Source: Amycolatopsis cihanbeyliensis (GTDB taxonomy: Bacteria > Actinomycetota > Actinomycetes > Mycobacteriales > Pseudonocardiaceae). From it: a stretch of DNA of 64,000 bases. The notes below the pieces were generated by a model. It searched no databases and had not been told where the DNA came from. It saw nothing but the letters and a program-made list of their open reading frames with translations. The translations under genes and the position numbers were made by a program. Each line of letters begins with the position of its first letter. The stretch's first letter is position 1. Of this stretch, positions 1-64,000 are shown one piece after another. The stretch is from contig NZ_VFML01000001.1 in the NCBI RefSeq assembly GCF_006715045.1, positions 3,068,501-3,132,500 on the forward strand. Reading direction: 5' to 3'.

Positions 1-389
1 GCCGCACGCTGGACCTTGCCGACCGTGGTCTGCTTCCGGACGCGCCCGTGCTGTGGAGCCGCGAACACCTGGCAACCCTGTGGCTGACGATCGACGCCGG
101 CCTGATCGACGCCCAGCTGGAGCGCTGCCTCGCCCCGCTGCGGGCCGTCGGCCGCAAACAACGGACCCGGCTGGCCGCCACCCTGCTCGCCTGGCTTTCC
201 AGCCGGGCCAACGCACCGGAGCTCGCCGAACGTCTCGGGGTGCACCCGCAGACCGTCCGGAGCAGGCTGCACCAGATCGAGGAGCTGTTCGGCGACCGGA
301 TCAACGACCCGGCCGAACGGTTCAACCTGCTGATCGCGCTCAGGGCACAGCGGCTACGTAGTGGCGCGGACGCCCCGGGTAGTGCGTGA
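1..389 (+). CDS. PucR-family transcriptional regulator, C-terminal part (5' partial)
   Basis: The reading frame is open from base 3 to the TGA at 387-389, so the gene starts before the window. The visible part carries the C-terminal PucR-type helix-turn-helix: a helical stretch rich in Ala/Leu, then ELAERLGVHPQTVRSRL and IEELFG. This is the DNA-binding signature of PucR/CdaR-like regulators, which control purine, sugar-diacid or other catabolic genes. The effector domain lies outside the window, so the signal it senses cannot be told. The next gene is convergent and ends 10 bases away. Confidence 0.85.
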   Translation, partial: RTLDLADRGLLPDAPVLWSREHLATLWLTIDAGLIDAQLERCLAPLRAVGRKQRTRLAATLLAWLSSRANAPELAERLGVHPQTVRSRLHQIEELFGDRINDPAERFNLLIALRAQRLRSGADAPGSA

Positions 390-398
390 ACGGGCGCG

Positions 399-1184
399 TC
401 AGCCGCCTCCGCTACCACCGCCGGGGTCGCAGGCCCGCCAGAAACTGGACCCCAGCGCGGAAAGTCGCACCGTGTGCCGGAGGAACCTGGCTCGCCGGAC
501 GGACTGCTCCGCGGCCCGCACCACCTCGTCGGTCAGCAGGATCTCGTACTGCGTCTCCAGCTCCGGTTCCTCGTCGCCGATATCGGTGAGGCCGAGACCG
601 GTCAGCCGGGTGAGGTAGCTGGGCACGTGATCGGGCAGCGACACCCCCGCCGCCTTGCCGACGGTGGAGGCGTTGCGCAGCACGATCCGCCCCGTCCCAC
701 CGAGGCTGGTGCGCTCGGCGACGTCGATCAGCGGGAACGGCGTTCCGTCCGCGAGTGCGGCGAGGATCCTGGCCTCGTCCGGGGTGAGCTGCCGCAGGAT
801 CACCGCGTAGAGGTACTCCCGTGCCCGCTCCTTGCCGAAGCCGAGGGACCGGTTCAGCAACTCCGCCATGGCCGAGCGCAGTGGCTCCGGCCGCTGGTCG
901 TCCCGTGCGGGCACCACGGCGACGGTGTCGGCGATCTCCATGCCCTGGTTGCCGTTGCCGGTGTGCTGCGTCATCGCCGAGGCCTGGCTCAACGCGGTGA
1001 GGTACGGATCGTCCACCCGGTCCAGCCGCCTGCGCAGCTCGGTCAACGCGGCGCGCTCGACGGAACGAATTCCGCGCTCGGCGGCATCGGCGCCCGGCAG
1101 CCGTTTGCCGAGCGAGTAGCTCGTCCGCGCCGCCCAGTTCGCCAGCCGGCCTGCGCGGCGTGCCAGGTTCTCGGAACTCACCAC
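399..1184 (-). CDS. Abi-alpha / DUF4393-like conserved protein
   Basis: A 261-residue soluble protein. The N-terminal 50 residues are basic and helical. Residues 95-235 resemble the DUF4393/Abi-alpha family: a helical segment with AELLNRSLGFGKERA, then DEARILAALADGT, a predicted beta section and a C-terminal winged-helix-like stretch ending in Arg-rich helices. The tail is Gly/Ser-rich. Family members have been linked to abortive infection in some bacteria, but in actinomycetes they are usually lone housekeeping-like genes of unknown role. Nothing nearby suggests a defence island, so I infer no function. The ATG at 1184 is the only good start. Confidence 0.6.
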   Translation of the reverse strand: MVSSENLARRAGRLANWAARTSYSLGKRLPGADAAERGIRSVERAALTELRRRLDRVDDPYLTALSQASAMTQHTGNGNQGMEIADTVAVVPARDDQRPEPLRSAMAELLNRSLGFGKERAREYLYAVILRQLTPDEARILAALADGTPFPLIDVAERTSLGGTGRIVLRNASTVGKAAGVSLPDHVPSYLTRLTGLGLTDIGDEEPELETQYEILLTDEVVRAAEQSVRRARFLRHTVRLSALGSSFWRACDPGGGSGGG

Positions 1185-1344
1185 GCTCCTCCCCTCGGGC
1201 CGGCCCTGATGCTACCCGCCGGTACGCGGCCCGGCATGCCCCGGACCACTGCTCTCGGACAAGAGTTGTGCGCCGAATCGAGAGCGCCGATCTCGTGATC
1301 ATTGCTCTCGTTTTGGTTCGGTGATCCGATCTGTGGCTGCCAAC

Positions 1345-2547
1345 ATGAAAGGCATGACTGGGAAACCCGCGCGGACCGTGCTCACCGGAGGCTGTGTGCT
1401 CGAGGTGGAATCCGGCGAGATCGTCCGCGCGGAGGTGCTGGTCGAGGATGAGCGGATTCGCACGATCGGCGAGGTGCTCGATGCGGCCGGGGCGGCGAGG
1501 GTGGACTGCACCGGCGGGCTGCTCGTTCCCGGCCTGATCGACTGCCATGCGCATATCGCCTTCCCGCAACCCGGGGACGCTCCGCGCAGTGCCCGCCTGT
1601 TCGAGGCCGCGGCGGTGCTGCGCACCCTGCTCGGCCGCGGGGTGACCACCGTCCGGGATGCCTGGGGCGCCGACTCCGGGTTCCGGCTCGCGCTGGAACA
1701 GGGCTGGATCACCGGCCCGGACCTGCTGCTGAGCCTGCGCCAGCTGTGCACCACCGGCGGTATCGGCGACCCGTGGAACCCGCGCACCGGCTCGGTGGAC
1801 GCGCTCGGCGACCCGGCCCTGCCCGAGCCGGTGTTCGACGGCCCGGATGCCGCGAGGGCCGCGGTGCGCCGGATGGTCCGCGCGGGTGCGGATTGGATCA
1901 AGCTCGGCGCGAGCGGCGCGATGAGCGAGGGCGACCGGGTGCACGACGCGCTGGTCACCGCCGCCGAGGTGCACGCGGTGGTGGACGAGGCCGAGCGGCA
2001 GGGCGGGCGGCCGGTGATGGTGCACGCGCACGGCGCGCGACCGGCCGAACTCGCGGCACGGGCGGGAGTGCGCAGCATCGAGCACGGCGTCTGGCTGGAC
2101 GCGGCGGCGGTGGCCGCGATGGCCGAGCACGGTTGCTGGTATGTCCCCACCCTGACGCCGATCGGGCGGCAGCCGGAGGCCGCCGAGGCGCACCGCGCGT
2201 CCGTACGCCGGGCGCTGGAGGCGGGCGTGCCGATCGCCGCGGGCTCGGACCGGGCGCGGCGCGGGGACGGCGACCTGCTGGCCGAGTTGCCCGCGCTCGC
2301 CGGGGCCGGGCTGGGCGCGGCCGGAGCACTGCGGGCGGCCACGGCGGAGGCTGCCCGGCTGCTACGGCTGGACGACCGCGGCCGGATCGCCACCGGGTTG
2401 CGCGCCGATCTGGTGCTGCTGCACGGCGAGCACCTCGACCTGACCGACCTCGCCGACCGGATCCGCGCGGTATGGCAGGCCGGGCGGCTCGCCTACCGGC
2501 CGGAGAACACGCCGCCCCGCTCGAATTCCCGTGCGATCTCGCAGTAG
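1345..2547 (+). CDS. Amidohydrolase family protein
   Basis: A metal-dependent amidohydrolase of about 400 residues. It shows the family layout: a small N-terminal beta domain, then LIDCHAHIAF (the HxH metal pair), a Lys in GADWIKLGASG that would be the carboxylated bridging lysine, His residues in VMVHAHG and SIEHG, and the catalytic Asp in AAGSDR. This is the imidazolonepropionase/prolidase-like subgroup, which often acts on cyclic amides or dipeptides; the substrate cannot be read from sequence. GTG 1321, ATG 1345 and ATG 1354 are all in frame. No start has a strong ribosome site, and 1345 or 1354 fit the family best. The 3' end overlaps a convergent small gene by 55 bases. Confidence 0.85.
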   Translation: MKGMTGKPARTVLTGGCVLEVESGEIVRAEVLVEDERIRTIGEVLDAAGAARVDCTGGLLVPGLIDCHAHIAFPQPGDAPRSARLFEAAAVLRTLLGRGVTTVRDAWGADSGFRLALEQGWITGPDLLLSLRQLCTTGGIGDPWNPRTGSVDALGDPALPEPVFDGPDAARAAVRRMVRAGADWIKLGASGAMSEGDRVHDALVTAAEVHAVVDEAERQGGRPVMVHAHGARPAELAARAGVRSIEHGVWLDAAAVAAMAEHGCWYVPTLTPIGRQPEAAEAHRASVRRALEAGVPIAAGSDRARRGDGDLLAELPALAGAGLGAAGALRAATAEAARLLRLDDRGRIATGLRADLVLLHGEHLDLTDLADRIRAVWQAGRLAYRPENTPPRSNSRAISQ

Positions 2548-2720
2548 TCCACCACCTGCCCGAAATGGTCGACCAGCGGCCGTATCTTCTCCTCCGGCCA
2601 GTCCAGTGTGTCCGGATCGCCGTCCTCGTATTCCGGCGGATCGATCGCGATGGTGAGCCTCCAGGTGGCGTAGCACCCGGAGATGGACCAGCTCTGCCGT
2701 TTCGGCGTCTTCGATGTCAT
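2493..2720 (-). CDS. Small conserved-looking hypothetical protein (75 aa)
   Basis: A 75-residue protein rich in Trp, Tyr and acidic residues, with DPPEYEDGDPDTLDWPEEKI in the middle and a helical tail. There is no signal peptide or membrane segment. It overlaps the end of the amidohydrolase on the other strand by 55 bases and lies divergently from the XRE gene. That position resembles the small partner genes that accompany XRE/DUF397 pairs in actinomycetes, but the link is inferred. I do not recognise a family. Its composition looks like a real protein rather than a shadow frame. Confidence 0.55.
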   Translation of the reverse strand: MTSKTPKRQSWSISGCYATWRLTIAIDPPEYEDGDPDTLDWPEEKIRPLVDHFGQVVDYCEIAREFERGGVFSGR

Positions 2721-2833
2721 TGCCTAACCGTCCGGCCACGCCAGCCGGTCACGCAAACCTCCTTTTCGGGTGACACCCCTGCCGTGACCAGGTGGCAAGG
2801 GCCGATGGTGGGGCAACGGGAAGGGAGCGGCCC

Positions 2834-3703
2834 ATGGCACGGCGAAAAGGCATCTCCATCCGGCAGCGCCGGGTGTCCGCACAGCTGCGCGCGCTGCGCA
2901 CCGCGCGGCGGCTGAGCTGCAAGGACATCGCGGCGGCTCTGGGCTGGTCGGAGAGCAAGGTGAGCCGGATGGAGACCGGGGAGCGCGGCCTGTACGCCGA
3001 TGACGTGGCCGCGATTCTGGGATACCTCCAGACACCGGCGGCCATCCGGAACGAGTTGCTGGAGCTGGTCCGGGACGGTCAGGAACGAAACTGGCACGAG
3101 ATCCACGGCAAGCTGCCGACCAACTGGCGGGACCTGATCCGCTTCGAGAACGAGGCCACCGCCATCCACAACTATGAGTCACTGGTGATCCCCGGCATCG
3201 CCCAGACCCCGGAGTACTCCAGGACCGTCATCCACGGCGCCAACCCGAGGCTGACCGGGAACGAGGTGGAGACCCTGGTCGCCGCCAGGGCCACCCGCCA
3301 GGTCATCCTCGGCAGGCGACCGGCGCCCTCGGTGCACCTGATCCTGGACGAGATGGTGCTCCAGCGACCGGTCGGCGAGCCGGAATTACGGCGAACCCAG
3401 TTACATCACCTGCTCTCTCTCGGAGAACGGCGCAACGTCACCGTCCAGGTCGTACCGTTCACCGCAGGAGCGCATCCCGGGCTAGAAGGTCCGTTCGTGC
3501 TACTGGAGTTCGTCAACGAACCGACTCTTGTCTACGCCGAGAACCGACGAGCGAGCAGTTTCTTGGAAGAAGAAGAACACGTCGAGCGTGTTAGAGTTGC
3601 CTGGCGCGGGCTAGATGCCGTTGCGCTGTCACCCGAGGACTCCGCCCGGCTGATTGCCAACGTGGCTGGCGAACTGAACCAACCCGAGGAGCCGCCGTCA
3701 TGA
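2834..3703 (+). CDS. XRE-family regulator with DUF5753-type C-terminal domain
   Basis: A 289-residue regulator. Residues 14-70 form a Cro/CI-type helix-turn-helix (LRTARRLSCKDIAAALGWSES, then SRMETGERG). The remainder matches the DUF5753 effector region, with NYESLVIPGIAQTPEYSR, RQVILG and VQVVPFTAGAHPGLEGPF. Start 2834 is chosen over 2792 because GGGAAGGGAG precedes it at proper distance. Its stop overlaps the following DUF397 gene by four bases (ATGA), so the two are translationally coupled. In Streptomyces such pairs (WhiJ-like) influence development and secondary metabolism; the specific target here is unknown. Confidence 0.92.
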   Translation: MARRKGISIRQRRVSAQLRALRTARRLSCKDIAAALGWSESKVSRMETGERGLYADDVAAILGYLQTPAAIRNELLELVRDGQERNWHEIHGKLPTNWRDLIRFENEATAIHNYESLVIPGIAQTPEYSRTVIHGANPRLTGNEVETLVAARATRQVILGRRPAPSVHLILDEMVLQRPVGEPELRRTQLHHLLSLGERRNVTVQVVPFTAGAHPGLEGPFVLLEFVNEPTLVYAENRRASSFLEEEEHVERVRVAWRGLDAVALSPEDSARLIANVAGELNQPEEPPS

Positions 3704-3885
3704 CTGCCCCGGACCTGTCGCAGGTCATATGGCGTAAGAGCAGTTTCAGCACCAGCGAGGCCAACTGCGTGGAGGTGGGGTTCGCGCCCGGCGCCATTGC
3801 CGTCCGGGACACCAAGGACCGCGACCGCGGCACCCTGGCCTTCCCCGCCGCGAGCTGGGCAGCCTTCCTGCGGACGCAACGCTGA
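3700..3885 (+). CDS. DUF397 domain protein
   Basis: A 61-residue protein that is essentially one DUF397 domain. It shows the hallmark WRKSSFS near the N-terminus, NCVEVG, then a VRDTKD strand and a conserved FPAASWAAFL helix. It is coupled to the preceding XRE gene through an ATGA overlap. Members of this family are thought to bind or antagonise their XRE partner, somewhat like an antitoxin or anti-regulator, but the mechanism is poorly known. Full length for the family. Confidence 0.93.
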   Translation: MTAPDLSQVIWRKSSFSTSEANCVEVGFAPGAIAVRDTKDRDRGTLAFPAASWAAFLRTQR

Positions 3886-3927
3886 TTCCCGCACCGGGTG
3901 ATTCACCGGCACGCTAGGGTGAGCCCC

Positions 3928-4569
3928 GTGACTGAGCAGCCCGGCCTTCCCGATCGGCGACAGCTCCGCGCCTCGGACGCGGACCGCGAGCGGGTCGCCA
4001 CCTTCCTGCAGCAGGCCATGAGCGAGGGCCGCATCACCACCGTGGAGCTGGAGGAACGCCTCGGCGCGGTGTACGCGGCCAAGACCCTCGGCGAGCTCGA
4101 ACCGGTCACCCTCGACCTGCCCGGTGCCCAGCCGCCCGCGGTCCAGCACAACCAGGGCACGGGGAGCCAGGCACCGGACCGGATCGGTGGCGAACCGGGG
4201 TCGAAGGCCTCGATCGCGCTCATGTCCGGCGCCGACCGCAAGGGCCGCTGGGTGGTCCCGCACCAGCACAACAGCTTCGCCTTCTGGGGCGGCATCGACA
4301 TCGACCTGCGCGAGGCCCGGTTCGCCGAGAAGCACAGCACGATCAACGCGGTGGCCATCATGGGCGGGATCAGTATCGTGGTGCCGGACGACATCATCGT
4401 CGAGGTCTCCGGGATCGGGTTCATGGGCTACTTCGGCATCCAGAACCGGGGCGAGGTGGCCGATCCGCATCCGGACGCACCACGGGTGAAGATCACCGGG
4501 CTGGCCTTCTGGGGTGCCGTCGACGTCATCCGCAAACCACGAAAGAAGCGCAAGCAGCTCGAGGAGTAG
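3928..4569 (+). CDS. DUF1707 (SHOCT-like) domain protein with LiaF-like C-terminal domain
   Basis: About 213 residues from GTG 3928. The N-terminal 50 residues are a DUF1707 domain: LRASDADRERVATFLQQA, GRITTVELEERLGAVYAAKT. This is followed by a Pro/Gln-rich linker, then a beta-rich region with repeated SFAFWGGIDIDL, VAIMGGISIVVP and GLAFWGAVDVI motifs, as in the DUF2154/LiaF C-terminal fold linked to envelope-stress response. The protein has no membrane segment and ends in a Lys/Arg-rich tail that may contact membrane or nucleic acid. GTG 3919 is an alternative start. It is monocistronic by spacing. Confidence 0.85.
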   Translation: MTEQPGLPDRRQLRASDADRERVATFLQQAMSEGRITTVELEERLGAVYAAKTLGELEPVTLDLPGAQPPAVQHNQGTGSQAPDRIGGEPGSKASIALMSGADRKGRWVVPHQHNSFAFWGGIDIDLREARFAEKHSTINAVAIMGGISIVVPDDIIVEVSGIGFMGYFGIQNRGEVADPHPDAPRVKITGLAFWGAVDVIRKPRKKRKQLEE

Positions 4570-4607
4570 ACCGCTTCCCGAGCGGACTGACCTGGGGGTC
4601 GCCAACC

Positions 4608-5840
4608 ATGCGTCAGATACTCCGCAGATGCGCCGTCGTGCTCACCTGCTCCACCCTGCTCACCAGCGTGCTGAGCACGGGCGCGGCCACCGCCGCCCCG
4701 GAGAAGGACCAGGTCCAGGAGTTCATGGACCGGACCGTCGCCGCCGGTGTTCCCGGCGTTTTCGCGGTCACCAGGGACGGCGACCGGCGCTGGCGCGGCA
4801 GCAGCGGCGTCGGCGATGTGCGCACCGAACGCGAGCCCTGGACCGGCGGCCGGTTCCGGATCGGCAGCGTGTCCAAGACGTTCACCGGCGCCCTGGTGCT
4901 CCAGCTGGCAGGCGAGGGCGAGTTCGGCCTGGACGACACCATCCAGGAGCACCTTCCCGGCCTGCTGCCCTACGACGAGCCGATCACCATCCGGCAGCTG
5001 CTGCAGCACACCAGTGGCCTGCCGCGCGACCTGCCCCCGGAACACACCTGGGAGAGCGCCGAGGAGATCGACACCGAACGGTTCGCCAGCTTCACCCCGC
5101 GCGAGGTGGTGAAGCTGTCCGCCAGCCAGCCGCTGCGGTTCCGGCCCGGTACCGACTGGGCGTACTCCAACACCGGGTTCGCCGTGCTGGGCCTCCTGGT
5201 CGAAGAAGTCACCGAAACCTCGCTGAAGCGGGCACTGCGGCACCGGATCCTCTGGCCACTCGGGCTGCACGACACCTGGCTGCCAGGGGACTTCCCGTTC
5301 CTGCCGCTGGCGGCCACCCGCGGCTATGAGCAGCTGTACGCCCCCGAACGCGGGCTGACCGATGTCACCACCTACAACTACAGCCGCTTCTTCGGCATCG
5401 GCAACGTGGTCTCCAGCGCGCAGGACGTGAACCATTTCTTCCGCGCGCTGCTCGGCGGCAAGCTGCTGCACCCGGACATGCTGGCGCAGATGAAGCGGAC
5501 CGTCCCGGCGCCAGGGCCGAACGGCGAGGAAACCGGTCTGCGCTACGGGCTCGGCCTGATGGAGTTCGACCTCGGTCGCATCTGCCCCGGCGCCGAGCCG
5601 GTGCGGGGGCACGGCGGTGACCTGCCCGGGTTCGGCACCTGGAGCTGGCACGACGAGCGGGGGACCAAGCAGGTCACCACGGCGATCAACAAGAATCTCT
5701 CCGCGGGTCCGCAAGCCAAGGGCATGCATCAGCTCGCCGCGTTCGCCGAGTTCTGCCGGGTACCCACACCACCGACCACGCTGACCACGGCGCCGGTCGC
5801 CCCGCTGCCCAGCCTGGGTCCGGTGCCGGCCATCCCCTGA
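4608..5840 (+). CDS. Secreted serine hydrolase, class C beta-lactamase / DD-peptidase fold
   Basis: A 410-residue exported enzyme. Residues 1-30 form a signal peptide ending near ATAAP. The catalytic SxxK motif is S87-V-S-K90, the second motif is Y186-S-N188, and an HGG near the C-terminal third replaces KTG, as in the AmpC/esterase EstB/DD-carboxypeptidase superfamily. The C-terminal 35 residues are Pro/Thr-rich and probably disordered. Such proteins hydrolyse cell-wall peptides or esters, and substrate cannot be assigned by sequence alone. GGGGG precedes the ATG. The convergent DinB gene ends 17 bases downstream. Confidence 0.88.
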   Translation: MRQILRRCAVVLTCSTLLTSVLSTGAATAAPEKDQVQEFMDRTVAAGVPGVFAVTRDGDRRWRGSSGVGDVRTEREPWTGGRFRIGSVSKTFTGALVLQLAGEGEFGLDDTIQEHLPGLLPYDEPITIRQLLQHTSGLPRDLPPEHTWESAEEIDTERFASFTPREVVKLSASQPLRFRPGTDWAYSNTGFAVLGLLVEEVTETSLKRALRHRILWPLGLHDTWLPGDFPFLPLAATRGYEQLYAPERGLTDVTTYNYSRFFGIGNVVSSAQDVNHFFRALLGGKLLHPDMLAQMKRTVPAPGPNGEETGLRYGLGLMEFDLGRICPGAEPVRGHGGDLPGFGTWSWHDERGTKQVTTAINKNLSAGPQAKGMHQLAAFAEFCRVPTPPTTLTTAPVAPLPSLGPVPAIP

Positions 5841-5856
5841 GACGTGGTCTCGGAAC

Positions 5857-6336
5857 TCAGTCGGCAAGTACCTGCTCGCGCAGGATGTCGGCGTGTCCGC
5901 AATGGTGGGCCAGCTCCTTCAGAACCTGCAGGTACACCCAGTGAAGGGTGCGCGGTCCGGCCCGGTGGCCGGTCACGACGGCGTCCAGTGCCAGGTCCGC
6001 GACCGCCGCCCTGGCCGTGGCGCAGGCTTCCCGGTGGGCCGCCGTGACCGAGGCGATGGTGTCCTCGTCGGAGAGCCGGAAGGACTCGTCCGGACCCTGG
6101 ACCAGGCCGAGCTCACGGCGGGACGTGCCGCCCACGCACTCCTCGAACCACACCCGCTGCATCCACGTGACGTGCTTGAGCAGCCCGAGCAGCGTCGTCG
6201 CCGACGAGACGAGCCGGCGGCGGGCCTGTCCCTCGGTGAGACCCTCGAGAGTCGCCTCAATGGCACCGCGATACTCCTCGATGAAGGCATCGAGCTGGGT
6301 GCGCTCGTCGTCCAGCGGCACATCGAACGAACCCAT
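5857..6336 (-). CDS. DinB-family protein (DUF664-type)
   Basis: A 159-residue four-helix-bundle protein of the DinB superfamily. The putative metal-binding His residues are in LLGLLKHVTWM and, at the C-terminus, LAHHCGHADILREQ. In actinobacteria these proteins are often mycothiol-dependent transferases that detoxify or modify thiol adducts. The DUF664 subgroup matches the N-terminal opening DERTQLDAFIEEYRGAI. It is a stand-alone gene in the cytoplasm. ATG 6336 is preceded by an AGGAG-like site. Confidence 0.87.
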   Translation of the reverse strand: MGSFDVPLDDERTQLDAFIEEYRGAIEATLEGLTEGQARRRLVSSATTLLGLLKHVTWMQRVWFEECVGGTSRRELGLVQGPDESFRLSDEDTIASVTAAHREACATARAAVADLALDAVVTGHRAGPRTLHWVYLQVLKELAHHCGHADILREQVLAD

Positions 6337-6488
6337 TCAGAGTCTCCTGTTCTCCCGGCTCCTGCCACCCGAATCGGGAGAAAGCTAATCAGTACCGCAG
6401 GCCACGGTGAGCAGCGGGCACTGTGGGCCGCCCAGCCGCACTGACCAGCGACATCACGGGCCATGGCCAGGCCGGTTAGGCTCGGTGC

Positions 6489-7442
6489 ATGACCTCATCC
6501 ACCTTGCCTGCCGGGCTCGCGGACGCCACCCGCGACGAGGCGAGCCTGCGGCGGTTCCTGCACGGGCTGCCCGGCGTCGACCAGGTCGGCGTCGAGCAGC
6601 GTGCGGCGGGCCTCGCCACCCGCAGCATCAAGAAGGCCGCCAAGCTGTGGGCGATCGACACCGCCATCTCCATGGTCGACCTGACCACGCTGGAGGGCGC
6701 CGACACCCGGGGCAAGGTGCGGGCGCTGGCCGCCAAGGCCCGGCGCCCTGACCCGGACCGGCCGGACACCCCGCGGGTCGCCGCCGTATGCGTGTACCCG
6801 GACCTGGCGGCCACCGCGGTGCGGGCCGTGGCCGGCAGCGGGGTCGAGGTGGCCAGCGTGGCCACCGCCTTCCCCTCCGGCCGCTCGGCCCGCTCGATCA
6901 AGCTGGCCGACGTCGCGCTGGCCGTCGACTCCGGGGCGGGCGAGGTGGACATGGTGATCGACAGGGGCGCGTTCCTCGAGGGCCGCTACGGCGAGGTGTT
7001 CGAGGAGATCCAGGAGATCAAGGCGGCCTGCGGCGACGCCCACCTCAAGGTCATCCTGGAGACCGGCGAGCTGGCCACCTACGACAGCGTGCGCCGGGCT
7101 TCCTGGCTGGCGCTGCTGGCGGGCGGGGACTTCATCAAGACCTCCACCGGCAAGGTCTCCCCCGCGGCCACGCTGCCGGTGACGCACGTGATGCTGCAGG
7201 CCGTCCGGGACTGGTACACCACCACCGGGGAGCTGCGCGGAGTGAAACCGGCGGGCGGGATCCGCACCACCAAGGACGCCATCCGGTACCTGGTCGCCGT
7301 GCACGAGGTCGCCGGCGAGGAGTGGCTGACCCCGAAACTGTTCCGCTTCGGCGCCTCCAGCCTGCTCAACGACCTGCTGCTGCAACGCCGTACCCAGCTC
7401 GACGGCCACTACAGCGGCCCTGACTACCTCACTCTGGACTGA
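6489..7442 (+). CDS. deoC: Deoxyribose-phosphate aldolase
   Basis: A 317-residue class I aldolase that splits 2-deoxyribose-5-phosphate into glyceraldehyde-3-phosphate and acetaldehyde. The Schiff-base lysine is Lys217 in GGDFIKTSTGK, and the second active-site lysine is in GVKPAGGIRT. It is the longer form (about 310 residues), with an N-terminal extension compared with the 220-residue enzymes. It is the first gene of a three-gene operon: the aldehyde dehydrogenase begins three bases after its stop, which fits oxidation of the acetaldehyde product. Thymidine phosphorylase at 22.7 kb would feed the same pathway. Confidence 0.95.
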   Translation: MTSSTLPAGLADATRDEASLRRFLHGLPGVDQVGVEQRAAGLATRSIKKAAKLWAIDTAISMVDLTTLEGADTRGKVRALAAKARRPDPDRPDTPRVAAVCVYPDLAATAVRAVAGSGVEVASVATAFPSGRSARSIKLADVALAVDSGAGEVDMVIDRGAFLEGRYGEVFEEIQEIKAACGDAHLKVILETGELATYDSVRRASWLALLAGGDFIKTSTGKVSPAATLPVTHVMLQAVRDWYTTTGELRGVKPAGGIRTTKDAIRYLVAVHEVAGEEWLTPKLFRFGASSLLNDLLLQRRTQLDGHYSGPDYLTLD

Positions 7443-7445
7443 GCC

Positions 7446-8879
7446 ATGCCTGCTTTCGATTACGCCCCGGCCCCGGAGTCGCGGGACATCGCGAACCTCA
7501 AACCGAGCTACCGGCCGTTCATCGGCGGCGAGTTCGTCACCGGCTCCGGCGAACCGCTGAAGACGCTCAACCCGGCCACCGAGGAGGTGCTGGCCGAGGT
7601 CGGCACGGCCTCCGCGGCCGATGTGGACACCGCGGTGCAGGCCGCGCGCAAGGCCTACGAGCGCACCTGGAGCAGGATGCCGGGTGCCGAGCGGGCCAAG
7701 TACGTCTTCCGCATCGCCCGGCTGATCCAGGAACGCTCCCGGGAGCTGGCCGTGCTGGAGAGCTTGGACAACGGCAAGCCGATCAGGGAGTCCAGGGACG
7801 CGGACGTGCCGACCGCGGCGGCGCACTTCTTCTACCACGCGGGTTGGGCGGACAAGCTGGACTATGCCGGGCTCGGCCCGGATCCCCGGCCGCTGGGCGT
7901 CGCCGGTCAGATCATCCCGTGGAACTTCCCGCTGCTGATGCTCGCCTGGAAGATCGCGCCCGCGCTGGCCACCGGGAACACCGTGGTGCTCAAACCGGCC
8001 GAGACCACCCCGCTCACCGCACTGGTGTTCGCGGAGATCTGCCAGCAGGCCGAGCTGCCGCCCGGGGTGGTGAACATCGTGCCGGGCGCTGGCGACACCG
8101 GCGCCGAGCTCGTGAACCACCCGGATATCGACAAGATCGCGTTCACCGGCTCCACCGAGGTCGGCAAGCTGATCCAGCGCTCGGTCGCCGGCACCCGCAA
8201 GAAGCTCACCCTCGAGCTCGGTGGCAAGGCCGCGAACGTCGTTTTCGACGACGCCCCGCTGGACCAGGCGGTCGAGGGCATCGTGAACGGGATCTTCTAC
8301 AACCAGGGGCATGTCTGCTGCGCCGGGTCGCGGCTGCTCGCCCAGGAGTCCGTTGTGGACGAGCTGCTGGCGAAGCTTCGGTACCGGGTCTCCACGCTGC
8401 GGCTCGGCGACCCGCTGGACAAGAACACCGATATCGGCGCGATCAACTCCGCCGAGCAGCTCGCCAGGATCCGCGAGCTGACCGAGTCCGGCGAGGCCGA
8501 GGGCGCCGACCGCTGGACCAGCCCGTGCCCGGTACCGGAGCGCGGGTTCTTCTTCGCCCCCACGGTGTTCTCCGGGGTGCAGCAGTCGATGCGCATCGCC
8601 AGGGAGGAGATCTTCGGCCCGGTGCTGTCGGTGCTGACCTTCCGCACCCCGGACGAGGCGGTCGCCAAGGCGAACAACACCCCCTACGGCCTGTCCGCGG
8701 GGATCTGGACCGAGAAGGGCTCCCGGATCCTGTGGATGGCCAACCAGCTGCGCGCCGGCGTGGTCTGGGCGAACACGTTCAACCGCTTCGACCCCGCCGC
8801 GCCGTTCGGTGGGTACCAGGAGTCGGGCTTCGGCCGCGAGGGCGGCCGCACCGGTCTGGAGGCTTATCTCGATGCCTGA
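7446..8879 (+). CDS. NAD(P)-dependent aldehyde dehydrogenase
   Basis: A full-length 477-residue ALDH. It has the PWNFPLLM cofactor loop, GSTEVGKLIQ (Rossmann glycine motif), the general-base Glu in TLELGGK, the catalytic Cys in NQGHVCCAGSR, and the EEIFGPV motif near the C-terminus. Its position three bases after deoC and directly before a truncated ALDH paralogue suggests that it oxidises acetaldehyde or another short aldehyde from deoxyribose degradation. That assignment is by context. The last codons overlap the next start. Confidence 0.93.
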   Translation: MPAFDYAPAPESRDIANLKPSYRPFIGGEFVTGSGEPLKTLNPATEEVLAEVGTASAADVDTAVQAARKAYERTWSRMPGAERAKYVFRIARLIQERSRELAVLESLDNGKPIRESRDADVPTAAAHFFYHAGWADKLDYAGLGPDPRPLGVAGQIIPWNFPLLMLAWKIAPALATGNTVVLKPAETTPLTALVFAEICQQAELPPGVVNIVPGAGDTGAELVNHPDIDKIAFTGSTEVGKLIQRSVAGTRKKLTLELGGKAANVVFDDAPLDQAVEGIVNGIFYNQGHVCCAGSRLLAQESVVDELLAKLRYRVSTLRLGDPLDKNTDIGAINSAEQLARIRELTESGEAEGADRWTSPCPVPERGFFFAPTVFSGVQQSMRIAREEIFGPVLSVLTFRTPDEAVAKANNTPYGLSAGIWTEKGSRILWMANQLRAGVVWANTFNRFDPAAPFGGYQESGFGREGGRTGLEAYLDA

Positions 8880-9738
8880 CAGGGTTTCTGTGGCGAAGAC
8901 CTACAAGCTCTACATCGGGGGGAAATTCCCCCGCTCGGAGTCCGGCCGGGTATACCCGGTGCACGACGCCAAGGGCCGGTTCCTCGCCAACGCCGCGCAC
9001 TCCTCGCGCAAGGACGTGCGGGACGCGGTCGCCGCCGCGCGCAAGGCGTTCGCGGGCTGGTCCGGGGCCACCGCCTACAACCGGGGCCAGGTGCTGTACC
9101 GGGTGGCCGAGATGTTGGAGGGTAGGCGGGAGCAGTTCGCCGGTGAGGTCGCCGCCTCGGAGGACATCCCCGCGCGCAAGGCACAGTCCGCTGTGGACAC
9201 CGCGATCGACAGGTGGGTGTGGTACGCGGGCTGGACCGACAAGATCGCCACCGTGCTCGGCGCGGCCAACCCGGTGGCCGGGCCGTACTTCTCCTTCACC
9301 GTCCCGGAACCCACCGGGGTGGTGGCGATCCTCGCGCCGCAGCGGTCCTCGCTGCTCGGCCTGGTGAGCGTGCTGGCCCCGGTGCTGGCCGCGGGCAACA
9401 CCGCGGTCGTGGTCAGCAGCGCCGACCGCCCGCTGCCCGCGATCACCCTTTCCGAGGTGCTGGCCACCGCCGACCTGCCCGGTGGCGTGGTCAACATGCT
9501 CACCGGGCGGGCCGCGGAGCTGGGCTCCTGGCTGGCGGCGCACGCGAACGTGAACGCCCTGGACCCCACCGGGGCGGAGCCTGTCGAGCGCGGCGAGCTG
9601 GCCAGGCTGGCCGCGGGCACGGTCAAGCGGGTGCTGACCGTGCCCGAGGACGAGCCGGACTGGACGCAGCGCCCGGACCTCGGCAGGTTGCGGACCTACC
9701 TGGAGCCGAAAACCGTCTGGCACCCCATGGGCGTGTGA
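8872..9738 (+). CDS. Truncated, non-catalytic aldehyde dehydrogenase paralogue
   Basis: A 288-residue protein starting at the ATG overlapping the upstream stop by eight bases, so translation is coupled. It matches the N-terminal half of ALDHs (YIGGKFPRSESGR, AAARKAFAGW, WYAGWTDK). However, the PWNFP loop reads APQRSSLL, and the catalytic-Cys and Glu domains are missing, replaced by about 60 unrelated C-terminal residues. The frame is clean and ends naturally, so it looks maintained rather than decayed. It probably pairs with the upstream active ALDH as a structural or regulatory subunit, which is an inference. The convergent permease gene ends four bases away. Confidence 0.85.
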   Translation: MPDRVSVAKTYKLYIGGKFPRSESGRVYPVHDAKGRFLANAAHSSRKDVRDAVAAARKAFAGWSGATAYNRGQVLYRVAEMLEGRREQFAGEVAASEDIPARKAQSAVDTAIDRWVWYAGWTDKIATVLGAANPVAGPYFSFTVPEPTGVVAILAPQRSSLLGLVSVLAPVLAAGNTAVVVSSADRPLPAITLSEVLATADLPGGVVNMLTGRAAELGSWLAAHANVNALDPTGAEPVERGELARLAAGTVKRVLTVPEDEPDWTQRPDLGRLRTYLEPKTVWHPMGV

Positions 9739-9742
9739 TCCG

Positions 9743-10576
9743 CTACTTCACCGCGCCCATGGACAGGCCGCGCACCAGGTGGTTCTGCGCGAACCAGCCG
9801 ACGATCACCACCGGCAGCGAGGCCATCAGCGCCGCCGCCGAGAGCTGGGCCCAGTACAGGCCCTCGCTGGTGATGAAGCCGACCAGGAACACCGGCACGG
9901 TTCCGGACCTGGCCGCGGTGAGGTTGACCGCGTAGAAGAACTCCGTCCAGGAGAAGATCACGCAGATCAGCGCGGTCGCCGCGATCCCGGGCGCCACCAC
10001 GGGAAGGATCACCCTGCGCAGCAGGGTCGGCAGGTTCGCGCCGTCGATCCGGCCCGCCTCGATCATCTCCTGCGGCACCTCGAGGAAGAAGGAGCGCATC
10101 ATCCACACCGCCAGCGGCAGGTTCATCCCGGTGTACAGGATCACCAGCGCCCACACGTTGTCCAGCAACTGGACGTTCTGCGAGATCACGTACAGCGGGA
10201 TGATCGCGGCCACGATCGGCAGCATCTTGGTGGAAAGGAAGAAGCCCAGCGCGTTGCTGGTCCAGCGGATCGGCGAGATGGACAGCGCGTAGGCCGCGGG
10301 AACCCCGAGCGCGAGCACCGCCAGGGTGGACACCACGGTGACGAAGGCCGAGTTCCCGAGGTAGGGCAGGAAACCGCGTTCCAGGACACCGGCGAACTGT
10401 TCCAGCGTGGGGGTGAAGAACAGGGTCGGCGGGTCGGTGTACGCGGCGGACTCGGTCTTGAACGAGGTCAGCAGCATCCACAGCAGCGGGAACACGAACA
10501 GGATCGCGACCAGCCAGGTGAACAGCGTCAGCGCGGAGCCACCGAGCCTGCCGCGCAGTGAGGTTCGCATCGCCAT
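9743..10576 (-). CDS. Carbohydrate ABC transporter permease (MalG/CUT1 type)
   Basis: A 277-residue inner-membrane permease with six predicted helices. The EAA loop that contacts the ATPase is EMIEAGRIDGANLPTLLRRVILP. The N-terminus is basic and followed by a long first helix. Start ATG 10576 is chosen; the same frame stays open upstream through the next gene but without coding character. It lies two bases after the partner permease. Together with the partner permease and the binding lipoprotein it forms a CUT1 sugar importer. Confidence 0.92.
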   Translation of the reverse strand: MAMRTSLRGRLGGSALTLFTWLVAILFVFPLLWMLLTSFKTESAAYTDPPTLFFTPTLEQFAGVLERGFLPYLGNSAFVTVVSTLAVLALGVPAAYALSISPIRWTSNALGFFLSTKMLPIVAAIIPLYVISQNVQLLDNVWALVILYTGMNLPLAVWMMRSFFLEVPQEMIEAGRIDGANLPTLLRRVILPVVAPGIAATALICVIFSWTEFFYAVNLTAARSGTVPVFLVGFITSEGLYWAQLSAAALMASLPVVIVGWFAQNHLVRGLSMGAVK

Positions 10577-10578
10577 CG

Positions 10579-11514
10579 TCACTTCACCCCGCCCTTCACG
10601 TCGAACGTCCGGAACATCAGCCGCAGCGCGAAGGTCGCCACGATCAGGGTCAGCACCACCACGATGACGCCCATCGCCGAAGACTGGCCGATGTCGAAGC
10701 CCTGGAATGCGCGCTGGTAGATGTAGAACGGCAGGTTGGTGCTCGCCGTGCCCGGGCCGCCCTGCGTCATCAGGTAGATCGCGTCGAAGCTGTTCACGAT
10801 GTAGATCGCCCCGAGCAGCGCCGCGAGTTGCAGGTACCGGCTCAGCTGCGGCAGGGTGATCGACGCGAAGGTGCGCCAGCGGCCGGCGCCGTCCACCTGG
10901 GCCGCCTCCAGCACCTCCCTGGACTGACCCTGCAGGCCGGCCAGGATCAGCAGGGCCATGAACGGTGTCCACTGCCAGATGATCTGGGTCATCACCGCGG
11001 CCAGCGGGTACTCCGAGAGCCAGTCGGTGCTGCCGCCGAGGACGAAGTTCAGCAGCCCGTAGGTCGGGTCGAACATCGTGGTCTTCCACAGCAGCGCCCC
11101 GGCCGCGGGCAGGATCAGGAACGGGGTGATCAGCAGGGTGCGCACCACGCCGCGGCCGAGGAACTTCCGGTCCAGCAGCAGGGCCAGCCCCAGCCCGACG
11201 GCCATGGACAGCAGCACGCAGAGCACGGTGATCAGCACGGTGTTCAGCATCGCGCCGCGGAACTGGCTGTCCGCGAACACGTCCACGTAGTTGCTGAACC
11301 CGACGAAATGCTGCGAGCCGGGACGCACCAGGTTCCAGGACTGGAACGAGTAGAACACCGTGAGCAGGAAGGGAACCTGGGTCACGACGATGGTGAACAG
11401 CAAGGCGGGCAGCAGCGGCGCCCTGCGCTTCCACCCGCCGCGCGAAGGGCGGGACGGGGTGGTACGAACCGGGCTGCTCGCGGCCCGCGGCGCGGCCGGT
11501 GCTGTCGACGTCAT
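10579..11514 (-). CDS. Carbohydrate ABC transporter permease (MalF/CUT1 type)
   Basis: A 311-residue permease with a Pro/Arg-rich cytoplasmic N-terminus and six membrane helices. The EAA motif is EVLEAAQVDGAGRWRTFASITLPQ. Its start overlaps the stop of the binding-protein gene by four bases and it is followed at two bases by the second permease, so the three are one transcript. The substrate is unknown. The adjacent zinc dehydrogenase suggests a polyol or sugar. Confidence 0.92.
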   Translation of the reverse strand: MTSTAPAAPRAASSPVRTTPSRPSRGGWKRRAPLLPALLFTIVVTQVPFLLTVFYSFQSWNLVRPGSQHFVGFSNYVDVFADSQFRGAMLNTVLITVLCVLLSMAVGLGLALLLDRKFLGRGVVRTLLITPFLILPAAGALLWKTTMFDPTYGLLNFVLGGSTDWLSEYPLAAVMTQIIWQWTPFMALLILAGLQGQSREVLEAAQVDGAGRWRTFASITLPQLSRYLQLAALLGAIYIVNSFDAIYLMTQGGPGTASTNLPFYIYQRAFQGFDIGQSSAMGVIVVVLTLIVATFALRLMFRTFDVKGGVK

Positions 11515-12857
11515 TGGGTCTCCCGGTAGGACTCACCGACGGTCTCCGCGTATCGCTGGGACTGCTCCAGCGCCTCGTCGACGGAGATGCGCCCGGCGAT
11601 GGCGGCCGAAAGCTGCTGGCTCACCCGGGTTCCGAGGTCCTGGAACTCGGGGATGCCGACGAACTGGATGCCCGGGTAGGGCACCGGTTCGGTCATCGTC
11701 TCCTGCTGGTTGGCATGCCGGATGCCGTCCAGCGTCGGCTGGGCGTACGCCCGCGCGGCCTCGCGGTACTCCGGAATGTCGTATGTGGACTGCCGGCAGC
11801 CCGGCGGCACACTGTTCCAGCCGAACTCCTCGCCGACGGTCTGCACGAACTCCTTGTTCGTCATCCAGCGCATGAAGCTCCACGCGTCCCGCTTGTTCTC
11901 GGTGACGGTGGGCATGGCCAGCGCCCAGGTGTAGAGCCACCCGCTGGCCTCGGTGTGCCGAACCGGCGCGGCGACGTAACCGGACTTCCCCGCGACCTCG
12001 CTGCTGGACGGGTCCTCGTTGGTCCCGGCCATCACCGTCGCGTCGTACCACATCGCGGCCTGCCCCTGGCCGTACCGCGTGCCGCACTCGGTGAAGCCGG
12101 CGCTGGAGGCGCCGACCTCACCGTGCTCGCGGACCAGGTTCACGTAGAACTCGGTGGCCGCCCGGAACTCGGGTGAGTCGAGCCGGGCATTCCATTGCTC
12201 GTCGTACCAGCGGCCGCCGAAGGTGTTCAGCACCGTGTTGAACGGCGCGAGACTCTCGCCCCAGCCCGGCTTGCCGCGCAGGCAGATCCCGGCGACCCCG
12301 GCTGCGTCGTCGTCGAGTCTCGCGGCGAACTCGGCGATCTGCGTCCAGGTGGGGTGCTCCGGCATGGTCAGCCCTGCCTGCTGGAACAGGTCCTTGCGGT
12401 AGGCCACGAAGGAGGACTCGCCGTAGAACGGGACCGCGTACATCGAGCCCTGGTAGGAAAGGGACTCGCGGATGCTCGGGATGAAGTCGTCCGGATCGTA
12501 GCCGGGGCTGGCCTCGATATGCGGCCGCAGGTTCTCCAGCCAGCCGTTGGCCGCCCACTGCGGTGTCTCGTAGTTGCTGATCATCACCACGTCGAACTCG
12601 CCGCCCTGGGTCGAGGTGGAGGCGGTGATCTTCGCGCGGGCCTGGTTCTCCGGCAGGGACACGAACTTCAGCTCTACCCCGGGGTTGTCCCGCTCGAACC
12701 GGTCGGACAGCTCGATGGCGTCGTTCATCTGCGGGTTGGCCACGATCGCGATCACCAGGGTGCGCCCGCCGGCCCCCAGCGCCCCGGCACCGGCGCACCC
12801 GGTGAGCAGCAGCACCACCCCGAGCAGCGCCGTGGCCAGCCGGGTTCGCCTAACCAT
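11511..12857 (-). CDS. Sugar ABC transporter substrate-binding lipoprotein
   Basis: A 448-residue extracellular binding protein. The signal peptide ends in a lipobox LLLTGC, so the mature protein is lipid-anchored at the Cys. The body is the family-1 extracellular solute-binding fold (NPQMNDAIELSDRFERDNPGV, then FDVVMISNYETPQWAANGWL), typical of CUT1 importers for sugars or polyols. The start overlaps the upstream zinc dehydrogenase by eight bases. The cluster lacks an ATPase, which in actinomycetes is often supplied by a shared MsiK-type protein. Confidence 0.92.
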   Translation of the reverse strand: MVRRTRLATALLGVVLLLTGCAGAGALGAGGRTLVIAIVANPQMNDAIELSDRFERDNPGVELKFVSLPENQARAKITASTSTQGGEFDVVMISNYETPQWAANGWLENLRPHIEASPGYDPDDFIPSIRESLSYQGSMYAVPFYGESSFVAYRKDLFQQAGLTMPEHPTWTQIAEFAARLDDDAAGVAGICLRGKPGWGESLAPFNTVLNTFGGRWYDEQWNARLDSPEFRAATEFYVNLVREHGEVGASSAGFTECGTRYGQGQAAMWYDATVMAGTNEDPSSSEVAGKSGYVAAPVRHTEASGWLYTWALAMPTVTENKRDAWSFMRWMTNKEFVQTVGEEFGWNSVPPGCRQSTYDIPEYREAARAYAQPTLDGIRHANQQETMTEPVPYPGIQFVGIPEFQDLGTRVSQQLSAAIAGRISVDEALEQSQRYAETVGESYRETQ

Positions 12858-13854
12858 CCTGTGCCCCGGGCACGACCTGCACCTTCATGCCGCCGCCGCT
12901 GCGCATCAGCGACAGCGCGTCGGCGAACCGGTCCAGCGGCAGGGTGTCGGTGAGCAGGCTGCCCGTGTCGATCATGCCCTTGGCGACCAGGTCGAGCGCG
13001 GCGCCGTAGCTGTGCAGCACCGCCATGGAGCCGACCACGGTGATCTCGTCGTTGTAGATCCGGAACGGCGAGAGGGCCACCCTGGCCTCCTCCGGCGCCA
13101 CCCCGAACACCAGCAACCTGCCGCCGCGACGCAGCGAGTCGAAGGCGGCCTCGATGGCGGGCACGGCCCCGGTGCAGTCGGCCGCGGCGTCGAACCGCTC
13201 CCCGTCCAGCTCGGCGACGTCCCCGGCCACCGCGCGGGCGCCGAGCTCGGCGGCCCGGCCGAGCCGGGCCAGGTTGCGGTCCACCACGGTGACGGCGGCC
13301 CCGGCGCGCTGCAGCAGCTGCTGCATGATCAGTCCCATGGTTCCGGCGCCGACCACCAGGAACCGCTCACCCGCCTCGACGCCGACCCTGCGCACCCCGT
13401 GCACCGCGCAGGAGACCGGCTCGACCAGCGCGCCCTCCTGGAAGCTGAGGTGGTCCGGCAGCCGGTAGCAGGTGGATGCCGGTACGGCGACGTACTCGGC
13501 GAACGCGCCGTTCACGGTGTCACCGGTGGCTCCCCAGTTCTCGCACAGGTTGCCGTGTCCCGCCCGGCACGGATGGCAGTACCCGCAGAACAGCGAGGGG
13601 TCGACCGCGACCCGGTCGCCGACCCGCCAGCCGCCCGGCACGTCCCCGCCGATCTCCACGATCTCCCCGGCGAACTCGTGGCCGGGCACGATCGGGTAGG
13701 GCGTCGGGGGGAAGTGACCGTCGGCGATGTGCAGGTCGGTGCCGCAGATCCCGCAGGCCCCCACTCTCAACACCACCTCGCGGTCACCGGGCTTGGGGTC
13801 GGGCACCTCACCGACCCTGATCGAACCCGGCTCGTCGATGATCGCGGCCCGCAT
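12850..13854 (-). CDS. Zinc-dependent medium-chain alcohol/polyol dehydrogenase
   Basis: A 334-residue MDR-family dehydrogenase. The catalytic zinc ligands lie in GACGICGTD and GHEFAGE; the structural zinc site is the four-Cys loop CGYCHPCRAGHGNLC. The Rossmann motif is VVGAGTMGLIMQ. This is the sorbitol/threonine/xylitol dehydrogenase-like branch, likely oxidising a sugar alcohol brought in by the co-transcribed ABC importer. It is first in the operon, directly downstream of an intergenic region with palindromes matching a regulator site. Confidence 0.92.
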   Translation of the reverse strand: MRAAIIDEPGSIRVGEVPDPKPGDREVVLRVGACGICGTDLHIADGHFPPTPYPIVPGHEFAGEIVEIGGDVPGGWRVGDRVAVDPSLFCGYCHPCRAGHGNLCENWGATGDTVNGAFAEYVAVPASTCYRLPDHLSFQEGALVEPVSCAVHGVRRVGVEAGERFLVVGAGTMGLIMQQLLQRAGAAVTVVDRNLARLGRAAELGARAVAGDVAELDGERFDAAADCTGAVPAIEAAFDSLRRGGRLLVFGVAPEEARVALSPFRIYNDEITVVGSMAVLHSYGAALDLVAKGMIDTGSLLTDTLPLDRFADALSLMRSGGGMKVQVVPGAQDG

Positions 13855-13890
13855 GCCACCACACCTCTCTGTTACCTAGCTGAGCCGTGT

Positions 13891-13904
13891 TGCTCATCTG
13901 AGCA
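13891..13904. promoter_or_regulatory. Probable SorC-regulator operator 1
   Basis: A perfect 14-base palindrome, TGCTCA-TC-TGAGCA, lies 37 bases upstream of the dehydrogenase start on the minus strand. The same 6-2-6 architecture with the same arms recurs at 13989-14002. Its place between two divergent promoters suggests that the adjacent SorC-type regulator binds here to control the sugar operon. Confidence 0.65.
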
Positions 13905-13923
13905 CCGAAACGTGCTCGGCGTC

Positions 13924-13934
13924 ATGCTGAGCAT
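13924..13934. promoter_or_regulatory. Related half-site palindrome ATGCT-G-AGCAT
   Basis: A perfect 11-base palindrome between the two longer ones. It shares the TGCT/AGCA core and may be a weaker regulator contact or part of the promoter-spanning array. A further TGCTC half-site is at 13913. Confidence 0.4.
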
Positions 13935-13988
13935 TGAAAATCTCCAGTGTTGGTTACGTCAACCTTTCCGAGGGTTTTCCTGCTAAAG

Positions 13989-14002
13989 TGCTCACATGAG
14001 CA
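13989..14002. promoter_or_regulatory. Probable SorC-regulator operator 2, overlapping the regulator start codon
   Basis: TGCTCA-CA-TGAGCA, identical in arms and spacing to the palindrome at 13891. It covers the ATG (13996) of the regulator gene, so binding would block its own transcription or translation start. This fits autoregulation. Confidence 0.65.
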
Positions 14003-14964
14003 AGAAGCGAGGTGCCCAGGGACTGGATCAGAGCGTGCAGGCGGCGTCGATAGCCCGGCGCTTCTACGTGCTGGGCCAGTCCAAGATCGAGATCGCCGAG
14101 GAGTTCGGGATCAGCCGGTTCAAGGTGGCCCGGATCCTCGACACCGCGCGGGAAACCGGTCTCGTCCGGGTGGAGTTCGACCTGCCGGCCCCGGTCCAGC
14201 TCGACCTTTCCGACGAGTTGCGCACGGCGTACCGGCTGGACCGGGCCCTGGTGCTCGAAAGAGCGTCCACCGAGGAGTCCCGGCCGGCACTGCGGCGCCG
14301 GATCGGGGCGCTCGGCGCGGAGCTGCTGAGCGAGATCGTCACCGAGAAGGACGTGATCGGGCTGTCCTGGGCCCGTTCGGTGAACGTGATGACCGAGGCG
14401 ATCCGCTCGCTACCGCCCTGCCCGATCGTGCAACTGTGCGGAGTGCAGGCGGGGATGGACATGCACGACCGCTCGGTGGAGACCGTGCGCAGGCTGGCCA
14501 CCGTCTCCGGCGGGGACCCGTACCCGATCTACGGGCCGCTGGTCCTGCCCGACCGGCGCACCGCCGACATCCTGCGCGGGCAGCCAGGGATCGCCGAGAC
14601 CTTCGGCCGGTTCCGTGACCTGACCAAGGCCGTGGTGAGCATCGGGGCGTGGCAGCCCGGCGAGTCCACTGTGTACGACTCGCTACCGGAGGCGCAGCAG
14701 GAGGCGATCAGCGAGCGCGGGGCCAAGGCCGAGGTCGCCGCCCAGCTGTTCGACGCGCGGGGAAACGCGCTGTCCACCGGGCTCGCCCACCACGTGCTGG
14801 CGATCAGCGCGGAGGAGCTGCTGCGCATACCGGAAGTGATCGCCTTCGGTTACGCCGCGCCGAAGGCCGAGGCCGTGGCCGCGGTGCTGCGCTCCGGGAT
14901 GGTGACCACCCTGATCACCGAAGCGGAGACCGCCGAGTTGCTGCTCGGCCTCGCCTCCGGCTGA
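13996..14964 (+). CDS. SorC/DeoR-type sugar-binding transcriptional regulator
   Basis: A 322-residue regulator. Residues 18-60 hold the helix-turn-helix (RRFYVLGQSKIEIAEEFGISR, then FKVARIL). The rest is the SorC sugar-phosphate-binding domain with VIGLSWARSVNVMTEAI, VQLCGVQAG and the C-terminal GLAHHVLAISAEEL. Effectors of the family are phosphorylated sugars or polyols. It is divergent from the ABC importer/dehydrogenase operon and its start lies within a palindrome also present upstream of that operon, so it most likely represses both. Confidence 0.9.
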   Translation: MSKKRGAQGLDQSVQAASIARRFYVLGQSKIEIAEEFGISRFKVARILDTARETGLVRVEFDLPAPVQLDLSDELRTAYRLDRALVLERASTEESRPALRRRIGALGAELLSEIVTEKDVIGLSWARSVNVMTEAIRSLPPCPIVQLCGVQAGMDMHDRSVETVRRLATVSGGDPYPIYGPLVLPDRRTADILRGQPGIAETFGRFRDLTKAVVSIGAWQPGESTVYDSLPEAQQEAISERGAKAEVAAQLFDARGNALSTGLAHHVLAISAEELLRIPEVIAFGYAAPKAEAVAAVLRSGMVTTLITEAETAELLLGLASG

Positions 14965-14986
14965 GCGTGCGGCCGTCGTGGCGGGC

Positions 14987-15028
14987 GAACTCGCGTACGC
15001 GAACGGCAAACTCGCGCGCGTGAGCGGC
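14987..15028. repeat. Two tandem 21-bp intergenic units between convergent genes
   Basis: Two adjacent 21-base units share the frame (A/G)AACTCGCG-N5-CG-N2-CGGC. They fill most of the 75 bases between the convergent regulator and helicase genes. Each unit contains the near-palindromic core CGCGTACGCG or CGCGCGCG. I recall similar short repeats in intergenic DNA of Pseudonocardiaceae, but could not check. Confidence 0.5.
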
Positions 15029-15039
15029 AAACACGATGG

Positions 15040-17559
15040 TCAGAGTTGGTCCACGCGGGTGACCCGGAGTACGGCGGCGCCCGCCTCGTCGGAGGCGGCG
15101 AGGTCGACCTCGGCACTGATGCCCCAGTCGTGGTCGCCCTCGGGGTCGTCCAGGATCTGGCGGACCCGCCAGACGCCGGTGTCCCGCTCGATCAGCAGCA
15201 GGGCGGGGCCGCGGGCGTCCGGGCCGGTGCCGATCTCCTCGTGCTCGTCGAAGTAGTCCGCCAGCGCGTCCTCCCAGGCTTCGGCGTCCCAGCCGGAGCC
15301 GGCGTCCAGCTCGCCCAGCTCCGCGTAGGCCTCCCTGGCCGCCAGCTCCACCCTGCGGAACATCTGGTTGCGCACCAGCACCCGGAACGCCCGCTCGTTC
15401 GCGGTGACCGGCGGCGGGCCCTCGGGTAGCGCGGCACGCGCCTCCTCCCGCTCGTCCGGGTGCCGCAACGCCTCCCACTCGTCCAGCAGGCTGGAGTCCA
15501 CCTGGCGCACCAGCTCGCCGAGCCACTCGATGAGGTCCTGCAACGGCTCGGTCTTCGCCTCGTCCGGCACGGTGTGCCGCAGCGCGTCGTAGGTGTTGGC
15601 GAGGTACCGCAACACCAGACCCTCGGAGCGGGCCAGCGAGTAGAAGTTGACGTACTCGGTGAAGTTCATCGCGCGCTCGTACATGTCGCGCACGACCGAC
15701 TTCGGGGAGAGCGCGTAGTCCGCCACCCACGGATGCCCCTGCCGGTAGGTCTCGTAGGCGGCGTGCAGCATCTCCTCCAGCGGCTTCGGGTAGCTGATCT
15801 CATCCAGCAGCGCCATCCGTTCCTCGTACTCGAGGCCCCGCGCCTTCATCTCGGCGACCGCCTCGCCGCGCGCCTTGAACTGCTGCTGGGAAAGCACCGG
15901 TCGCGGGTCATCCACGGTGGATTCCACAATGGATACGACATCCAGCGGGTAGCTCGGGGACCCGGCGTCCAGCAGCTCGATCGCGGCGAGCGCGAACGGG
16001 GAAAGCGGCTGGTTCAGCGCGAAGTCGAACTGCAGGTCCACGGTGAGCCGCACGTACCGGCCTTCCGCGTCCGGCTCGGGCAGCCGCTCCACCACCCCCG
16101 CGGCCACCAGCGCCCGGTAGATCGCGATCGCGCGCAGGATGTGCCTGCGCTGCGCGGGCCGGGACTCGTGGTTGTCCTCCAGCAGGTGCCGCATGGCGTC
16201 GTAGGCGTTGCCCGGCCGGGAGATCACGTTCAGCAGCATCGAGTGGCTGACCTGGAAGCTGGAGGCCAGCGGCTCCGGGTCGGCGGCGATCAGCTTGTCG
16301 AAGGTGCTCTCGGTCCAGTTGACGAACCCCTCCGGCGCCTTCTTCCGGACGATCTTGCGCTTCTTCTTCGGGTCGTCCCCCGCCTTCTCCAGCGCCTTCG
16401 CGTTCTCCACCACGTGTTCCGGCGCCTGCACCACCACGTAGCCGTCGGTGTCGAAGCCCGCGCGACCTGCCCGGCCCGCGATCTGGTGGAACTCGCGCGC
16501 CTTCAGGTGCCGCTGGCGTACCCCGTCGAACTTGGTCAACGCGGAGAACAGCACCGTCCGGATCGGCACGTTGATCCCGACGCCGAGGGTGTCCGTGCCG
16601 CAGATCACCTTCAGCAGGCCGGCCTGCGCGAGTTGCTCCACCAGCCTGCGGTACTTCGGCAGCATCCCGGCGTGGTGCACCCCGATCCCGTGCCGCACCA
16701 GCCTGGACAGCGTCTTGCCGAAACCGGCCGAGAACCGGAAGTCGCCGATCGCCTCGGCGATCGCGTCCTTCTCCGCCCTGGTCGAGGGGTTGATGCTCAT
16801 CAGCGCCTGCGCCCGCTCCACCGCCGCGGCCTGCGCGAAGTGCACGATGTACACCGGGGCCTGGCCGCCGGACAGCAACTCCGAGATGGTCTCGTGCATC
16901 GGGGTCAGCGCGTACCGGAAGGTCAGCGGCACCGGGCGCTGGGCCGAGGTCACCACCGCGGTGGACCGGCCGGTGCGCCTGGTCAGGTCCTTCTCGAAGA
17001 AGGACACATCACCCAGGGTCGCCGACATCAGCACGAACTGCGCCCGTGGCAGCTCCAGCAGCGGCACCTGCCAGGCCCAGCCGCGGTCCGGCTCGGCGTA
17101 GAAGTGGAACTCGTCCGCCACCACCTGGCCCGCCGGGGCGTCCGCACCGTCGCGCAACGCGATGTTCGCCAGGATTTCCGCCGTGCAGCAGATGATCGGG
17201 GCATCCGCGTTGACGCTGGAGTCGCCGGTCATCATGCCAACGTTGTCCGCGCCGAAGACCTCGATCAGGTCGAAGAACTTCTCCGAGACCAGGGCCTTGA
17301 TCGGCGCCGTGTAGAAGCTCCGCAGGCCCCGGGCCAGTGCCGCGAAGTGGGCACCGACCGCGACTAAACTCTTGCCCGATCCGGTCGGGGTGGAGAGGAT
17401 GACGTTAGCCTCCGACACGACCTCGATCAGCGCCTCCTCCTGCGCCGGGTACAGCTCGATGCCGCGCCCGGCGGTCCAGGTGGAGAAGGCGTCGAACAGT
17501 GCATCGGGCTCGGGGTCGGCGGGCAGCAGTTGAGTAAGTGAGGAAGTCGCGGAAGTCAT
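15040..17559 (-). CDS. Ski2-like DEAD/DEAH-box helicase with DUF3516 C-terminal region
   Basis: An 839-residue superfamily 2 helicase. Motif I is STPTGSGKSLVA, motif II is DEFH (in VVADEFHFYAEPDRGW) rather than DEAD, motif III is LMSATLG, and motif VI is QIAGRAGRAGFD. Residues 430-839 are the DUF3516 region, which is restricted mainly to actinobacteria. It is related to HelY/Ski2 proteins and may act on RNA or stalled nucleic-acid structures; the substrate is not known. It is divergent from the acidic protein at 17706, with 146 bases between. Confidence 0.92.
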   Translation of the reverse strand: MTSATSSLTQLLPADPEPDALFDAFSTWTAGRGIELYPAQEEALIEVVSEANVILSTPTGSGKSLVAVGAHFAALARGLRSFYTAPIKALVSEKFFDLIEVFGADNVGMMTGDSSVNADAPIICCTAEILANIALRDGADAPAGQVVADEFHFYAEPDRGWAWQVPLLELPRAQFVLMSATLGDVSFFEKDLTRRTGRSTAVVTSAQRPVPLTFRYALTPMHETISELLSGGQAPVYIVHFAQAAAVERAQALMSINPSTRAEKDAIAEAIGDFRFSAGFGKTLSRLVRHGIGVHHAGMLPKYRRLVEQLAQAGLLKVICGTDTLGVGINVPIRTVLFSALTKFDGVRQRHLKAREFHQIAGRAGRAGFDTDGYVVVQAPEHVVENAKALEKAGDDPKKKRKIVRKKAPEGFVNWTESTFDKLIAADPEPLASSFQVSHSMLLNVISRPGNAYDAMRHLLEDNHESRPAQRRHILRAIAIYRALVAAGVVERLPEPDAEGRYVRLTVDLQFDFALNQPLSPFALAAIELLDAGSPSYPLDVVSIVESTVDDPRPVLSQQQFKARGEAVAEMKARGLEYEERMALLDEISYPKPLEEMLHAAYETYRQGHPWVADYALSPKSVVRDMYERAMNFTEYVNFYSLARSEGLVLRYLANTYDALRHTVPDEAKTEPLQDLIEWLGELVRQVDSSLLDEWEALRHPDEREEARAALPEGPPPVTANERAFRVLVRNQMFRRVELAAREAYAELGELDAGSGWDAEAWEDALADYFDEHEEIGTGPDARGPALLLIERDTGVWRVRQILDDPEGDHDWGISAEVDLAASDEAGAAVLRVTRVDQL

Positions 17560-17705
17560 CGTGTCCTAGATCGTGCCATCCCCGGCGCGAGACACGAGGG
17601 GTGATCGCGGCCGATGAGCGGAACCCGTAGGCTTCGACGCAGGCGCGCTCGGGCCAGGGAAACACTCTCGCACGTGCGCACGGCGCGGTAAACCGGAGGG
17701 TCGTA

Positions 17706-18965
17706 ATGGCACAGGACATCATCCCGATCGAACTCGGGCTCCCACAGGGTGACCTGGTGACGTTGTGGGCCCCGCGCTGGCGGGAGGACGGCGAGGAGTG
17801 GGAGGCGTTCCTCGGCGACGACGAGGACTTGTACGCGTTCCCGGACGCCGCGCACCTGGCCGCGTTCGTCCGAACGGCCGAACAGCATGACCTGATCGAC
17901 CACCCGGCCTGGCGGGTCGTCCCCGCGCTGAACGTGCCCGAGCTCATCCCGGACGACGACCACTCCTACGACCTGGTCGGCGTACCCGAGCTGGTCTCGG
18001 AGCAGCCCGACTCGTGGACGATCGGGGAGCTCGCCGAGATCGTCGGCATCGTGCGCTCGCTCGCCGATGTGTGCGAGCTGGACGAGGTGCACGAGGTACT
18101 CGACTCCTGCGAGGGCTTCTCGCTGCTGGAACAGGGCAGGCTGCCGTTCACCGGCCGCGAGGGCGAGCGGCTGTGGACCGACCTCTCCGGGGCGGTCTCC
18201 GAGAAGTGGGACGTCGTGCTGGACGCGGTTGACCAGCTGGTCACCGTCCCCGGTGTGGACGCGGCCACCCTGGAGGAGACCGCGGAGGAGCTGGCCGCCT
18301 TCCACGAGGAGTCCGCCGAGTCCGAGGCGGGCGTCGAGTCCAGGGACGACGATCTGGACACAGTGGACGAGCCCGAGGACGACGAGGCCGAGGAGGACGA
18401 GGAGCCCACGGGCTTCTGGGTCGAGGTCGGTATCGATCCGATTAAGATCGTGACCCCGGAGAAGGAGTACTACACCCTGCGCTGCTACCTCGACGACGAA
18501 CCGATCTTCCTCGGTTCCGGTGGCGAGATCGACGTGTTCGGCTCGCCGAAGGCGCTGGCCAGGCGGCTCGCCGACGGCAAGGAGTTCGCCGACACCGACC
18601 TCGCCGAAGTGTCCACATGGGACGAGGTGCTGACCAAGGCGACCGCGGGCGAGCTGGACCTCGAGGTCGACCAGGACAACACCTACGTGCTGGCCGGGCT
18701 GGACGAGGACATCGCCGAGGGCATCGACGCGATCGACCCCACCCAGTTCGAGCTGGCCGTCGAGCTACTCACCGACGCGGCGGACTGGGCAGGCGACGAC
18801 TCGGTGTCCACCGCGCTGGCGACCTCGGAGAGCCTCGGCTGGCTGGTGTCCTTCGTGCTGAAGCCGGACCCCACCCGGCTGGCGCCGAGCCCGCCGTTCG
18901 ACGCCGAGCAGGGCGCGTGGCGCAAGCTGGTGGAGTCGTTCGAGGACCGGCTGCGGGTTCACTGA
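17706..18965 (+). CDS. Acidic conserved actinobacterial protein (often labelled primosomal protein)
   Basis: A 419-residue, strongly acidic, soluble protein without signal peptide. Residues 1-100 form a WxAP/DLYAFPDAAHLAAFVR-type domain. Residues 215-240 are a Glu/Asp linker with runs such as EDDEAEEDEE. The C-terminal half has ITTP-like strand motifs (VEVGIDPIKIVTPE, YYTLRCYLDDEPIFLG). Homologues are annotated variously as primosomal or hypothetical protein; I see no domain proving a role in replication. It sits divergent to the DUF3516 helicase. GGAGGG lies just upstream of the ATG. Confidence 0.75.
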   Translation: MAQDIIPIELGLPQGDLVTLWAPRWREDGEEWEAFLGDDEDLYAFPDAAHLAAFVRTAEQHDLIDHPAWRVVPALNVPELIPDDDHSYDLVGVPELVSEQPDSWTIGELAEIVGIVRSLADVCELDEVHEVLDSCEGFSLLEQGRLPFTGREGERLWTDLSGAVSEKWDVVLDAVDQLVTVPGVDAATLEETAEELAAFHEESAESEAGVESRDDDLDTVDEPEDDEAEEDEEPTGFWVEVGIDPIKIVTPEKEYYTLRCYLDDEPIFLGSGGEIDVFGSPKALARRLADGKEFADTDLAEVSTWDEVLTKATAGELDLEVDQDNTYVLAGLDEDIAEGIDAIDPTQFELAVELLTDAADWAGDDSVSTALATSESLGWLVSFVLKPDPTRLAPSPPFDAEQGAWRKLVESFEDRLRVH

Positions 18966-20152
18966 GCACCGGAAGAAGACTCCGAACGCACCGGCACCAA
19001 CCGGACCGCGAGCACCGGGAACGCCGCCACCAGCGCGAACGCGAGGGCGTAGCGGGACTCACCGATCACCAGCCCGAGCAGCGGCGGGGTGAGTGCCGCG
19101 GCCAGGTTCTGCGCGGTGTTCTGCGCGCCCATCGCCCGGCCGGCCCAGGACGCCCCGGCCAGCTCCGCCGAGGCGGTGAAGCCGAGCCCGTTGTCGCTCA
19201 CCGTGATCACCGCGGCGAGCGCCAGCGCGAGCGGCACCAGCCACGGCAGGCTCGCGTCGCCGAGCGCCAGCAGCGACATCACCGCGGCGCTGGCGACCGC
19301 CAGCAGCCGCATCGGGCGCAGCCTGCTGCCCGCCCGGTCCGACCAGTAGCCCGCGGCCAGCCTGCCCGCGGCGCCGAGACCCTGCACCACGGCGAGGAAC
19401 CAGCCCGCCGCCTGCGGGCTCCAGTCCCGGACCGCCACCAGGTACACCGGGGCGAAGGCGGAGATCGCGAACTGTGGCACCACCAGCAGCGCACTCGCGC
19501 CGTGCAGCCGCCACAGCGTGGCCTCGCGGTACGGCGAGGCCGACCGGCCCGTGCCTGATTCCGGCTCCGGCCGGGGCGGGTCGATGACCAGTGCGGCGAC
19601 CAGTACCGAAACCAGCACCGCGAGCCCGGCCGGCAGCAGCAGCGCGGCCCGGAAACCCCACTGCTCGGCCAGCGCGGGCAGGGTGAGTGCGGCCAGGCCC
19701 ACCCCCAGCGGCTGCGCGGTCTGCCGGACACCCATCGCCAGCCCGCGCTCGGCCGCGGTGAACCAGCCGAGCACCACCCGGCCACTCGCCGCGTTCACCG
19801 AGGCGGTGCTCGCCCCGGCCAGCAGGAACAACCCGAGCAGCAGGCCGACCGGATGGCTGCCGACGGACGCGAACCCCAGCAACAACCCGGATACGCCCAG
19901 CCCGGCGGCCATCACGATCCGCTCGCCGTAGCGATCCGTGACCGCTCCCCAGGCGATCAGGGTCAGCAGCAGCCCCGCGCTGGGCGCGGCCACCACCGCG
20001 CCGACCGTGGCCAGCGAGAAGCCCTCGGCCGCGCGCATCGCCGGGGCGAGGAACGGCAGGCCGTAGAGGAACGCGCAGCTCGCCGTCTGCGCGGCGAGGC
20101 CGAGCCCGAGTACCAGCCAGCGCCGGCAGGCCGGGGCGGCGGGCTCCACCAT
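18959..20152 (-). CDS. MFS transporter
   Basis: A 397-residue major facilitator with about 12 membrane helices. It has the typical motif between helices 2 and 3 (WGAVTDRYGERIVM) and a Pro/Glu-rich central cytoplasmic loop around residues 200-220. It resembles the CynX/NimT and oxalate/formate antiporter-like group of small-solute carriers; the substrate is unknown. The start ATG 20152 is directly downstream of a 32-base palindrome, so the gene is likely repressed by a GntR-like or other dimeric regulator encoded elsewhere. It overlaps the convergent gene end by seven bases. Confidence 0.88.
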   Translation of the reverse strand: MVEPAAPACRRWLVLGLGLAAQTASCAFLYGLPFLAPAMRAAEGFSLATVGAVVAAPSAGLLLTLIAWGAVTDRYGERIVMAAGLGVSGLLLGFASVGSHPVGLLLGLFLLAGASTASVNAASGRVVLGWFTAAERGLAMGVRQTAQPLGVGLAALTLPALAEQWGFRAALLLPAGLAVLVSVLVAALVIDPPRPEPESGTGRSASPYREATLWRLHGASALLVVPQFAISAFAPVYLVAVRDWSPQAAGWFLAVVQGLGAAGRLAAGYWSDRAGSRLRPMRLLAVASAAVMSLLALGDASLPWLVPLALALAAVITVSDNGLGFTASAELAGASWAGRAMGAQNTAQNLAAALTPPLLGLVIGESRYALAFALVAAFPVLAVRLVPVRSESSSGAQ

Positions 20153-20159
20153 GGCACTC

Positions 20160-20191
20160 CCAGAATATAGGACAAATTTCCTACATTCTGG
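20160..20191. promoter_or_regulatory. 32-bp near-perfect palindrome upstream of MFS gene (operator)
   Basis: Arms CCAGAAT and ATTCTGG enclose TAGGA and TCCTA, with only three mismatched central or flanking pairs. It begins eight bases before the MFS start codon and is AT-rich relative to surroundings, so it probably overlaps the -10 region. The form fits a dimeric repressor operator. Confidence 0.6.
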
Positions 20192-20274
20192 AGATTACTT
20201 TGCATAGCTAACCGACACAAGCGGTAGTGGCGGGAATTACTGATCGGAAACCCCCGAATGGGGGAGGAATATCG

Positions 20275-21366
20275 TTAGTTCGGTAACTTGGCGTAGCCGG
20301 GCTTGATAACGTTGTTGATCAAATCCAACCGGCGGTCGAAATCGAGGAAGGCCGATTTCATCGCATTGATGGTGAACCACTGAATGTCGGCCCACCCGTA
20401 ACCGAACGCGTCCACCAGCTCGGCGAACTCCGAGGACAGCGTGCACCCGCTCATCAGGCGGTTGTCGGTGTTGACGGTCACCCGGAAGCGCAGCCGCGCG
20501 AGCAGGCCGAGCGGGTGCTCGGCGATCGAGGGGGCCGCCCCGGTCTGCACGTTGGAGGAGGGGCAGATCTCCAGCGGGGTCCGGCGGTCCCGGACGTACC
20601 CGGCCAGCCGCCCGAGGTGCACTTCGCCCCGCTCGTCGGTCTTGATGTCGTCGGTGATCCGGACCCCGTGCCCCAGCCGCTCGGCTCCGCAGTGCTGGAT
20701 GGCCTCCCAGATCGAGGCCAGGCCGAACGCCTCACCGGCGTGGATGGTGAAGTGAGCGTTGCTGGTCCGGATGTACTCGAAGGCGTCCAGGTTCCTGGTG
20801 GGCGGGAAGCCGGCCTCCGGCCCGGCGATATCGAACCCGGCGACACCCACGTCCCGGTAGCGCACCGCGAGCTCGGCGATCTCCAGCGCCCTGGCGTGCT
20901 GGCGCATGGCGCACAGCAGGGTCGCCATGTGGATCCGGCGGCCGCGCTCGGCGGCCCTGCGGGTGCCCTCGGCGAAGCCCTCCTGCACCGCCTCGACCAC
21001 CGCTTCGAGGGACAGTCCCCGCTCGACGAACAACTCCGGGGCGTACCGGACCTCGGCGTACACCACGCCGTCCTCCGCGAGGTCCTCCGCCGCCTCCGCG
21101 GCGACCCTGACCAGGGCTTGTTCGGTCTGCATCACGCCACACGTATGCGCGAAGGTCTCCAGGTAGGATTCCAGTGATCCGGAGTTCGCCGCCGCCTGGA
21201 ACCACCGTTCCAGCTCGGCGACGTCCGTGGTCGGTAGTTCCCGGTAGCCGGTGGCCTCGGCCAGCTCGGCCACGGTGCGCGGCCGTAGCCCGCCGTCGAG
21301 GTGGTCGTGCAGCAGGACCTTGGGGGCGGTACGGATGGTCTCCAGGGTGGGGGCAAGATCCGACAT
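20275..21366 (-). CDS. add: Adenosine deaminase
   Basis: A 363-residue zinc hydrolase that deaminates adenosine and deoxyadenosine. The metal pair is in [12 protein letters not shown], the catalytic HAGE motif in [18 protein letters not shown] follows, and the zinc/catalytic Asp is in NTDNRLMSG. Full family length. It belongs to the nucleoside salvage neighbourhood with thymidine phosphorylase and cytidine deaminase downstream in the window. Transcribed alone by spacing. Confidence 0.95.
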
Positions 21367-21596
21367 GTCCTCACACTACCGAGGACCGGGCGGACCTGGG
21401 CTTTCACCTACAGGGGTCGTCCCGGGCGAAGCCTCATCCTCAACTTGACCCTCAGCTCCGCTCCGGGCCGCCGGCATTGGGCCATCGGAGTTGCGCACGT
21501 CATTCCGATATTCGCGGGGCGGATACTCACAGCAATTCGACGGTAGCTAGGCTTCCGCCCACGTCCCATCTTTCCCCGCCGATGAAGGACTCCGCA

Positions 21597-22649
21597 GTGA
21601 CCACTGACAACAACCTTGCTCCGTCCTTCGACCGGATGCGCAACATGCTGGTGCGCGCGGCCGAGGTCCGAGAGAGCGAACAGCAGCAGATCTTCGACGC
21701 CCTCGACGACATCTACGCCCGGCTCTCGCCGGTCGACTCGCTCGGAGCGGTCCGCAAGCGGCTGTCCGAGTTGCCCGACCGCACCGAGGTCGGGGTGCTG
21801 GCCGAGCGGCTGGACGAGGCGATGACCCGGCTCGAGGCGCAGGACAACGCCATCGCCGAGGTCACCCGCGCGGTCGAGGCGATCGTCGACAAGCTGGCGA
21901 AGCCGTTCGCGCAGCTGGACGGCAGGCTGGACGGGGTCGGCGCACGCTTCGAGGGCGTCGCGGGCCGGATGGACGGCCTCGAGGACAAGCTGCAGAACAT
22001 CCACCGCAGGCTGGACGAGCTCGGCACGCACCTGGACAAGCAGGACGACAAGCTGGACGGGCTGCCCGCGGCGGTGCACGGCCCGGTGCGCGAGCGGATC
22101 GACGCGCTGGAGACCGACCTGCAGGCCCGGATCACCGAGCTGGACGAGGCCACCAAGGAGCGCACCGAGGCGGTGCGCAACGCGGTCACCGAGACCGGCG
22201 AGATGGTCGATCCCGCCGAGCGGCTGGACAACCTGGGCGGCCGGATCGAGCAGGTCGGCAGCAGGCTCGAGGCGCTGGCCGGCAGGCTGGACAAGGTCGA
22301 GGAAGCCGTCACCGAGCGGCTCGGCGAGCTGGACGGCTCGCTGAAGAGTGGCCTTTCCAAGGTCGAGGGCACCATCTCCGACCGGCCGGACACCGAGGTC
22401 GTCACCTCGCTGGTGAAGCAGAGCAACGAGGAGTCCGAGCGGCGCATCGGTGGCCAGCTGGACGAGGCGATGGCCACCTTCGCGGAGCTGATGCTCGGCG
22501 GTGGCCCGGCCCCGCAGCCGGTACCGGCCCCGCCCGCGCCACGGCAGCCGCGCCGGAACAACCGCAACGGCCGCTCCACCAAGGCCGCCGCCGACAAGAC
22601 CAAGAACTCCAGCAACAACGGCGAGTCGAACGAGGAGAGCTCGAGCTGA
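21597..22649 (+). CDS. Coiled-coil protein with repeated heptads (apolipoprotein-like)
   Basis: About 350 residues from GTG 21597, chosen because GAAGGA lies seven bases upstream; ATG 21582 is an alternative. The middle 250 residues are almost continuous amphipathic heptads with repeated LDG(V/R)..R.E.LAGR(L/M)D motifs, predicting a long coiled coil. The C-terminal 50 residues are Pro/Ala then Lys/Asn/Ser-rich and disordered. There is no signal peptide or membrane span. Such proteins are common in Pseudonocardiales next to add; the role is unknown, possibly structural or partition-related. A small hairpin follows the stop. Confidence 0.8.
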   Translation: MTTDNNLAPSFDRMRNMLVRAAEVRESEQQQIFDALDDIYARLSPVDSLGAVRKRLSELPDRTEVGVLAERLDEAMTRLEAQDNAIAEVTRAVEAIVDKLAKPFAQLDGRLDGVGARFEGVAGRMDGLEDKLQNIHRRLDELGTHLDKQDDKLDGLPAAVHGPVRERIDALETDLQARITELDEATKERTEAVRNAVTETGEMVDPAERLDNLGGRIEQVGSRLEALAGRLDKVEEAVTERLGELDGSLKSGLSKVEGTISDRPDTEVVTSLVKQSNEESERRIGGQLDEAMATFAELMLGGGPAPQPVPAPPAPRQPRRNNRNGRSTKAAADKTKNSSNNGESNEESSS

Positions 22650-22651
22650 CC

Positions 22652-22675
22652 GTGCCGCGCGTTCAGCACCGGCAC
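22652..22675. terminator. Short hairpin between convergent genes
   Basis: GTGCCG and CGGCAC form a six-pair stem around a 12-base loop in the 33 bases between the coiled-coil gene and thymidine phosphorylase. There is no T tract, so it is a weak terminator candidate. Confidence 0.35.
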
Positions 22676-22682
22676 TGACCCG

Positions 22683-23966
22683 CTACTCCCGGATCGTCTC
22701 CAGCAGGACGCCCTCGCCCGCGGCGGGGGCGTCCTGCGTTCCGGTGATCGCGAGCCCCTCGCGCAGCACCTCCAGCGCGGCCGGCACGGCGTCCGGGGTG
22801 TCGGTGTGCAGCTCGAGCAGCGGCTGCCCGGCGCGCACCCGGTCACCGGGCTTGGCAAGGCAACGGATACCGGCGGCGGCCTGCACCCGCTCACCGCGCC
22901 GGGTGCGACCGGCACCCAGCCGCCAGGCGGCGACTCCCACGGCGTAGGCGTCCAGGGTGGCCAGCACGCCGTCGGACTCGGCGGTGACCACCCGCGTGTG
23001 TTCCGGGGTCGGCAGCGCGGCCTCCGGGTCGCCGCCCTGCGCGCTGATCATCCGGCACCAGGTCTCGTAGGCCTTGCCGGAGGCCAGCATCGGGGCCGGG
23101 TCCACCTCGGCCAGCCCCGCCGCGGCCAGCATCTCCCGTGCCAGCGCCAGGGTGAGCTCGACCACATCGGCGGGGCCGCCGCCGCGCAGCACCTCGACCG
23201 ACTCGGCGACCTCCACGGCGTTGCCGACCGCGTTGCCGAGCGGGACGCTCATCCCGGTCAGCAGCGCGGTGGTCGCCACCCCATGCGCGGCGCCGATCCG
23301 CACCATCGTACGGGCCAGCTCGCGCGCCTGCTCGCGCTCGCGCATGAAGGCCCCAGTGCCGGTCTTGACGTCCAGCACCAGCGCGCCGGCGCCCTCGGCG
23401 ATCTTCTTGCTCATGATCGAACTGGCGATCAGCGGGATCGACTCCACGGTCCCGGTGACGTCGCGCAGGGCGTAGAGCTTGCGGTCGGCGGGGGCCAGCG
23501 TGGGCGTGGCCGCGCAGACCACCGCGCCCACCCGCTCCAGCTGGCGGTTGATCTCCTCGACACTCAGCTCGGCCCGCCAGCCCGGGATGGCCTCCAGCTT
23601 GTCCAGCGTGCCGCCGGTGTGCCCGAGTCCCCTTCCGGACAGCTGCGGCACCGCGGCGCCGCAGGCGGCGACCAGCGGGGCCAGCGGCAGCGTGATCTTG
23701 TCCCCGACGCCGCCGGTGGAGTGCTTGTCCACGGTCGGCCGGGACACCCGCAGGTCCAGCCGCTCGCCGGAGTCGATCATCGCGCCGGTCCAGTCCGCGG
23801 TCTCGGCCGCGTCCATCCCGCGCAGGAAGATCGCCATAGCCAGTGCGGACATCTGCTCCTCGGCCACCACCTCGCGGGTGTAAGCATCGACGACCCAATC
23901 GATCTGCTCGGCGGTCAGCCGCTGCCCGTCGCGCTTGCTCCGAATGACGTCCACAACCGTGTGCAT
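22683..23966 (-). CDS. deoA: Thymidine phosphorylase
   Basis: A 427-residue pyrimidine-nucleoside phosphorylase that releases deoxyribose-1-phosphate from thymidine. The family signature KHSTGGVGDK is present near residue 80, and the helical N-terminal domain opens with VVDVIRSKRDGQRLT. ATG 23966 gives the standard N-terminus; an upstream in-frame start at 23990 would add eight residues. In many actinomycetes this gene directly follows cytidine deaminase, but here a four-gene cassette lies between them. A GTGA-N6-TCAC site lies 30 bases upstream. Confidence 0.94.
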   Translation of the reverse strand: MHTVVDVIRSKRDGQRLTAEQIDWVVDAYTREVVAEEQMSALAMAIFLRGMDAAETADWTGAMIDSGERLDLRVSRPTVDKHSTGGVGDKITLPLAPLVAACGAAVPQLSGRGLGHTGGTLDKLEAIPGWRAELSVEEINRQLERVGAVVCAATPTLAPADRKLYALRDVTGTVESIPLIASSIMSKKIAEGAGALVLDVKTGTGAFMREREQARELARTMVRIGAAHGVATTALLTGMSVPLGNAVGNAVEVAESVEVLRGGGPADVVELTLALAREMLAAAGLAEVDPAPMLASGKAYETWCRMISAQGGDPEAALPTPEHTRVVTAESDGVLATLDAYAVGVAAWRLGAGRTRRGERVQAAAGIRCLAKPGDRVRAGQPLLELHTDTPDAVPAALEVLREGLAITGTQDAPAAGEGVLLETIRE

Positions 23967-23995
23967 TGGCCCGATCCTACCGGCGAGCACTGAAA

Positions 23996-24009
23996 GTGAC
24001 CCGGATCAC
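23996..24009. promoter_or_regulatory. CRP-like site upstream of thymidine phosphorylase
   Basis: GTGA-N6-TCAC is a perfect inverted repeat matching the core of actinobacterial CRP/Cmr sites (TGTGA-N6-TCACA); the right arm extends to TCACA. It lies between the deoA start and the divergent HAD gene. cAMP-linked control of nucleoside catabolism is a known theme, but here it is inferred from one site. Confidence 0.4.
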
Positions 24010-24110
24010 ACCTTAAATGTATCGATTGGCGGTGCCGGCACGCGGGTACAAGTGTGACACTCCCCTCACCGTGGTAAACGAAACGTCACGTCTGGGGATA
24101 CGGGGGAGTT

Positions 24111-24800
24111 TTGATCAACAATGATCGAGCGCTGCCGGACCGCGCTCGCCTTTTCATTTTCGACATGGACGGAACACTGCTTCCCGATACTACGGGCCTG
24201 CTTGCCGTCGCCTCCGCACTGGACACGGTCGACGAGGTAAGGGAACTCGAACGACAATTCGCGGACGGCACGCTGAGCACCGTCGATTTCTCTCGCGCTG
24301 TGCACCGACTCTGGGGCGTCGTACCCGACGACGTCGCCCGCCGCGCCTTCGATTCCTGCGCGAAACTGGAGAAGATTCGCGAGGTCACCGAGCGCATCGC
24401 GAACGACGGAGGTATCTCCTGCCTGATTACCATGTCGCAGGACTTCTTCGCCGATCATTTCCACGAGTTCGGCTTCGACCACGTCTTTGCCAGCCCCTAC
24501 CCGAGGACGGCCGAGGCCATCACGGCGGGCGTGCCGGAGTCCGACATCCTCACCCCAGAGTCGAAGCCGTTAATCGCGGACGCGCTCTGCACGAAGCATG
24601 GCCTGCGATTCGCCGACACCGTAGCCTTCGGTGACTCGGGAAGCGATCTACCACTATTCGAGCAACTCCGGCACACCGTCGCAGTGAACGGCAACCAGCG
24701 CATCACCGAACTGAGCTCGACGAGCTACCGGGGAAATTCTCTGCTGGGCGCATACGAGGCAGCCCTTGAAATGATTGCGCTATGCCGACAGGCATCATAA
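24111..24800 (+). CDS. HAD-superfamily phosphatase, SerB-like (subfamily IB)
   Basis: A 229-residue phosphatase. Motif I is FDMDGTLLP, with the nucleophile Asp near residue 17. Motif II is a Ser in LITMSQDFF, motif III Lys is in TPESKPLIAD, and motif IV is FGDSGSDLPLF. It is closest to phosphoserine-phosphatase-like enzymes acting on small metabolites. The TTG start is the only candidate consistent with the HAD fold, with GGGGGAG just before it. The codon third positions are less GC-rich than in flanking genes, suggesting acquisition. It leads a plus-strand group with the M24-like protein and an MFS exporter. Confidence 0.85.
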   Translation: MINNDRALPDRARLFIFDMDGTLLPDTTGLLAVASALDTVDEVRELERQFADGTLSTVDFSRAVHRLWGVVPDDVARRAFDSCAKLEKIREVTERIANDGGISCLITMSQDFFADHFHEFGFDHVFASPYPRTAEAITAGVPESDILTPESKPLIADALCTKHGLRFADTVAFGDSGSDLPLFEQLRHTVAVNGNQRITELSSTSYRGNSLLGAYEAALEMIALCRQAS

Positions 24801-24843
24801 AGAAGTAATTCACATATCAGAAATGTAGACCTGGGGGTTTACC

Positions 24844-25704
24844 GTGTCCACCACGGAAAATAGTATCTCATTACGACACCCGAAAGCCGTCGAATCCTTG
24901 AATCGGGGGCGAAAGATCGTCGCGGACGCGTTCAGGGACACCTTGCACGCCTTATGTCACCGTGACGATGTCACCGAGATAGAATTCAGAGACCGCTGGC
25001 ACCGGGGAATTTCTGAATCCGAGGAAATGACCTGGGACGGCTGGTACACCCCACCGTTGATGGGCATGTCCGTATTGTTCGCCACCGCAGCCGACCCGTC
25101 CAGGGTGAACTTCCGAACTTTCCGGGACAAGAATAGTTTCGTCTCGGCCAGAACGCTCGACCCGGACAACGGAATCGTGCTCGGCTATGCCTCCAACGTA
25201 CACCGCAGGACCGGCCTGCCCGGGGACTTCGCCACCACCGTCTACCTCGGTCGCGAGCCTCGTGTGCGCGACCACTTCGCCCGCGCCCGCGAGGCATGCC
25301 GGGAGATGATCTCCGCCGTGAGTTCCGGCAGCACGGCTGGTGACCTGCACGCCGCGGCGCTGGACGCGCTGGCCAGGCGCGGGCTCAGCGGTACCACTCA
25401 CAGTGACACCGACCCGGACGGGCACAACGTCGGCCACTCCCTGCCTCGGCTACCGGTCGGCCCACTCGGCCGCACCCTGCGCCCCGAGCAGATCGACAAG
25501 CTGCGGCACGACCGGCTGTTCGTCCGGAGGGGCGGGGAGTGGGGCCTGGCCTCGGTCGAGCAGTTCACCGTGGAGCCACAGGTGGTTTCCCCCGAAGACC
25601 CGACCTTGCCCAAGATCATGCTGCATTATGTGCTGAATGCACGGCGAACTGTGACCGTCTGTGACGCATGCGAGGATCCACTACGGGATCTCGACCTTGC
25701 CTGA
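24844..25704 (+). CDS. M24 (pita-bread) family protein with altered metal site
   Basis: A 286-residue protein. Residues 90-275 match the creatinase/aminopeptidase P fold: GDFATTVYLG (second metal Asp), DGHNVGHSLPRLP (His), and EQFTVEPQV (Glu). However, the first metal Asp region reads GIVLGYASNVHRR, and the last Glu region ends early. The N-terminal 85 residues do not match the usual creatinase N-domain. It may therefore be a non-peptidase member acting on an amino-acid-derived small molecule, or metal-free. GTG start with GGGGG upstream. It follows the HAD gene by 43 bases and precedes the MFS gene by 21, probably one operon. Lower GC than neighbours. Confidence 0.75.
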   Translation: MSTTENSISLRHPKAVESLNRGRKIVADAFRDTLHALCHRDDVTEIEFRDRWHRGISESEEMTWDGWYTPPLMGMSVLFATAADPSRVNFRTFRDKNSFVSARTLDPDNGIVLGYASNVHRRTGLPGDFATTVYLGREPRVRDHFARAREACREMISAVSSGSTAGDLHAAALDALARRGLSGTTHSDTDPDGHNVGHSLPRLPVGPLGRTLRPEQIDKLRHDRLFVRRGGEWGLASVEQFTVEPQVVSPEDPTLPKIMLHYVLNARRTVTVCDACEDPLRDLDLA

Positions 25705-25725
25705 TGGCGCTGGGAGGACAAACCG

Positions 25726-26997
25726 GTGAGCACGACCGCAGGCCACTACGGCCTTGACCGCGAGCGCACCGACTGGCTGACAGTGATCCTGCTGTTCGTG
25801 GCAGGCATCGGTGCGGCGATGCACTTCGCCAAGGTGCCTGCCGCGCTGCCACTCATTTCCGCCGAACTCGGGTTTTCCCCTGTGGTCGGCGGGCTCGCGG
25901 TGTCACTGGTCGCGGTGCTCGGGATGCTCCTTGGTGTCGCGTCGGGCACGCTGGTGGACGCCTGGGGCCGGCGCAAGTTGTTGCTGTTCGCACTCGTCGT
26001 CGGTGCGCTGACCTCCGCGTTGATACCGCTGTTGCCGACATCCGGCGCGTTCCTCGGCCTACGGCTCGTCGAGGGCATCTCGCACCTGGTGATCGTCGTG
26101 GCGGCGCCGAGCCTGATGGGGGTACTCGCCAAACCTTCCGACCGCACGGTGGTGATGACGCTGTGGGGCAGCTTCTTCGCGGTGGGCTTCGCGGTGACCG
26201 ACGCCGTGGCCCCCGCGCTGCTGGACGGCGGGGGCTGGTCGACCTTGTTCTGGGCGCACGCCGGCCTCCTGCTACTCACTGCCGTGCTGGTGGCGCCGAG
26301 GCTGAGCCGGTTGGCGCGGCAGCAGACCCTGGAGCCGCCGCCTACCACCACCGACGTCCGCGCACTGCTGCGCACGCTGGTGACCGACCACAAGGTGCTG
26401 TACCGCAACCTGCCGATCGTGCTGGCCGCGTCCGGCTTCGGGCTGCACTGCCTGCTGTTCAATGCCTACCTGACCTACGTGCGGGAGGTGCTGCTCGACC
26501 GGGGGGCGCTGGACGGGGGCGGGGTAGGTCCGTGGATGGCGCTGCTGGCGCTGCTGTCCATCGGCAGCACCATCATTATTGGTGGCATCCTGCTTCGGCT
26601 CGGCGTCTCGCCGTTCACCACGCTTGTGGTGTGCTTCGCGGGCGAGGCGCTGGCGGGTGCGGCGCTGTTCACCGGCGTGCTCGGCACGGCCAGCCTACTG
26701 CCGGCCAGCATCGTGCTGTTCCTCTTCGACGGCTGCGTTCAAGGCGCGACCTTCGCCACGATCCCGCTGGTGGCCACCGACCGGATGGCGGCGCTGGCAC
26801 ACGGCGCGTTCGCCCAGACCGGCAACATCGGCAGCTTCCTCGGCCCGCCGGTGTTCGCTGCGGCCGCGGTGGCCGGTGGCTGGACAGCAGGGGCGGTGCC
26901 GACGGTGCTCGGCTGCGTGGCAGGTATCGCGTGCACCATCCTGGCGGCCAGGATGGCGCGGCGCGACACCGCACCGGCGACTAACACCCTTCGATGA
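25726..26997 (+). CDS. MFS transporter, probable exporter of the cassette product
   Basis: A 423-residue major facilitator with 12 predicted helices. The conserved loop after helix 2 is GTLVDAWGRRKLLL. The central loop near residue 205 is short. GTG start with GGGAGGA eight bases upstream. It is third in the plus-strand group after the HAD and M24-like genes, the usual place for a drug or metabolite exporter in a small biosynthetic cluster. It converges with the methyltransferase and overlaps its end by 17 bases. Confidence 0.88.
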   Translation: MSTTAGHYGLDRERTDWLTVILLFVAGIGAAMHFAKVPAALPLISAELGFSPVVGGLAVSLVAVLGMLLGVASGTLVDAWGRRKLLLFALVVGALTSALIPLLPTSGAFLGLRLVEGISHLVIVVAAPSLMGVLAKPSDRTVVMTLWGSFFAVGFAVTDAVAPALLDGGGWSTLFWAHAGLLLLTAVLVAPRLSRLARQQTLEPPPTTTDVRALLRTLVTDHKVLYRNLPIVLAASGFGLHCLLFNAYLTYVREVLLDRGALDGGGVGPWMALLALLSIGSTIIIGGILLRLGVSPFTTLVVCFAGEALAGAALFTGVLGTASLLPASIVLFLFDGCVQGATFATIPLVATDRMAALAHGAFAQTGNIGSFLGPPVFAAAAVAGGWTAGAVPTVLGCVAGIACTILAARMARRDTAPATNTLR

Positions 26998-27946
26998 GGT
27001 ATGCCTCGCCCCACCAGAAGTCGGCAACCTTGCGCGGCTCACCCTCCGGGGTGAACCCGGCCTCGATGAGATCGCGGCACCAGTCGGCCGCGGTCTGCTC
27101 GTGGTGCACCTTGTCCTCGTCCGGGCGCAGCGTGCCGAGCAGCACCGGGGCGAGGAAACCCTGCCGCACCAAGTTGTGTGGCTCCGGATACTCGGCCATC
27201 CCGGCTTCGTACCGGGTAACCACGTAGTCGAACCAGTCCGGGTGCAGCGCGTGCTCGGCGCGCGGGACGTCGAACTCGACGAGGACAAGCCTGCTCGCCC
27301 GCTCGCGCAACCAACGCAACGTGGCCGGTCGCTCCGCCGAAGGCAACGACAGCATCGCGAAGGTCTCCTGCGCGAGGTCCCAGCGCTCACCCGCGCCCAC
27401 CTGCGCCATGAAGGTGGCCATGGTTTCCTCGAACGTCCGGTGCTCGATGTCGCGCTCGGCGAGTGCCTTGGCCGTCACGGCGAGCCGCGGCCCGGACGGT
27501 TCCACGACGTCCACCCTGCCGACGTCCCCGGTCAGCGACGGCAGCAGGCCGAGACCCTCACCGGTGCCGATGTCGAGCAGCGCGGCGGGCCGTAGTTCGC
27601 GGTAGCGGGCGGTGAGTGCCTCGTGCGTACGTCGGTACAGCTCCACGTTGCCGCCGCCCCTGCCGAACGCGGAGAACGCCTCCGGCGAGATGTATACCTC
27701 GGCGGTATCCGCGGCTCCCGCTGAGCCCAGCCCGGCAAGGTAGTGCGCACACTCGGCGAACACGACGCGGGCGGGCTCCTGTCGCGACGCGGCGGTGATG
27801 TGCTCGACGGCCGCCGCGCGCGCGTCCTGCGCCTGCGCCACCAGCCCGGTGTAGAAGCGTTCCTGTGCCGTGGTCGCCATGGCGGCCACGTCGTCGTGCG
27901 CCGCACCTGCCCGGTAGGCGGCCCACAGTTGAGAAACCCCCATCAT
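26981..27946 (-). CDS. Class I SAM-dependent methyltransferase
   Basis: About 321 residues from ATG 27946; upstream in-frame starts are possible. Residues 1-125 are a helical N-terminal extension. The SAM-binding motif is LLDIGTGEGLGLLPSL, with the acidic post-motif VDVVEP. The C-terminal third has Trp-rich motifs (ADFWWGEAYLI). The extra helical region is typical of small-molecule O- or N-methyltransferases in antibiotic pathways. It lies 72 bases downstream of cytidine deaminase on the same strand and might be read through, but its partners are more likely the divergent-end HAD, M24 and MFS genes. Confidence 0.85.
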   Translation of the reverse strand: MMGVSQLWAAYRAGAAHDDVAAMATTAQERFYTGLVAQAQDARAAAVEHITAASRQEPARVVFAECAHYLAGLGSAGAADTAEVYISPEAFSAFGRGGGNVELYRRTHEALTARYRELRPAALLDIGTGEGLGLLPSLTGDVGRVDVVEPSGPRLAVTAKALAERDIEHRTFEETMATFMAQVGAGERWDLAQETFAMLSLPSAERPATLRWLRERASRLVLVEFDVPRAEHALHPDWFDYVVTRYEAGMAEYPEPHNLVRQGFLAPVLLGTLRPDEDKVHHEQTAADWCRDLIEAGFTPEGEPRKVADFWWGEAYLIEGC

Positions 27947-28018
27947 GAACCCCCAGTTCCTCCGTACCTCCCGATGCCCAGGCCCCGAGCCTAACACCGC
28001 ACCTTGCCCGAGAGCCGC

Positions 28019-28426
28019 TCACAGCAGGAAGGGCTCCGGGAAGACCGTCCGCATCGGGCGGCTACCGTTCGGGGTGTCCACCAAGCAGTCCGGGCCACCG
28101 AGCTCCAGCAGGATCTGGCGGCAACGGCCACACGGCATCAGCAGCTCGCCCTCCCCGCTGCGGCACGCGACGGCCACCAGCCGCGCACCCCCGGAAAGGC
28201 GTAGCTGGCCCGCCATCGTGCACTCGGCGCACAGGGACAGCCCGTACGAGCTGTTCTCCACATTGCAGCCGAGCACGATCGTGCCTGCGGAGGTGAGCCC
28301 GGCCGCCCCGACGTGCAACCCCGAGTACGGCGCGTAGGCCCTCGTCGCGATCTCCACCGCGCTGACCCGCAACCCCTCCCAGTCCACTGTGTCCGCGTTG
28401 TACACAGTGTCCATATCGGACTCCAT
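28019..28426 (-). CDS. cdd: Cytidine deaminase
   Basis: A 135-residue homotetrameric-type deaminase. The zinc-binding and catalytic motifs are CNVENSSYGLSLCAE (with the catalytic Glu in CAE) and PCGRCRQ. Its ATG overlaps the stop of the upstream permease (TGATG), so it is coupled to the nucleoside importer. Deaminates cytidine/deoxycytidine to uridine/deoxyuridine. ATG 28414 is an alternative start. Confidence 0.95.
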   Translation of the reverse strand: MESDMDTVYNADTVDWEGLRVSAVEIATRAYAPYSGLHVGAAGLTSAGTIVLGCNVENSSYGLSLCAECTMAGQLRLSGGARLVAVACRSGEGELLMPCGRCRQILLELGGPDCLVDTPNGSRPMRTVFPEPFLL

Positions 28427-29697
28427 CAGTCGCCCTCTCCGCGACGGTACTGCCGGCCGATCGACTTCGGTGGGCGCAGCCGTTGCGCCGCGACGGCAAG
28501 CACGATCAGCGTGACGAAGTGCGCCGAGTACGGGATCAGGTCGCTCGGCAGTTCGTCGTTGGACCAGTAGATGTAATACAGGATCCCGGCCCCGACCACC
28601 CCGAGCGCCGCCGCGATCCACCGCCGCCGCAACAACTGCACCACCACGATCACCGCCAGCAGCAGCACCGCGCCGTAGAGCAGGGCGAGCACCGCCTCGC
28701 CGCCCCCGGAGAGTTGCAGGCCGTCGGCGTAGCCGAACAGCGCGGCGCCGCCGAGCAGCCCACCGGGCCGCCAGTTGCCGAAGATCATCGCGGCCAGGCC
28801 GATGAACCCGCGGCCGTTCGTTTGGTTCTCCAGGTAGTCGGCCCCGCCGGGCAGCAGCACCAGCGAGGCACCACCCATCCCGGCCAGCCCACCGGACACC
28901 GCCAGCGCGGCGTACTTGTGCAGGTAGACGTTCACCCCGAGGGACTCGGCCGCCACCGGGCTCTCCCCGCAGGAACGCAGCCGCAGGCCGAACCGGGTGC
29001 GCCAGAGCACGAGGTAGCTGAGGAGGACCAACAGCAGCGCGATCATCGCCAGCGGGGAGACCTGGGTGATCAGCCCGCGCAGCAACCCGGCCACATCGGA
29101 GATCCCTGCCCGCTGCATCTCCTCGAGGTCGCCGAGCCAGTCGGAGAGGAAGGTCGCCGAGTAGGTGTCGAACTTCGGCACCGGCGGCGACTGCTTCGGG
29201 TTGCCCGACAGCGGCTCGAACACCAGCTTGGCCAGGTACTTCGTCACGCCGAGGCCGAGCAGGTTGATCGCGACACCGGAGACGATATGGTTGACCCCGA
29301 ACGTCACCGTCGCCAGCGCGTGCAGCAGTCCACCCAGCGCGCCGAACGCGATCGCCGCGAGCAACCCGGCCCACACGCCGCCGTAGTAGGCGCCCCACGC
29401 CGCGCCCCACGTGCCGAGGATCATCATGCCCTCGAGCCCGATGTTGATCACGCCGGCGCGTTCGGCCCACAGCCCGCCGAGCGCGGCCAGCAGGATCGGC
29501 AGCGCGAGCCGCAGCGCGGTGTTCGCCGTGTTGGTGGACGTGAGCACGTCCACCCCGGTCAGGTAAGACGTGGTGGACAGCACGGCGATCGCCACAACCG
29601 CCCACAGCACGCCCCGCAGCCAGCCCGGCATCCGCCGCCGGGGCTCGGGCGGCATCGTCTCCGGCGAACTCGCGGGGGGCGCGATCATCGCACTCAT
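28426..29697 (-). CDS. Nucleoside ABC transporter permease 2
   Basis: A 423-residue permease of the BMP/nupQ-type (ABC-2 simple sugar/nucleoside branch). It has about ten helices, with the conserved GGLWAERAGVINIGLEGMM near residue 98 and a GGLAGMGGA turn later. It is downstream of a first permease, an ATPase with two domains and a BMP lipoprotein. Ribonucleosides are the expected cargo. It ends within the cytidine deaminase start. Confidence 0.93.
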   Translation of the reverse strand: MSAMIAPPASSPETMPPEPRRRMPGWLRGVLWAVVAIAVLSTTSYLTGVDVLTSTNTANTALRLALPILLAALGGLWAERAGVINIGLEGMMILGTWGAAWGAYYGGVWAGLLAAIAFGALGGLLHALATVTFGVNHIVSGVAINLLGLGVTKYLAKLVFEPLSGNPKQSPPVPKFDTYSATFLSDWLGDLEEMQRAGISDVAGLLRGLITQVSPLAMIALLLVLLSYLVLWRTRFGLRLRSCGESPVAAESLGVNVYLHKYAALAVSGGLAGMGGASLVLLPGGADYLENQTNGRGFIGLAAMIFGNWRPGGLLGGAALFGYADGLQLSGGGEAVLALLYGAVLLLAVIVVVQLLRRRWIAAALGVVGAGILYYIYWSNDELPSDLIPYSAHFVTLIVLAVAAQRLRPPKSIGRQYRRGEGD

Positions 29698-29785
29698 GCT
29701 CGCTCCTCCGCGGCCCCACGCGGGGTCTTCCGCCAGGGGCGCGCTCCGCTGTCACCTTGAGAGCCGCGGCTCGACACCGGGCGAC

Positions 29786-30892
29786 TCATACCGAACCCCC
29801 TTCGCTCACCGAGGCGGGTTTGCCGCCCCTGCCGTTACCGCCGAAGGCCCGGCCGACCCTGCGCTGCTCGGCAGTGAGCTCGGCCCGGCGGACGACCTCG
29901 TAGGCAACCACCACGGAGAGCACGATCGTGCCCTGGATGATCGTCGCAATCTCCCTGGGCACGTCGATGAATTCGAGCGAGACCGCCGACTTGTCCAGGA
30001 AGGCCCAGAGCAACGCACCGAGCGCGATCCCCCCTGGATGGTTGCGGCCGAGCAGGGCAACCGCGATGCCGGTGAAGCCGTACTGCTGCGCCGAGGTGAC
30101 GTAGTAGACGTGGTCACGGCCCAGCAGTTCGGGCATCGCGACCAGCCCAGCGACCGCGCCGGAGATCAGCATCGCGGCCAGCACCATCTTCTTAGCGCTG
30201 ACCCCGCCTGCCGCGGCCGCGGTCGGCGACTCGCCGCTTGCTCTCAGCTCGAAGCCGAACCGGGTGCGGTTGAGCAGGAACCAGTACCCGTAGCCGAGCG
30301 CCGCAGCGACGATCGCGAAGCCGAAGATCGTGCCCGCGCCGCCGAGCGGAATCCCCGGCACCCAGCCGCTCTCATCGATCTCCGCGGTGCTGACGTTGTT
30401 GCCGCGCTGCACGCCGAACTGGTCCGGGTTGATCAGGAACGCAATGATCCCACCGACGATCGAGTTCAGCATGATCGTGGAGATCACCTCGTGCACGCCG
30501 CGGGTGACCTTCAGCACCGCCGGGATGGCCGCGTAGGCCGCACCGGCGAACGCGGCCACCAGGATGATCACCAGGGTGTGCAGCACGGGCGGCAGGTCCA
30601 TCGCCGCGCCCACGATGGCCGCGATGATCGCGGCGAACCGGTACTGGCCCTCCACCCCGATGTTGAACAGGTTCATCTGGAAGCCGACCGCGACCGCGAG
30701 CCCGGCGAGGTAGTACACGGTGGCGAGGTTGACGGTGTCCACCGCGACGTTGCCACGGCCGAGCTGGCTGACCATCGTGCCGAAGGCCCGGAGCGGGTCG
30801 GCCCCGGAGACCAGCAACGCGATCGAGGACAGCAGCACCGCGAACACGATCGCCAGCAGCGGTGGCAGCAGCGCGGAGCGCCAGGACCTCAC
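29786..30892 (-). CDS. Nucleoside ABC transporter permease 1
   Basis: A 368-residue membrane permease related to NupP-type nucleoside importers. It has GFQMNLFNIGVEGQYRFAAI in helices 3-4 and PTAAAAGGVSAKKM in the cytoplasmic loop. It starts four bases inside the ATPase gene end, thus coupled. The gap of 88 bases before the second permease holds no other gene. The first helix follows a short basic N-terminus. Confidence 0.93.
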   Translation of the reverse strand: MRSWRSALLPPLLAIVFAVLLSSIALLVSGADPLRAFGTMVSQLGRGNVAVDTVNLATVYYLAGLAVAVGFQMNLFNIGVEGQYRFAAIIAAIVGAAMDLPPVLHTLVIILVAAFAGAAYAAIPAVLKVTRGVHEVISTIMLNSIVGGIIAFLINPDQFGVQRGNNVSTAEIDESGWVPGIPLGGAGTIFGFAIVAAALGYGYWFLLNRTRFGFELRASGESPTAAAAGGVSAKKMVLAAMLISGAVAGLVAMPELLGRDHVYYVTSAQQYGFTGIAVALLGRNHPGGIALGALLWAFLDKSAVSLEFIDVPREIATIIQGTIVLSVVVAYEVVRRAELTAEQRRVGRAFGGNGRGGKPASVSEGGSV

Positions 30893-32454
30893 TCGCCCTC
30901 ACCCCCACTCTCCGCGCCGGTCATCGCCGAGCCAAGCTCCTGCGGGGTGACGGTCGCCGGGTCGGCCTCGCTAACCAGCCGTCCGCGCAGCATCACCCTG
31001 ATCGTGTCGGACAGGCCGATCAGCTCGTCGAGATCCGCCGAGACCAGCAGTACGGCCAGCCCTTCGGCGCGAGCGGTGCGGATCTGCTCCCAGATCAGCG
31101 CCTGCGCCCCGACGTCGACGCCGCGCGTGGGGTGCGACGCGATGAGCAGCACCGGCCGGCAGGAGAGCTCCCTGCCGACGACGAGCTTCTGCTGGTTGCC
31201 GCCGGACAGGGCGCCCGCGACGACGTCGATGCCCGGCGTGCGCACGTCATAGGCCTCGATGATCCGTTCGGTGTCTTTCTTCGCGCCCGCGATGTTCAGC
31301 AGCCGGCGACCAGCCACCGGTTCGCGGGTCTGGTAGCCGAGCATCCGGTTGGCCCACAGCGATTGCTTGAGCAGCAGGCCGTGCCGGGTGCGGTCCTCTG
31401 CGATGTAGCCGATGCCCGCCTCCCTGCGCGCCAGGGTGCCGAGCCGGGTGAGGTCCTGGGGTTCGCCGTCGGGGCCGGTGAGTTCGACCGTCCCGCCACC
31501 GGCTCTGCGGATACCCATCAGCGCCTCGACCAGCTCGGTCTGCCCGTTGCCCTCGACGCCCGCGATGCCGAGCACCTCGCCCGCGTGCACGGTGAACGAG
31601 ATGTCCTCGAGGACCGCGCGGCCGGCGCCCCCGGTGTCGTCGGCTGACAGTCGCAGGGCATCGACCCGAAGCACGTCACGGCCACCCACCCTCGACCGCC
31701 TGGTCTCGGGCCTCGGCAGCTCGCTGCCCACCATCATCTCGGCGAGCTGCCTGCTGCTGACCGTGGAAGGGTCGACCGTGCCGACGGTGGACCCGCGCCG
31801 GATCACGGTCACCGTGTCGGCGATGGCACGCACCTCGTCCAGCTTGTGCGAGATGAACAGGAAGGTGAAACCCTCGCGCTGCATACTGCGCACAGTGTTG
31901 AACAGCGCGTCGACCTCCTGCGGAACCAGCACCGCGGTCGGCTCGTCCAGGATCACGATGCGGGCGCCCCGATAGAGCACCTTCATGATCTCCACCCGCT
32001 GCCGGTCGGCGACGCCGAGCCGCTCCACCAGGGTGCCCGGCGCTGCCCGCAGCCCGCTCTGCTCGGCGAGATCGGCAACCCGCGCCGAGGCAGCCCTGCC
32101 AATCCCGTGCAGCGACTCCGCGCCGAGCAGCACGTTCTCCCGGACGGTCAGATTGTCGGCGAGCATGAAGTGCTGGTGCACCATGCCGATCCCGGCCGTG
32201 ATCGCGTCCTGCGGGTTGCGCAGCCGCACCTGCTCACCGTGCACCGCGATGGTGCCCTCGTCCGGCTGCTGCATGCCGTAGAGGATCTTCATCAGGGTGG
32301 ACTTGCCCGCCCCGTTCTCCCCACAGATCGCGTGCACCTCGCCCGCGTGCACGACGAGGTTGACGTCGGAGTTGGCGACCACGCCGGGGAAACGTTTGGT
32401 GATACCGGTCAGCTGGACGACCAGCTCGCCCTGGTCGGGCCGAGGTTCGTTCAT
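30889..32454 (-). CDS. Nucleoside/simple-sugar ABC transporter ATP-binding protein (two domains)
   Basis: A 521-residue protein with two fused nucleotide-binding domains. Domain 1 has Walker A GENGAGKSTLMK, a degenerate signature near RVEIMKVLYRGA and Walker B IVILDEPTA. Domain 2 has a weak Walker A (GVEGNGQTEL), a canonical LSGGNQQK signature and LLIASHPTRGVD in place of the standard Walker B. This asymmetry is normal for the RbsA/BMP-linked family. It is encoded between the BMP lipoprotein and the permeases. Confidence 0.94.
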   Translation of the reverse strand: MNEPRPDQGELVVQLTGITKRFPGVVANSDVNLVVHAGEVHAICGENGAGKSTLMKILYGMQQPDEGTIAVHGEQVRLRNPQDAITAGIGMVHQHFMLADNLTVRENVLLGAESLHGIGRAASARVADLAEQSGLRAAPGTLVERLGVADRQRVEIMKVLYRGARIVILDEPTAVLVPQEVDALFNTVRSMQREGFTFLFISHKLDEVRAIADTVTVIRRGSTVGTVDPSTVSSRQLAEMMVGSELPRPETRRSRVGGRDVLRVDALRLSADDTGGAGRAVLEDISFTVHAGEVLGIAGVEGNGQTELVEALMGIRRAGGGTVELTGPDGEPQDLTRLGTLARREAGIGYIAEDRTRHGLLLKQSLWANRMLGYQTREPVAGRRLLNIAGAKKDTERIIEAYDVRTPGIDVVAGALSGGNQQKLVVGRELSCRPVLLIASHPTRGVDVGAQALIWEQIRTARAEGLAVLLVSADLDELIGLSDTIRVMLRGRLVSEADPATVTPQELGSAMTGAESGGEGE

Positions 32455-32529
32455 CGGGTGGGCTCTCCTTGCCGAAAGCCTGGGCCCGCCGGGCGGGATC
32501 GCCGCCGCGGGCCCAGGCGTGGGTGACGC

Positions 32530-33681
32530 TCAGTTCTCCAGTTCGGCCGAGACCTTGATCTTGCCGTCGATGATCTGCTGCTTGTAGCCCTCGAGAATCG
32601 GCACAATGTCGTCGATCTTGCCGCCGGAGGTGGAATAGCCGACGCCGCCCGCGGCGAGGTCGAAGCGCTCCGGCAGCGTGGAGAGATCGTCCCTGGCCAC
32701 CGCGACGAGATAGTCGAACACGGCCACGTCGACCCGCTTGACCATCGAGGTGACGATGACGTCCTTGACCGGGTCCATCGTCTGCTGCTTGTACTGGTCG
32801 GAGTCGACGCCGATGGCCAGCGCACCGGCCGACTTGGCGGCCTGGAACACGCCCTTGCCAGAGGCCCCGGCGGCGTGGAAGAGCACGTCGGCGCCGTTGG
32901 CGATCTGCGCGGAGGACTTGGCGTTGCCCTTGGCCGGGTCGTTGAAGCCGGTAATGTCCCCGGCCGGGGTGAGGTAGTCTTCCTCGATCTGCACCTCGTC
33001 CGAGACCGCCTCGGCACCCTGCCGGAAACCCGCCTGGAACTTCTGGATCAGCGGGGTGTTCACGCCGCCGACGAAACCGACGTGGCAGTTCTCGCTCTTG
33101 TAGACCGCGGCGACCCCGGCCAGGAAGGATCCCTCCTCCTCGGCGAACAGCAGCGGGGTGACGTTCGGCAGGTCCACTGTGCCGTCGATCAGCGCGAACT
33201 GGGTGTCCGGGAACTTCGGGGCGACATCCTTGACCGAGGGCGCGTAGGCGAAGCCGACCGCGATGATCGGGCTGTAGCCCGCGGCCGCCATCTGCTGCAG
33301 GCGCTGCTTCTTGGCGTCCTCGGTCTCGTTGGCCGTCGCGGTGCTCTCGCTGACGTCGGTGACGCCGAGTTCCGCCTTCGCCTTGTCGACGCCGGCCGCC
33401 GCCGCGTCGTTGAACGAGGCGTCGCCGCGGCCGCCGAGGTCGAAGGCGAGGCCGACCCGCAGGTCGCTGGCATCGACGTCGACGGGCGCCTTACTCTCCC
33501 GCGAGCTACCTTTGGGGGGAGGCGGCGGTTCCGGAGCGGTCACGCATGGGCCCGCATCGCCCGAGCCACCCGAGTCGGCGTTGTTGGTACCGGAGTCCTT
33601 CGCACAACCGGCCAGCGTGAGCACGCCAGCCATCGCGACAGCCGCGAACATCCGGCCGCGCGTTCGAAGACTGATTCTCAT
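32530..33681 (-). CDS. BMP-family nucleoside-binding lipoprotein
   Basis: A 383-residue exported lipoprotein. The signal peptide ends in a lipobox LTLAGC. The mature part is a Bmp/PnrA-type periplasmic-binding fold that binds purine or pyrimidine nucleosides (LRVGLAFDLGGRGDASFND at the N-terminus, VGFVGGVNTPLIQKFQAGFRQG). Start 33681 is preferred; an upstream 33726 start would put 15 residues before the signal peptide. First gene of the importer operon, with an AT-rich promoter region upstream. Confidence 0.93.
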   Translation of the reverse strand: MRISLRTRGRMFAAVAMAGVLTLAGCAKDSGTNNADSGGSGDAGPCVTAPEPPPPPKGSSRESKAPVDVDASDLRVGLAFDLGGRGDASFNDAAAAGVDKAKAELGVTDVSESTATANETEDAKKQRLQQMAAAGYSPIIAVGFAYAPSVKDVAPKFPDTQFALIDGTVDLPNVTPLLFAEEEGSFLAGVAAVYKSENCHVGFVGGVNTPLIQKFQAGFRQGAEAVSDEVQIEEDYLTPAGDITGFNDPAKGNAKSSAQIANGADVLFHAAGASGKGVFQAAKSAGALAIGVDSDQYKQQTMDPVKDVIVTSMVKRVDVAVFDYLVAVARDDLSTLPERFDLAAGGVGYSTSGGKIDDIVPILEGYKQQIIDGKIKVSAELEN

Positions 33682-34021
33682 TGGCAGCCTTTCTCGTTCC
33701 CCAGTTATCAAGCTCGATTGGCGCACGGTACCCGCCGGTCAGCGGAAGACCATAAGGAGACCACCGCGCGTAATCCAAATGTTTACTCGAGCAATTGTAT
33801 ACAGTATCCTAATATGTTCGCCGGTGGTGTCTGGTCCATCACACAGACGAGGCCGAGGTTGAGTGCCGCGGACGCGGCGGGTCTAGCATCCAGTGCATCA
33901 ACGCTCGACGACCTTTGACCTCGGCATCGTCGCCGATCCGTCCCAAGTGGACGCATCTGCGGGCGTCGGAGTCGCCGGTCAGCCGGGCTCAGTCCAGCCA
34001 GACGTTGGAGGCCTTTCACCG
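33682..34021. other. 340-bp divergent intergenic region (BMP lipoprotein / sdhC)
   Basis: No convincing gene. The stretch 33775-33830 is much richer in A and T than its surroundings and holds GTATAC and TAATAT elements, so it likely carries promoters for both directions. GGAG at 34007-34010 serves sdhC. A possible longer sdhC frame beginning at 33893 lacks coding character before 34022. Confidence 0.5.
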
Positions 34022-34483
34022 ATGTCCACCACGGCTAGCACCGCAGCGGAGGGGGCCGAGAGCCACGCGGCGGTGCGCAGCGATCGGACAGGCACTTCAC
34101 GGCGCGGCACGTTCTACCGCGGCGACCCCGGCATGTGGTCCTGGGTGCTGCACCGTGTCACCGGCGTGCTCACCTTCTTCTTCCTGTTCGTCCACGTGCT
34201 CGACACCGCGCTGGTCCGGGTGTCCCCGGACAGCTACGACGCGGTCATCGAGACCTACAAGACCCCGCTGGTCAACCTGCTGGAGGTCGCGCTCGTCGGC
34301 GCGGTGCTCTACCACGCGCTGAACGGCATCCGAGTGATGCTGGTGGACTTCTGGTCCAGGGGCCCCAGGCTGCAGCGCCAGATGCTGTGGACGATCATCG
34401 GCATCTGGGTGGTCGTGATGGTGCCCGGCACCTACGTCATGCTCGAACGCACGGTGCGCGAACTGTTCGGAGGCGGGAACTGA
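34022..34483 (+). CDS. sdhC: Succinate dehydrogenase cytochrome b556 subunit
   Basis: A 153-residue membrane anchor with three helices. The conserved HRVTGVLTFFFLFVH carries the quinone-site Arg and a probable haem His; a further His lies in GAVLYHALNGIR. The first 35 residues are Ser/Thr/Ala-rich and soluble. GGAG sits 12 bases before the ATG. The stop overlaps the sdhD start (TGATG). Confidence 0.93.
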   Translation: MSTTASTAAEGAESHAAVRSDRTGTSRRGTFYRGDPGMWSWVLHRVTGVLTFFFLFVHVLDTALVRVSPDSYDAVIETYKTPLVNLLEVALVGAVLYHALNGIRVMLVDFWSRGPRLQRQMLWTIIGIWVVVMVPGTYVMLERTVRELFGGGN

Positions 34484-34899
34484 TGACCGAGGCCCTCACC
34501 CTGGACAAGCCCCGCTCCCCGCGCCGCCCGGCGGCCCGGCGCAGCAACTTCGAGCTCTACAGCTGGCTGTTCATGCGTATCTCCGGCCTCGCGCTGGTGG
34601 TGCTCGTGCTCGGCCACCTGCTCATCATGAACATCCTGGACGGCGGGGTACACCGGCTGAACTTCGCCTTCGTCGCGGGCCGGTGGGCCTCACCGTTCTG
34701 GCAGTTCTGGGACCTGGCGATGCTCTGGCTCGCCCAGCTGCACGGCGGCAACGGCCTGCGCACCATCATCGACGACTACGCCCGCAAGGACAGCACCCGG
34801 TTCTGGCTGAAGATCGTGCTGTACGTGTCGATGGTGCTCATCCTCTCCGTCGGCACCCTGGTGATCTTCACCTTCGACCCGAACATCTCGGCCAGCTGA
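34483..34899 (+). CDS. sdhD: Succinate dehydrogenase hydrophobic anchor subunit
   Basis: A 138-residue protein with three membrane helices. The N-terminal 25 residues are basic, followed by LFMRISGLALVVLVLGHLL (Arg/Ser quinone site and a His), and QLHGGNGLRTIIDDY before the last helix. It is coupled to sdhC by a one-base TGATG overlap and precedes sdhA by 24 bases. Confidence 0.92.
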   Translation: MTEALTLDKPRSPRRPAARRSNFELYSWLFMRISGLALVVLVLGHLLIMNILDGGVHRLNFAFVAGRWASPFWQFWDLAMLWLAQLHGGNGLRTIIDDYARKDSTRFWLKIVLYVSMVLILSVGTLVIFTFDPNISAS

Positions 34900-34923
34900 C
34901 CCACCACACACGGAGCGTTTCTC

Positions 34924-36710
<1,787 letters not shown>

Positions 36711-36711
<1 letters not shown>

Positions 36712-37499
36712 TGACTGCCACGACCGCCGAACCCACCACCGGTTCGCACGACACCTCGCAGATCCCCGCGCCGGAGGGCTCGGTCACCATCACGGTGAAG
36801 ATCCTGCGGTTCAACCCGGAGCTGGACACCGACCCGCACTGGGAGTCCTACGACGTCCCGGCGCTGCCGACCGACCGGGTGCTCAACCTGCTCACCAACA
36901 TCAAGAGCTACGTGGACGGCACGCTGTCCTTCCGCCGCTCCTGCGCGCACGGCATCTGCGGCTCGGACGCCATGCAGATCAACGGCATCAACCGGTTGGC
37001 GTGCAAGGTGCTGGTGAAGGACCTGCTGGCGAAAAAGGGGAAGCCCACCACGGTGAGCGTCGCGCCGATCAAGGGCCTGACCACAATGAAGGACCTCTAT
37101 GTCGACATGGAGCCCTTCTTCGAGGCCTACCGGGCGGTGAAGCCGTACCTGATCGCCTACGGCAACGAGCCGACCCGCGAGCGGATCCAGTCGGCGGCCG
37201 ACCGGGAGCGGTTCGACGACACCACCAAGTGCATCCTGTGCGCCGCGTGCACCTCCTCCTGCCCGGTGTACTGGAGCGACGGCTCCTACTTCGGCCCGGC
37301 CGCGATCGTGAACGCGCACCGGTTCATCTTCGACTCCCGGGACGAGGGTTCGGAGGAACGGCTGGACATCCTGAACGACGCCGAGGGTGTCTGGCGCTGC
37401 CGGACGACGTTCAACTGCACCGACGCCTGCCCGCGGGGCATCCAGGTCACCAAGGCCATCCAGGAGGTCAAGCGCGCCCTGATGTTCAAGCGCGTCTGA
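36711..37499 (+). CDS. sdhB: Succinate dehydrogenase iron-sulfur subunit
   Basis: A 262-residue electron-transfer subunit. The [2Fe-2S] cluster ligands are in RRSCAHGICGSDAMQ and the following RLAC. The [4Fe-4S] and [3Fe-4S] clusters are supplied by CILCAACTSSCP and CTDACPRGI. A 28-residue N-terminal tail rich in Thr/Pro precedes the ferredoxin domain. Last gene of sdhCDAB; a strong hairpin follows. Confidence 0.96.
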
Positions 37500-37519
37500 C
37501 CCTCCGCCACGCCTGTCAA

Positions 37520-37561
37520 GAGTGATTCGTTCCCTGCGGGTTCGCAGGGAACGAATCACTC
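37520..37561. terminator. 19-bp hairpin terminator after sdhB
   Basis: A 19-pair perfect stem (arms 37520-37538 and 37543-37561) with a GGTT loop, centred on TTCCCTGCG/CGCAGGGAA. There is no U tract, as is common for actinobacterial intrinsic terminators. It separates sdhB from the minus-strand LGFP gene and may act on both strands. Confidence 0.8.
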
Positions 37562-37615
37562 ATGGCAGTAAGCAGATGCTGCGGCCTTCCTAAGCCAGGC
37601 ACAGGCCACAGGGTG

Positions 37616-39337
37616 TCAGTAGGGGCGGTCGATGACGGTGTTGGTGCTACGGGTCCAGCGGATGTAGCCGTGTTCGAAGTTGTTCCGCCTCCCGCCGGGC
37701 ACGCTGTACTCCCCGCTGGTGGGGTAGCCGAGGTACGACTTTTCCCAGCCGAGCGAGGCCCAGCGCTTCTTGATCAGTCCATATATCTCATGCGCGCCGT
37801 TTCCGGGTGACCAGTAGATCGAGCCGCCCTTGGTGAAGTGGTTGTACCGCCCCACGCCGTCCGGGGTCTTGGTCTCGTCCGTGGTGGGGTACCCCATAGG
37901 ACCCCGCTCCCAGTCCAGCGCCGCCCACTTCTTCCGGATCTCGCCCCACACCCCATGCGCCCCAGTATCGGGCGTCCAGTAGATCGAAGCGTTCTTGGTG
38001 AAATGGTTGTACCGGGCCACACCATCCGGCGTGGCGACCTCGTCCGTGGTCGGGTAGCCCATCGGCCCCCGCTCCCAGTCCAACGCCGCCCACTTCTTCC
38101 GGATCTCGCCCCACACCCCATGCGCCCCAGTATCGGGCGTCCAGTAGATCGAAGCGTTCTTGGTGAAATGGTTGTACCGGGCCACACCATCCGGCGTGGC
38201 GACCTCGTCCGTGGTCGGGTAGCCCATCGGCCCCCGCTCCCAGTCCAACGCCGCCCACTTCTTCCGGATCTCGCCCCACACCCCATGCGCCCCAGTATCG
38301 GGCGTCCAGTAGATCGAAGCGTTCTTGGAGAAGTGGTTGTACCGGGCCACACCATCCGGCGTGGCGACCTCGTCGATGGTGGGCGCACCGAACCGGCCGT
38401 GCCCACCCAGCGCGAGATACCGATCGAGGATCGGGCCGCGGATGAATGCGGTCACCTCGGTGTCCGCGGACCAGTACAGGCGGCCCCGCTCGAACTCCCG
38501 ATAGCGATACGGCCACTCCACCACCTCCGAACCGACCGGCGTGCCGATCTCGGCCTCCAGCGCCGGGTCAGTGTCGACCCGCTGCTGCAGCGGCGAACGA
38601 TCCAGCCAGCCGGTGAGGTCGTCCACCCGGGTGTCCACCGCCCCGGTACGGGTCTCCTCCACCCCAAGGCAGCCATGCTGCCAGGACCGGCTGTGGATCC
38701 CGACCAACTCCAGCCGACCCTCCACCTCCCGCACCGCCGGACCACCCGCATCACCCTTGCACAGCGCCGCGTCCTCAGCCGCCGGCTGCAAATCGATCGT
38801 GCTCGGGTTGACGCCAGCTACGGAGAACGTGCTGATGTTCAACTCGTCCGGCTGCCACACTTCAGCCGTGCGCCCGTACCCCACCACATTCAACACCTCA
38901 TCCTGCCCGGCAGGCATCGTGCTGATCGGTACCGGCGTGACGTCCAGAACCGGCTCATCCAACCGGGCCAGCACCAGATCACGATCCTCCCGCGGCACCA
39001 ACTCCACCACCGACCGCACCCGACCCTCACCCCGGCCGGAATACGCACCCCCGACCACCGCCGTAACCGGCTCCCCCGGAACACCCGGCGGGATCGGAAA
39101 CCCCTCCCCCGGATCCTCGGCGAAACAACTACTCGCCGTCACCAACCACTCGACATCGACCAACGCCGCACTACACTCCCGCTGTTGGATGTAGATCTCC
39201 GCGACGAACCCGTACTCCCCCTCAGGCGCCGGGCCACCACCCACGGCATACACCGCCCCGCCGCTCAACAAACCACCGGCAAAACCAGCAACCAACAGGC
39301 ACGAAAGCACGGTCGTGCGTCTTCTCCTGCTACGCAT
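37616..39337 (-). CDS. Secreted trypsin-fold pseudoprotease with LGFP repeats
   Basis: About 573 residues from ATG 39337, with GGGGAG seven bases before it. Residues 1-35 are a signal peptide. Residues 40-255 are a trypsin-like domain, but the His of VTAAHC is Ser70 (VTASSCF) and the nucleophile Ser of GDSGGP is Ala197 (GDAGGP); only the Asp120 (DRDLVLARL) remains. It should not cut peptides. Residues 285-573 are LGFP repeats (cell-wall or glycan binding), including three nearly identical 55-residue units with GVARYNHF and SIYWTPDTGAHGVWG. It likely sits on the envelope as a binding or inhibitor protein. Confidence 0.9.
   Translation of the reverse strand: MRSRRRRTTVLSCLLVAGFAGGLLSGGAVYAVGGGPAPEGEYGFVAEIYIQQRECSAALVDVEWLVTASSCFAEDPGEGFPIPPGVPGEPVTAVVGGAYSGRGEGRVRSVVELVPREDRDLVLARLDEPVLDVTPVPISTMPAGQDEVLNVVGYGRTAEVWQPDELNISTFSVAGVNPSTIDLQPAAEDAALCKGDAGGPAVREVEGRLELVGIHSRSWQHGCLGVEETRTGAVDTRVDDLTGWLDRSPLQQRVDTDPALEAEIGTPVGSEVVEWPYRYREFERGRLYWSADTEVTAFIRGPILDRYLALGGHGRFGAPTIDEVATPDGVARYNHFSKNASIYWTPDTGAHGVWGEIRKKWAALDWERGPMGYPTTDEVATPDGVARYNHFTKNASIYWTPDTGAHGVWGEIRKKWAALDWERGPMGYPTTDEVATPDGVARYNHFTKNASIYWTPDTGAHGVWGEIRKKWAALDWERGPMGYPTTDETKTPDGVGRYNHFTKGGSIYWSPGNGAHEIYGLIKKRWASLGWEKSYLGYPTSGEYSVPGGRRNNFEHGYIRWTRSTNTVIDRPY
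37876..38370 (-). repeat. Three 165-bp tandem repeats encoding LGFP units
   Basis: Units at 37876-38040, 38041-38205 and 38206-38370. The last two differ at only two positions and the first two at about five, so the array arose or was homogenised recently. Each codes for exactly 55 residues, keeping frame. Copy number is likely variable between strains, and assembly in this region merits care. Confidence 0.9.
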
Positions 39338-39586
39338 CCTTCCACTCCCCAATAAGTTTGACTATCATCACGAATAGGATGGTCGACCATCATCCAGATG
39401 GGCCTCATGGACTGGAACGACCGACAACAACTCGGTAGTCAACAGAACCGCCACTCGCCCGGTGAAGCTACCCCATCAGTCTGCTCGTCACATGCATCCG
39501 AACTCTGTATCGCTATCATGGGTAGCTCATACTCTTAGCAAGATCGCCACAGCATGATCGAAGACCACACCCGCATCCCTTGCCGA

Positions 39587-40126
39587 TTACTCGGCAGTCC
39601 GAATTTCCAGCAGCGTGGACGGTCCATTCTCCGGGTCCGTTCCTTCTCCCACCGACTTCCATTCATTTTTATCGATATTGACCTGCTCGATGTCACCCTT
39701 GACGTTCAAGATTGCCTGAAGATCGTGACTGTCGGCTTTGATGAGGTAGACTTCGGAGACTTCCATCGTCACATAGCCGCCCTGCGCAGTAACCGAGAAG
39801 CAGAACTCGTTGACACTCCGACTATGCACACGGATGACGTCTGCCCCGTCGACACATTCTGTGAATAGAATTCGACCGTTACCCTTCAGGAGCTCGACAC
39901 CGCTCTCGGCCAGAATTTGATCTGCGTTCGGGTAAGATGAATCCTCCACGATAACCGGCGGTTCGGTCGTCTCCGACTTCTGCTCGATCACGTCGTCGGA
40001 CCGCTGCGCCGCCGACGCAAACTCGGAACCCTCCGACATGAACAGACTCATGGCGACAACCGCACCTACCGCCACAATCGCACTGGCACACGCCGCAAGC
40101 ACGACCCGTAACCATGAACTTCGCAT
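39587..40126 (-). CDS. Secreted or membrane-anchored small protein of unknown function
   Basis: About 179 residues from ATG 40126 (an upstream ATG at 40147 is possible). Residues 5-30 form a signal peptide or N-terminal anchor, followed by a Ser/Glu/Thr-rich linker. Residues 80-160 look like a compact beta-rich domain with two Cys (FTECVDG, EFCFSV) that could form a disulfide, and a VTMEVSEVYLI strand. I recognise no family. GC is lower than the core genes. It is divergent from the large toxin gene; the link is only positional. Confidence 0.65.
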   Translation of the reverse strand: MRSSWLRVVLAACASAIVAVGAVVAMSLFMSEGSEFASAAQRSDDVIEQKSETTEPPVIVEDSSYPNADQILAESGVELLKGNGRILFTECVDGADVIRVHSRSVNEFCFSVTAQGGYVTMEVSEVYLIKADSHDLQAILNVKGDIEQVNIDKNEWKSVGEGTDPENGPSTLLEIRTAE

Positions 40127-40408
40127 TGCTGAATTCCCCTCGTTCACTCATTCGCATTGGACCATCCGGAGCAAGATGTTGGTCCCTTTACTGATTTGCC
40201 GCATTAGCGGATAGCAGCCAGCAACCATATATGCAGAACCCAACCCGGATACTCAACTGTGATTTAAGTCACATTCCATGCTTTCCCATTTACCTGACTG
40301 ATCCGAGTCTTCTAGAATCCAGAACCCATGCGCGCCCAATGACTATTTCGACCCGAGAATTTGCGGTCGTCGATCATTGCCGTTGTCCGTATGATCAGAA
40401 ACCACTTG

Positions 40409-40414
40409 TATAAT
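40409..40414 (+). promoter_or_regulatory. Consensus -10 element (TATAAT) of the toxin gene
   Basis: A perfect TATAAT 50 bases before the toxin start; TTGTCC at 40383-40388 could be the -35 with an over-long 20-base spacer. Perfect -10 boxes are uncommon in this GC-rich sequence. Confidence 0.5.
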
Positions 40415-40431
40415 CTTTAGTGTGTTGTCGA

Positions 40432-40446
40432 GCAGCTGTTAGCTGC
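40432..40446 (+). promoter_or_regulatory. 5'-leader hairpin before the toxin ribosome site
   Basis: GCAGCT-GTT-AGCTGC forms a six-pair stem five bases before AGGGGGA. It might tune translation; a role is unproven. Confidence 0.35.
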
Positions 40447-40463
40447 AATTTCAGGGGGACTCA

Positions 40464-43400
40464 ATGGAAAACGGACTCGTTATCCTGAGACGCGTCGTCC
40501 TAGCAATCTTCGCGCTCTTGATCGTTACATCGAGTGTTCTGGCGCCGACCGCGGCGACCGAGCCGACGTCACCGACCGACCGAGCCAAGGCGGTCGAATT
40601 GCTTACAACGGGTGGTCCTGGGGTTTCCCGGGCAGCCGAGGTTGCTCTGACCGGTACCGACGCGCAACTACGCGAGTTCCTCGATACGGGCTACCAGGTG
40701 GCTGCGGAGCACGATGATCGCGTCCGGGTGGCCCAACTGCTCACCATCGGTGGCCCCGGCGTCAAGCAGTCAGCTGGTACGGTACTTTCCGGTTCCGCTG
40801 ACGACCTGCGTTCCTACCTGGATGGGGGTTGGCGCGGCCCTTGGGCTGAGGACGAGCGCGTCCGAGTCGCGCAGATCATGCACGCTGGTGGCCGCGGTGT
40901 GCGGGAAGCGGCGCAGCAGGCGTTAGACGGCGATACGGAGGATGTGACGGAGTTCCTGCTCGCTCAACAGTATGTCGCGCGCGAGCATGACGATCGGGTT
41001 CGGGTAGCGCAGATCATGCACTCCGGTGGCCCGAACGTCCAGCGGGCTGCTCAGGTTGCGCTGAACGGCTCCATCGGGGACATCCGCGACTTCCTCGAGC
41101 GCGGTCAGCACATTGCCAGGGCACGCGACCAGGAGACCGCCACGGTCGCCAGGCTGGCAGAGCTGGCCAAGTCGTCTGGCGAGACGGCCGCCAGGGAAAC
41201 CGCTGGCGCGAAGGAAGCTTCGGCCCGCGCCGTGGAGGCGGCGAGATTGGCTAAGGAAGCCGCACAACGGGCCGCAGCGGAGATGGAAGCGGCCAAGGGC
41301 GAGGCCGTCCGTGCCGCGAGCGCGGCGGGCCGGGCGGCGGATGCGGCAACTCGCGCTGCCCAAGCCGCCGAGGTCGCGATCGGCGCGGCTAACGCTGCCA
41401 ATAACGCCGCCAGGGTAGCGGCCAACGCTTCATCCAGGGCGTCGACCGCTGCCGCACTGGCCGGTCAGGCCGCCGCCCGCGCCTACAATGCCGCGGCCGC
41501 GGCTGTCGGAGACAAGGGTAAGGCTGCCCAAGCGCGGGCAGCAGCCGAGACCGCCAGGGACGTAGCAAAGAGTGCCAGGGTCGCGGCAGGGGCCGCCGAC
41601 AAGGCGATCGACGCCGTACGCGCCGCTATCGACGCCGGCCGTGCCGCGCTGAGCGCGGCCGGGCACGCCGACACCGCGGGCTCCGCCGCGGGCGAAGCCG
41701 AAAAGTACGCCGACGAGGCAGGCGCCGAAGCGGCGCGGGCGACCAGGGCGGCCGCCGACGCGCGGCGGTTGGCCGCGGAGGCCACGAGGGCAGCCAACCG
41801 GGCGACCGCGCTGGCTAACGAAGCTGCCCGCGCCGCAGCCGAAGCCAGAGACGCGGCCAACCGGGCGGCGGAACACGCCGAGGCAGCCGCGCGCGCCGCC
41901 GACGAAGCAGCAGACAGGGCCGGAGAGGCCGACGACGCGGCCAGGGAAGCGACGGCGCACGCCAACGCGGCCATCGAAGCTGCCAATGCCGCCACCACGG
42001 CCGCCAATCAAGCCCGTGCAGTCGAGGAGAAGGCGCGCCAGGCTGAGGACGAACAGCTCAGGGCCCACACCGCGGAGAAGGTGCGTCAGGCCGAGGAAGC
42101 CAAAGAGGCCGCTGATGCCAGGCAGGCCGAACTGGACTGGGAACAGGCCGAACAGACACGGCTGGACGAAGAGACCAAACGACTGATCGCCGAGGCATCC
42201 GCACCGGACGCTTCGCCACAGACAGTGCTTATCAACGGCCGCAAGATCGCCGCTCGGCTGATTCGGACCGGAGGTCCGTGGTCGGCGGAGGCCGCGACCA
42301 CAGCGCTGACCGGCGGGGAATCCGACGTCCGGCTGTATGTGCAGGACCAGCGGATCACTGCAGCGGAACAGGACGACCGCGCCCGCGTCGAATACCTGGC
42401 GGCTCGCAGCGACAACCCGGCGTTCGTGGAGGCGGCCGAGGCCGCGCTGGCTAGCAACTACCAGGACGTCCTGGAGTTCCTGCGTACCAGGAACTATCCG
42501 GGCAAGGACGACGACGATCGGGTCAAGATCGCCCAGTTGATGGCAGACGGCGGGCCCGCGATGAAGGCCGCTGCCCAGGAAGCACTGGACGGGACCGCGG
42601 AGGACCGTCGCCAGTTCCTGGAAAGTGGCCAATACACCGCGGCCGAGCACGACAACCGGATCGAGGTCGCGCAGCTCATGGACGCCGGCGGCCGCGAGGT
42701 CAAGGCCGCCGCGGAGATCGCGCTCGCCGGTCCCACCTCCTACCTGGAAGACTTCCTCCAAGTCGAGTATTTCAAGGCGAAGCGCCGCGACCTCGACTAC
42801 GCCACTCACGTCGCTGAAGTGCGCTACTTCGTCGCCGAAGCCGCCAGGGCCGCCGCACACGCACAGCAACTCGCCGCCGAGGCCGCCGAGGCAGCGGCGA
42901 TAGCCCGCGACGCGGCGGAGGAAGCAGCAGGGTATGCTCGCCAGGCTCGTGAATCGGCGGACCAGGCGCAAGGATACGCCGACGAAGCGGCCCAATCGGC
43001 CGCGCAGGCACAGGAGTCAGCCAACCAGGCGGCCGCCTCGGCTCGCGCGGCCCGCAACGCCGAAGCTTCCGCGCACGAGGCCGCCAGCAGAGCCGCGCAT
43101 TCCGCAGCTCAGGCCAGAGCGTCCGCCGCACGGGCCCGTAACCACGCCAACACCGCGGCCGCCCATGCCGCACGAGCCCGCGCCGCAGCAGAGGCCGCGG
43201 GCAAGGACGCCGAGGCGGCAACCGCCGCGGCCGACGAAGCGTGGCAGCACTACCTGCAACTGCGCAAGCAGGAGCAGACCACGCCGCCCTCGTCGGACCC
43301 GGACCAGCAGGTCAGCATCGCCGAGTTCGAGAACGGTTCATACCTAATCCACGCCGACGGCTTGTGCTACCTCAACGGCATAGCGCTGTCCAGCAGCTAC

Positions 43401-44048
43401 AACGGTGAAGCATGCAACGCACTAGCTCGCGACTTCGACAACTGGCTCGCCGGCTTCGCGTTCTTCATCAACTGGGACGGCCTGAAAGGCGCAGCCGATG
43501 CCAACGCCCGCCTACTCAAACTCTACTGCACCATCAAGAAGGGCTCTTGCAGTAGCGGCCTGGAGACCCTACTGCGAGACCTGAAGAACGCACCGCTCGC
43601 GATTCCAGAAAACGGGCCAGGAGCCGTCGCCGGCGGAGGATTCGGCCGAATCATTGGCTCCGGCAAGATCGCCAATCTCAGCAAGTATCTCGACGACTTC
43701 GCACAGCAGGCCGCCCGAGGCTGGCTACCGGAGGCGGTGCTCGCGAAGATCCCGAAAGACTGGAAGGCCGCCATACCTAACGGCAAGTGGAGGCCGGAAA
43801 CGAACACTAAGCAAGGGGTGCGTTGGTTCGGACCGAACCGCGACGCGCAGGGCATCCGCATCGACCGGGGAAACCCGACACACGAGCATCCGTCACAACG
43901 AGTGGATCATGTGGTCGTCCGCGACGGAGGCCAGTTCGTCGGCCCGAACGGGAAACGGTATCCTCCAAACTCATCGCCCAAGAAGAATCCGGAATTGCAT
44001 ATCCCGCTAACCGACTGGCTGAAATGGTCTCAGTGGAACAAACCATGA
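40464..44048 (+). CDS. ALF-repeat, alanine-rich secreted polymorphic toxin
   Basis: A 1194-residue protein. Residues 1-32 are a signal peptide. Residues 35-215 and about 590-770 are ALF-type repeats with the recurring RVRVAQ(I/L)M..GG..V..AA..AL pattern. Residues 225-565 and 780-925 are Ala-rich coiled coils. A Cys-containing linker follows. The last 77 residues (GVRWFGP, GIRIDRGNP, RVDHVVVRDGG, NGKRYP, HIPLTDWLKWSQWNKP) match the short C-terminal toxin tips, probably RNase-like, of polymorphic toxins; I cannot fix the family. Family knowledge: ALF-Ala-rich stalks expose variable toxin tips from actinobacteria. The next gene overlaps by four bases and is likely its immunity protein. Confidence 0.87.
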   Translation: MENGLVILRRVVLAIFALLIVTSSVLAPTAATEPTSPTDRAKAVELLTTGGPGVSRAAEVALTGTDAQLREFLDTGYQVAAEHDDRVRVAQLLTIGGPGVKQSAGTVLSGSADDLRSYLDGGWRGPWAEDERVRVAQIMHAGGRGVREAAQQALDGDTEDVTEFLLAQQYVAREHDDRVRVAQIMHSGGPNVQRAAQVALNGSIGDIRDFLERGQHIARARDQETATVARLAELAKSSGETAARETAGAKEASARAVEAARLAKEAAQRAAAEMEAAKGEAVRAASAAGRAADAATRAAQAAEVAIGAANAANNAARVAANASSRASTAAALAGQAAARAYNAAAAAVGDKGKAAQARAAAETARDVAKSARVAAGAADKAIDAVRAAIDAGRAALSAAGHADTAGSAAGEAEKYADEAGAEAARATRAAADARRLAAEATRAANRATALANEAARAAAEARDAANRAAEHAEAAARAADEAADRAGEADDAAREATAHANAAIEAANAATTAANQARAVEEKARQAEDEQLRAHTAEKVRQAEEAKEAADARQAELDWEQAEQTRLDEETKRLIAEASAPDASPQTVLINGRKIAARLIRTGGPWSAEAATTALTGGESDVRLYVQDQRITAAEQDDRARVEYLAARSDNPAFVEAAEAALASNYQDVLEFLRTRNYPGKDDDDRVKIAQLMADGGPAMKAAAQEALDGTAEDRRQFLESGQYTAAEHDNRIEVAQLMDAGGREVKAAAEIALAGPTSYLEDFLQVEYFKAKRRDLDYATHVAEVRYFVAEAARAAAHAQQLAAEAAEAAAIARDAAEEAAGYARQARESADQAQGYADEAAQSAAQAQESANQAAASARAARNAEASAHEAASRAAHSAAQARASAARARNHANTAAAHAARARAAAEAAGKDAEAATAAADEAWQHYLQLRKQEQTTPPSSDPDQQVSIAEFENGSYLIHADGLCYLNGIALSSSYNGEACNALARDFDNWLAGFAFFINWDGLKGAADANARLLKLYCTIKKGSCSSGLETLLRDLKNAPLAIPENGPGAVAGGGFGRIIGSGKIANLSKYLDDFAQQAARGWLPEAVLAKIPKDWKAAIPNGKWRPETNTKQGVRWFGPNRDAQGIRIDRGNPTHEHPSQRVDHVVVRDGGQFVGPNGKRYPPNSSPKKNPELHIPLTDWLKWSQWNKP

Positions 44049-44425
44049 CACAGGTTCGTTTTCCCGGCATGCGTACCGTGGTAGTCGAAGCCGTTGAGCA
44101 CCTCGCCGACGCCGAGTACCAGCAGCAGGTATGGGTACGAAAGGAGCATCCGCACGAACAAATGCCCTACACCACCGACGATGCGGTGCACGCCCTCTAC
44201 GACGACACCTCCGTCTTCGAGGAACCAGAGCACGCTGTCGGCAATGTGCTGCGCAACAAGGAGGAAGCTGAGGCATTGCAGCCATTGAAGCGAGCCCTGG
44301 ACACCGTGTTCGACGAGCTAGGCACCGATCTCGACGACGCGGAGTATGCGACCGCACCGCAGTGGGCCGTCGTCGTCGCGACCGCCCGCTCAGCGCTGGC
44401 CGTGCTGAGGGCATCCGAGCCATAA
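44045..44425 (+). CDS. SCO4402-like protein, probable immunity to the upstream toxin
   Basis: A 126-residue soluble, acidic protein. Its pattern (FPGMRTVVVEAVEHLAD, YQQQVWVRKEHPHE, HALYDDTSVFEEPE, VGNVLRNKEEAEALQPL) resembles SCO4402-family proteins often found behind secreted polymorphic toxins. The ATG overlaps the toxin stop (ATGA), so the two are translationally coupled, which strongly supports an immunity role. A hairpin terminator follows the stop. Confidence 0.72.
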   Translation: MTQVRFPGMRTVVVEAVEHLADAEYQQQVWVRKEHPHEQMPYTTDDAVHALYDDTSVFEEPEHAVGNVLRNKEEAEALQPLKRALDTVFDELGTDLDDAEYATAPQWAVVVATARSALAVLRASEP

Positions 44426-44433
44426 ACGACGAG

Positions 44434-44468
44434 AGGGTCGCTCGCTGACATACTCGGCGAGCGGCCTT
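44434..44468 (+). terminator. Hairpin with short T run after the immunity gene
   Basis: GGTCGCTCGC (44436-44445) pairs with GCGAGCGGCC (44457-44466), ten pairs including one G-T, followed by TTT. It sits 11 bases after the immunity stop, as expected for an intrinsic terminator. Confidence 0.65.
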
Positions 44469-44751
44469 TCCTCGCGGCGGCAGAACCCGCAGGTGATCGC
44501 GACCAACAAAGCTGCCACACCGACGGCGGCCGGGGCGAGGCACTCGGCCACAGACTCACCCGCGTAGCCGAACAAATCGATCACCTCGGCGTACCTGCCC
44601 TCCCTTGCGGCAGGCTGCGAATTCCTGCAGGATCAATGGCATACGCCCGCAACACACCCAAGTTCTTCTAAGATAGGGCGCGAACTATCCCTTTCAGGAG
44701 CCAACGCCAAGCGGATGTCCGGTCGCGAAACAAGGAAGATAACACGAAGGC
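44469..44751. other. Non-coding stretch between immunity gene and first remnant
   Basis: I see no supported gene in this 283-base stretch. A minus-strand open frame (44390-44584) crosses the terminator and is not credible. Local GC is lower than average. Confidence 0.4.
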
Positions 44752-45142
44752 ATGAAAATTAATTCAACAGATGACAAAGTGAAGGATCGTTTTCGGACGA
44801 GGAAGAGGACCTACCGACTTTCGGCGAGTTCCTGGAAATCCTCGGCTGGTCCATGGCCACCAACAGCGAGTTCGTGGACGACTTGCCGTTTCCCGTGACG
44901 TTCAAGGCGAGGGACAGCGACCACCGTTGGTACCATAATGATCCGTCCGATCGCGTCGCAGGGCTCAACGACAGCACGTTCAATGAGGCGTCGTATTTCT
45001 GGCATTCCTCACGGAACGAGCCCACAGCGTCAGCGAGAAGCTCGCCGCTCCGGCGGACCTCGCCAGCTACGTCCTCCAGACCCTCAAGGCGTCGACAGTT
45101 GCCTTCGCCGACGTCACTAGCCCTGATCTTTCGCGTGGCTGA
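44752..45142 (+). pseudogene. Frameshifted small gene remnant, possibly immunity-like
   Basis: The frame open from 44775 reads a coherent acidic protein: DEEDLPTFGEFLEILGW, FVDDLPFPVTFKARD and WYHNDPSDRVAGLNDSTFNEAS. After about 45000 it turns into Ser/Arg-rich nonsense. From there the frame shifted by one base reads SEKLAAPADLASYVLQTL and STVAFADVTSPDLSRG to a stop at 45142. One indel near 45000-45045 thus breaks the gene. ATG 44752 is in a third frame, so the true start is uncertain. The protein family is not recognised. Its place behind a toxin/immunity pair and beside an IS suggests orphan immunity or toxin-locus cargo. Confidence 0.6.
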
Positions 45143-46752
45143 CGTGCTGGCCTGATCGGGTTCGGATTGGGTTTTTGATGGTGTTTCTGGTCGTGGGGCG
45201 TGGTTGGCGGCCCGTTCAGCGGGTTGGCTGCCGGGTTCCACGGGCCCGGATGGATGTCCCTTCGTTGGTTGTTGGGGCGGGTTTGGGCTGGTCAGCCGGG
45301 GTGTAGGCGGGCGAGTGCGGTGGTGATCAGTCTGGTCCAGGGCCAGTGTTTGGCGAACCGGAGCTGGGTTTGCCGTGCGTGGCGGGCCAGCCGCGCGGTG
45401 GGGGAAAACAGCCGCAGGCGCAGGCGTTTGGGTTCCCAGCGGCGCGCGTCGTGGCCGTGGAGGGCGAGCGTCTGTATCCAGGCGGTGAGCTCAGCCGCGA
45501 GGCAGATGATCTCGATCCAGATCCGGTTGGCGTCGAAACCGTGCAGAGGTAGGTTGGCAAGCCCGGTGTCTTTCGCGGTGCGGATGCGGTCTTCGCAGCG
45601 GGCGCGGCGGCGGTGCCGCAGCTCAAGATCCGGCAGTTGGCCGCGGGTGGTGTTGGTGGCGAACGCGGTCAGCCGCAGCCCGTTACGGTCGGTGAACCGC
45701 AGTTGCGCGCCGGGGTGCGGGTGTTCGGCGCGGACGATGACGCGCATGCCGGGGGGCCAGCCGGGCAGGTCGATCAACCCGGTCAGCTCCGCCACCCACG
45801 CCCCGTCCCGGACCTGGCCGTGGCGTCGTAGGCGGGCGTCCACACATGCTCAGGGATCTTCTCGACCGCGGCAGCGGTGGTCTCGGTGAGGGTGAACCCG
45901 ACCGAGTACTGCAACCGCCGCTGGTGGCAGTAGCGCACGAAGTCATGTGTTCCGCCGCCGGAATCGGTGCGCACCAACACTTTTCTGCCGACCCGATAGC
46001 CCGGTTGGAACGGCAGCTGCGTCAACGCGTCCGCCAGCACCTGCTGGTGATCGGCCGCGGTGTTGGAACCGGCGTTGCCCGGCCGCAACATCACCACCAG
46101 CGGCTCACCGGTCCCGTCGACACCGTGGTCGGCCCACGCACCCAACGGATGAAACCCGTACCCCTGCTTGAAGTTCGGTGCGGCGCGTTCCTTGTCCGAG
46201 TGCGCGGTCACCAGCGTGGCATCCAGGTCAATGATGAGCGGATCGTCGGCGTCGATCCCGTGATCGGGTGCGTGGTCACTGGCGCGTTCCCACGCCACAC
46301 CACATTACGTGCCGCGGCGCGCGCGGACCGGATGGCCGTCACCGCCGTGCCCGCGTCGTCGGCCAGTGTGGTGATCAACCGGGAGACGGTCGGATCCGAC
46401 GCCACCCGCCCAAATACGCCCGGTTCGGCCCGCAGCAGGCCGACATCGGCCAGGCAGTCGCCGCCCAGCGCGACCGCGATCGCCACATCCAGCACGATCT
46501 TGCCCGGATCGTGCACGGCCAGGGGTTCTCGCCACGGTGACAACGCCCTCGACAACGCGCCCGTCAGCCCGACCGCGTCGGCCGTGCGCAGCAGCAACAC
46601 CGCCCCGGCCTGCGACACGACACCCGAACCCGACCCGCCTACCACCAGCCGCGGATACGGCGACCTACACTTACTCACCTGAATGGTGCTCCTGAACCTG
46701 CGACCAATACGACCTTCGACAAGCCGTATCATCGCAGCTCAGAGCACCATTC
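45143..46752 (-). mobile_element. Degenerate IS1380-type insertion element
   Basis: The segment is filled by a broken IS1380-family transposase. The right edge holds an 11-base sequence GAATGGTGCTC at 46681 and its inverse at 46742-46752, which may belong to the terminal region. I could not find a matching left terminal repeat or a target duplication, so the limits are approximate. It separates two damaged small genes. Confidence 0.6.
45292..46678 (-). pseudogene. IS1380-family transposase, two frameshifts
   Basis: Reading from GTG 46678, the protein runs in three frames. N-terminal part: VLLLRTADAVGLTGAL, KIVLDVAIAVALGGDC, SDPTVSRLI. Middle part from about 46295: PLIIDLDATLVTAHSDKE (first DDE Asp), YGFHPLGAW, VRTDSGGGTHDF (second Asp). 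C-terminal part from about 45830: YR-like ADLTGLIDL, ANRIWIEIICLAAEL and the family-typical end WPWTRLITTALARL. Two indels therefore inactivate it unless programmed or sequencing errors. Family length is about 460 residues, which the sum matches. Confidence 0.85.
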
Positions 46753-46805
46753 TCCTTCCACGGCACGCCGCCAAACCCTCACTCCCGCGAAAGCCCGGGG
46801 CTAGC

Positions 46806-47350
46806 GACGACATACGCGAGCTCACCACGGACGACGTCTCGAGAACCGACCCGAAGCCGAAGCTCGGTGACGTGGTGGCCATCCCGGCAGAAGCACCGTC
46901 CGGGACCGGGTTTCATCTGGCTGTCGTCCTGGCCAACGACCAGTTGGGCGTGGCGGTAGGACTGCTGCAGGGAGTGTCGCCCACCCCGCGGGTGGACGAC
47001 ACCACGCAGTATCGAACTCGGCACATCCCGGTCTATACCGGAGACGAATCGATCAGGGAGGGGACGTGGCAAATAGTCGACCATCGCGACAATCTGATGC
47101 ACTTGTTCCCGAACCCGCCGGAAATGTACCTCGAGGCGAGTCCCGTGCTGGGGCAAGGCACGGAGACTACGGAGCGGCGCACTCCACTGATGGAACGAAG
47201 CGCCTCATCAGCAAGGAAGAAACGGACGTCGTGGGCCTGCTGGACGGTTCGTACGAGCAAAGCTACCCGTCCGAGCGCTTTCAGCACGTACTCAACGAGG
47301 GCCGGTTCGACAGTGGCCCCAACACCGGAGTCGCTACGCACTCTCCGTGA
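46806..47350 (+). pseudogene. Frameshifted Imm26-like immunity gene remnant
   Basis: The first frame reads DIRELTTDDVSRTDPKPK, LGDVVAIPAEAP, FHLAVVLANDQLGVAVGLLQG, GTWQIVDHRDNLMHLFPNPP. This KxGDVxAIP plus beta-strand layout resembles Imm26-type immunity proteins. Near 47150-47175 the frame shifts, and the rest reads TDGTKRLISKEETDVVGLLD, SYPSERFQHVLNEGRFDSG, stopping at 47350. No proper start remains; the 5' end was probably cut by the IS insertion. The gene it protected against is not in the window. Converges with the PQQ dehydrogenase gene. Confidence 0.6.
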
Positions 47351-47353
47351 CTG

Positions 47354-49648
47354 CTAACAGGGGTTGAGGAACCAGCAGAGTCGGTAGGTGGCGCGGTACT
47401 CGGTGTGCTCGGCCGGAGCGGTGATGTTGTGCGTGCGGGCACCGCCGTCGGACCAGCTGCTGAAGGCGTACTTCAGGTCCAGCCAGCCGAGCCGCTGCGG
47501 GCTGGCGGCGCTGATCGAGTTGTTCGAGCCGACGATCACCGTGCGGGTGAACGGCGCCTGCTGTTCCGCACCCGCCGCCGTCAGCGCGGCCCCACTGGGG
47601 CTCGAGGTGAAGGTCAGTTCCACCGTCCGCGGATACAGCTCCAGCGTGCTGCTGCCGGTGTTGCCGTCCGAGTCGGTGGCGGTGAGCGTCAGCCGCAGGT
47701 GCGAGGGGTAGCCATGGTCCGGCGCGACGAACTCACCCGCGGACACCCCGTCGAAGTCCCGCACGTTGTGCGTATGGCAACCACCGCCCTCCTGGCAGTG
47801 CCGGATCGCCAGCCGCCAGGACAGCGCGGACGCCGGGAGGGTGCCGTCCTGCTGATCCACCGCCCTGCCGGAGAAGGGCACGGTCTGGCCGACCCGCCAG
47901 TTCAGCTCGCCGGTCGGCTCGTCGATCACCGGAACCGGGTCCTGCCCCGGCGGGCTGCCCACGGTCACCGGCACCGTCGCGGTGTCGGTGGCGCCATCGG
48001 AGTCGGTGACCCGCAGGCCGACATTCACCTGCGCGACCTCCACATAGGTCCGGGAGGCGGTCGGTCCGGCGGCGTCGTCGTAGCTCCCGTCGCCGTTCAG
48101 GTCCCAGGCGTAGCTCAGGCCATCCCCCTGGTCGGGGTCGCTGGAGCCGGTCCCGTCGAACTGGACGGTCAGCGGCGCGGGACCGGAGGACGGGGTGGCC
48201 GTGGCGACCGCCGAGGGCGGCCGGTTCCCGGAGTGGTAGCTCACCCTGCGCAACTGGCCGGCGCCGAGCGCGACGTAGAACAGGTCGCCGCCGGGTCCGG
48301 TGAGCACCTGTACCGGCACATCCGCACCGGTCACGAACGGCACGATCCGCGAAGGGCTCGGCTGCCCGGACTCGGTCTGCATGGCCCAGATGCAGCCGCG
48401 GGAGGAGTCGGCGAAGAACAGCGCGCCGTCGTAGGCGGCGGGGTAGTCGCTGCCGGACTCGAAGGCGATCCCGGCGACCGAGGAACCGTCGGTGGCGCAG
48501 CCGTCCCCCGGCACCACCTCGCTGTTGTGCCGGTAGGCGAAGTACGGCTCGTCCTGGCCCGCACCGGCGTACAGCGACTCGCACCGGTTCAGGTTCGCCC
48601 CGTCGTAGCCGGGCTGCCGCTCGTCACCCTCGTAGCAGGGCCAGCCGAAGTTCTCCGCGACCGCGTCCCCGGCATCGGTGATCCGGTTGATCTCCTCCCA
48701 TGCGTTCCAGCCGACATCGCCAGACCAGATCTCGCTGGTGCCGGGCCGGAAGCCGAACCGGAACTGGTTACGCATGCCGTAGGCGATGATCCGCCGCTCG
48801 TTGGCGTCGCCGCTGGAGGCGAACGGGTTGCCCGGCAGGCCCGCACCGGTGTCGGGGTCGATACGCAGGATCGCGCCGTTCAGCACCACCGGCTGCCCGG
48901 CAGGCCGGTTCGGCGACTGCGAGCGCAGCGCGCCGCCCTCGGCGTCCGGCGGGGAGAGACCGGTGCCCGCGGGCTCGGGCGGGTCCCCGCAGGGGTTACC
49001 GACCTGCCCGTAGTCGGCGAAGTTGAAGCTCGCCCCGTCGCCGCCGCCGACATACAGCGCACCGTCCGGGCCGAAGGTCACGGTGCCGATGGAATGGCTC
49101 GGGTACTGCTGGCACCAGCCGGTGAGCAGCGGCTGCTCGGCGGTGGCGGTACCACCGGAACCCATGGTCAACTGGGAAACCCTGCCGGTGACCACGCAGC
49201 CCTCGTCGGTGGCGCCCGGCGGGGACGGGCACTCGTCGCCCCAGCGCGGCGGGCTGCCGCCGGGTTCGGCGTCGTAGGTGTAGCTGACGTAGACATAGGG
49301 CCGCTGCGGGAACTGCGGGTCCACCGCGAGGCCGAGCAGTCCCCGGTCCCAGAAGTCCTGCGTCTGGGTGCGCAGGTCGGCGAACACCGTGGCGCTCGGG
49401 TCGGCGAGCGAGTCGAAGACCTTGACGATCCCGCTCTTCTCCGCGACGAACACCCGTCCGTCCGGAGCGAAGGCCGCCGCCGTCGGCGAACTGAGCCCGG
49501 AGATCGCGACCGTGTCCCCGAACCCGGTCGGCACCGCGGCCGCCGCCGGCGTCGCGGGGAACGCGGCGAGGCCGACCGCGACCAGCGTTCCGGCCAGCGA
49601 GGTCGCCAGTGCCCTGCGGGGCCTGGCTCTTCGCTCGTACCAACCCAT
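47354..49648 (-). CDS. Secreted PQQ-type sugar dehydrogenase with PKD domain
   Basis: A 764-residue exported protein. Residues 1-38 are a signal peptide. Residues 45-460 are the glucose/sorbosone dehydrogenase six-blade propeller (PTAAAFAPDGRVFVAEKSG, RGLLGLAVDPQF, SHSIGTVTFGPDGALYVGGGDG, YGMRNQFRFGF, AENFGWPCYEG). Residues 475-560 are a PKD domain (APLTVQFDGTGSSDPD). The remaining 200 residues are two Ig-like or carbohydrate-binding-like beta regions ending in a Cys pair. Such proteins oxidise sugars or polyols outside the cell using PQQ or act as glycan binders. Single gene. Confidence 0.88.
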   Translation of the reverse strand: MGWYERRARPRRALATSLAGTLVAVGLAAFPATPAAAAVPTGFGDTVAISGLSSPTAAAFAPDGRVFVAEKSGIVKVFDSLADPSATVFADLRTQTQDFWDRGLLGLAVDPQFPQRPYVYVSYTYDAEPGGSPPRWGDECPSPPGATDEGCVVTGRVSQLTMGSGGTATAEQPLLTGWCQQYPSHSIGTVTFGPDGALYVGGGDGASFNFADYGQVGNPCGDPPEPAGTGLSPPDAEGGALRSQSPNRPAGQPVVLNGAILRIDPDTGAGLPGNPFASSGDANERRIIAYGMRNQFRFGFRPGTSEIWSGDVGWNAWEEINRITDAGDAVAENFGWPCYEGDERQPGYDGANLNRCESLYAGAGQDEPYFAYRHNSEVVPGDGCATDGSSVAGIAFESGSDYPAAYDGALFFADSSRGCIWAMQTESGQPSPSRIVPFVTGADVPVQVLTGPGGDLFYVALGAGQLRRVSYHSGNRPPSAVATATPSSGPAPLTVQFDGTGSSDPDQGDGLSYAWDLNGDGSYDDAAGPTASRTYVEVAQVNVGLRVTDSDGATDTATVPVTVGSPPGQDPVPVIDEPTGELNWRVGQTVPFSGRAVDQQDGTLPASALSWRLAIRHCQEGGGCHTHNVRDFDGVSAGEFVAPDHGYPSHLRLTLTATDSDGNTGSSTLELYPRTVELTFTSSPSGAALTAAGAEQQAPFTRTVIVGSNNSISAASPQRLGWLDLKYAFSSWSDGGARTHNITAPAEHTEYRATYRLCWFLNPC

Positions 49649-49893
49649 ATGGACCTCCCGATCGCCCGTGGGGACCGCTCACCGGAGTGAGCGTTTCTGC
49701 ACCCCACAAGCGGGAGAACACGCACCCGCGTTACTGCCGAATCCGCCCGCGTGTCGCAACCGTGACCCGAATAGGGCCGAACGGCGCAGCCGTCGAGGGG
49801 AGTCGGCGCAGCGGCCTGCTCCGGTCCGGGTGCGCAAAAACGCGGGCACGGCAAGGATCTGCCGTGCCCGCGTGCGGTCGGTTGTTCCGGTGG

Positions 49894-51327
49894 TCAGCGG
49901 ACCGCGCGCAAGGCGTTCACCATTCCCTTCCCGTAGAAGGAGTTGTTCCACTTCGGACCTTCACAGTCCTCGGCGTCCCCGCAGGGAACCGGGTCCGCGG
50001 CCTTGAACCCGAGCAGCGCCTCCAGTGCCCACGGGGGCGCGTGCCGGTACTTGCCGGCCAGCAGCGCGACCACCCCGGCCGCGTGCGGGGAGGCCATCGA
50101 GGTACCGCACTTGCTGCCGTACTTGCCGTCGAACACCGTGGACAGCGGGCAGGCCGGGCCCTCGCCCTCCGGCGGCACCCGGGTGGGGTCACCGCCGGGC
50201 GCGGCGACCTCGATCGCGTGCCTGCCGTAGTTGCTGTAGTACGCCTTGCTGCCGGTGTAGCCGGTCGCGGACACCGTCACCACGTCGTCGACCCCGCCCG
50301 GCAGGATCGCGCAGCCGGGGTTCACCGGGTGCGGCCTGTTCGGGTCGGTGGTCTGCTCGGGGATGTTGAATCCGCTGTTACCGGCCGCGGCCACGTTGAG
50401 CACGCCATGCCGGGTCGAGTACTCCACCGCGCGCCGTACGGCCTCGAAGGCCGCGGCGTCACCGGGCTGCTTCGGGCAGTAGAACATGCCGGGATCGATG
50501 TAGTAGCTGTGGTTGGCCACCTCGAACCGGTGCTTCGCCGACCACATCAGGCCGCACACCGCGGCCTCCGGGTAGATCAAACCCTGGTCGCTGACCACCT
50601 TCACCGACGCCAGCCGCACCCCGGGTGCCACGCCGGTGAAGCCCGTGGCCGGGTCCTTGCCCGCGATGGTGCCCGCGACATGCGTGCCGTGGTCGGAGGT
50701 GGTCGGCGCCCAGGCCTGCGCACCGGTGTCCGGGGCACCGGACAGGCAGCCCGCCGAGGCGGCAGGGTCGATCGCGTGCTGCAGGCCGGGATGCGTGGGC
50801 TCGATACCCGAGTCGACCACACCCACGGTGACCGAGCGGCTGCCCTCGTCGATCCGGTTGGCCTGCGGTGCCTTGATCGCCCGCATATCCCACTGCAACG
50901 CGCTGAGGTCCTCGGTGCCGGACACCACCTCGGTCGTGCGCTCCAGGTTCTCATCCTCGGCCGCGCGGGCCCGCGCCCTGGCCTCGGCCGCCGCGGTCTC
51001 CGGCGGCTCGGCGATCTCCCTGCTGCCCGAGTAGGCACGGAACACGCCGAGGCGCTCGGCGAAACCGGGGTCGCTCGAGGTCGCCACCGCGACCCCGATC
51101 TCCCGGTAGTAGGCGACCGGATCGCCGCACTCGGCCCGCAGCTCGCGGTCCACCCGGTGACGCGGGGTGTGGGGGTCGTACAGCACCACGTAGCCGTACT
51201 CCGGGCCGGTCGAGTCACAGTGTGTGGCCGCGGCCGGTTCGGCGTTCGCGGCCGGCGCCAGGATGCCGGTCGCACCCAGCGCGAGCGTCGTGGCCGCGGG
51301 TAGCAGCCAGCGTCGGGATCGGGACAT
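49894..51327 (-). CDS. Secreted S8 family subtilisin-like serine protease
   Basis: A 477-residue exported protease. Start 51327 has GGAGGTGGG directly before it; a longer frame to 51405 lacks a site. Residues 1-27 are a signal peptide. The catalytic triad is Asp in VGVVDSGIEPTHPG, His in DHGTHVAGTIAG and Ser in GTSMASPHAAGV, all intact. An N-terminal I9-like propeptide region precedes the catalytic domain. The C-terminus ends close after the domain without an anchor. Confidence 0.92.
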   Translation of the reverse strand: MSRSRRWLLPAATTLALGATGILAPAANAEPAAATHCDSTGPEYGYVVLYDPHTPRHRVDRELRAECGDPVAYYREIGVAVATSSDPGFAERLGVFRAYSGSREIAEPPETAAAEARARARAAEDENLERTTEVVSGTEDLSALQWDMRAIKAPQANRIDEGSRSVTVGVVDSGIEPTHPGLQHAIDPAASAGCLSGAPDTGAQAWAPTTSDHGTHVAGTIAGKDPATGFTGVAPGVRLASVKVVSDQGLIYPEAAVCGLMWSAKHRFEVANHSYYIDPGMFYCPKQPGDAAAFEAVRRAVEYSTRHGVLNVAAAGNSGFNIPEQTTDPNRPHPVNPGCAILPGGVDDVVTVSATGYTGSKAYYSNYGRHAIEVAAPGGDPTRVPPEGEGPACPLSTVFDGKYGSKCGTSMASPHAAGVVALLAGKYRHAPPWALEALLGFKAADPVPCGDAEDCEGPKWNNSFYGKGMVNALRAVR

Positions 51328-51405
51328 TCCCACCTCCAGTAGAATGACGAGCAGGGTGCACGTTAGGCAGATGATCACGGCCGCGGCGCCCGCCATCCGG
51401 AGCAA

Positions 51406-51648
51406 TCACCGGTTCGAGTCACGGCGCGCGGCCCGCCAGCCGCGCCAGCCGAGCACCCCGATGATCGTGCCCAGCACGAAGGACACCACGGCCAGCGCCG
51501 CGTGCACCACGAGGAACGAGGTGGGGGAACCGTCCGGATTCCAGGCGTCGTCGCTGGCCAGGAGGTTCCTGGCGAAGGTGATCCAGATGACCCAGGACCA
51601 GATACCGAAGATCAGCAGAAAGAGCGATACACCCCGGGACATGCGCAT
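51406..51648 (-). CDS. SCO4848-family membrane protein
   Basis: An 80-residue protein with two membrane helices and the family pattern (RGVSLFLLIFGIWSWVIWITFARN, then a short acidic loop and TSFLVVHAALAVVSFVLG). Starts at ATG 51648 or 51642. In Streptomyces the orthologue is the divergent neighbour of a D-Ala-D-Ala carboxypeptidase gene, exactly as here, so a cell-envelope function is probable though unproven. Confidence 0.85.
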   Translation of the reverse strand: MRMSRGVSLFLLIFGIWSWVIWITFARNLLASDDAWNPDGSPTSFLVVHAALAVVSFVLGTIIGVLGWRGWRAARRDSNR

Positions 51649-51689
51649 GCCCCGCAGTATGCCGCCGCCGTGGCGGTTAGCCTGCACGG

Positions 51690-52922
51690 GTGCACCCCGT
51701 CTCACCTCGCGCGTTCCGGATCCTTGTCGTGGCCGTGCTGTCCGGCCTGCTGACGATGTCGACCCCGCTGGCATCCGCACAGACCGGCACCGCAGCCCCG
51801 GACGGGGACTGCCCGAACCGGCTGCTCCCGCCGCCCCCGGTGGACACCTCGGAGCGGCCACCGCCGGGGCAGGAGTCCCCCGAACCGCCACCGGTCCCGG
51901 ACCGCCCGGCCGGTGGCGAACGGATGGGCGAGTGCGGGCCGGTGCTCCCGCCGGACATCCTGAACCCGCCCGCGGGCACCACGGCGCAGTCCTGGTTGCT
52001 GCACGACCTGGACAGCGGCGATGTGCTGGTGGCGAAGAACCCGCACGGGCGCTACCGGCCCGCCTCGCTGATCAAGGTGCTGCTGGCGCTGGTGGCGATC
52101 GAGGAGATGGACGGGGACGACCGGATCACTCCGACCACAACGGACGCCGAGCAGGAATGCACCTGTGTCGGCATCAAGGCGGGCAGCTCGTACGCCGTGG
52201 ACGATCTGCTGCACGGCCTGCTGATGCGGTCCGGGAACGATGTCGCGCACGCCTTCGCCACGGCGCTCGGCGGGGTGCCCGCCGCGCTGGAGAAGATGAA
52301 CGCGCTCGCCGAGCAACTCGGCGCCAGGGACACCCATGCCGCCACCCCGTCCGGTTTGGACGGACCGGGGATGATGAGCTCGGCCTACGACCTGAGCCTG
52401 ATCTTCAACTACGCCATGCGGCAGCCCGAGTTCGCCGAGGCCGTGGCCACCAGGGAGATCGAGTTCCCCGGTGGGCGGGGTGAGCCGGCCTTCCCGATCT
52501 ACAACGACAACCGGCTGCTCCGCGACTACCCCGGCTTCCTCGGCGGCAAGACCGGGTTCACCGACGACGCGCGGCACACCTACGTCGGCGCGGCCGAACG
52601 CGAGGGCAGGCGGCTGGCCGTGGTGATGCTGCGGTCCGAGCAGCGCCCGACCAGGGTGTCCGCGCAGGCCGCCGAGTTGCTCGACTACGGCTTCCGGGTG
52701 GCGGCGACCGGGGTGGCGCCGGTCGGCCGGATCTTCTACACCGAACCCACCAGCGAGGCGGCCGCCCCCACCGCCGGGGACGAGGAGGCCGAACTGGCCG
52801 GCTCGACCACGCCGGAGGACCCGTTCGGCGTCACCGGATGGGTGATCACCCTGGTCGCCGCGGTGCTGTCCATCGGGGGTGTCATCCTCGTGCACCGCCG
52901 TCGCCAGGCCGAGGGGTCGTAG
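51690..52922 (+). CDS. D-alanyl-D-alanine carboxypeptidase (class A PBP, DacA-like)
   Basis: A 410-residue exported enzyme. Signal peptide at residues 1-30, then a Pro-rich spacer to about residue 95. The catalytic SLIK motif is Ser126-Lys129, SGN is in RSGNDVAHAF and KTG in LGGKTGFTDD. A single membrane helix near residues 380-402 with a basic tail anchors it. It trims the pentapeptide of peptidoglycan. Divergent from the SCO4848-family gene by 41 bases. Confidence 0.93.
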   Translation: MHPVSPRAFRILVVAVLSGLLTMSTPLASAQTGTAAPDGDCPNRLLPPPPVDTSERPPPGQESPEPPPVPDRPAGGERMGECGPVLPPDILNPPAGTTAQSWLLHDLDSGDVLVAKNPHGRYRPASLIKVLLALVAIEEMDGDDRITPTTTDAEQECTCVGIKAGSSYAVDDLLHGLLMRSGNDVAHAFATALGGVPAALEKMNALAEQLGARDTHAATPSGLDGPGMMSSAYDLSLIFNYAMRQPEFAEAVATREIEFPGGRGEPAFPIYNDNRLLRDYPGFLGGKTGFTDDARHTYVGAAEREGRRLAVVMLRSEQRPTRVSAQAAELLDYGFRVAATGVAPVGRIFYTEPTSEAAAPTAGDEEAELAGSTTPEDPFGVTGWVITLVAAVLSIGGVILVHRRRQAEGS

Positions 52923-54231
52923 CGTCCTGCTCCTCGCCCAGCCGCAGCGCACCGCCCGGCGAGTGGCGGCAGTCCAGTTCGCGGCAGTCCCCGGAGGCGG
53001 CATCCTGGGCCGCGTGCTCCCCGGGGTGCTCCGCGGGCAGCGTCTCCTCGGCCAGCCACCAGGTCACCAGCGCCGCCACCGCGATCCCGCCGGTGACCAG
53101 GAAGGCGAGGCCGTACGAGAACTGCTCGGCGATCGCGCCCGCCACCAGCGGGCCGAGCACCGCGCCCACGTCGGCGGACATCTGGAACCCGGCCAGCACG
53201 CTGCCGCCCCGCGCCTTCGACCCCAGCACATCGGCCACCGCCGCGTTCTGTGCCGGGTTCAGCGTCCCCGAACCGAGCCCGGCGATCACGGCCCCGGCGA
53301 GGAACAGCCAGACCACATCGGACTGACCGAGCAGCACGGTTCCGACCCCGAGCAGGGCGAGGCCGATCAGGGCCGGCGGCTTACGCCCCCTGGTGTCGGC
53401 GAACCGGCCGGACACCAGCAGGACGAGCGCGTTGGCCGCGGCGAACACCGACAGCACGATCCCGGTGAACTCCTCGCCCTTGGCCAGCACGACCGTCACG
53501 AACAGGGGAACCAGGGACATCCGGATGCCGAACACCACCCAGCCGTTGGCGAAGTTCGAGGCCAACGCCGCGCGGTAGGTGCGGTGCCGTAGCGCCGCGC
53601 GCAGGCTCAGCACCGGCTCCCCGTCGGAGTCGGCCCGGCCGGCGAGCTCGGAATCACGTAGCTGCCACCACACCAGCGCGGTGGTGAGCAGCAGCGCCAC
53701 CCCGTAGGCGAGGAACGGCGCCCGCAGCGACACCACGACCAGCCCACTGCCGACGATCGGGCCCGCGATACCGCCGAGCAGGAAGCTGGTGCCCCACAAC
53801 CCGGAGGCCCGCCCGCGCAAATGCGGGGGCGAGATCCGGATCAGCAACCCGATCGCGGACACCGTGAACATGGTCGATCCGACCCCGCTCAGCGAGCGGA
53901 ACAGCAGCAGCTGCCAGTACTCGGCCGCGAAGGCGCAGGCGATCGTGCCCGCCGCCACGATCAGCAGCCCGACCAGGTAGGTCGGGCGCTCGCCGAACCT
54001 GGTCACCAGCCGCCCGCTCACCGGGGCGAACGCCAGCCGGACGAAGGCGAACGCGCTCACCACCACCGAGGCCGCGGTCACCCCGACGTCGAAGCTGGTC
54101 GCGAAGCTCGGCAGGGCGGGCGCGATCAGCCCGTACCCGATGGCGATCAGGAAGCTCGCGCCAACCAGTACCCAGATCTCGCGCGGCAACCGCTGGGTCT
54201 CAGCGTTACCGTGCGTAACCTTTTCCGTCAC
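52882..54231 (-). CDS. MFS transporter, drug-efflux type
   Basis: A 449-residue major facilitator with 12 helices; the loop after helix 2 contains SGRLVTRFGERP. It resembles the multidrug efflux DHA1-type (12-helix). The C-terminal 50 residues are Asp/Glu/Arg-rich and cytoplasmic, and overlap the convergent carboxypeptidase by 41 bases. Substrate unknown. Confidence 0.88.
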   Translation of the reverse strand: MTEKVTHGNAETQRLPREIWVLVGASFLIAIGYGLIAPALPSFATSFDVGVTAASVVVSAFAFVRLAFAPVSGRLVTRFGERPTYLVGLLIVAAGTIACAFAAEYWQLLLFRSLSGVGSTMFTVSAIGLLIRISPPHLRGRASGLWGTSFLLGGIAGPIVGSGLVVVSLRAPFLAYGVALLLTTALVWWQLRDSELAGRADSDGEPVLSLRAALRHRTYRAALASNFANGWVVFGIRMSLVPLFVTVVLAKGEEFTGIVLSVFAAANALVLLVSGRFADTRGRKPPALIGLALLGVGTVLLGQSDVVWLFLAGAVIAGLGSGTLNPAQNAAVADVLGSKARGGSVLAGFQMSADVGAVLGPLVAGAIAEQFSYGLAFLVTGGIAVAALVTWWLAEETLPAEHPGEHAAQDAASGDCRELDCRHSPGGALRLGEEQDATTPRPGDGGARG

Positions 54232-54285
54232 TATGCCCCCAATGCGTCACCGCGAGCATAGGCGCCCCGCCGGGCCCGCCGCCGC

Positions 54286-55296
54286 TCAACGCCGGCGGGC
54301 CAGCCAGCCCAGCAGCGCACCGAGCCCGAACGCACCGGCCGCGGCGCCGGTACCCGGGCCACGCTGGACGCGGACCTGCGGGCGGATCACCGCGGGTGGT
54401 GGCGGTTCCACGACGCGCACGGTGTTCTCCCGCGCCGTCGCCGTCCACGCGGTGACCAGCAGCAGGAACCGGGAGACGAGGTTGGCGAAGAACATCAGAC
54501 CGATGATCGGCCCGAACAGCACGGTGGCGGGCGAGTCGGAGACCAGCCCGAGGTAGATCGCGGTGACCTGCTTGAGCACCTCGAAGCCGAGGGCGGCGAC
54601 GATCGCGCCGCGCACGGCGCTGCGCAACCCGACCCGCTGCCGGGGTAGCCGCGCGATCACCCAGAGGAAGACCAGCACGTTGGCCGCCAGCGACAGCACG
54701 ATGGTGGCCAGCCGCAGCAGCAGCCGGGCCCAGCCCACGTCGTCCAGGCCGGCCAGTCCGAGCAGGAACCGGCCGAGGCCACCACCCAGCGCGGTGAGTG
54801 CGAAGGACACCAGCAGCGCGGCACCCAGGCCCGCCAGCGCGACCAGGTCCTTGAGCTTGGTGGACACCAGCGGCAGCGGCTTCCTCTCCTGGCCCCACTG
54901 CGCCGTCAGCGCGTCGCGCAGGTTGCTCATCCAGCCGATGCCGGAGTACAGCGCCACCACCAGCCCGAAGCTGAGCACCCCGCCCCGCGCGTCCAGCGCG
55001 TACTCCACGATATCGCTGAGCAGGTTTCCCAGCCCCGAGGGCGCAGCCTCGGTGATGCTGGTGCGCAGGTCGTTCAGCACGGCCTTGTCCCCGGCGACGA
55101 CCAGACCCACCACGGAGAACGCCACCATCAGCAGCGGGAACAGCGAGAGCACGCTGAAATACGTGATCGCCGCGGCGTAGTGACTGCCGTACCGCTCGTT
55201 GAACGCGTCCTTGGCCCGGACCAGGTGGTCCAGCGCCGGGTACTTCCGCCGCAGGCGGGGGATCAGCTTCTCCTGCTGGGTTTCTTCCGCTGGCAC
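54286..55296 (-). CDS. YihY/BrkB-family inner membrane protein
   Basis: A 336-residue protein with six helices (formerly called ribonuclease BN). Shows YAAAITYFSVLSLFPLLMVAF in the first helix, GWMSNLRDALTAQWGQER in the first loop and FGPIIGLMFFANLVSRFLLLVTAW near the end. Function unclear, linked to envelope integrity or lipid transport. Signals are the basic N- and C-terminal regions facing the cytoplasm. Lone gene. Confidence 0.92.
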   Translation of the reverse strand: MPAEETQQEKLIPRLRRKYPALDHLVRAKDAFNERYGSHYAAAITYFSVLSLFPLLMVAFSVVGLVVAGDKAVLNDLRTSITEAAPSGLGNLLSDIVEYALDARGGVLSFGLVVALYSGIGWMSNLRDALTAQWGQERKPLPLVSTKLKDLVALAGLGAALLVSFALTALGGGLGRFLLGLAGLDDVGWARLLLRLATIVLSLAANVLVFLWVIARLPRQRVGLRSAVRGAIVAALGFEVLKQVTAIYLGLVSDSPATVLFGPIIGLMFFANLVSRFLLLVTAWTATARENTVRVVEPPPPAVIRPQVRVQRGPGTGAAAGAFGLGALLGWLARRR

Positions 55297-55418
55297 GGAC
55301 AGACGCTAACCAGGCGGGCCGCACCCCGCAAACGCGGGCGAGGTTCCTACCTCCGCAGGTGTCCGCACCGCCACGCGCCCTGGTTGACTGGGGCGCTCGC
55401 AGCCGAAGGAGGCCCACC

Positions 55419-56153
55419 GTGCCCGGACCCGGACGGCGACGCCGCCTGCCCGCCGTCGCCGCGACCCTCGCCCTGATCGCCGCGCTGCTCGGCGCGGGCG
55501 GGACCGCGACGGCCGACACCGCGACGGCAGGCCCCGGCCCGTGCGGCTACACCGAGACCCCGGACGATCCGCCCGCGCGGCCGGTCCCGCTGCCGCCGGA
55601 CGCGCGCGAGCCACGGGACGCAGGGTTCGCGCTGGTGACCTTGCGCACCAACCTCGGCCGCATCCCGCTGGTGCTGGAGCGGGGCAAGGCGCCGTGCACC
55701 GTCAAGAGCTTCCTGCATCTGGTGCGGCACGGGTTCTACGACCGCACGGTCTGCCACCGGCTGACCGCGTACGACACGCTGAAGGTGCTGCAGTGCGGCG
55801 ACCCGAGCGGCACCGGCGAGGGCGGCCCCGGCTACCGCTACCCGGACGAGCTGCCGACCGAGCTGCCGCCGTGGCCGGGCGACGAGACCGGGCAGGCGAA
55901 GCTGTACGCGCGGGCCACCCTGGCCATGGCGAACGCGGGCCCGGACACCAACGGCAGCCAGTTCTTCCTCGTCTACGGCGACTCGGCGCTGCGGCCGAAC
56001 TACACCATCTTCGGGCACACCACCTGGAGCGGTTTGTCCACTCTGGACAAGATCGCGGCGAAGGGGGTCGTGTCCACGCCGGACGATCCGGACCCGGTGG
56101 ACGGCAGGCCCGCCGCCGAGCCGAGCATTCGCTGCGCCGTGCGCTGGTTCTAG
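55419..56153 (+). CDS. Secreted cyclophilin-type peptidyl-prolyl isomerase
   Basis: A 244-residue exported protein from GTG 55419, with AGGAGG eight bases upstream. Signal peptide to about residue 35, then the cyclophilin fold (VTLRTNLGRIPLVL, FLHLVRHGFYDRTVCHRL, TNGSQFFLVYGDS, NYTIFGHTTWSGLSTLDKIA). The catalytic Arg of the FHR motif is preserved as CHR, so activity may be altered. Probably assists folding outside the membrane. Confidence 0.9.
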   Translation: MPGPGRRRRLPAVAATLALIAALLGAGGTATADTATAGPGPCGYTETPDDPPARPVPLPPDAREPRDAGFALVTLRTNLGRIPLVLERGKAPCTVKSFLHLVRHGFYDRTVCHRLTAYDTLKVLQCGDPSGTGEGGPGYRYPDELPTELPPWPGDETGQAKLYARATLAMANAGPDTNGSQFFLVYGDSALRPNYTIFGHTTWSGLSTLDKIAAKGVVSTPDDPDPVDGRPAAEPSIRCAVRWF

Positions 56154-56243
56154 CGTTCCGGGTGGACCACGTTGAACCTCGGTCGGTGATGACCGACACA
56201 GCGCATTGACCTACAGCTAAGTTGAGGTAGCAGGCTCGTGCCC

Positions 56244-56696
56244 ATGAGCGACAACGTCACACAGCCTCCACTCATCGAGGACGCCACGACCGACCACGAG
56301 CAGGACGTCGTCGCGATCAAACAGGTGATCGCCGACGTCGAAACCGCCTTCAACACCAACGATCCCGACCTCATGGCCGCCCACTTCTCCCGAAACGCCT
56401 CGGTCGTCAACGCCGCCGGGATGCTGATTTCCGGCTGGGACGCGCTGCTCGACGCCAACCGCAAGGGCCTGGAGGGGTTCCTTCGCGACGAGTACGTGCG
56501 TTATGAGGTCGGCGACATCGCCTTCGTCCGCCCCGACGTCGCTGTCGCGCACAAGAGCGCGCGGGCCACGAAACCCGGTGGCGAGCTTGTCGACGTCGAC
56601 CCCGCGATGATCGCCCTCTACGTCCTGGTCAAGGACCAGGACCGCTGGTGGGTCGTGGCCCGGCAGAACACCCTCACGCGGTCGTCAACACCTTGA
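56244..56696 (+). CDS. SgcJ/EcaC family (NTF2-like) protein
   Basis: A 150-residue protein of the SnoaL/NTF2 superfamily, SgcJ/EcaC subgroup. Signature stretch IKQVIADVETAFNTNDPDLMAAHF, then VVNAAGMLISGWDAL, KSARATKPGGELVDVD and WWVVARQNTL. Members occur in antibiotic pathways and as free-standing detoxification-like proteins. GTG 56238 is an alternative start. Converges with trpS. Confidence 0.85.
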   Translation: MSDNVTQPPLIEDATTDHEQDVVAIKQVIADVETAFNTNDPDLMAAHFSRNASVVNAAGMLISGWDALLDANRKGLEGFLRDEYVRYEVGDIAFVRPDVAVAHKSARATKPGGELVDVDPAMIALYVLVKDQDRWWVVARQNTLTRSSTP

Positions 56697-56718
56697 CCGC
56701 GGGGGCACTCGCCCAGAC

Positions 56719-57873
<1,155 letters not shown>

Positions 57874-57893
57874 CTACCAAAGTACTGAGACGA

Positions 57894-57922
57894 AAGTAGG
57901 CATAGGCGCGTGTGCCCTACTT
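57894..57922. promoter_or_regulatory. Inverted repeat between trpS and the secreted protease gene
   Basis: AAGTAGG and CCTACTT, with near-complementary CA/TGC next to the arms, flank a 15-base loop. It sits between divergent genes and may be a dimeric regulator site for the protease. Confidence 0.35.
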
Positions 57923-58006
57923 ACGAAGGTTCTGCGCGCTCGGCCGGTTACTTACCGTTCTCCTCGAGCCGGCTCGCTCTTTCCGCGCTCAAGTGAAGGA
58001 GAACTC

Positions 58007-58756
58007 ATGAAGGCACGGTCCCTGCTCTCCGGCCTGTTCATCGCGGCGGCCACCGCGCTGTCCGCGGTCGCGGTTCCGACCACCGCGGCGGCGACAGAGC
58101 CGACCGGCGTCGAGCCGTTCATCGTCGGCGGCCACGACGCGACCCAGACCTACTCGTTCATGGCCTCGCTGCAGTCGTACTGGGGCAGCCACAGTTGTGG
58201 CGGCTCCCTGATCGAGCCGAACTGGGTGGTCACCGCCAAACACTGTGGCCAGCCCGCACAGGTCCGCGTCGGCACGACGAACCGGACCAGCGGCGGCAGC
58301 GTCGCCAGGGTCGCGCAGCGCATCGCCCACCCCTCCATCGACCTCGCCCTGCTGCGGCTGTCCAGCTCGGTCCGGCAGGAGCCGATCCAGATCGCGCAGA
58401 ACTCCGGCTCGGTCGGCACCTCGACCCGGATCATCGGCTGGGGCCAGACCTGCGCCCCGCGCGGGGGCTGCGGTGCCCCGGTCACCCTGCAGGAGCTGGA
58501 CACCTCGATCGTGTCCGACCGCAGCTGCCGCGGCATCAACGGCGCCGCGGAGATCTGCACCAACAACCCGGACGGCAACAAGGGCGCCTGCTACGGCGAC
58601 TCCGGCGGCCCGCAGGTCAAGCGGGTCAACGGGACCTGGCAGCTGATCGGCGCCACCAGCCGCTCCGGTAACGGCGACCCGACCTGCGCCACCGGGCCGT
58701 CGATCTACGTGGACGTGTCCTACTTCGCCGACTGGATCGACCGGAACACTCGCTAG
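58007..58756 (+). CDS. Secreted S1 trypsin-like serine protease (intact triad)
   Basis: A 249-residue exported protease. AAGGAG sits five bases before the ATG. The signal peptide runs to about residue 30; the mature start is probably near IVGGHDA (39). The catalytic triad is His79 (VVTAKHC), Asp112 (IDLALLRL) and Ser199 (GDSGGP). Six Cys can form disulfides. It contrasts with the dead trypsin-fold protein at 37.6 kb. A 16-bp hairpin terminator follows. Confidence 0.93.
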   Translation: MKARSLLSGLFIAAATALSAVAVPTTAAATEPTGVEPFIVGGHDATQTYSFMASLQSYWGSHSCGGSLIEPNWVVTAKHCGQPAQVRVGTTNRTSGGSVARVAQRIAHPSIDLALLRLSSSVRQEPIQIAQNSGSVGTSTRIIGWGQTCAPRGGCGAPVTLQELDTSIVSDRSCRGINGAAEICTNNPDGNKGACYGDSGGPQVKRVNGTWQLIGATSRSGNGDPTCATGPSIYVDVSYFADWIDRNTR

Positions 58757-58773
58757 TTCCGCGATCCGCCCCG

Positions 58774-58816
58774 CTCGGTGCGGCGTGCCAACCCCTGCTA
58801 GGCACGCCGCACCGAG
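58774..58816. terminator. 16-bp hairpin terminator after the S1 protease
   Basis: CTCGGTGCGGCGTGCC (58774-58789) pairs perfectly with 58801-58816 around an 11-base loop. It starts 17 bases past the stop. Typical GC-rich actinobacterial terminator without T tract. Confidence 0.75.
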
Positions 58817-58850
58817 TCATGTCGACCCACCCTCATCCGGGCTGGAACTG

Positions 58851-58931
58851 CCCTGAACGTGGCGTTACGGACACCAGACGTCGCGAACGTGGCATTTGGG
58901 ACGTCTGACGTCTTCAAAGCCACGTTCAGGG
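58851..58931. repeat. Intergenic repeat unit with 13-bp outer arms
   Basis: Outer inverted arms CCCTGAACGTGGC (58851) and GCCACGTTCAGGG (58919) enclose two imperfect direct units of about 28 bases beginning GAACGTGGC at 58855 and 58886, and an inner CAGACGT/ACGTCTG pair. It lies just past the fbiC stop. I recall similar GAACGTGGC elements between genes in Pseudonocardiaceae; not checked. Confidence 0.5.
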
Positions 58932-58943
58932 CCCTCCGGCGGG

Positions 58944-61481
58944 TCAGACGCCGGCGCCGACGCGGTGGCCGTAGGTGGTGCTGCGCTGGCGGGAGGGCCG
59001 TCCGGCCAGGGTGGCGAGGTGGTCCAGCTCGGCCGCGGTGCGCGAGGAACCGTGCTCCGAGCCGGCCATCCGGGAGATCGTCTCCTCCATCAGCGTGCCG
59101 CCGATGTCGTTGGCACCGCCGCGCAGCACCCGCGCGGTGCCCTCGTCACCGAGTTTGACCCAGGAACACTGCACGTTCTCGATCCGGCCGTGCAGGCCGA
59201 GCCGGGCGAAGGCGTGCACCGCGCGGTTGTCCCGCATGGTCGGACCAGGGCGCGCCACCCCCGCCAGGTAGATCGGCGCGTTGTGGTGCACGAACGGCAG
59301 GCCGACGAACTCGGTGAAGCCGCCGGTCTCCCCCGCGATCCGGGACAGCACGCGCAGGTGCCCGAGCCAGTGGCCGGGGTGGTCCACGTGCCCGTACATC
59401 ATCGTGCTGGAGGACGGAACGCCCAGCCGGTGCGCGGTGGACACCACGTCGATCCAGGTCGCGGCGGGCAGCTTGCCCTTGGTGAGCACCCAGCGGACGT
59501 CGTCGTCCAGGATCTCCGCGGCGGTCCCGGGGATGGAGCCGAGTCCCGCGTCGCGCAGCTCGGTCAGCCATTCCTCGACGCTCACGCCCGCCTTCGCCGC
59601 CGCCGAGACGATCTCCATCGGGGAGAACGCGTGCACGTGCATATCCGGCACCGCGTCCTTGATCGCACGCACGATGTCGGCGTAGTAGCCGACCGGCAGC
59701 TTCGGATCGATGCCGCCCTGCATGCACACCTCGGTCGCGCCGGCCGCCGAGGCCTCCACCGCCCGCGCGGCCACCTCGTCCACCGAGAGGCGGAACGCGT
59801 CGGTGTCCCGCTCGCGCTGGGCGAAGGCACAGAACCGGCAGCCGACGTAGCAGACATTGGAGAAGTTGATGTTGCGGTTGACCACGTAGGTGATGTCGTC
59901 GCCGACCACATCGGCCCGCAGCTCGTCGGCCAGCCTGGTCAGCGTCTCCAGCGCGGCGCCGTCCGCGGTGAGCAGCGCCATGGCGGCGTCCGCGTGTGTC
60001 TCGTCCAGCAGGGCGCCGGGATAGTCGGCGGCCAGCCGCAGGCCCGCGCGCACGTCGGCGTCCAGGCGTTCCGGCGCGCCCTGCGCCGGAACCTGCGCCC
60101 GTAGCGCGTCCCAGTCGCCGTACACACTGTCGAAGTCACCACGCCGGTCCCCGGTCCTGCCCTCGGTGTCGATGGCGGAGTGCAGGTCGGCCCGGCCGGT
60201 GGTGTCCAGCCCACCGTCCGGCTCCTGCCACTCGTGCCCCTCGACCGTGGCCTGCTCGTCGGCGAGCCCGTCCGCCGCGGCCAGCGCGGTCACATGGGGG
60301 TGCAGCCGGATGTCGATCCACTTGTCCGCGTCCCGCACGTACCTCGGGTAGGCCGCCAGCCGCTCGCGCAGGTCGAAACCGGCCTGCGCGGTCCACTCGG
60401 CCAGCTCGTCCACCCGCGGCCACGGGCGCTCCGGGTTGACGTGGTCCGGGGTCACCGGGGAGACGCCGCCCCAGTCGTCGATGCCCGCCCGCAACAGCAG
60501 CGCGTGCTGCTCCCCGAGCAGGTTCGGCGGCGCCTGCACGCTGACTCCCGGCGGCATCAGCAGCCTGCCGACCGCGACCGTGGCGGCCAGGTCGGTGATG
60601 TCGGCGTCGGCGTGCTCCCGCATCGCGGTGTCCGGCTTCGCCCGGAAGTTCTGCACGATGATCTCTTGGACGTTGCGGTACTGCCGCGCCCGCTGCCGGA
60701 TGGCATGCAGGGACTCCGCGCGCTCGGTCCGGGTCTCGCCGATACCGACCAGGATGCCGGTGGTGAACGGCACCCCGACCCGGCCGGCGTCGTCCAGCAC
60801 CCGCAGCCGCACCGCGGGCTCCTTGTCCGGACTGCCGTAGTGCGGGCCGCCCTTCTCCGACCAGAGGCGTTCCGCCGTGGTCTCCAGCATCATGCCCAGG
60901 CTGGGCGCCACCGGCTTGAGCCGCTGGAGCTCCTCCCAGCTCAGCACGCCGGGATTGAGGTGCGGCAGCAGGCCGGTCTCCTCGAGCACCGCGATCGCGG
61001 ATGCCCGCACATAGTCCAATGTGGACGAATATCCGCGCTCCTCGAGCCACTGCTTCGCCTGCGGCCACCGGTCCTCCGGCCGGTCGCCGAGGGTGAACAG
61101 GGCTTCCTTGCACCCGGCTGCCGCACCGGCGCGGGCGATCTCCAGCACCTCGTCGCGTTCCAGGTAGGGCGCAGGCAACTTGCCGGGCACGGTGACGAAG
61201 GTGCAGTAGTGACACCGGTCCCGGCACAGCCGGGTCAGCGGGATGAACACGCTGCTCGAGTAGGTGACGATGCCGGAGCGCCCCTGGTCGGCCAGGTGCG
61301 CGTCCCGGACCCGGCGGGCCGCGGCCAGCAGCCGGTCGAGATCCTCGTCCCGGGCGTGCAACAGCACGGCCGATTCGGTGACGTCCAGTGCGACCCCGTC
61401 CTCCGCGCGCTTGAGCGCGCGGCGCATCGCGGACGGGCTCGGTTTCTGCTCAGGCGGGGTGATCGAGACGCTGTCTGCCAT
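58944..61481 (-). CDS. fbiC: 7,8-didemethyl-8-hydroxy-5-deazariboflavin (FO) synthase, CofG-CofH fusion
   Basis: An 845-residue fusion of the two radical SAM proteins that make FO, the chromophore of cofactor F420. The CofG half has the cluster motif CRDRCHYC; the CofH half has CYVGCRFC. Fused FbiC is the actinobacterial form. Its presence shows that the organism makes F420. Monocistronic; starts at ATG 61481. Confidence 0.95.
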
Positions 61482-61576
61482 GGCCCGAGACTACGGGCGC
61501 GGGGCACCGGTGGGTTAGGGGTCGCGCTGTGCGGGATTGCACGGCGTGCGGAGGAATAAAGGGGGCCGGAGCTACG

Positions 61577-61942
61577 TCAACCCACCCAGCTACGTGGCGC
61601 CGGGGTGAGCACCGGCCTGGTGGCCTCCGCGGCCGGCTCCGCGGCGGTCGGCTCGGCGGCCTCCGCGGCGGCGCCTGCCTCCACGACGGCGGCGGCGTGC
61701 TCGCGGGCCTTCCTGCGCTGGCGGAGCACACCCAGCGCCATGCCCACGACGCCGAGCGCGACCGCGACCAGCCCGACCGGACCGAGCAGGCCGAACGCGA
61801 CCTCGTTCGGGGCGACGTCCGCGGGCTCGCCGCCCTGAGCCACGGCGCTGCCGGGACCGGCCAGCAGGACCGCCGCCGGCACAGCCGTCACTATCGCCCC
61901 GGCACGGAGCATCCGCACCGGCTGACTTGCTCGGTTGCGCAC
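61577..61942 (-). CDS. Small secreted or membrane protein of unknown function
   Basis: A 121-residue protein. Residues 10-36 are a signal peptide ending near AVAQ; residues 48-72 are a membrane helix (FGLLGPVGLVAVALGVVGMALGVL) followed by a basic stop-transfer. The C-terminal 45 residues are Ala/Glu/Pro-rich and cytoplasmic. I recognise no family. Real by codon pattern and start region. Confidence 0.65.
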   Translation of the reverse strand: MRNRASQPVRMLRAGAIVTAVPAAVLLAGPGSAVAQGGEPADVAPNEVAFGLLGPVGLVAVALGVVGMALGVLRQRRKAREHAAAVVEAGAAAEAAEPTAAEPAAEATRPVLTPAPRSWVG

Positions 61943-62151
61943 CGGAGTGCCTCCCGCGACATGAATGTCAGGTCTGCCGAACCACCCGGGCTATCACCCG
62001 GACGGGTGTATCTGTCGAGATGCAAACTACCGAGCGTGTCAAGACCGGCGGTTTGCGATCATCGCGCCGACAGAGGCTAGCGAGTCACCGAACGCAGCCA
62101 ACGGCGGGGTGTGGGCCGGGACACCGGTGCCGTGTTCAGAAGTCGGGTTGT

Positions 62152-62727
62152 TCAGGTCCCCGGCAGGAGGCGATCGACGAGCGCGGCGATCAGCTCCGCC
62201 GACCCGGACGCGGGCAACACCTCCGGCAGGGTCAGCTGCTCCACGATCAGGCCGGTCATGGCCAGGTACAACAGCACGACCGTGGTCTCGTCACCCGGCA
62301 GGCGACGGTCGAGGTGCCCCTGGATGGTGCCGTCCAGGTTCGCCCGGATGGTGCCGGTCAGCGCCTCCCGCAGTCCGGGCCGCCGGGTCGCCTCCAGCCG
62401 TAGCTCCAGTAGCGCCAGGTAACCGGTGCGGTCCTCCCGGACACGCTCCAGCAGGCCGCGCAGCATCTCGGCCACCAGCTCGCGCGAGGGTGCCGCCCGC
62501 TCGTAGGCGGCCAGTTCGGCCACGCCGGGGCCGAGCCGTTCGTGGATCTTCGTGGCGGCGTGCCACAGCAGGTCGTCCCGGTTGGCGAAGTAGTTCGATG
62601 CCGTTCCGGCCGGCACCCCAGCCCCGGCGTCAACCGCACGGAAGGTCAACCCGCGCGCGCCGCTCCGCGCCAGCACCTCGACCGCGGCGTCCGCCAGCGC
62701 CGCCCTGCGCTCCGGGTTCGTGCGCAT
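62152..62727 (-). CDS. TetR/AcrR-family transcriptional regulator
   Basis: A 191-residue repressor. Residues 5-50 hold the TetR helix-turn-helix (RAALADAAVEVLARSGARGLTFRAVDAGAGVPAGTAS, then NYFANRDDLL); the C-terminal ligand domain resembles the TetR_C_6 type. Divergent from the PPOX-fold gene with an inverted repeat between, so it likely represses that gene and itself. Confidence 0.92.
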   Translation of the reverse strand: MRTNPERRAALADAAVEVLARSGARGLTFRAVDAGAGVPAGTASNYFANRDDLLWHAATKIHERLGPGVAELAAYERAAPSRELVAEMLRGLLERVREDRTGYLALLELRLEATRRPGLREALTGTIRANLDGTIQGHLDRRLPGDETTVVLLYLAMTGLIVEQLTLPEVLPASGSAELIAALVDRLLPGT

Positions 62728-62749
62728 GCGATGCCCTTCGGAAAACGCT

Positions 62750-62790
62750 TGAAACCACTACATTCGAAGTACTATACATGGAGTGGTTCA
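62750..62790. promoter_or_regulatory. Probable TetR operator in the divergent region
   Basis: TGAAACCACT (62750) and AGTGGTTCA (62782) form an imperfect inverted repeat around an AT-rich core with TTCGAA. It lies between the TetR and PPOX starts, where an operator for both would sit. Confidence 0.45.
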
Positions 62791-62812
62791 GGAGAGGGAG
62801 TGTGATCGAGCC

Positions 62813-63343
62813 TTGAGTACCGACGAGTTCCGCACCGTGGCCCCGGCTTTCACCGAGATGGCCAACCGGATGATCTACTGCACGATGGCCACGGTGGACC
62901 GGGCGGGCCGGCCGCGCTCCCGCATGGTGCACACGATGTGGGAGTGGGAGGGCACCGAGCTCACCGGCTGGATCGGCAGCATGGTGACCCCGCTGAAGCG
63001 GGCGCATCTGGCGAGCAACCCGTACGTGTCCTGCAACTACTGGGACGGGGCCGAGGTCTACGACACCTGCGTGGCGGAGTGCCACGCCGAGTTGCTGTTG
63101 GACGAGGCAAGCAAGCGGGAGTGCTGGGAGCGGTTCCGGAACACCGCGGAACCGCTGGGCTACGACCCTGGCGCGATCGGGATTCCCGAGTGGACCGAGC
63201 AGGGGCCCGCGTCCCCCGCCTGGGGCGCCATCCGGCTGAAGCCGTGGTTCCTGCGGGTGTTCCCCGGGGAGTTCGCGAAGTCCGGAGGGCAGGTCGGCCG
63301 GATCCTCAGCTGGCGGGAGCCGGGTGGTCGAACCGCGCGGTGA
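62813..63343 (+). CDS. Pyridoxamine-5'-phosphate-oxidase-fold (flavin/F420-type) protein
   Basis: A 176-residue split-barrel protein (MATVDRAGRPRSRMVHTMWEW, HLASNPYVSCNYWD). The family binds FMN, F420 or haem; several actinobacterial members reduce quinones or enones. TTG 62813 is chosen; GTG 62783 is an alternative. It is divergent from a TetR gene and overlaps the convergent exonuclease by 38 bases. Confidence 0.83.
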   Translation: MSTDEFRTVAPAFTEMANRMIYCTMATVDRAGRPRSRMVHTMWEWEGTELTGWIGSMVTPLKRAHLASNPYVSCNYWDGAEVYDTCVAECHAELLLDEASKRECWERFRNTAEPLGYDPGAIGIPEWTEQGPASPAWGAIRLKPWFLRVFPGEFAKSGGQVGRILSWREPGGRTAR

Positions 63344-64000
63344 CCGGGGCATGGTCGGACCAGCGCTGGTCGTAGCTGGCCGCGCGCTCCACCCGGACCG
63401 AGGTGCAGGCGTCCGCGAGCCGCGGGGTGGCGCAGATCAGGTCGATCCGCCAACCCGAGTCGTTGTCGAACGCCTTGCCCCGGTAGGACCACCAGGTATA
63501 CGGGCCGGGGCCCTCCGGGGAGAGTCTGCGCTGCACGTCGACGTAGCCCACCTCGTCGAACACCCGGCCCAGCCAGGCCCGTTCCTCGGGGAGGAAGCCG
63601 GAGTTCTTCCGGTTGGTCCGCCAGTTCTTCAGGTCGATCTCGGCATACGCGATGTTCCAGTCCCCCATGACCAGCACCTCGCGCCCGGAGGCCTCGGACT
63701 TGGCCCGCAGTTCGGCCAGGTAGGGCAGGAACGCGGCCATGAACCGCTCCTTCTCCTCCTGGCGCGGGGTGCCGACGTCGCCGCTCGGCAGGTACAGGCT
63801 GGCCACCACCAGCCCGGGAAGGTGCAGTTCCAGGTAACGCCCGCTGTCCTCGAACTCCGGCTCGCCGAACCCCGTGCGCACCGACTCCGGCTCGTGCCTG
63901 CTGTACAGCGAGACGCCGTTGCGGCCCTTGATCGAGCAGGCGGCGTGCACGGCGTGCCAGCCTCGCGGCTCGCGCACCTCGGCGGGCAGCTGGTCCGGCT
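63306..64000 (-). CDS. xth: Exodeoxyribonuclease III (5' partial)
   Basis: The C-terminal 230 residues of an ExoIII/APE-type enzyme; the frame runs past 64000 (upstream residues PDQLPAEV are visible). Catalytic motifs: MGDWNIAY (the family's GD.N), DLICATPRLAD and WSDHAPV (the terminal SDH). Repairs abasic sites and 3' blocks. N-terminal metal Glu is outside the window. Confidence 0.93.
   Translation of the reverse strand, partial: PDQLPAEVREPRGWHAVHAACSIKGRNGVSLYSRHEPESVRTGFGEPEFEDSGRYLELHLPGLVVASLYLPSGDVGTPRQEEKERFMAAFLPYLAELRAKSEASGREVLVMGDWNIAYAEIDLKNWRTNRKNSGFLPEERAWLGRVFDEVGYVDVQRRLSPEGPGPYTWWSYRGKAFDNDSGWRIDLICATPRLADACTSVRVERAASYDQRWSDHAPVTARFDHPAPAS

Follow-up and report, generated by a model that had tools for sequence, protein, structure and literature searches.

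Why should genes for a phosphatase, a peptidase-like protein, a transporter, and a methyltransferase lie between cdd and deoA in the nucleoside salvage block of Amycolatopsis cihanbeyliensis? We address this question for a window of 64,000 nucleotides (the whole stretch of DNA analysed), to which all coordinates below refer. The native flank is deoA (22683–23966, minus strand), encoding a pyrimidine-nucleoside phosphorylase with the Pfam domains Glycos_transf_3, Glycos_trans_3N, and PYNP_C. Next come, on the plus strand, the genes of a HAD-IB phosphatase (24111–24800; 229 aa, TTG start, one TTA codon), an M24-like pita-bread protein with a remodelled active site (24844–25704; 286 aa), and an MFS transporter that we presume to be an exporter (25726–26997; 423 aa). 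A SAM-type methyltransferase (MT) gene (26981–27946, minus strand; ~321 aa) is convergent to the MFS gene and overlaps its end by 17 bases, and the cytidine deaminase gene cdd (28019–28414, minus strand) closes the row. The first-pass annotation was thus correct in describing a four-gene segment that parts cdd from deoA (all four ORFs are present at 24111–27946, on strands +, +, +, and −). It was also right to call the first two genes less GC-rich, as their GC3 is 0.74 (HAD) and 0.78 (M24), whereas deoA reaches 0.94 and the 55 ORFs found with a simple script have a median of 0.91; the values for the MFS and MT genes are mildly low (both 0.88). In a Pfam scan, the first three proteins match HAD (4.6e-14), Peptidase_M24 (8.1e-9), and MFS_1 (8e-31), respectively, and the MT has sub-threshold matches only (Pfam and NCBIfam), with the SAM motif LLDIGTGEG read from its sequence.

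Did these genes arrive from elsewhere? The claim that cdd and deoA are usually adjacent holds within the genus, since they adjoin without an insert, and without the four genes, in all 17 same-genus loci examined (from 79 other same-genus genomes). It does not extend to the whole family, as cdd and deoA lie ~2.4 kb apart in L118 (genus g33), with other genes between them. Compared by blastn with the sister locus L038, our locus is 91% identical up to position 23954 and again from 28415, with just one 82% piece (28028–28270) in between, from which we infer a foreign stretch of about 23955–28414. This stretch includes cdd. The encoded Cdd is 76% identical to that of the sister genome, and DeoA and ABC permease 1 are each 93% identical to the sister's; the sister Cdd is 84% identical to 16 Cdds of the genus, and the Cdd studied here 74% identical to the same 16. 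In a Cdd tree, it forms a long branch outside the genus group, with a support of only 83/72. The gene was probably replaced together with the cassette. Since no close donor match was found in 140 family genomes (best 71–74%), cdd may instead have evolved fast. Its foreign look had been overlooked in the first-pass annotation.

A search for the four proteins together in other genomes, as had been suggested earlier, retrieved the complete set in Streptoalloteichus tenebrarius, with the same order and orientation (protein identities of 61% for HAD, 64% for M24, 67% for MFS, and 57–58% for MT), so that a conserved grouping does exist elsewhere. Because its surroundings there are different, and outside any nucleoside block, we regard the four-gene block, judging by sequence comparison, as a horizontally transferred cassette that is conserved in a second genus. 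One could argue that four unrelated genes landed together by chance, given that GC3 differs between the first two genes and the last two. Conservation of all four genes, their order, and their strands at 57–67% identity in another genus largely refutes this idea, and we rejected chance assembly on that ground, leaving it hardly any probability.

The four-gene block is rare. Members of the M24-like family occur in three of the 390 family genomes, one of them distant, and a class sample of 394 genomes yielded only the window's own copy (in both cases scoring the best six first-look candidates per genome). No M24 homologues were found on 72,556 plasmid records, and none of the 23 stretches of viral contigs that fitted the M24 pattern was confirmed. 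A scan of genome contigs for homologues returned one locus, that of S. tenebrarius, and 20 proteins of the family were gathered altogether. HAD–M24 linkage is likely on four further contigs, where both matches fall on contigs of the same size (42124, 128102, 14638, and 2225); the pair on the contig of length 128102 corresponds to the S. mutabilis locus tags _66260/_66270, and one of the four pairs is distant (44%/40%). For all 11 more distant M24 relatives, there was no same-size contig among the HAD matches listed. The libraries scanned hold no model narrower than PF00557 for this protein, which fits its very narrow distribution.

What chemistry might the M24-like protein perform? It has the pita-bread (M24) fold, which is shared by several non-peptidases, namely creatinase (1chm), the ectoine hydrolase DoeA/EutD, the DMSP lyase DddP, and Spt16. 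It differs from creatinase and the other pita-bread non-peptidases by the lack of an N-terminal domain and, whereas DddP keeps a dimetal site, the family described here does not keep the full set of usual ligands. In M24 metallopeptidases these are D, D, H, E, and E, and their positions were located by a profile alignment with four M24 proteins (L063–L066) encoded in this genome. The first D has become Y115 (Y in 19 and F in one of 20 rows), the second D and the first E are kept (D128 and E244), the H falls at the variable position 194, and the second E is replaced by H261 according to motif reading, the profile alignment ending before that position. Creatinase has a metal-free active site; in the family described here, despite the lost ligands, D128, H198, E244, and H261 are kept and could together hold one metal, and R87, R94, S187, D190, R224, and GWYxPP do not vary. 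We also considered that the protein might be an active M24 peptidase, a reading that we rejected because of the altered metal ligands. As to genomic context, a distant M24 relative in Umezawaea adjoins deformylase and PfkB genes and has a second purM within about 4 kb (57% identical to the other purM copy), and the 18.6 kb examined there contain no HAD match.

The phosphatase scores 63.4 bits against TIGR01488 (cut-off 45), placing it in the HAD-IB subfamily, and its motifs (DMDGT, S/T motif, K, and GDSxS/TD) are conserved across a 10-row alignment in which two rows begin inside the first motif. Its nearest solved relative is the phosphoserine phosphatase 1f5s (4.1e-10). Since its closest solved relatives are phosphoserine phosphatases and the best fold matches of the M24-like protein are mostly prolidases and aminopeptidases, the substrate might be no nucleotide at all. 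In that case, the cassette would pair a HAD of the phosphoserine phosphatase kind with an amide hydrolase of peptidase fold, and the two would process a derivative of an amino acid or dipeptide. We consider this unlikely, as the M24 metal ligands are lost, the serB equivalog cut-off is missed (41.4 of 144.15 bits), and the HAD relatives group with nucleotide genes.

This grouping is the strongest hint at function. Among 36 non-cassette HAD relatives in the 390 family genomes, 34 have nucleoside or NAD/PRPP genes at a distance of 4 kb or less (30/32 when the four probe-source loci are left out), compared with 0/26 control tiles, which were drawn from other examined loci and not from random genome positions. 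The neighbours counted were ADA, nicotin(am)ate phosphoribosyltransferase, Prs, PncC, PyrF-like, nucleoside-kinase-like, and NUDIX genes, where the probes behind the kinase-like and NUDIX settings came from those same HAD loci. The PyrF-like gene reaches just 48.3 bits where the cut-off is 208, and the nucleoside-kinase-like label is weak, the gene in L116 having no Pfam match at 1e-5 and NCBIfam matches below cut-off. Only L139 and L143 have no nucleoside or NAD/PRPP neighbour within 4 kb. On plasmids (13 records with a match), all five HAD loci examined neighbour nicotinate phosphoribosyltransferase, Prs, hpt, or ribokinase/PfkB genes. In L118, the HAD gene directly follows ADA in the same salvage block. 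From these neighbours, nucleotides appear to be candidate substrates of a HAD-IB group whose annotation says no more than phosphatase.

Phosphoribosyltransferase loci make up 23 of the 36 HAD loci, often with Prs and sometimes PncC, but they are not independent, as 22 of the 23 come from one genus. Their genes carry the NCBIfam name nicotinate phosphoribosyltransferase, and we take them to be of the nicotinamide-using type. Together with three of three Rhodococcus plasmid loci examined that also have this neighbour, they invite the idea of a pyridine-nucleotide module, in which the HAD enzyme would turn NMN into nicotinamide riboside (or an analogue), to be methylated or otherwise altered and exported. 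We find this quite improbable, since the HADs at those loci are just 30–39% identical to the cassette HAD, and the closest non-cassette HAD adjoins ADA (L115). Where a HAD-IB gene stands next to nicotin(am)ate phosphoribosyltransferase–Prs or ADA, the HAD is related to that of the cassette (30–61% identity), but the genome has no M24-like member (among the best six first-look candidates per genome), and the gene probably serves salvage rather than a specialised product.

Do the MT and the transporter point the same way? The cassette MT is 58% identical to that of G019, and relatives occur in 125 of the 390 genomes, mostly of a 37–49% type. One (48–50%) lies within a showdomycin-like locus, L097, together with an Indigoidine_A/PsuG protein (Pfam Indigoidine_A 1.2e-100; no NCBIfam match), a HAD, an MFS, a carrier protein, an acyl-CoA dehydrogenase, and an ectoine-synthase-like cupin. 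With the showdomycin and minimycin clusters (PMC8724604), the cassette shares a phosphatase and an exporter besides this MT relative, but it lacks a C-glycosynthase, a carrier protein, and an adenylation gene. No PsuG-like C-glycosynthase is encoded by the four cassette genes or the flanking genes scanned, and the HAD and MFS proteins of L097 are not close to those of the cassette (no match for either). The exporters of Streptomyces plasmid clusters are likewise unrelated to the cassette MFS (best 23%, E 0.02). The angustmycin cluster offers a likeness by description: according to PMC8599513, it comprises the AMP phosphatase AgmB, the pyrophosphokinase AgmC, and the MFS transporters AgmT1/T2, hence a HAD phosphatase releasing the nucleoside, plus MFS. 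The cassette differs by having no pyrophosphokinase, transferase, or dehydratase, and neither a sugar pyrophosphokinase nor a phosphoallulosyl transferase of the angustmycin type was found in the block.

The same gene content could serve detoxification or self-protection, with the phosphatase, the hydrolase-like protein, the MT, and the efflux pump disarming and expelling a nucleoside-type toxin. This main rival is rather unlikely in our view, but it is favoured by the match of phosphatase plus exporter with the minimycin safeguard pair MinCN/MinT (PMC8724604), by the lack of a scaffold-building enzyme among the cassette genes, by the cassette's travelling as a unit, and by a 58% MT relative that adjoins a stand-alone ThrRS-like gene, possibly a resistance gene. 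On the other hand, a fixed four-gene set, with an enzyme family that is known from few other settings, would suit a pathway equally well; the NCBIfam resistance models matching the cassette MFS stay far below their cut-offs, and the PADLOC anti-phage defence models gave 0 families at 0.001 for all four proteins.

We return to nucleoside-type specialised metabolism, of which the cassette would be a compact, horizontally moved module. Its products would tailor a compound of nucleoside type, remove its phosphate, and export it, a reading that we hold with about even confidence. The first-pass proposal of a small phosphorylated and then exported metabolite is compatible with our results, and the neighbours of the HAD, MT, and M24 relatives narrow the metabolite down to a nucleotide or nucleoside, whereas the step order, the product, and the choice of biosynthesis over detoxification are conjectural. 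If the four proteins do form one pathway, the M24-like enzyme would remodel a nucleotide or a group bound to it, and for this it would probably cleave a C–N bond with no dimetal centre of the classical kind. The HAD-IB enzyme would take off the 5′-phosphate, the MT would cap the product, and the MFS protein would export it. Among the points against this reading are the mostly low identities of the context HADs (30–42%, bar one at 61%), the commonness of MT relatives, the lack of a base-making or glycosylating enzyme in the cassette, the position of the S. tenebrarius set, the Umezawaea locus without a HAD, and the distance of the cassette MFS and HAD from those of L097.

More tentatively, and with clearly less confidence, the HAD–M24 pair might be the core of an undescribed class of minimal cassettes for nucleoside natural products. 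Their pita-bread enzyme, having given up its dimetal site, would carry out a new kind of C–N (or C–C) bond cleavage on a nucleotide, and the unit would have moved between genera and replaced the host cdd on arrival. The literature matches listed (open-licence PMC papers) contain no description of such a four-gene set, and the words "M24" and "peptidase" do not occur in the main text of PMC12648386. If the nucleoside reading is right, it would mean new chemistry for the pita-bread fold and a four-gene handle, clonable whole, on a nucleoside-type product.

The cassette runs from the HAD-IB phosphatase gene (24111-24800, plus strand; GC3 0.74) through the M24-like gene (24844-25704, plus; 0.78) and the MFS transporter gene (25726-26997, plus; 0.88) to the methyltransferase (MT) gene (26981-27946, minus; 0.88), which is convergent to the MFS gene, the two ends overlapping by 17 bases. 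It is flanked by deoA (22683-23966, minus; 0.94) and cdd (28019-28414, minus), and the median GC3 is 0.91 for the 55 ORFs called in the window with a simple script. TTA codons occur once in the HAD gene and twice in the M24-like gene; nine of the 55 ORFs carry at least one, the MT gene solely through an overlong start.

The cassette is an insertion into the cdd-deoA junction. All 80 same-genus genomes, including the window's own, contain deoA, and cdd and deoA adjoin without the cassette in all 17 junctions fetched (from 17 of the 79 other genomes). Scoring the top six candidates of each genome identified the M24-like family in 3 of 390 Pseudonocardiaceae genomes and, inside the genus, solely in the window's. 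DNA identity to the sister genome is ~91% as far as 23954 and resumes at that level from 28415; in between, the sole match is an 82% stretch covering part of cdd. The Cdd protein is 76% identical to that of the sister and 74% (71-79) to those of 16 other members of the genus, the sister Cdd reaching 84% (82-88) with the same 16, while DeoA and permease 1 are each 93% identical to their sister counterparts. Because Cdd is so much more divergent than these two, cdd seems to have been replaced together with the cassette. A tree places it outside the genus, with weak support (83/72) and a long branch, and no donor-like Cdd was found among 140 family genomes. Identity to the sister drops to ~82% once more at 29.8-33.8 kb, and the region around the cassette is therefore a mosaic. 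This second stretch (29800-33800), bounded by 91% and 96% stretches and lying in the nucleoside-type ABC transporter genes, is another recombined or replaced piece. Further along, 39587-47357 is probably an additional foreign island, with several low-GC3 ORFs (0.65-0.86) and, judged by eye, apparent transposase pieces at ~45.3-46.7 kb.

The four-gene cassette is conserved. Streptoalloteichus tenebrarius carries HAD(+), M24(+), MFS(+), and MT(-) in the same order, with protein identities of 61%, 64%, 67%, and 57%, respectively. Its surroundings there are unrelated, so the position beside cdd and deoA may be coincidental. HAD and M24 records also come from contigs of equal length (42124, 128102, 14638, and 2225, besides 334631 in S. 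tenebrarius), and the S. mutabilis records have consecutive tags. From equal length we infer linkage on the first four, where HAD and M24 alone were compared; counting S. tenebrarius, this covers five of the eight M24 relatives other than the window's own. The remainder are P0005, P0006, and P0008, the last (Actinosynnema) having no HAD on a same-sized contig among the HAD matches listed.

The neighbors of its relatives point the HAD phosphatase toward nucleotides. At a threshold of 1e-20, relatives occur in 33 of 390 family genomes at 38 places, 36 of them outside the two cassettes, and 34 of these 36 have a match to a neighbor-gene probe within 4 kb (30 of 32 without the four probe-source loci; the exceptions are L139 and L143). 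The same probes matched none of 26 control tiles (~8.6 kb each, taken from further loci that were fetched and from the parts of the window beyond 18-33.8 kb). Nicotin(am)ate phosphoribosyltransferase is the neighbor in 23 of the 36, many with Prs and some with PyrF-like and PncC genes; the others with a match lie by ADA (eight), Prs alone, a nucleoside-kinase-like gene, or NUDIX (one each). As 22 of the 23 phosphoribosyltransferase loci come from a single genus (g5), there are about five independent settings, and two of these depend on their own probes. Seven of the eight ADA loci belong to genus g33; in the sole one annotated (L118), HAD directly follows ADA in the same salvage block as the window's. 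Five of 13 matching plasmid records were opened: one from Streptomyces (prs, hpt, NUDIX, HAD, MFS), two from Rhodococcus (nicotinate phosphoribosyltransferase), one from Arthrobacter (ribokinase, Prs, nucleoside hydrolase), and one from R. aetherivorans (nicotinate phosphoribosyltransferase, PfkB, Prs). The pairing with nicotin(am)ate phosphoribosyltransferase, often with Prs (L120, 6352-10754; L119, most of L144-L165, L171, L172, and L174, some additionally with PyrF-like and PncC genes), may represent an NAD/NMN operon, seen in one genus and on plasmids of Rhodococcus. This clustering is reminiscent of the gene pairs with which phages reconstitute NAD+.

The MT and M24 relatives point, more weakly, in the same direction. 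MT relatives are present in 125 of 390 family genomes, chiefly of a 37-49% type, the nearest beyond S. tenebrarius being those of G019 (58%) and G681 (50%). The latter locus (L097) encodes an adenylation enzyme, a carrier protein, an ectoine-synthase-like cupin, an acyl-CoA dehydrogenase, and an Indigoidine_A/PsuG protein, as well as HAD, MFS, and an Amdase-like protein followed by MT. This content resembles the showdomycin gene set, described as cyclase, NRPS, carrier protein, oxidation, C-glycosynthase, and phosphatase (PMC8724604). The cassette MFS is unrelated in sequence to the exporters of L097 and the Streptomyces plasmid, which counts against a tighter tie to those clusters. In this showdomycin-like C-nucleoside cluster (L097, 1318-10163), the Amdase-like and MT genes adjoin transporter genes. 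The G019 relative adjoins a divergently oriented, stand-alone threonyl-tRNA synthetase-like gene (L096, 7301-8596; TIGR00418, 448 bits), possibly a resistance copy. The Umezawaea M24 relative is grouped with deformylase and PfkB kinase genes, near an NB-ARC/TPR regulator and a second purM (57% identical to the other).

Three of the four families (HAD, MT, and M24) point to nucleotide metabolism, each along its own line, the remaining one being an MFS carrier; we therefore read the cassette, with about an even chance of being right, as a module that tailors and exports a nucleoside-type compound. Its main rival, a protective role in detoxification or self-protection, draws on the minimycin precedent, where a phosphatase and an exporter are described as a safeguard (PMC8724604); it is considered less probable. 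Among the matches listed from the open-licence PMC literature, we found no description of the M24-like family, which has a conserved active site of its own, nor of the HAD/M24-like/MFS/MT grouping; the individual parts are of known kinds. The Umezawaea locus (L054, 5120-11437), with its second purM, NB-ARC/TPR regulator, distant M24-like protein, peptide-deformylase-like protein, and PfkB kinase, is a possible separate purine-like natural product cluster.
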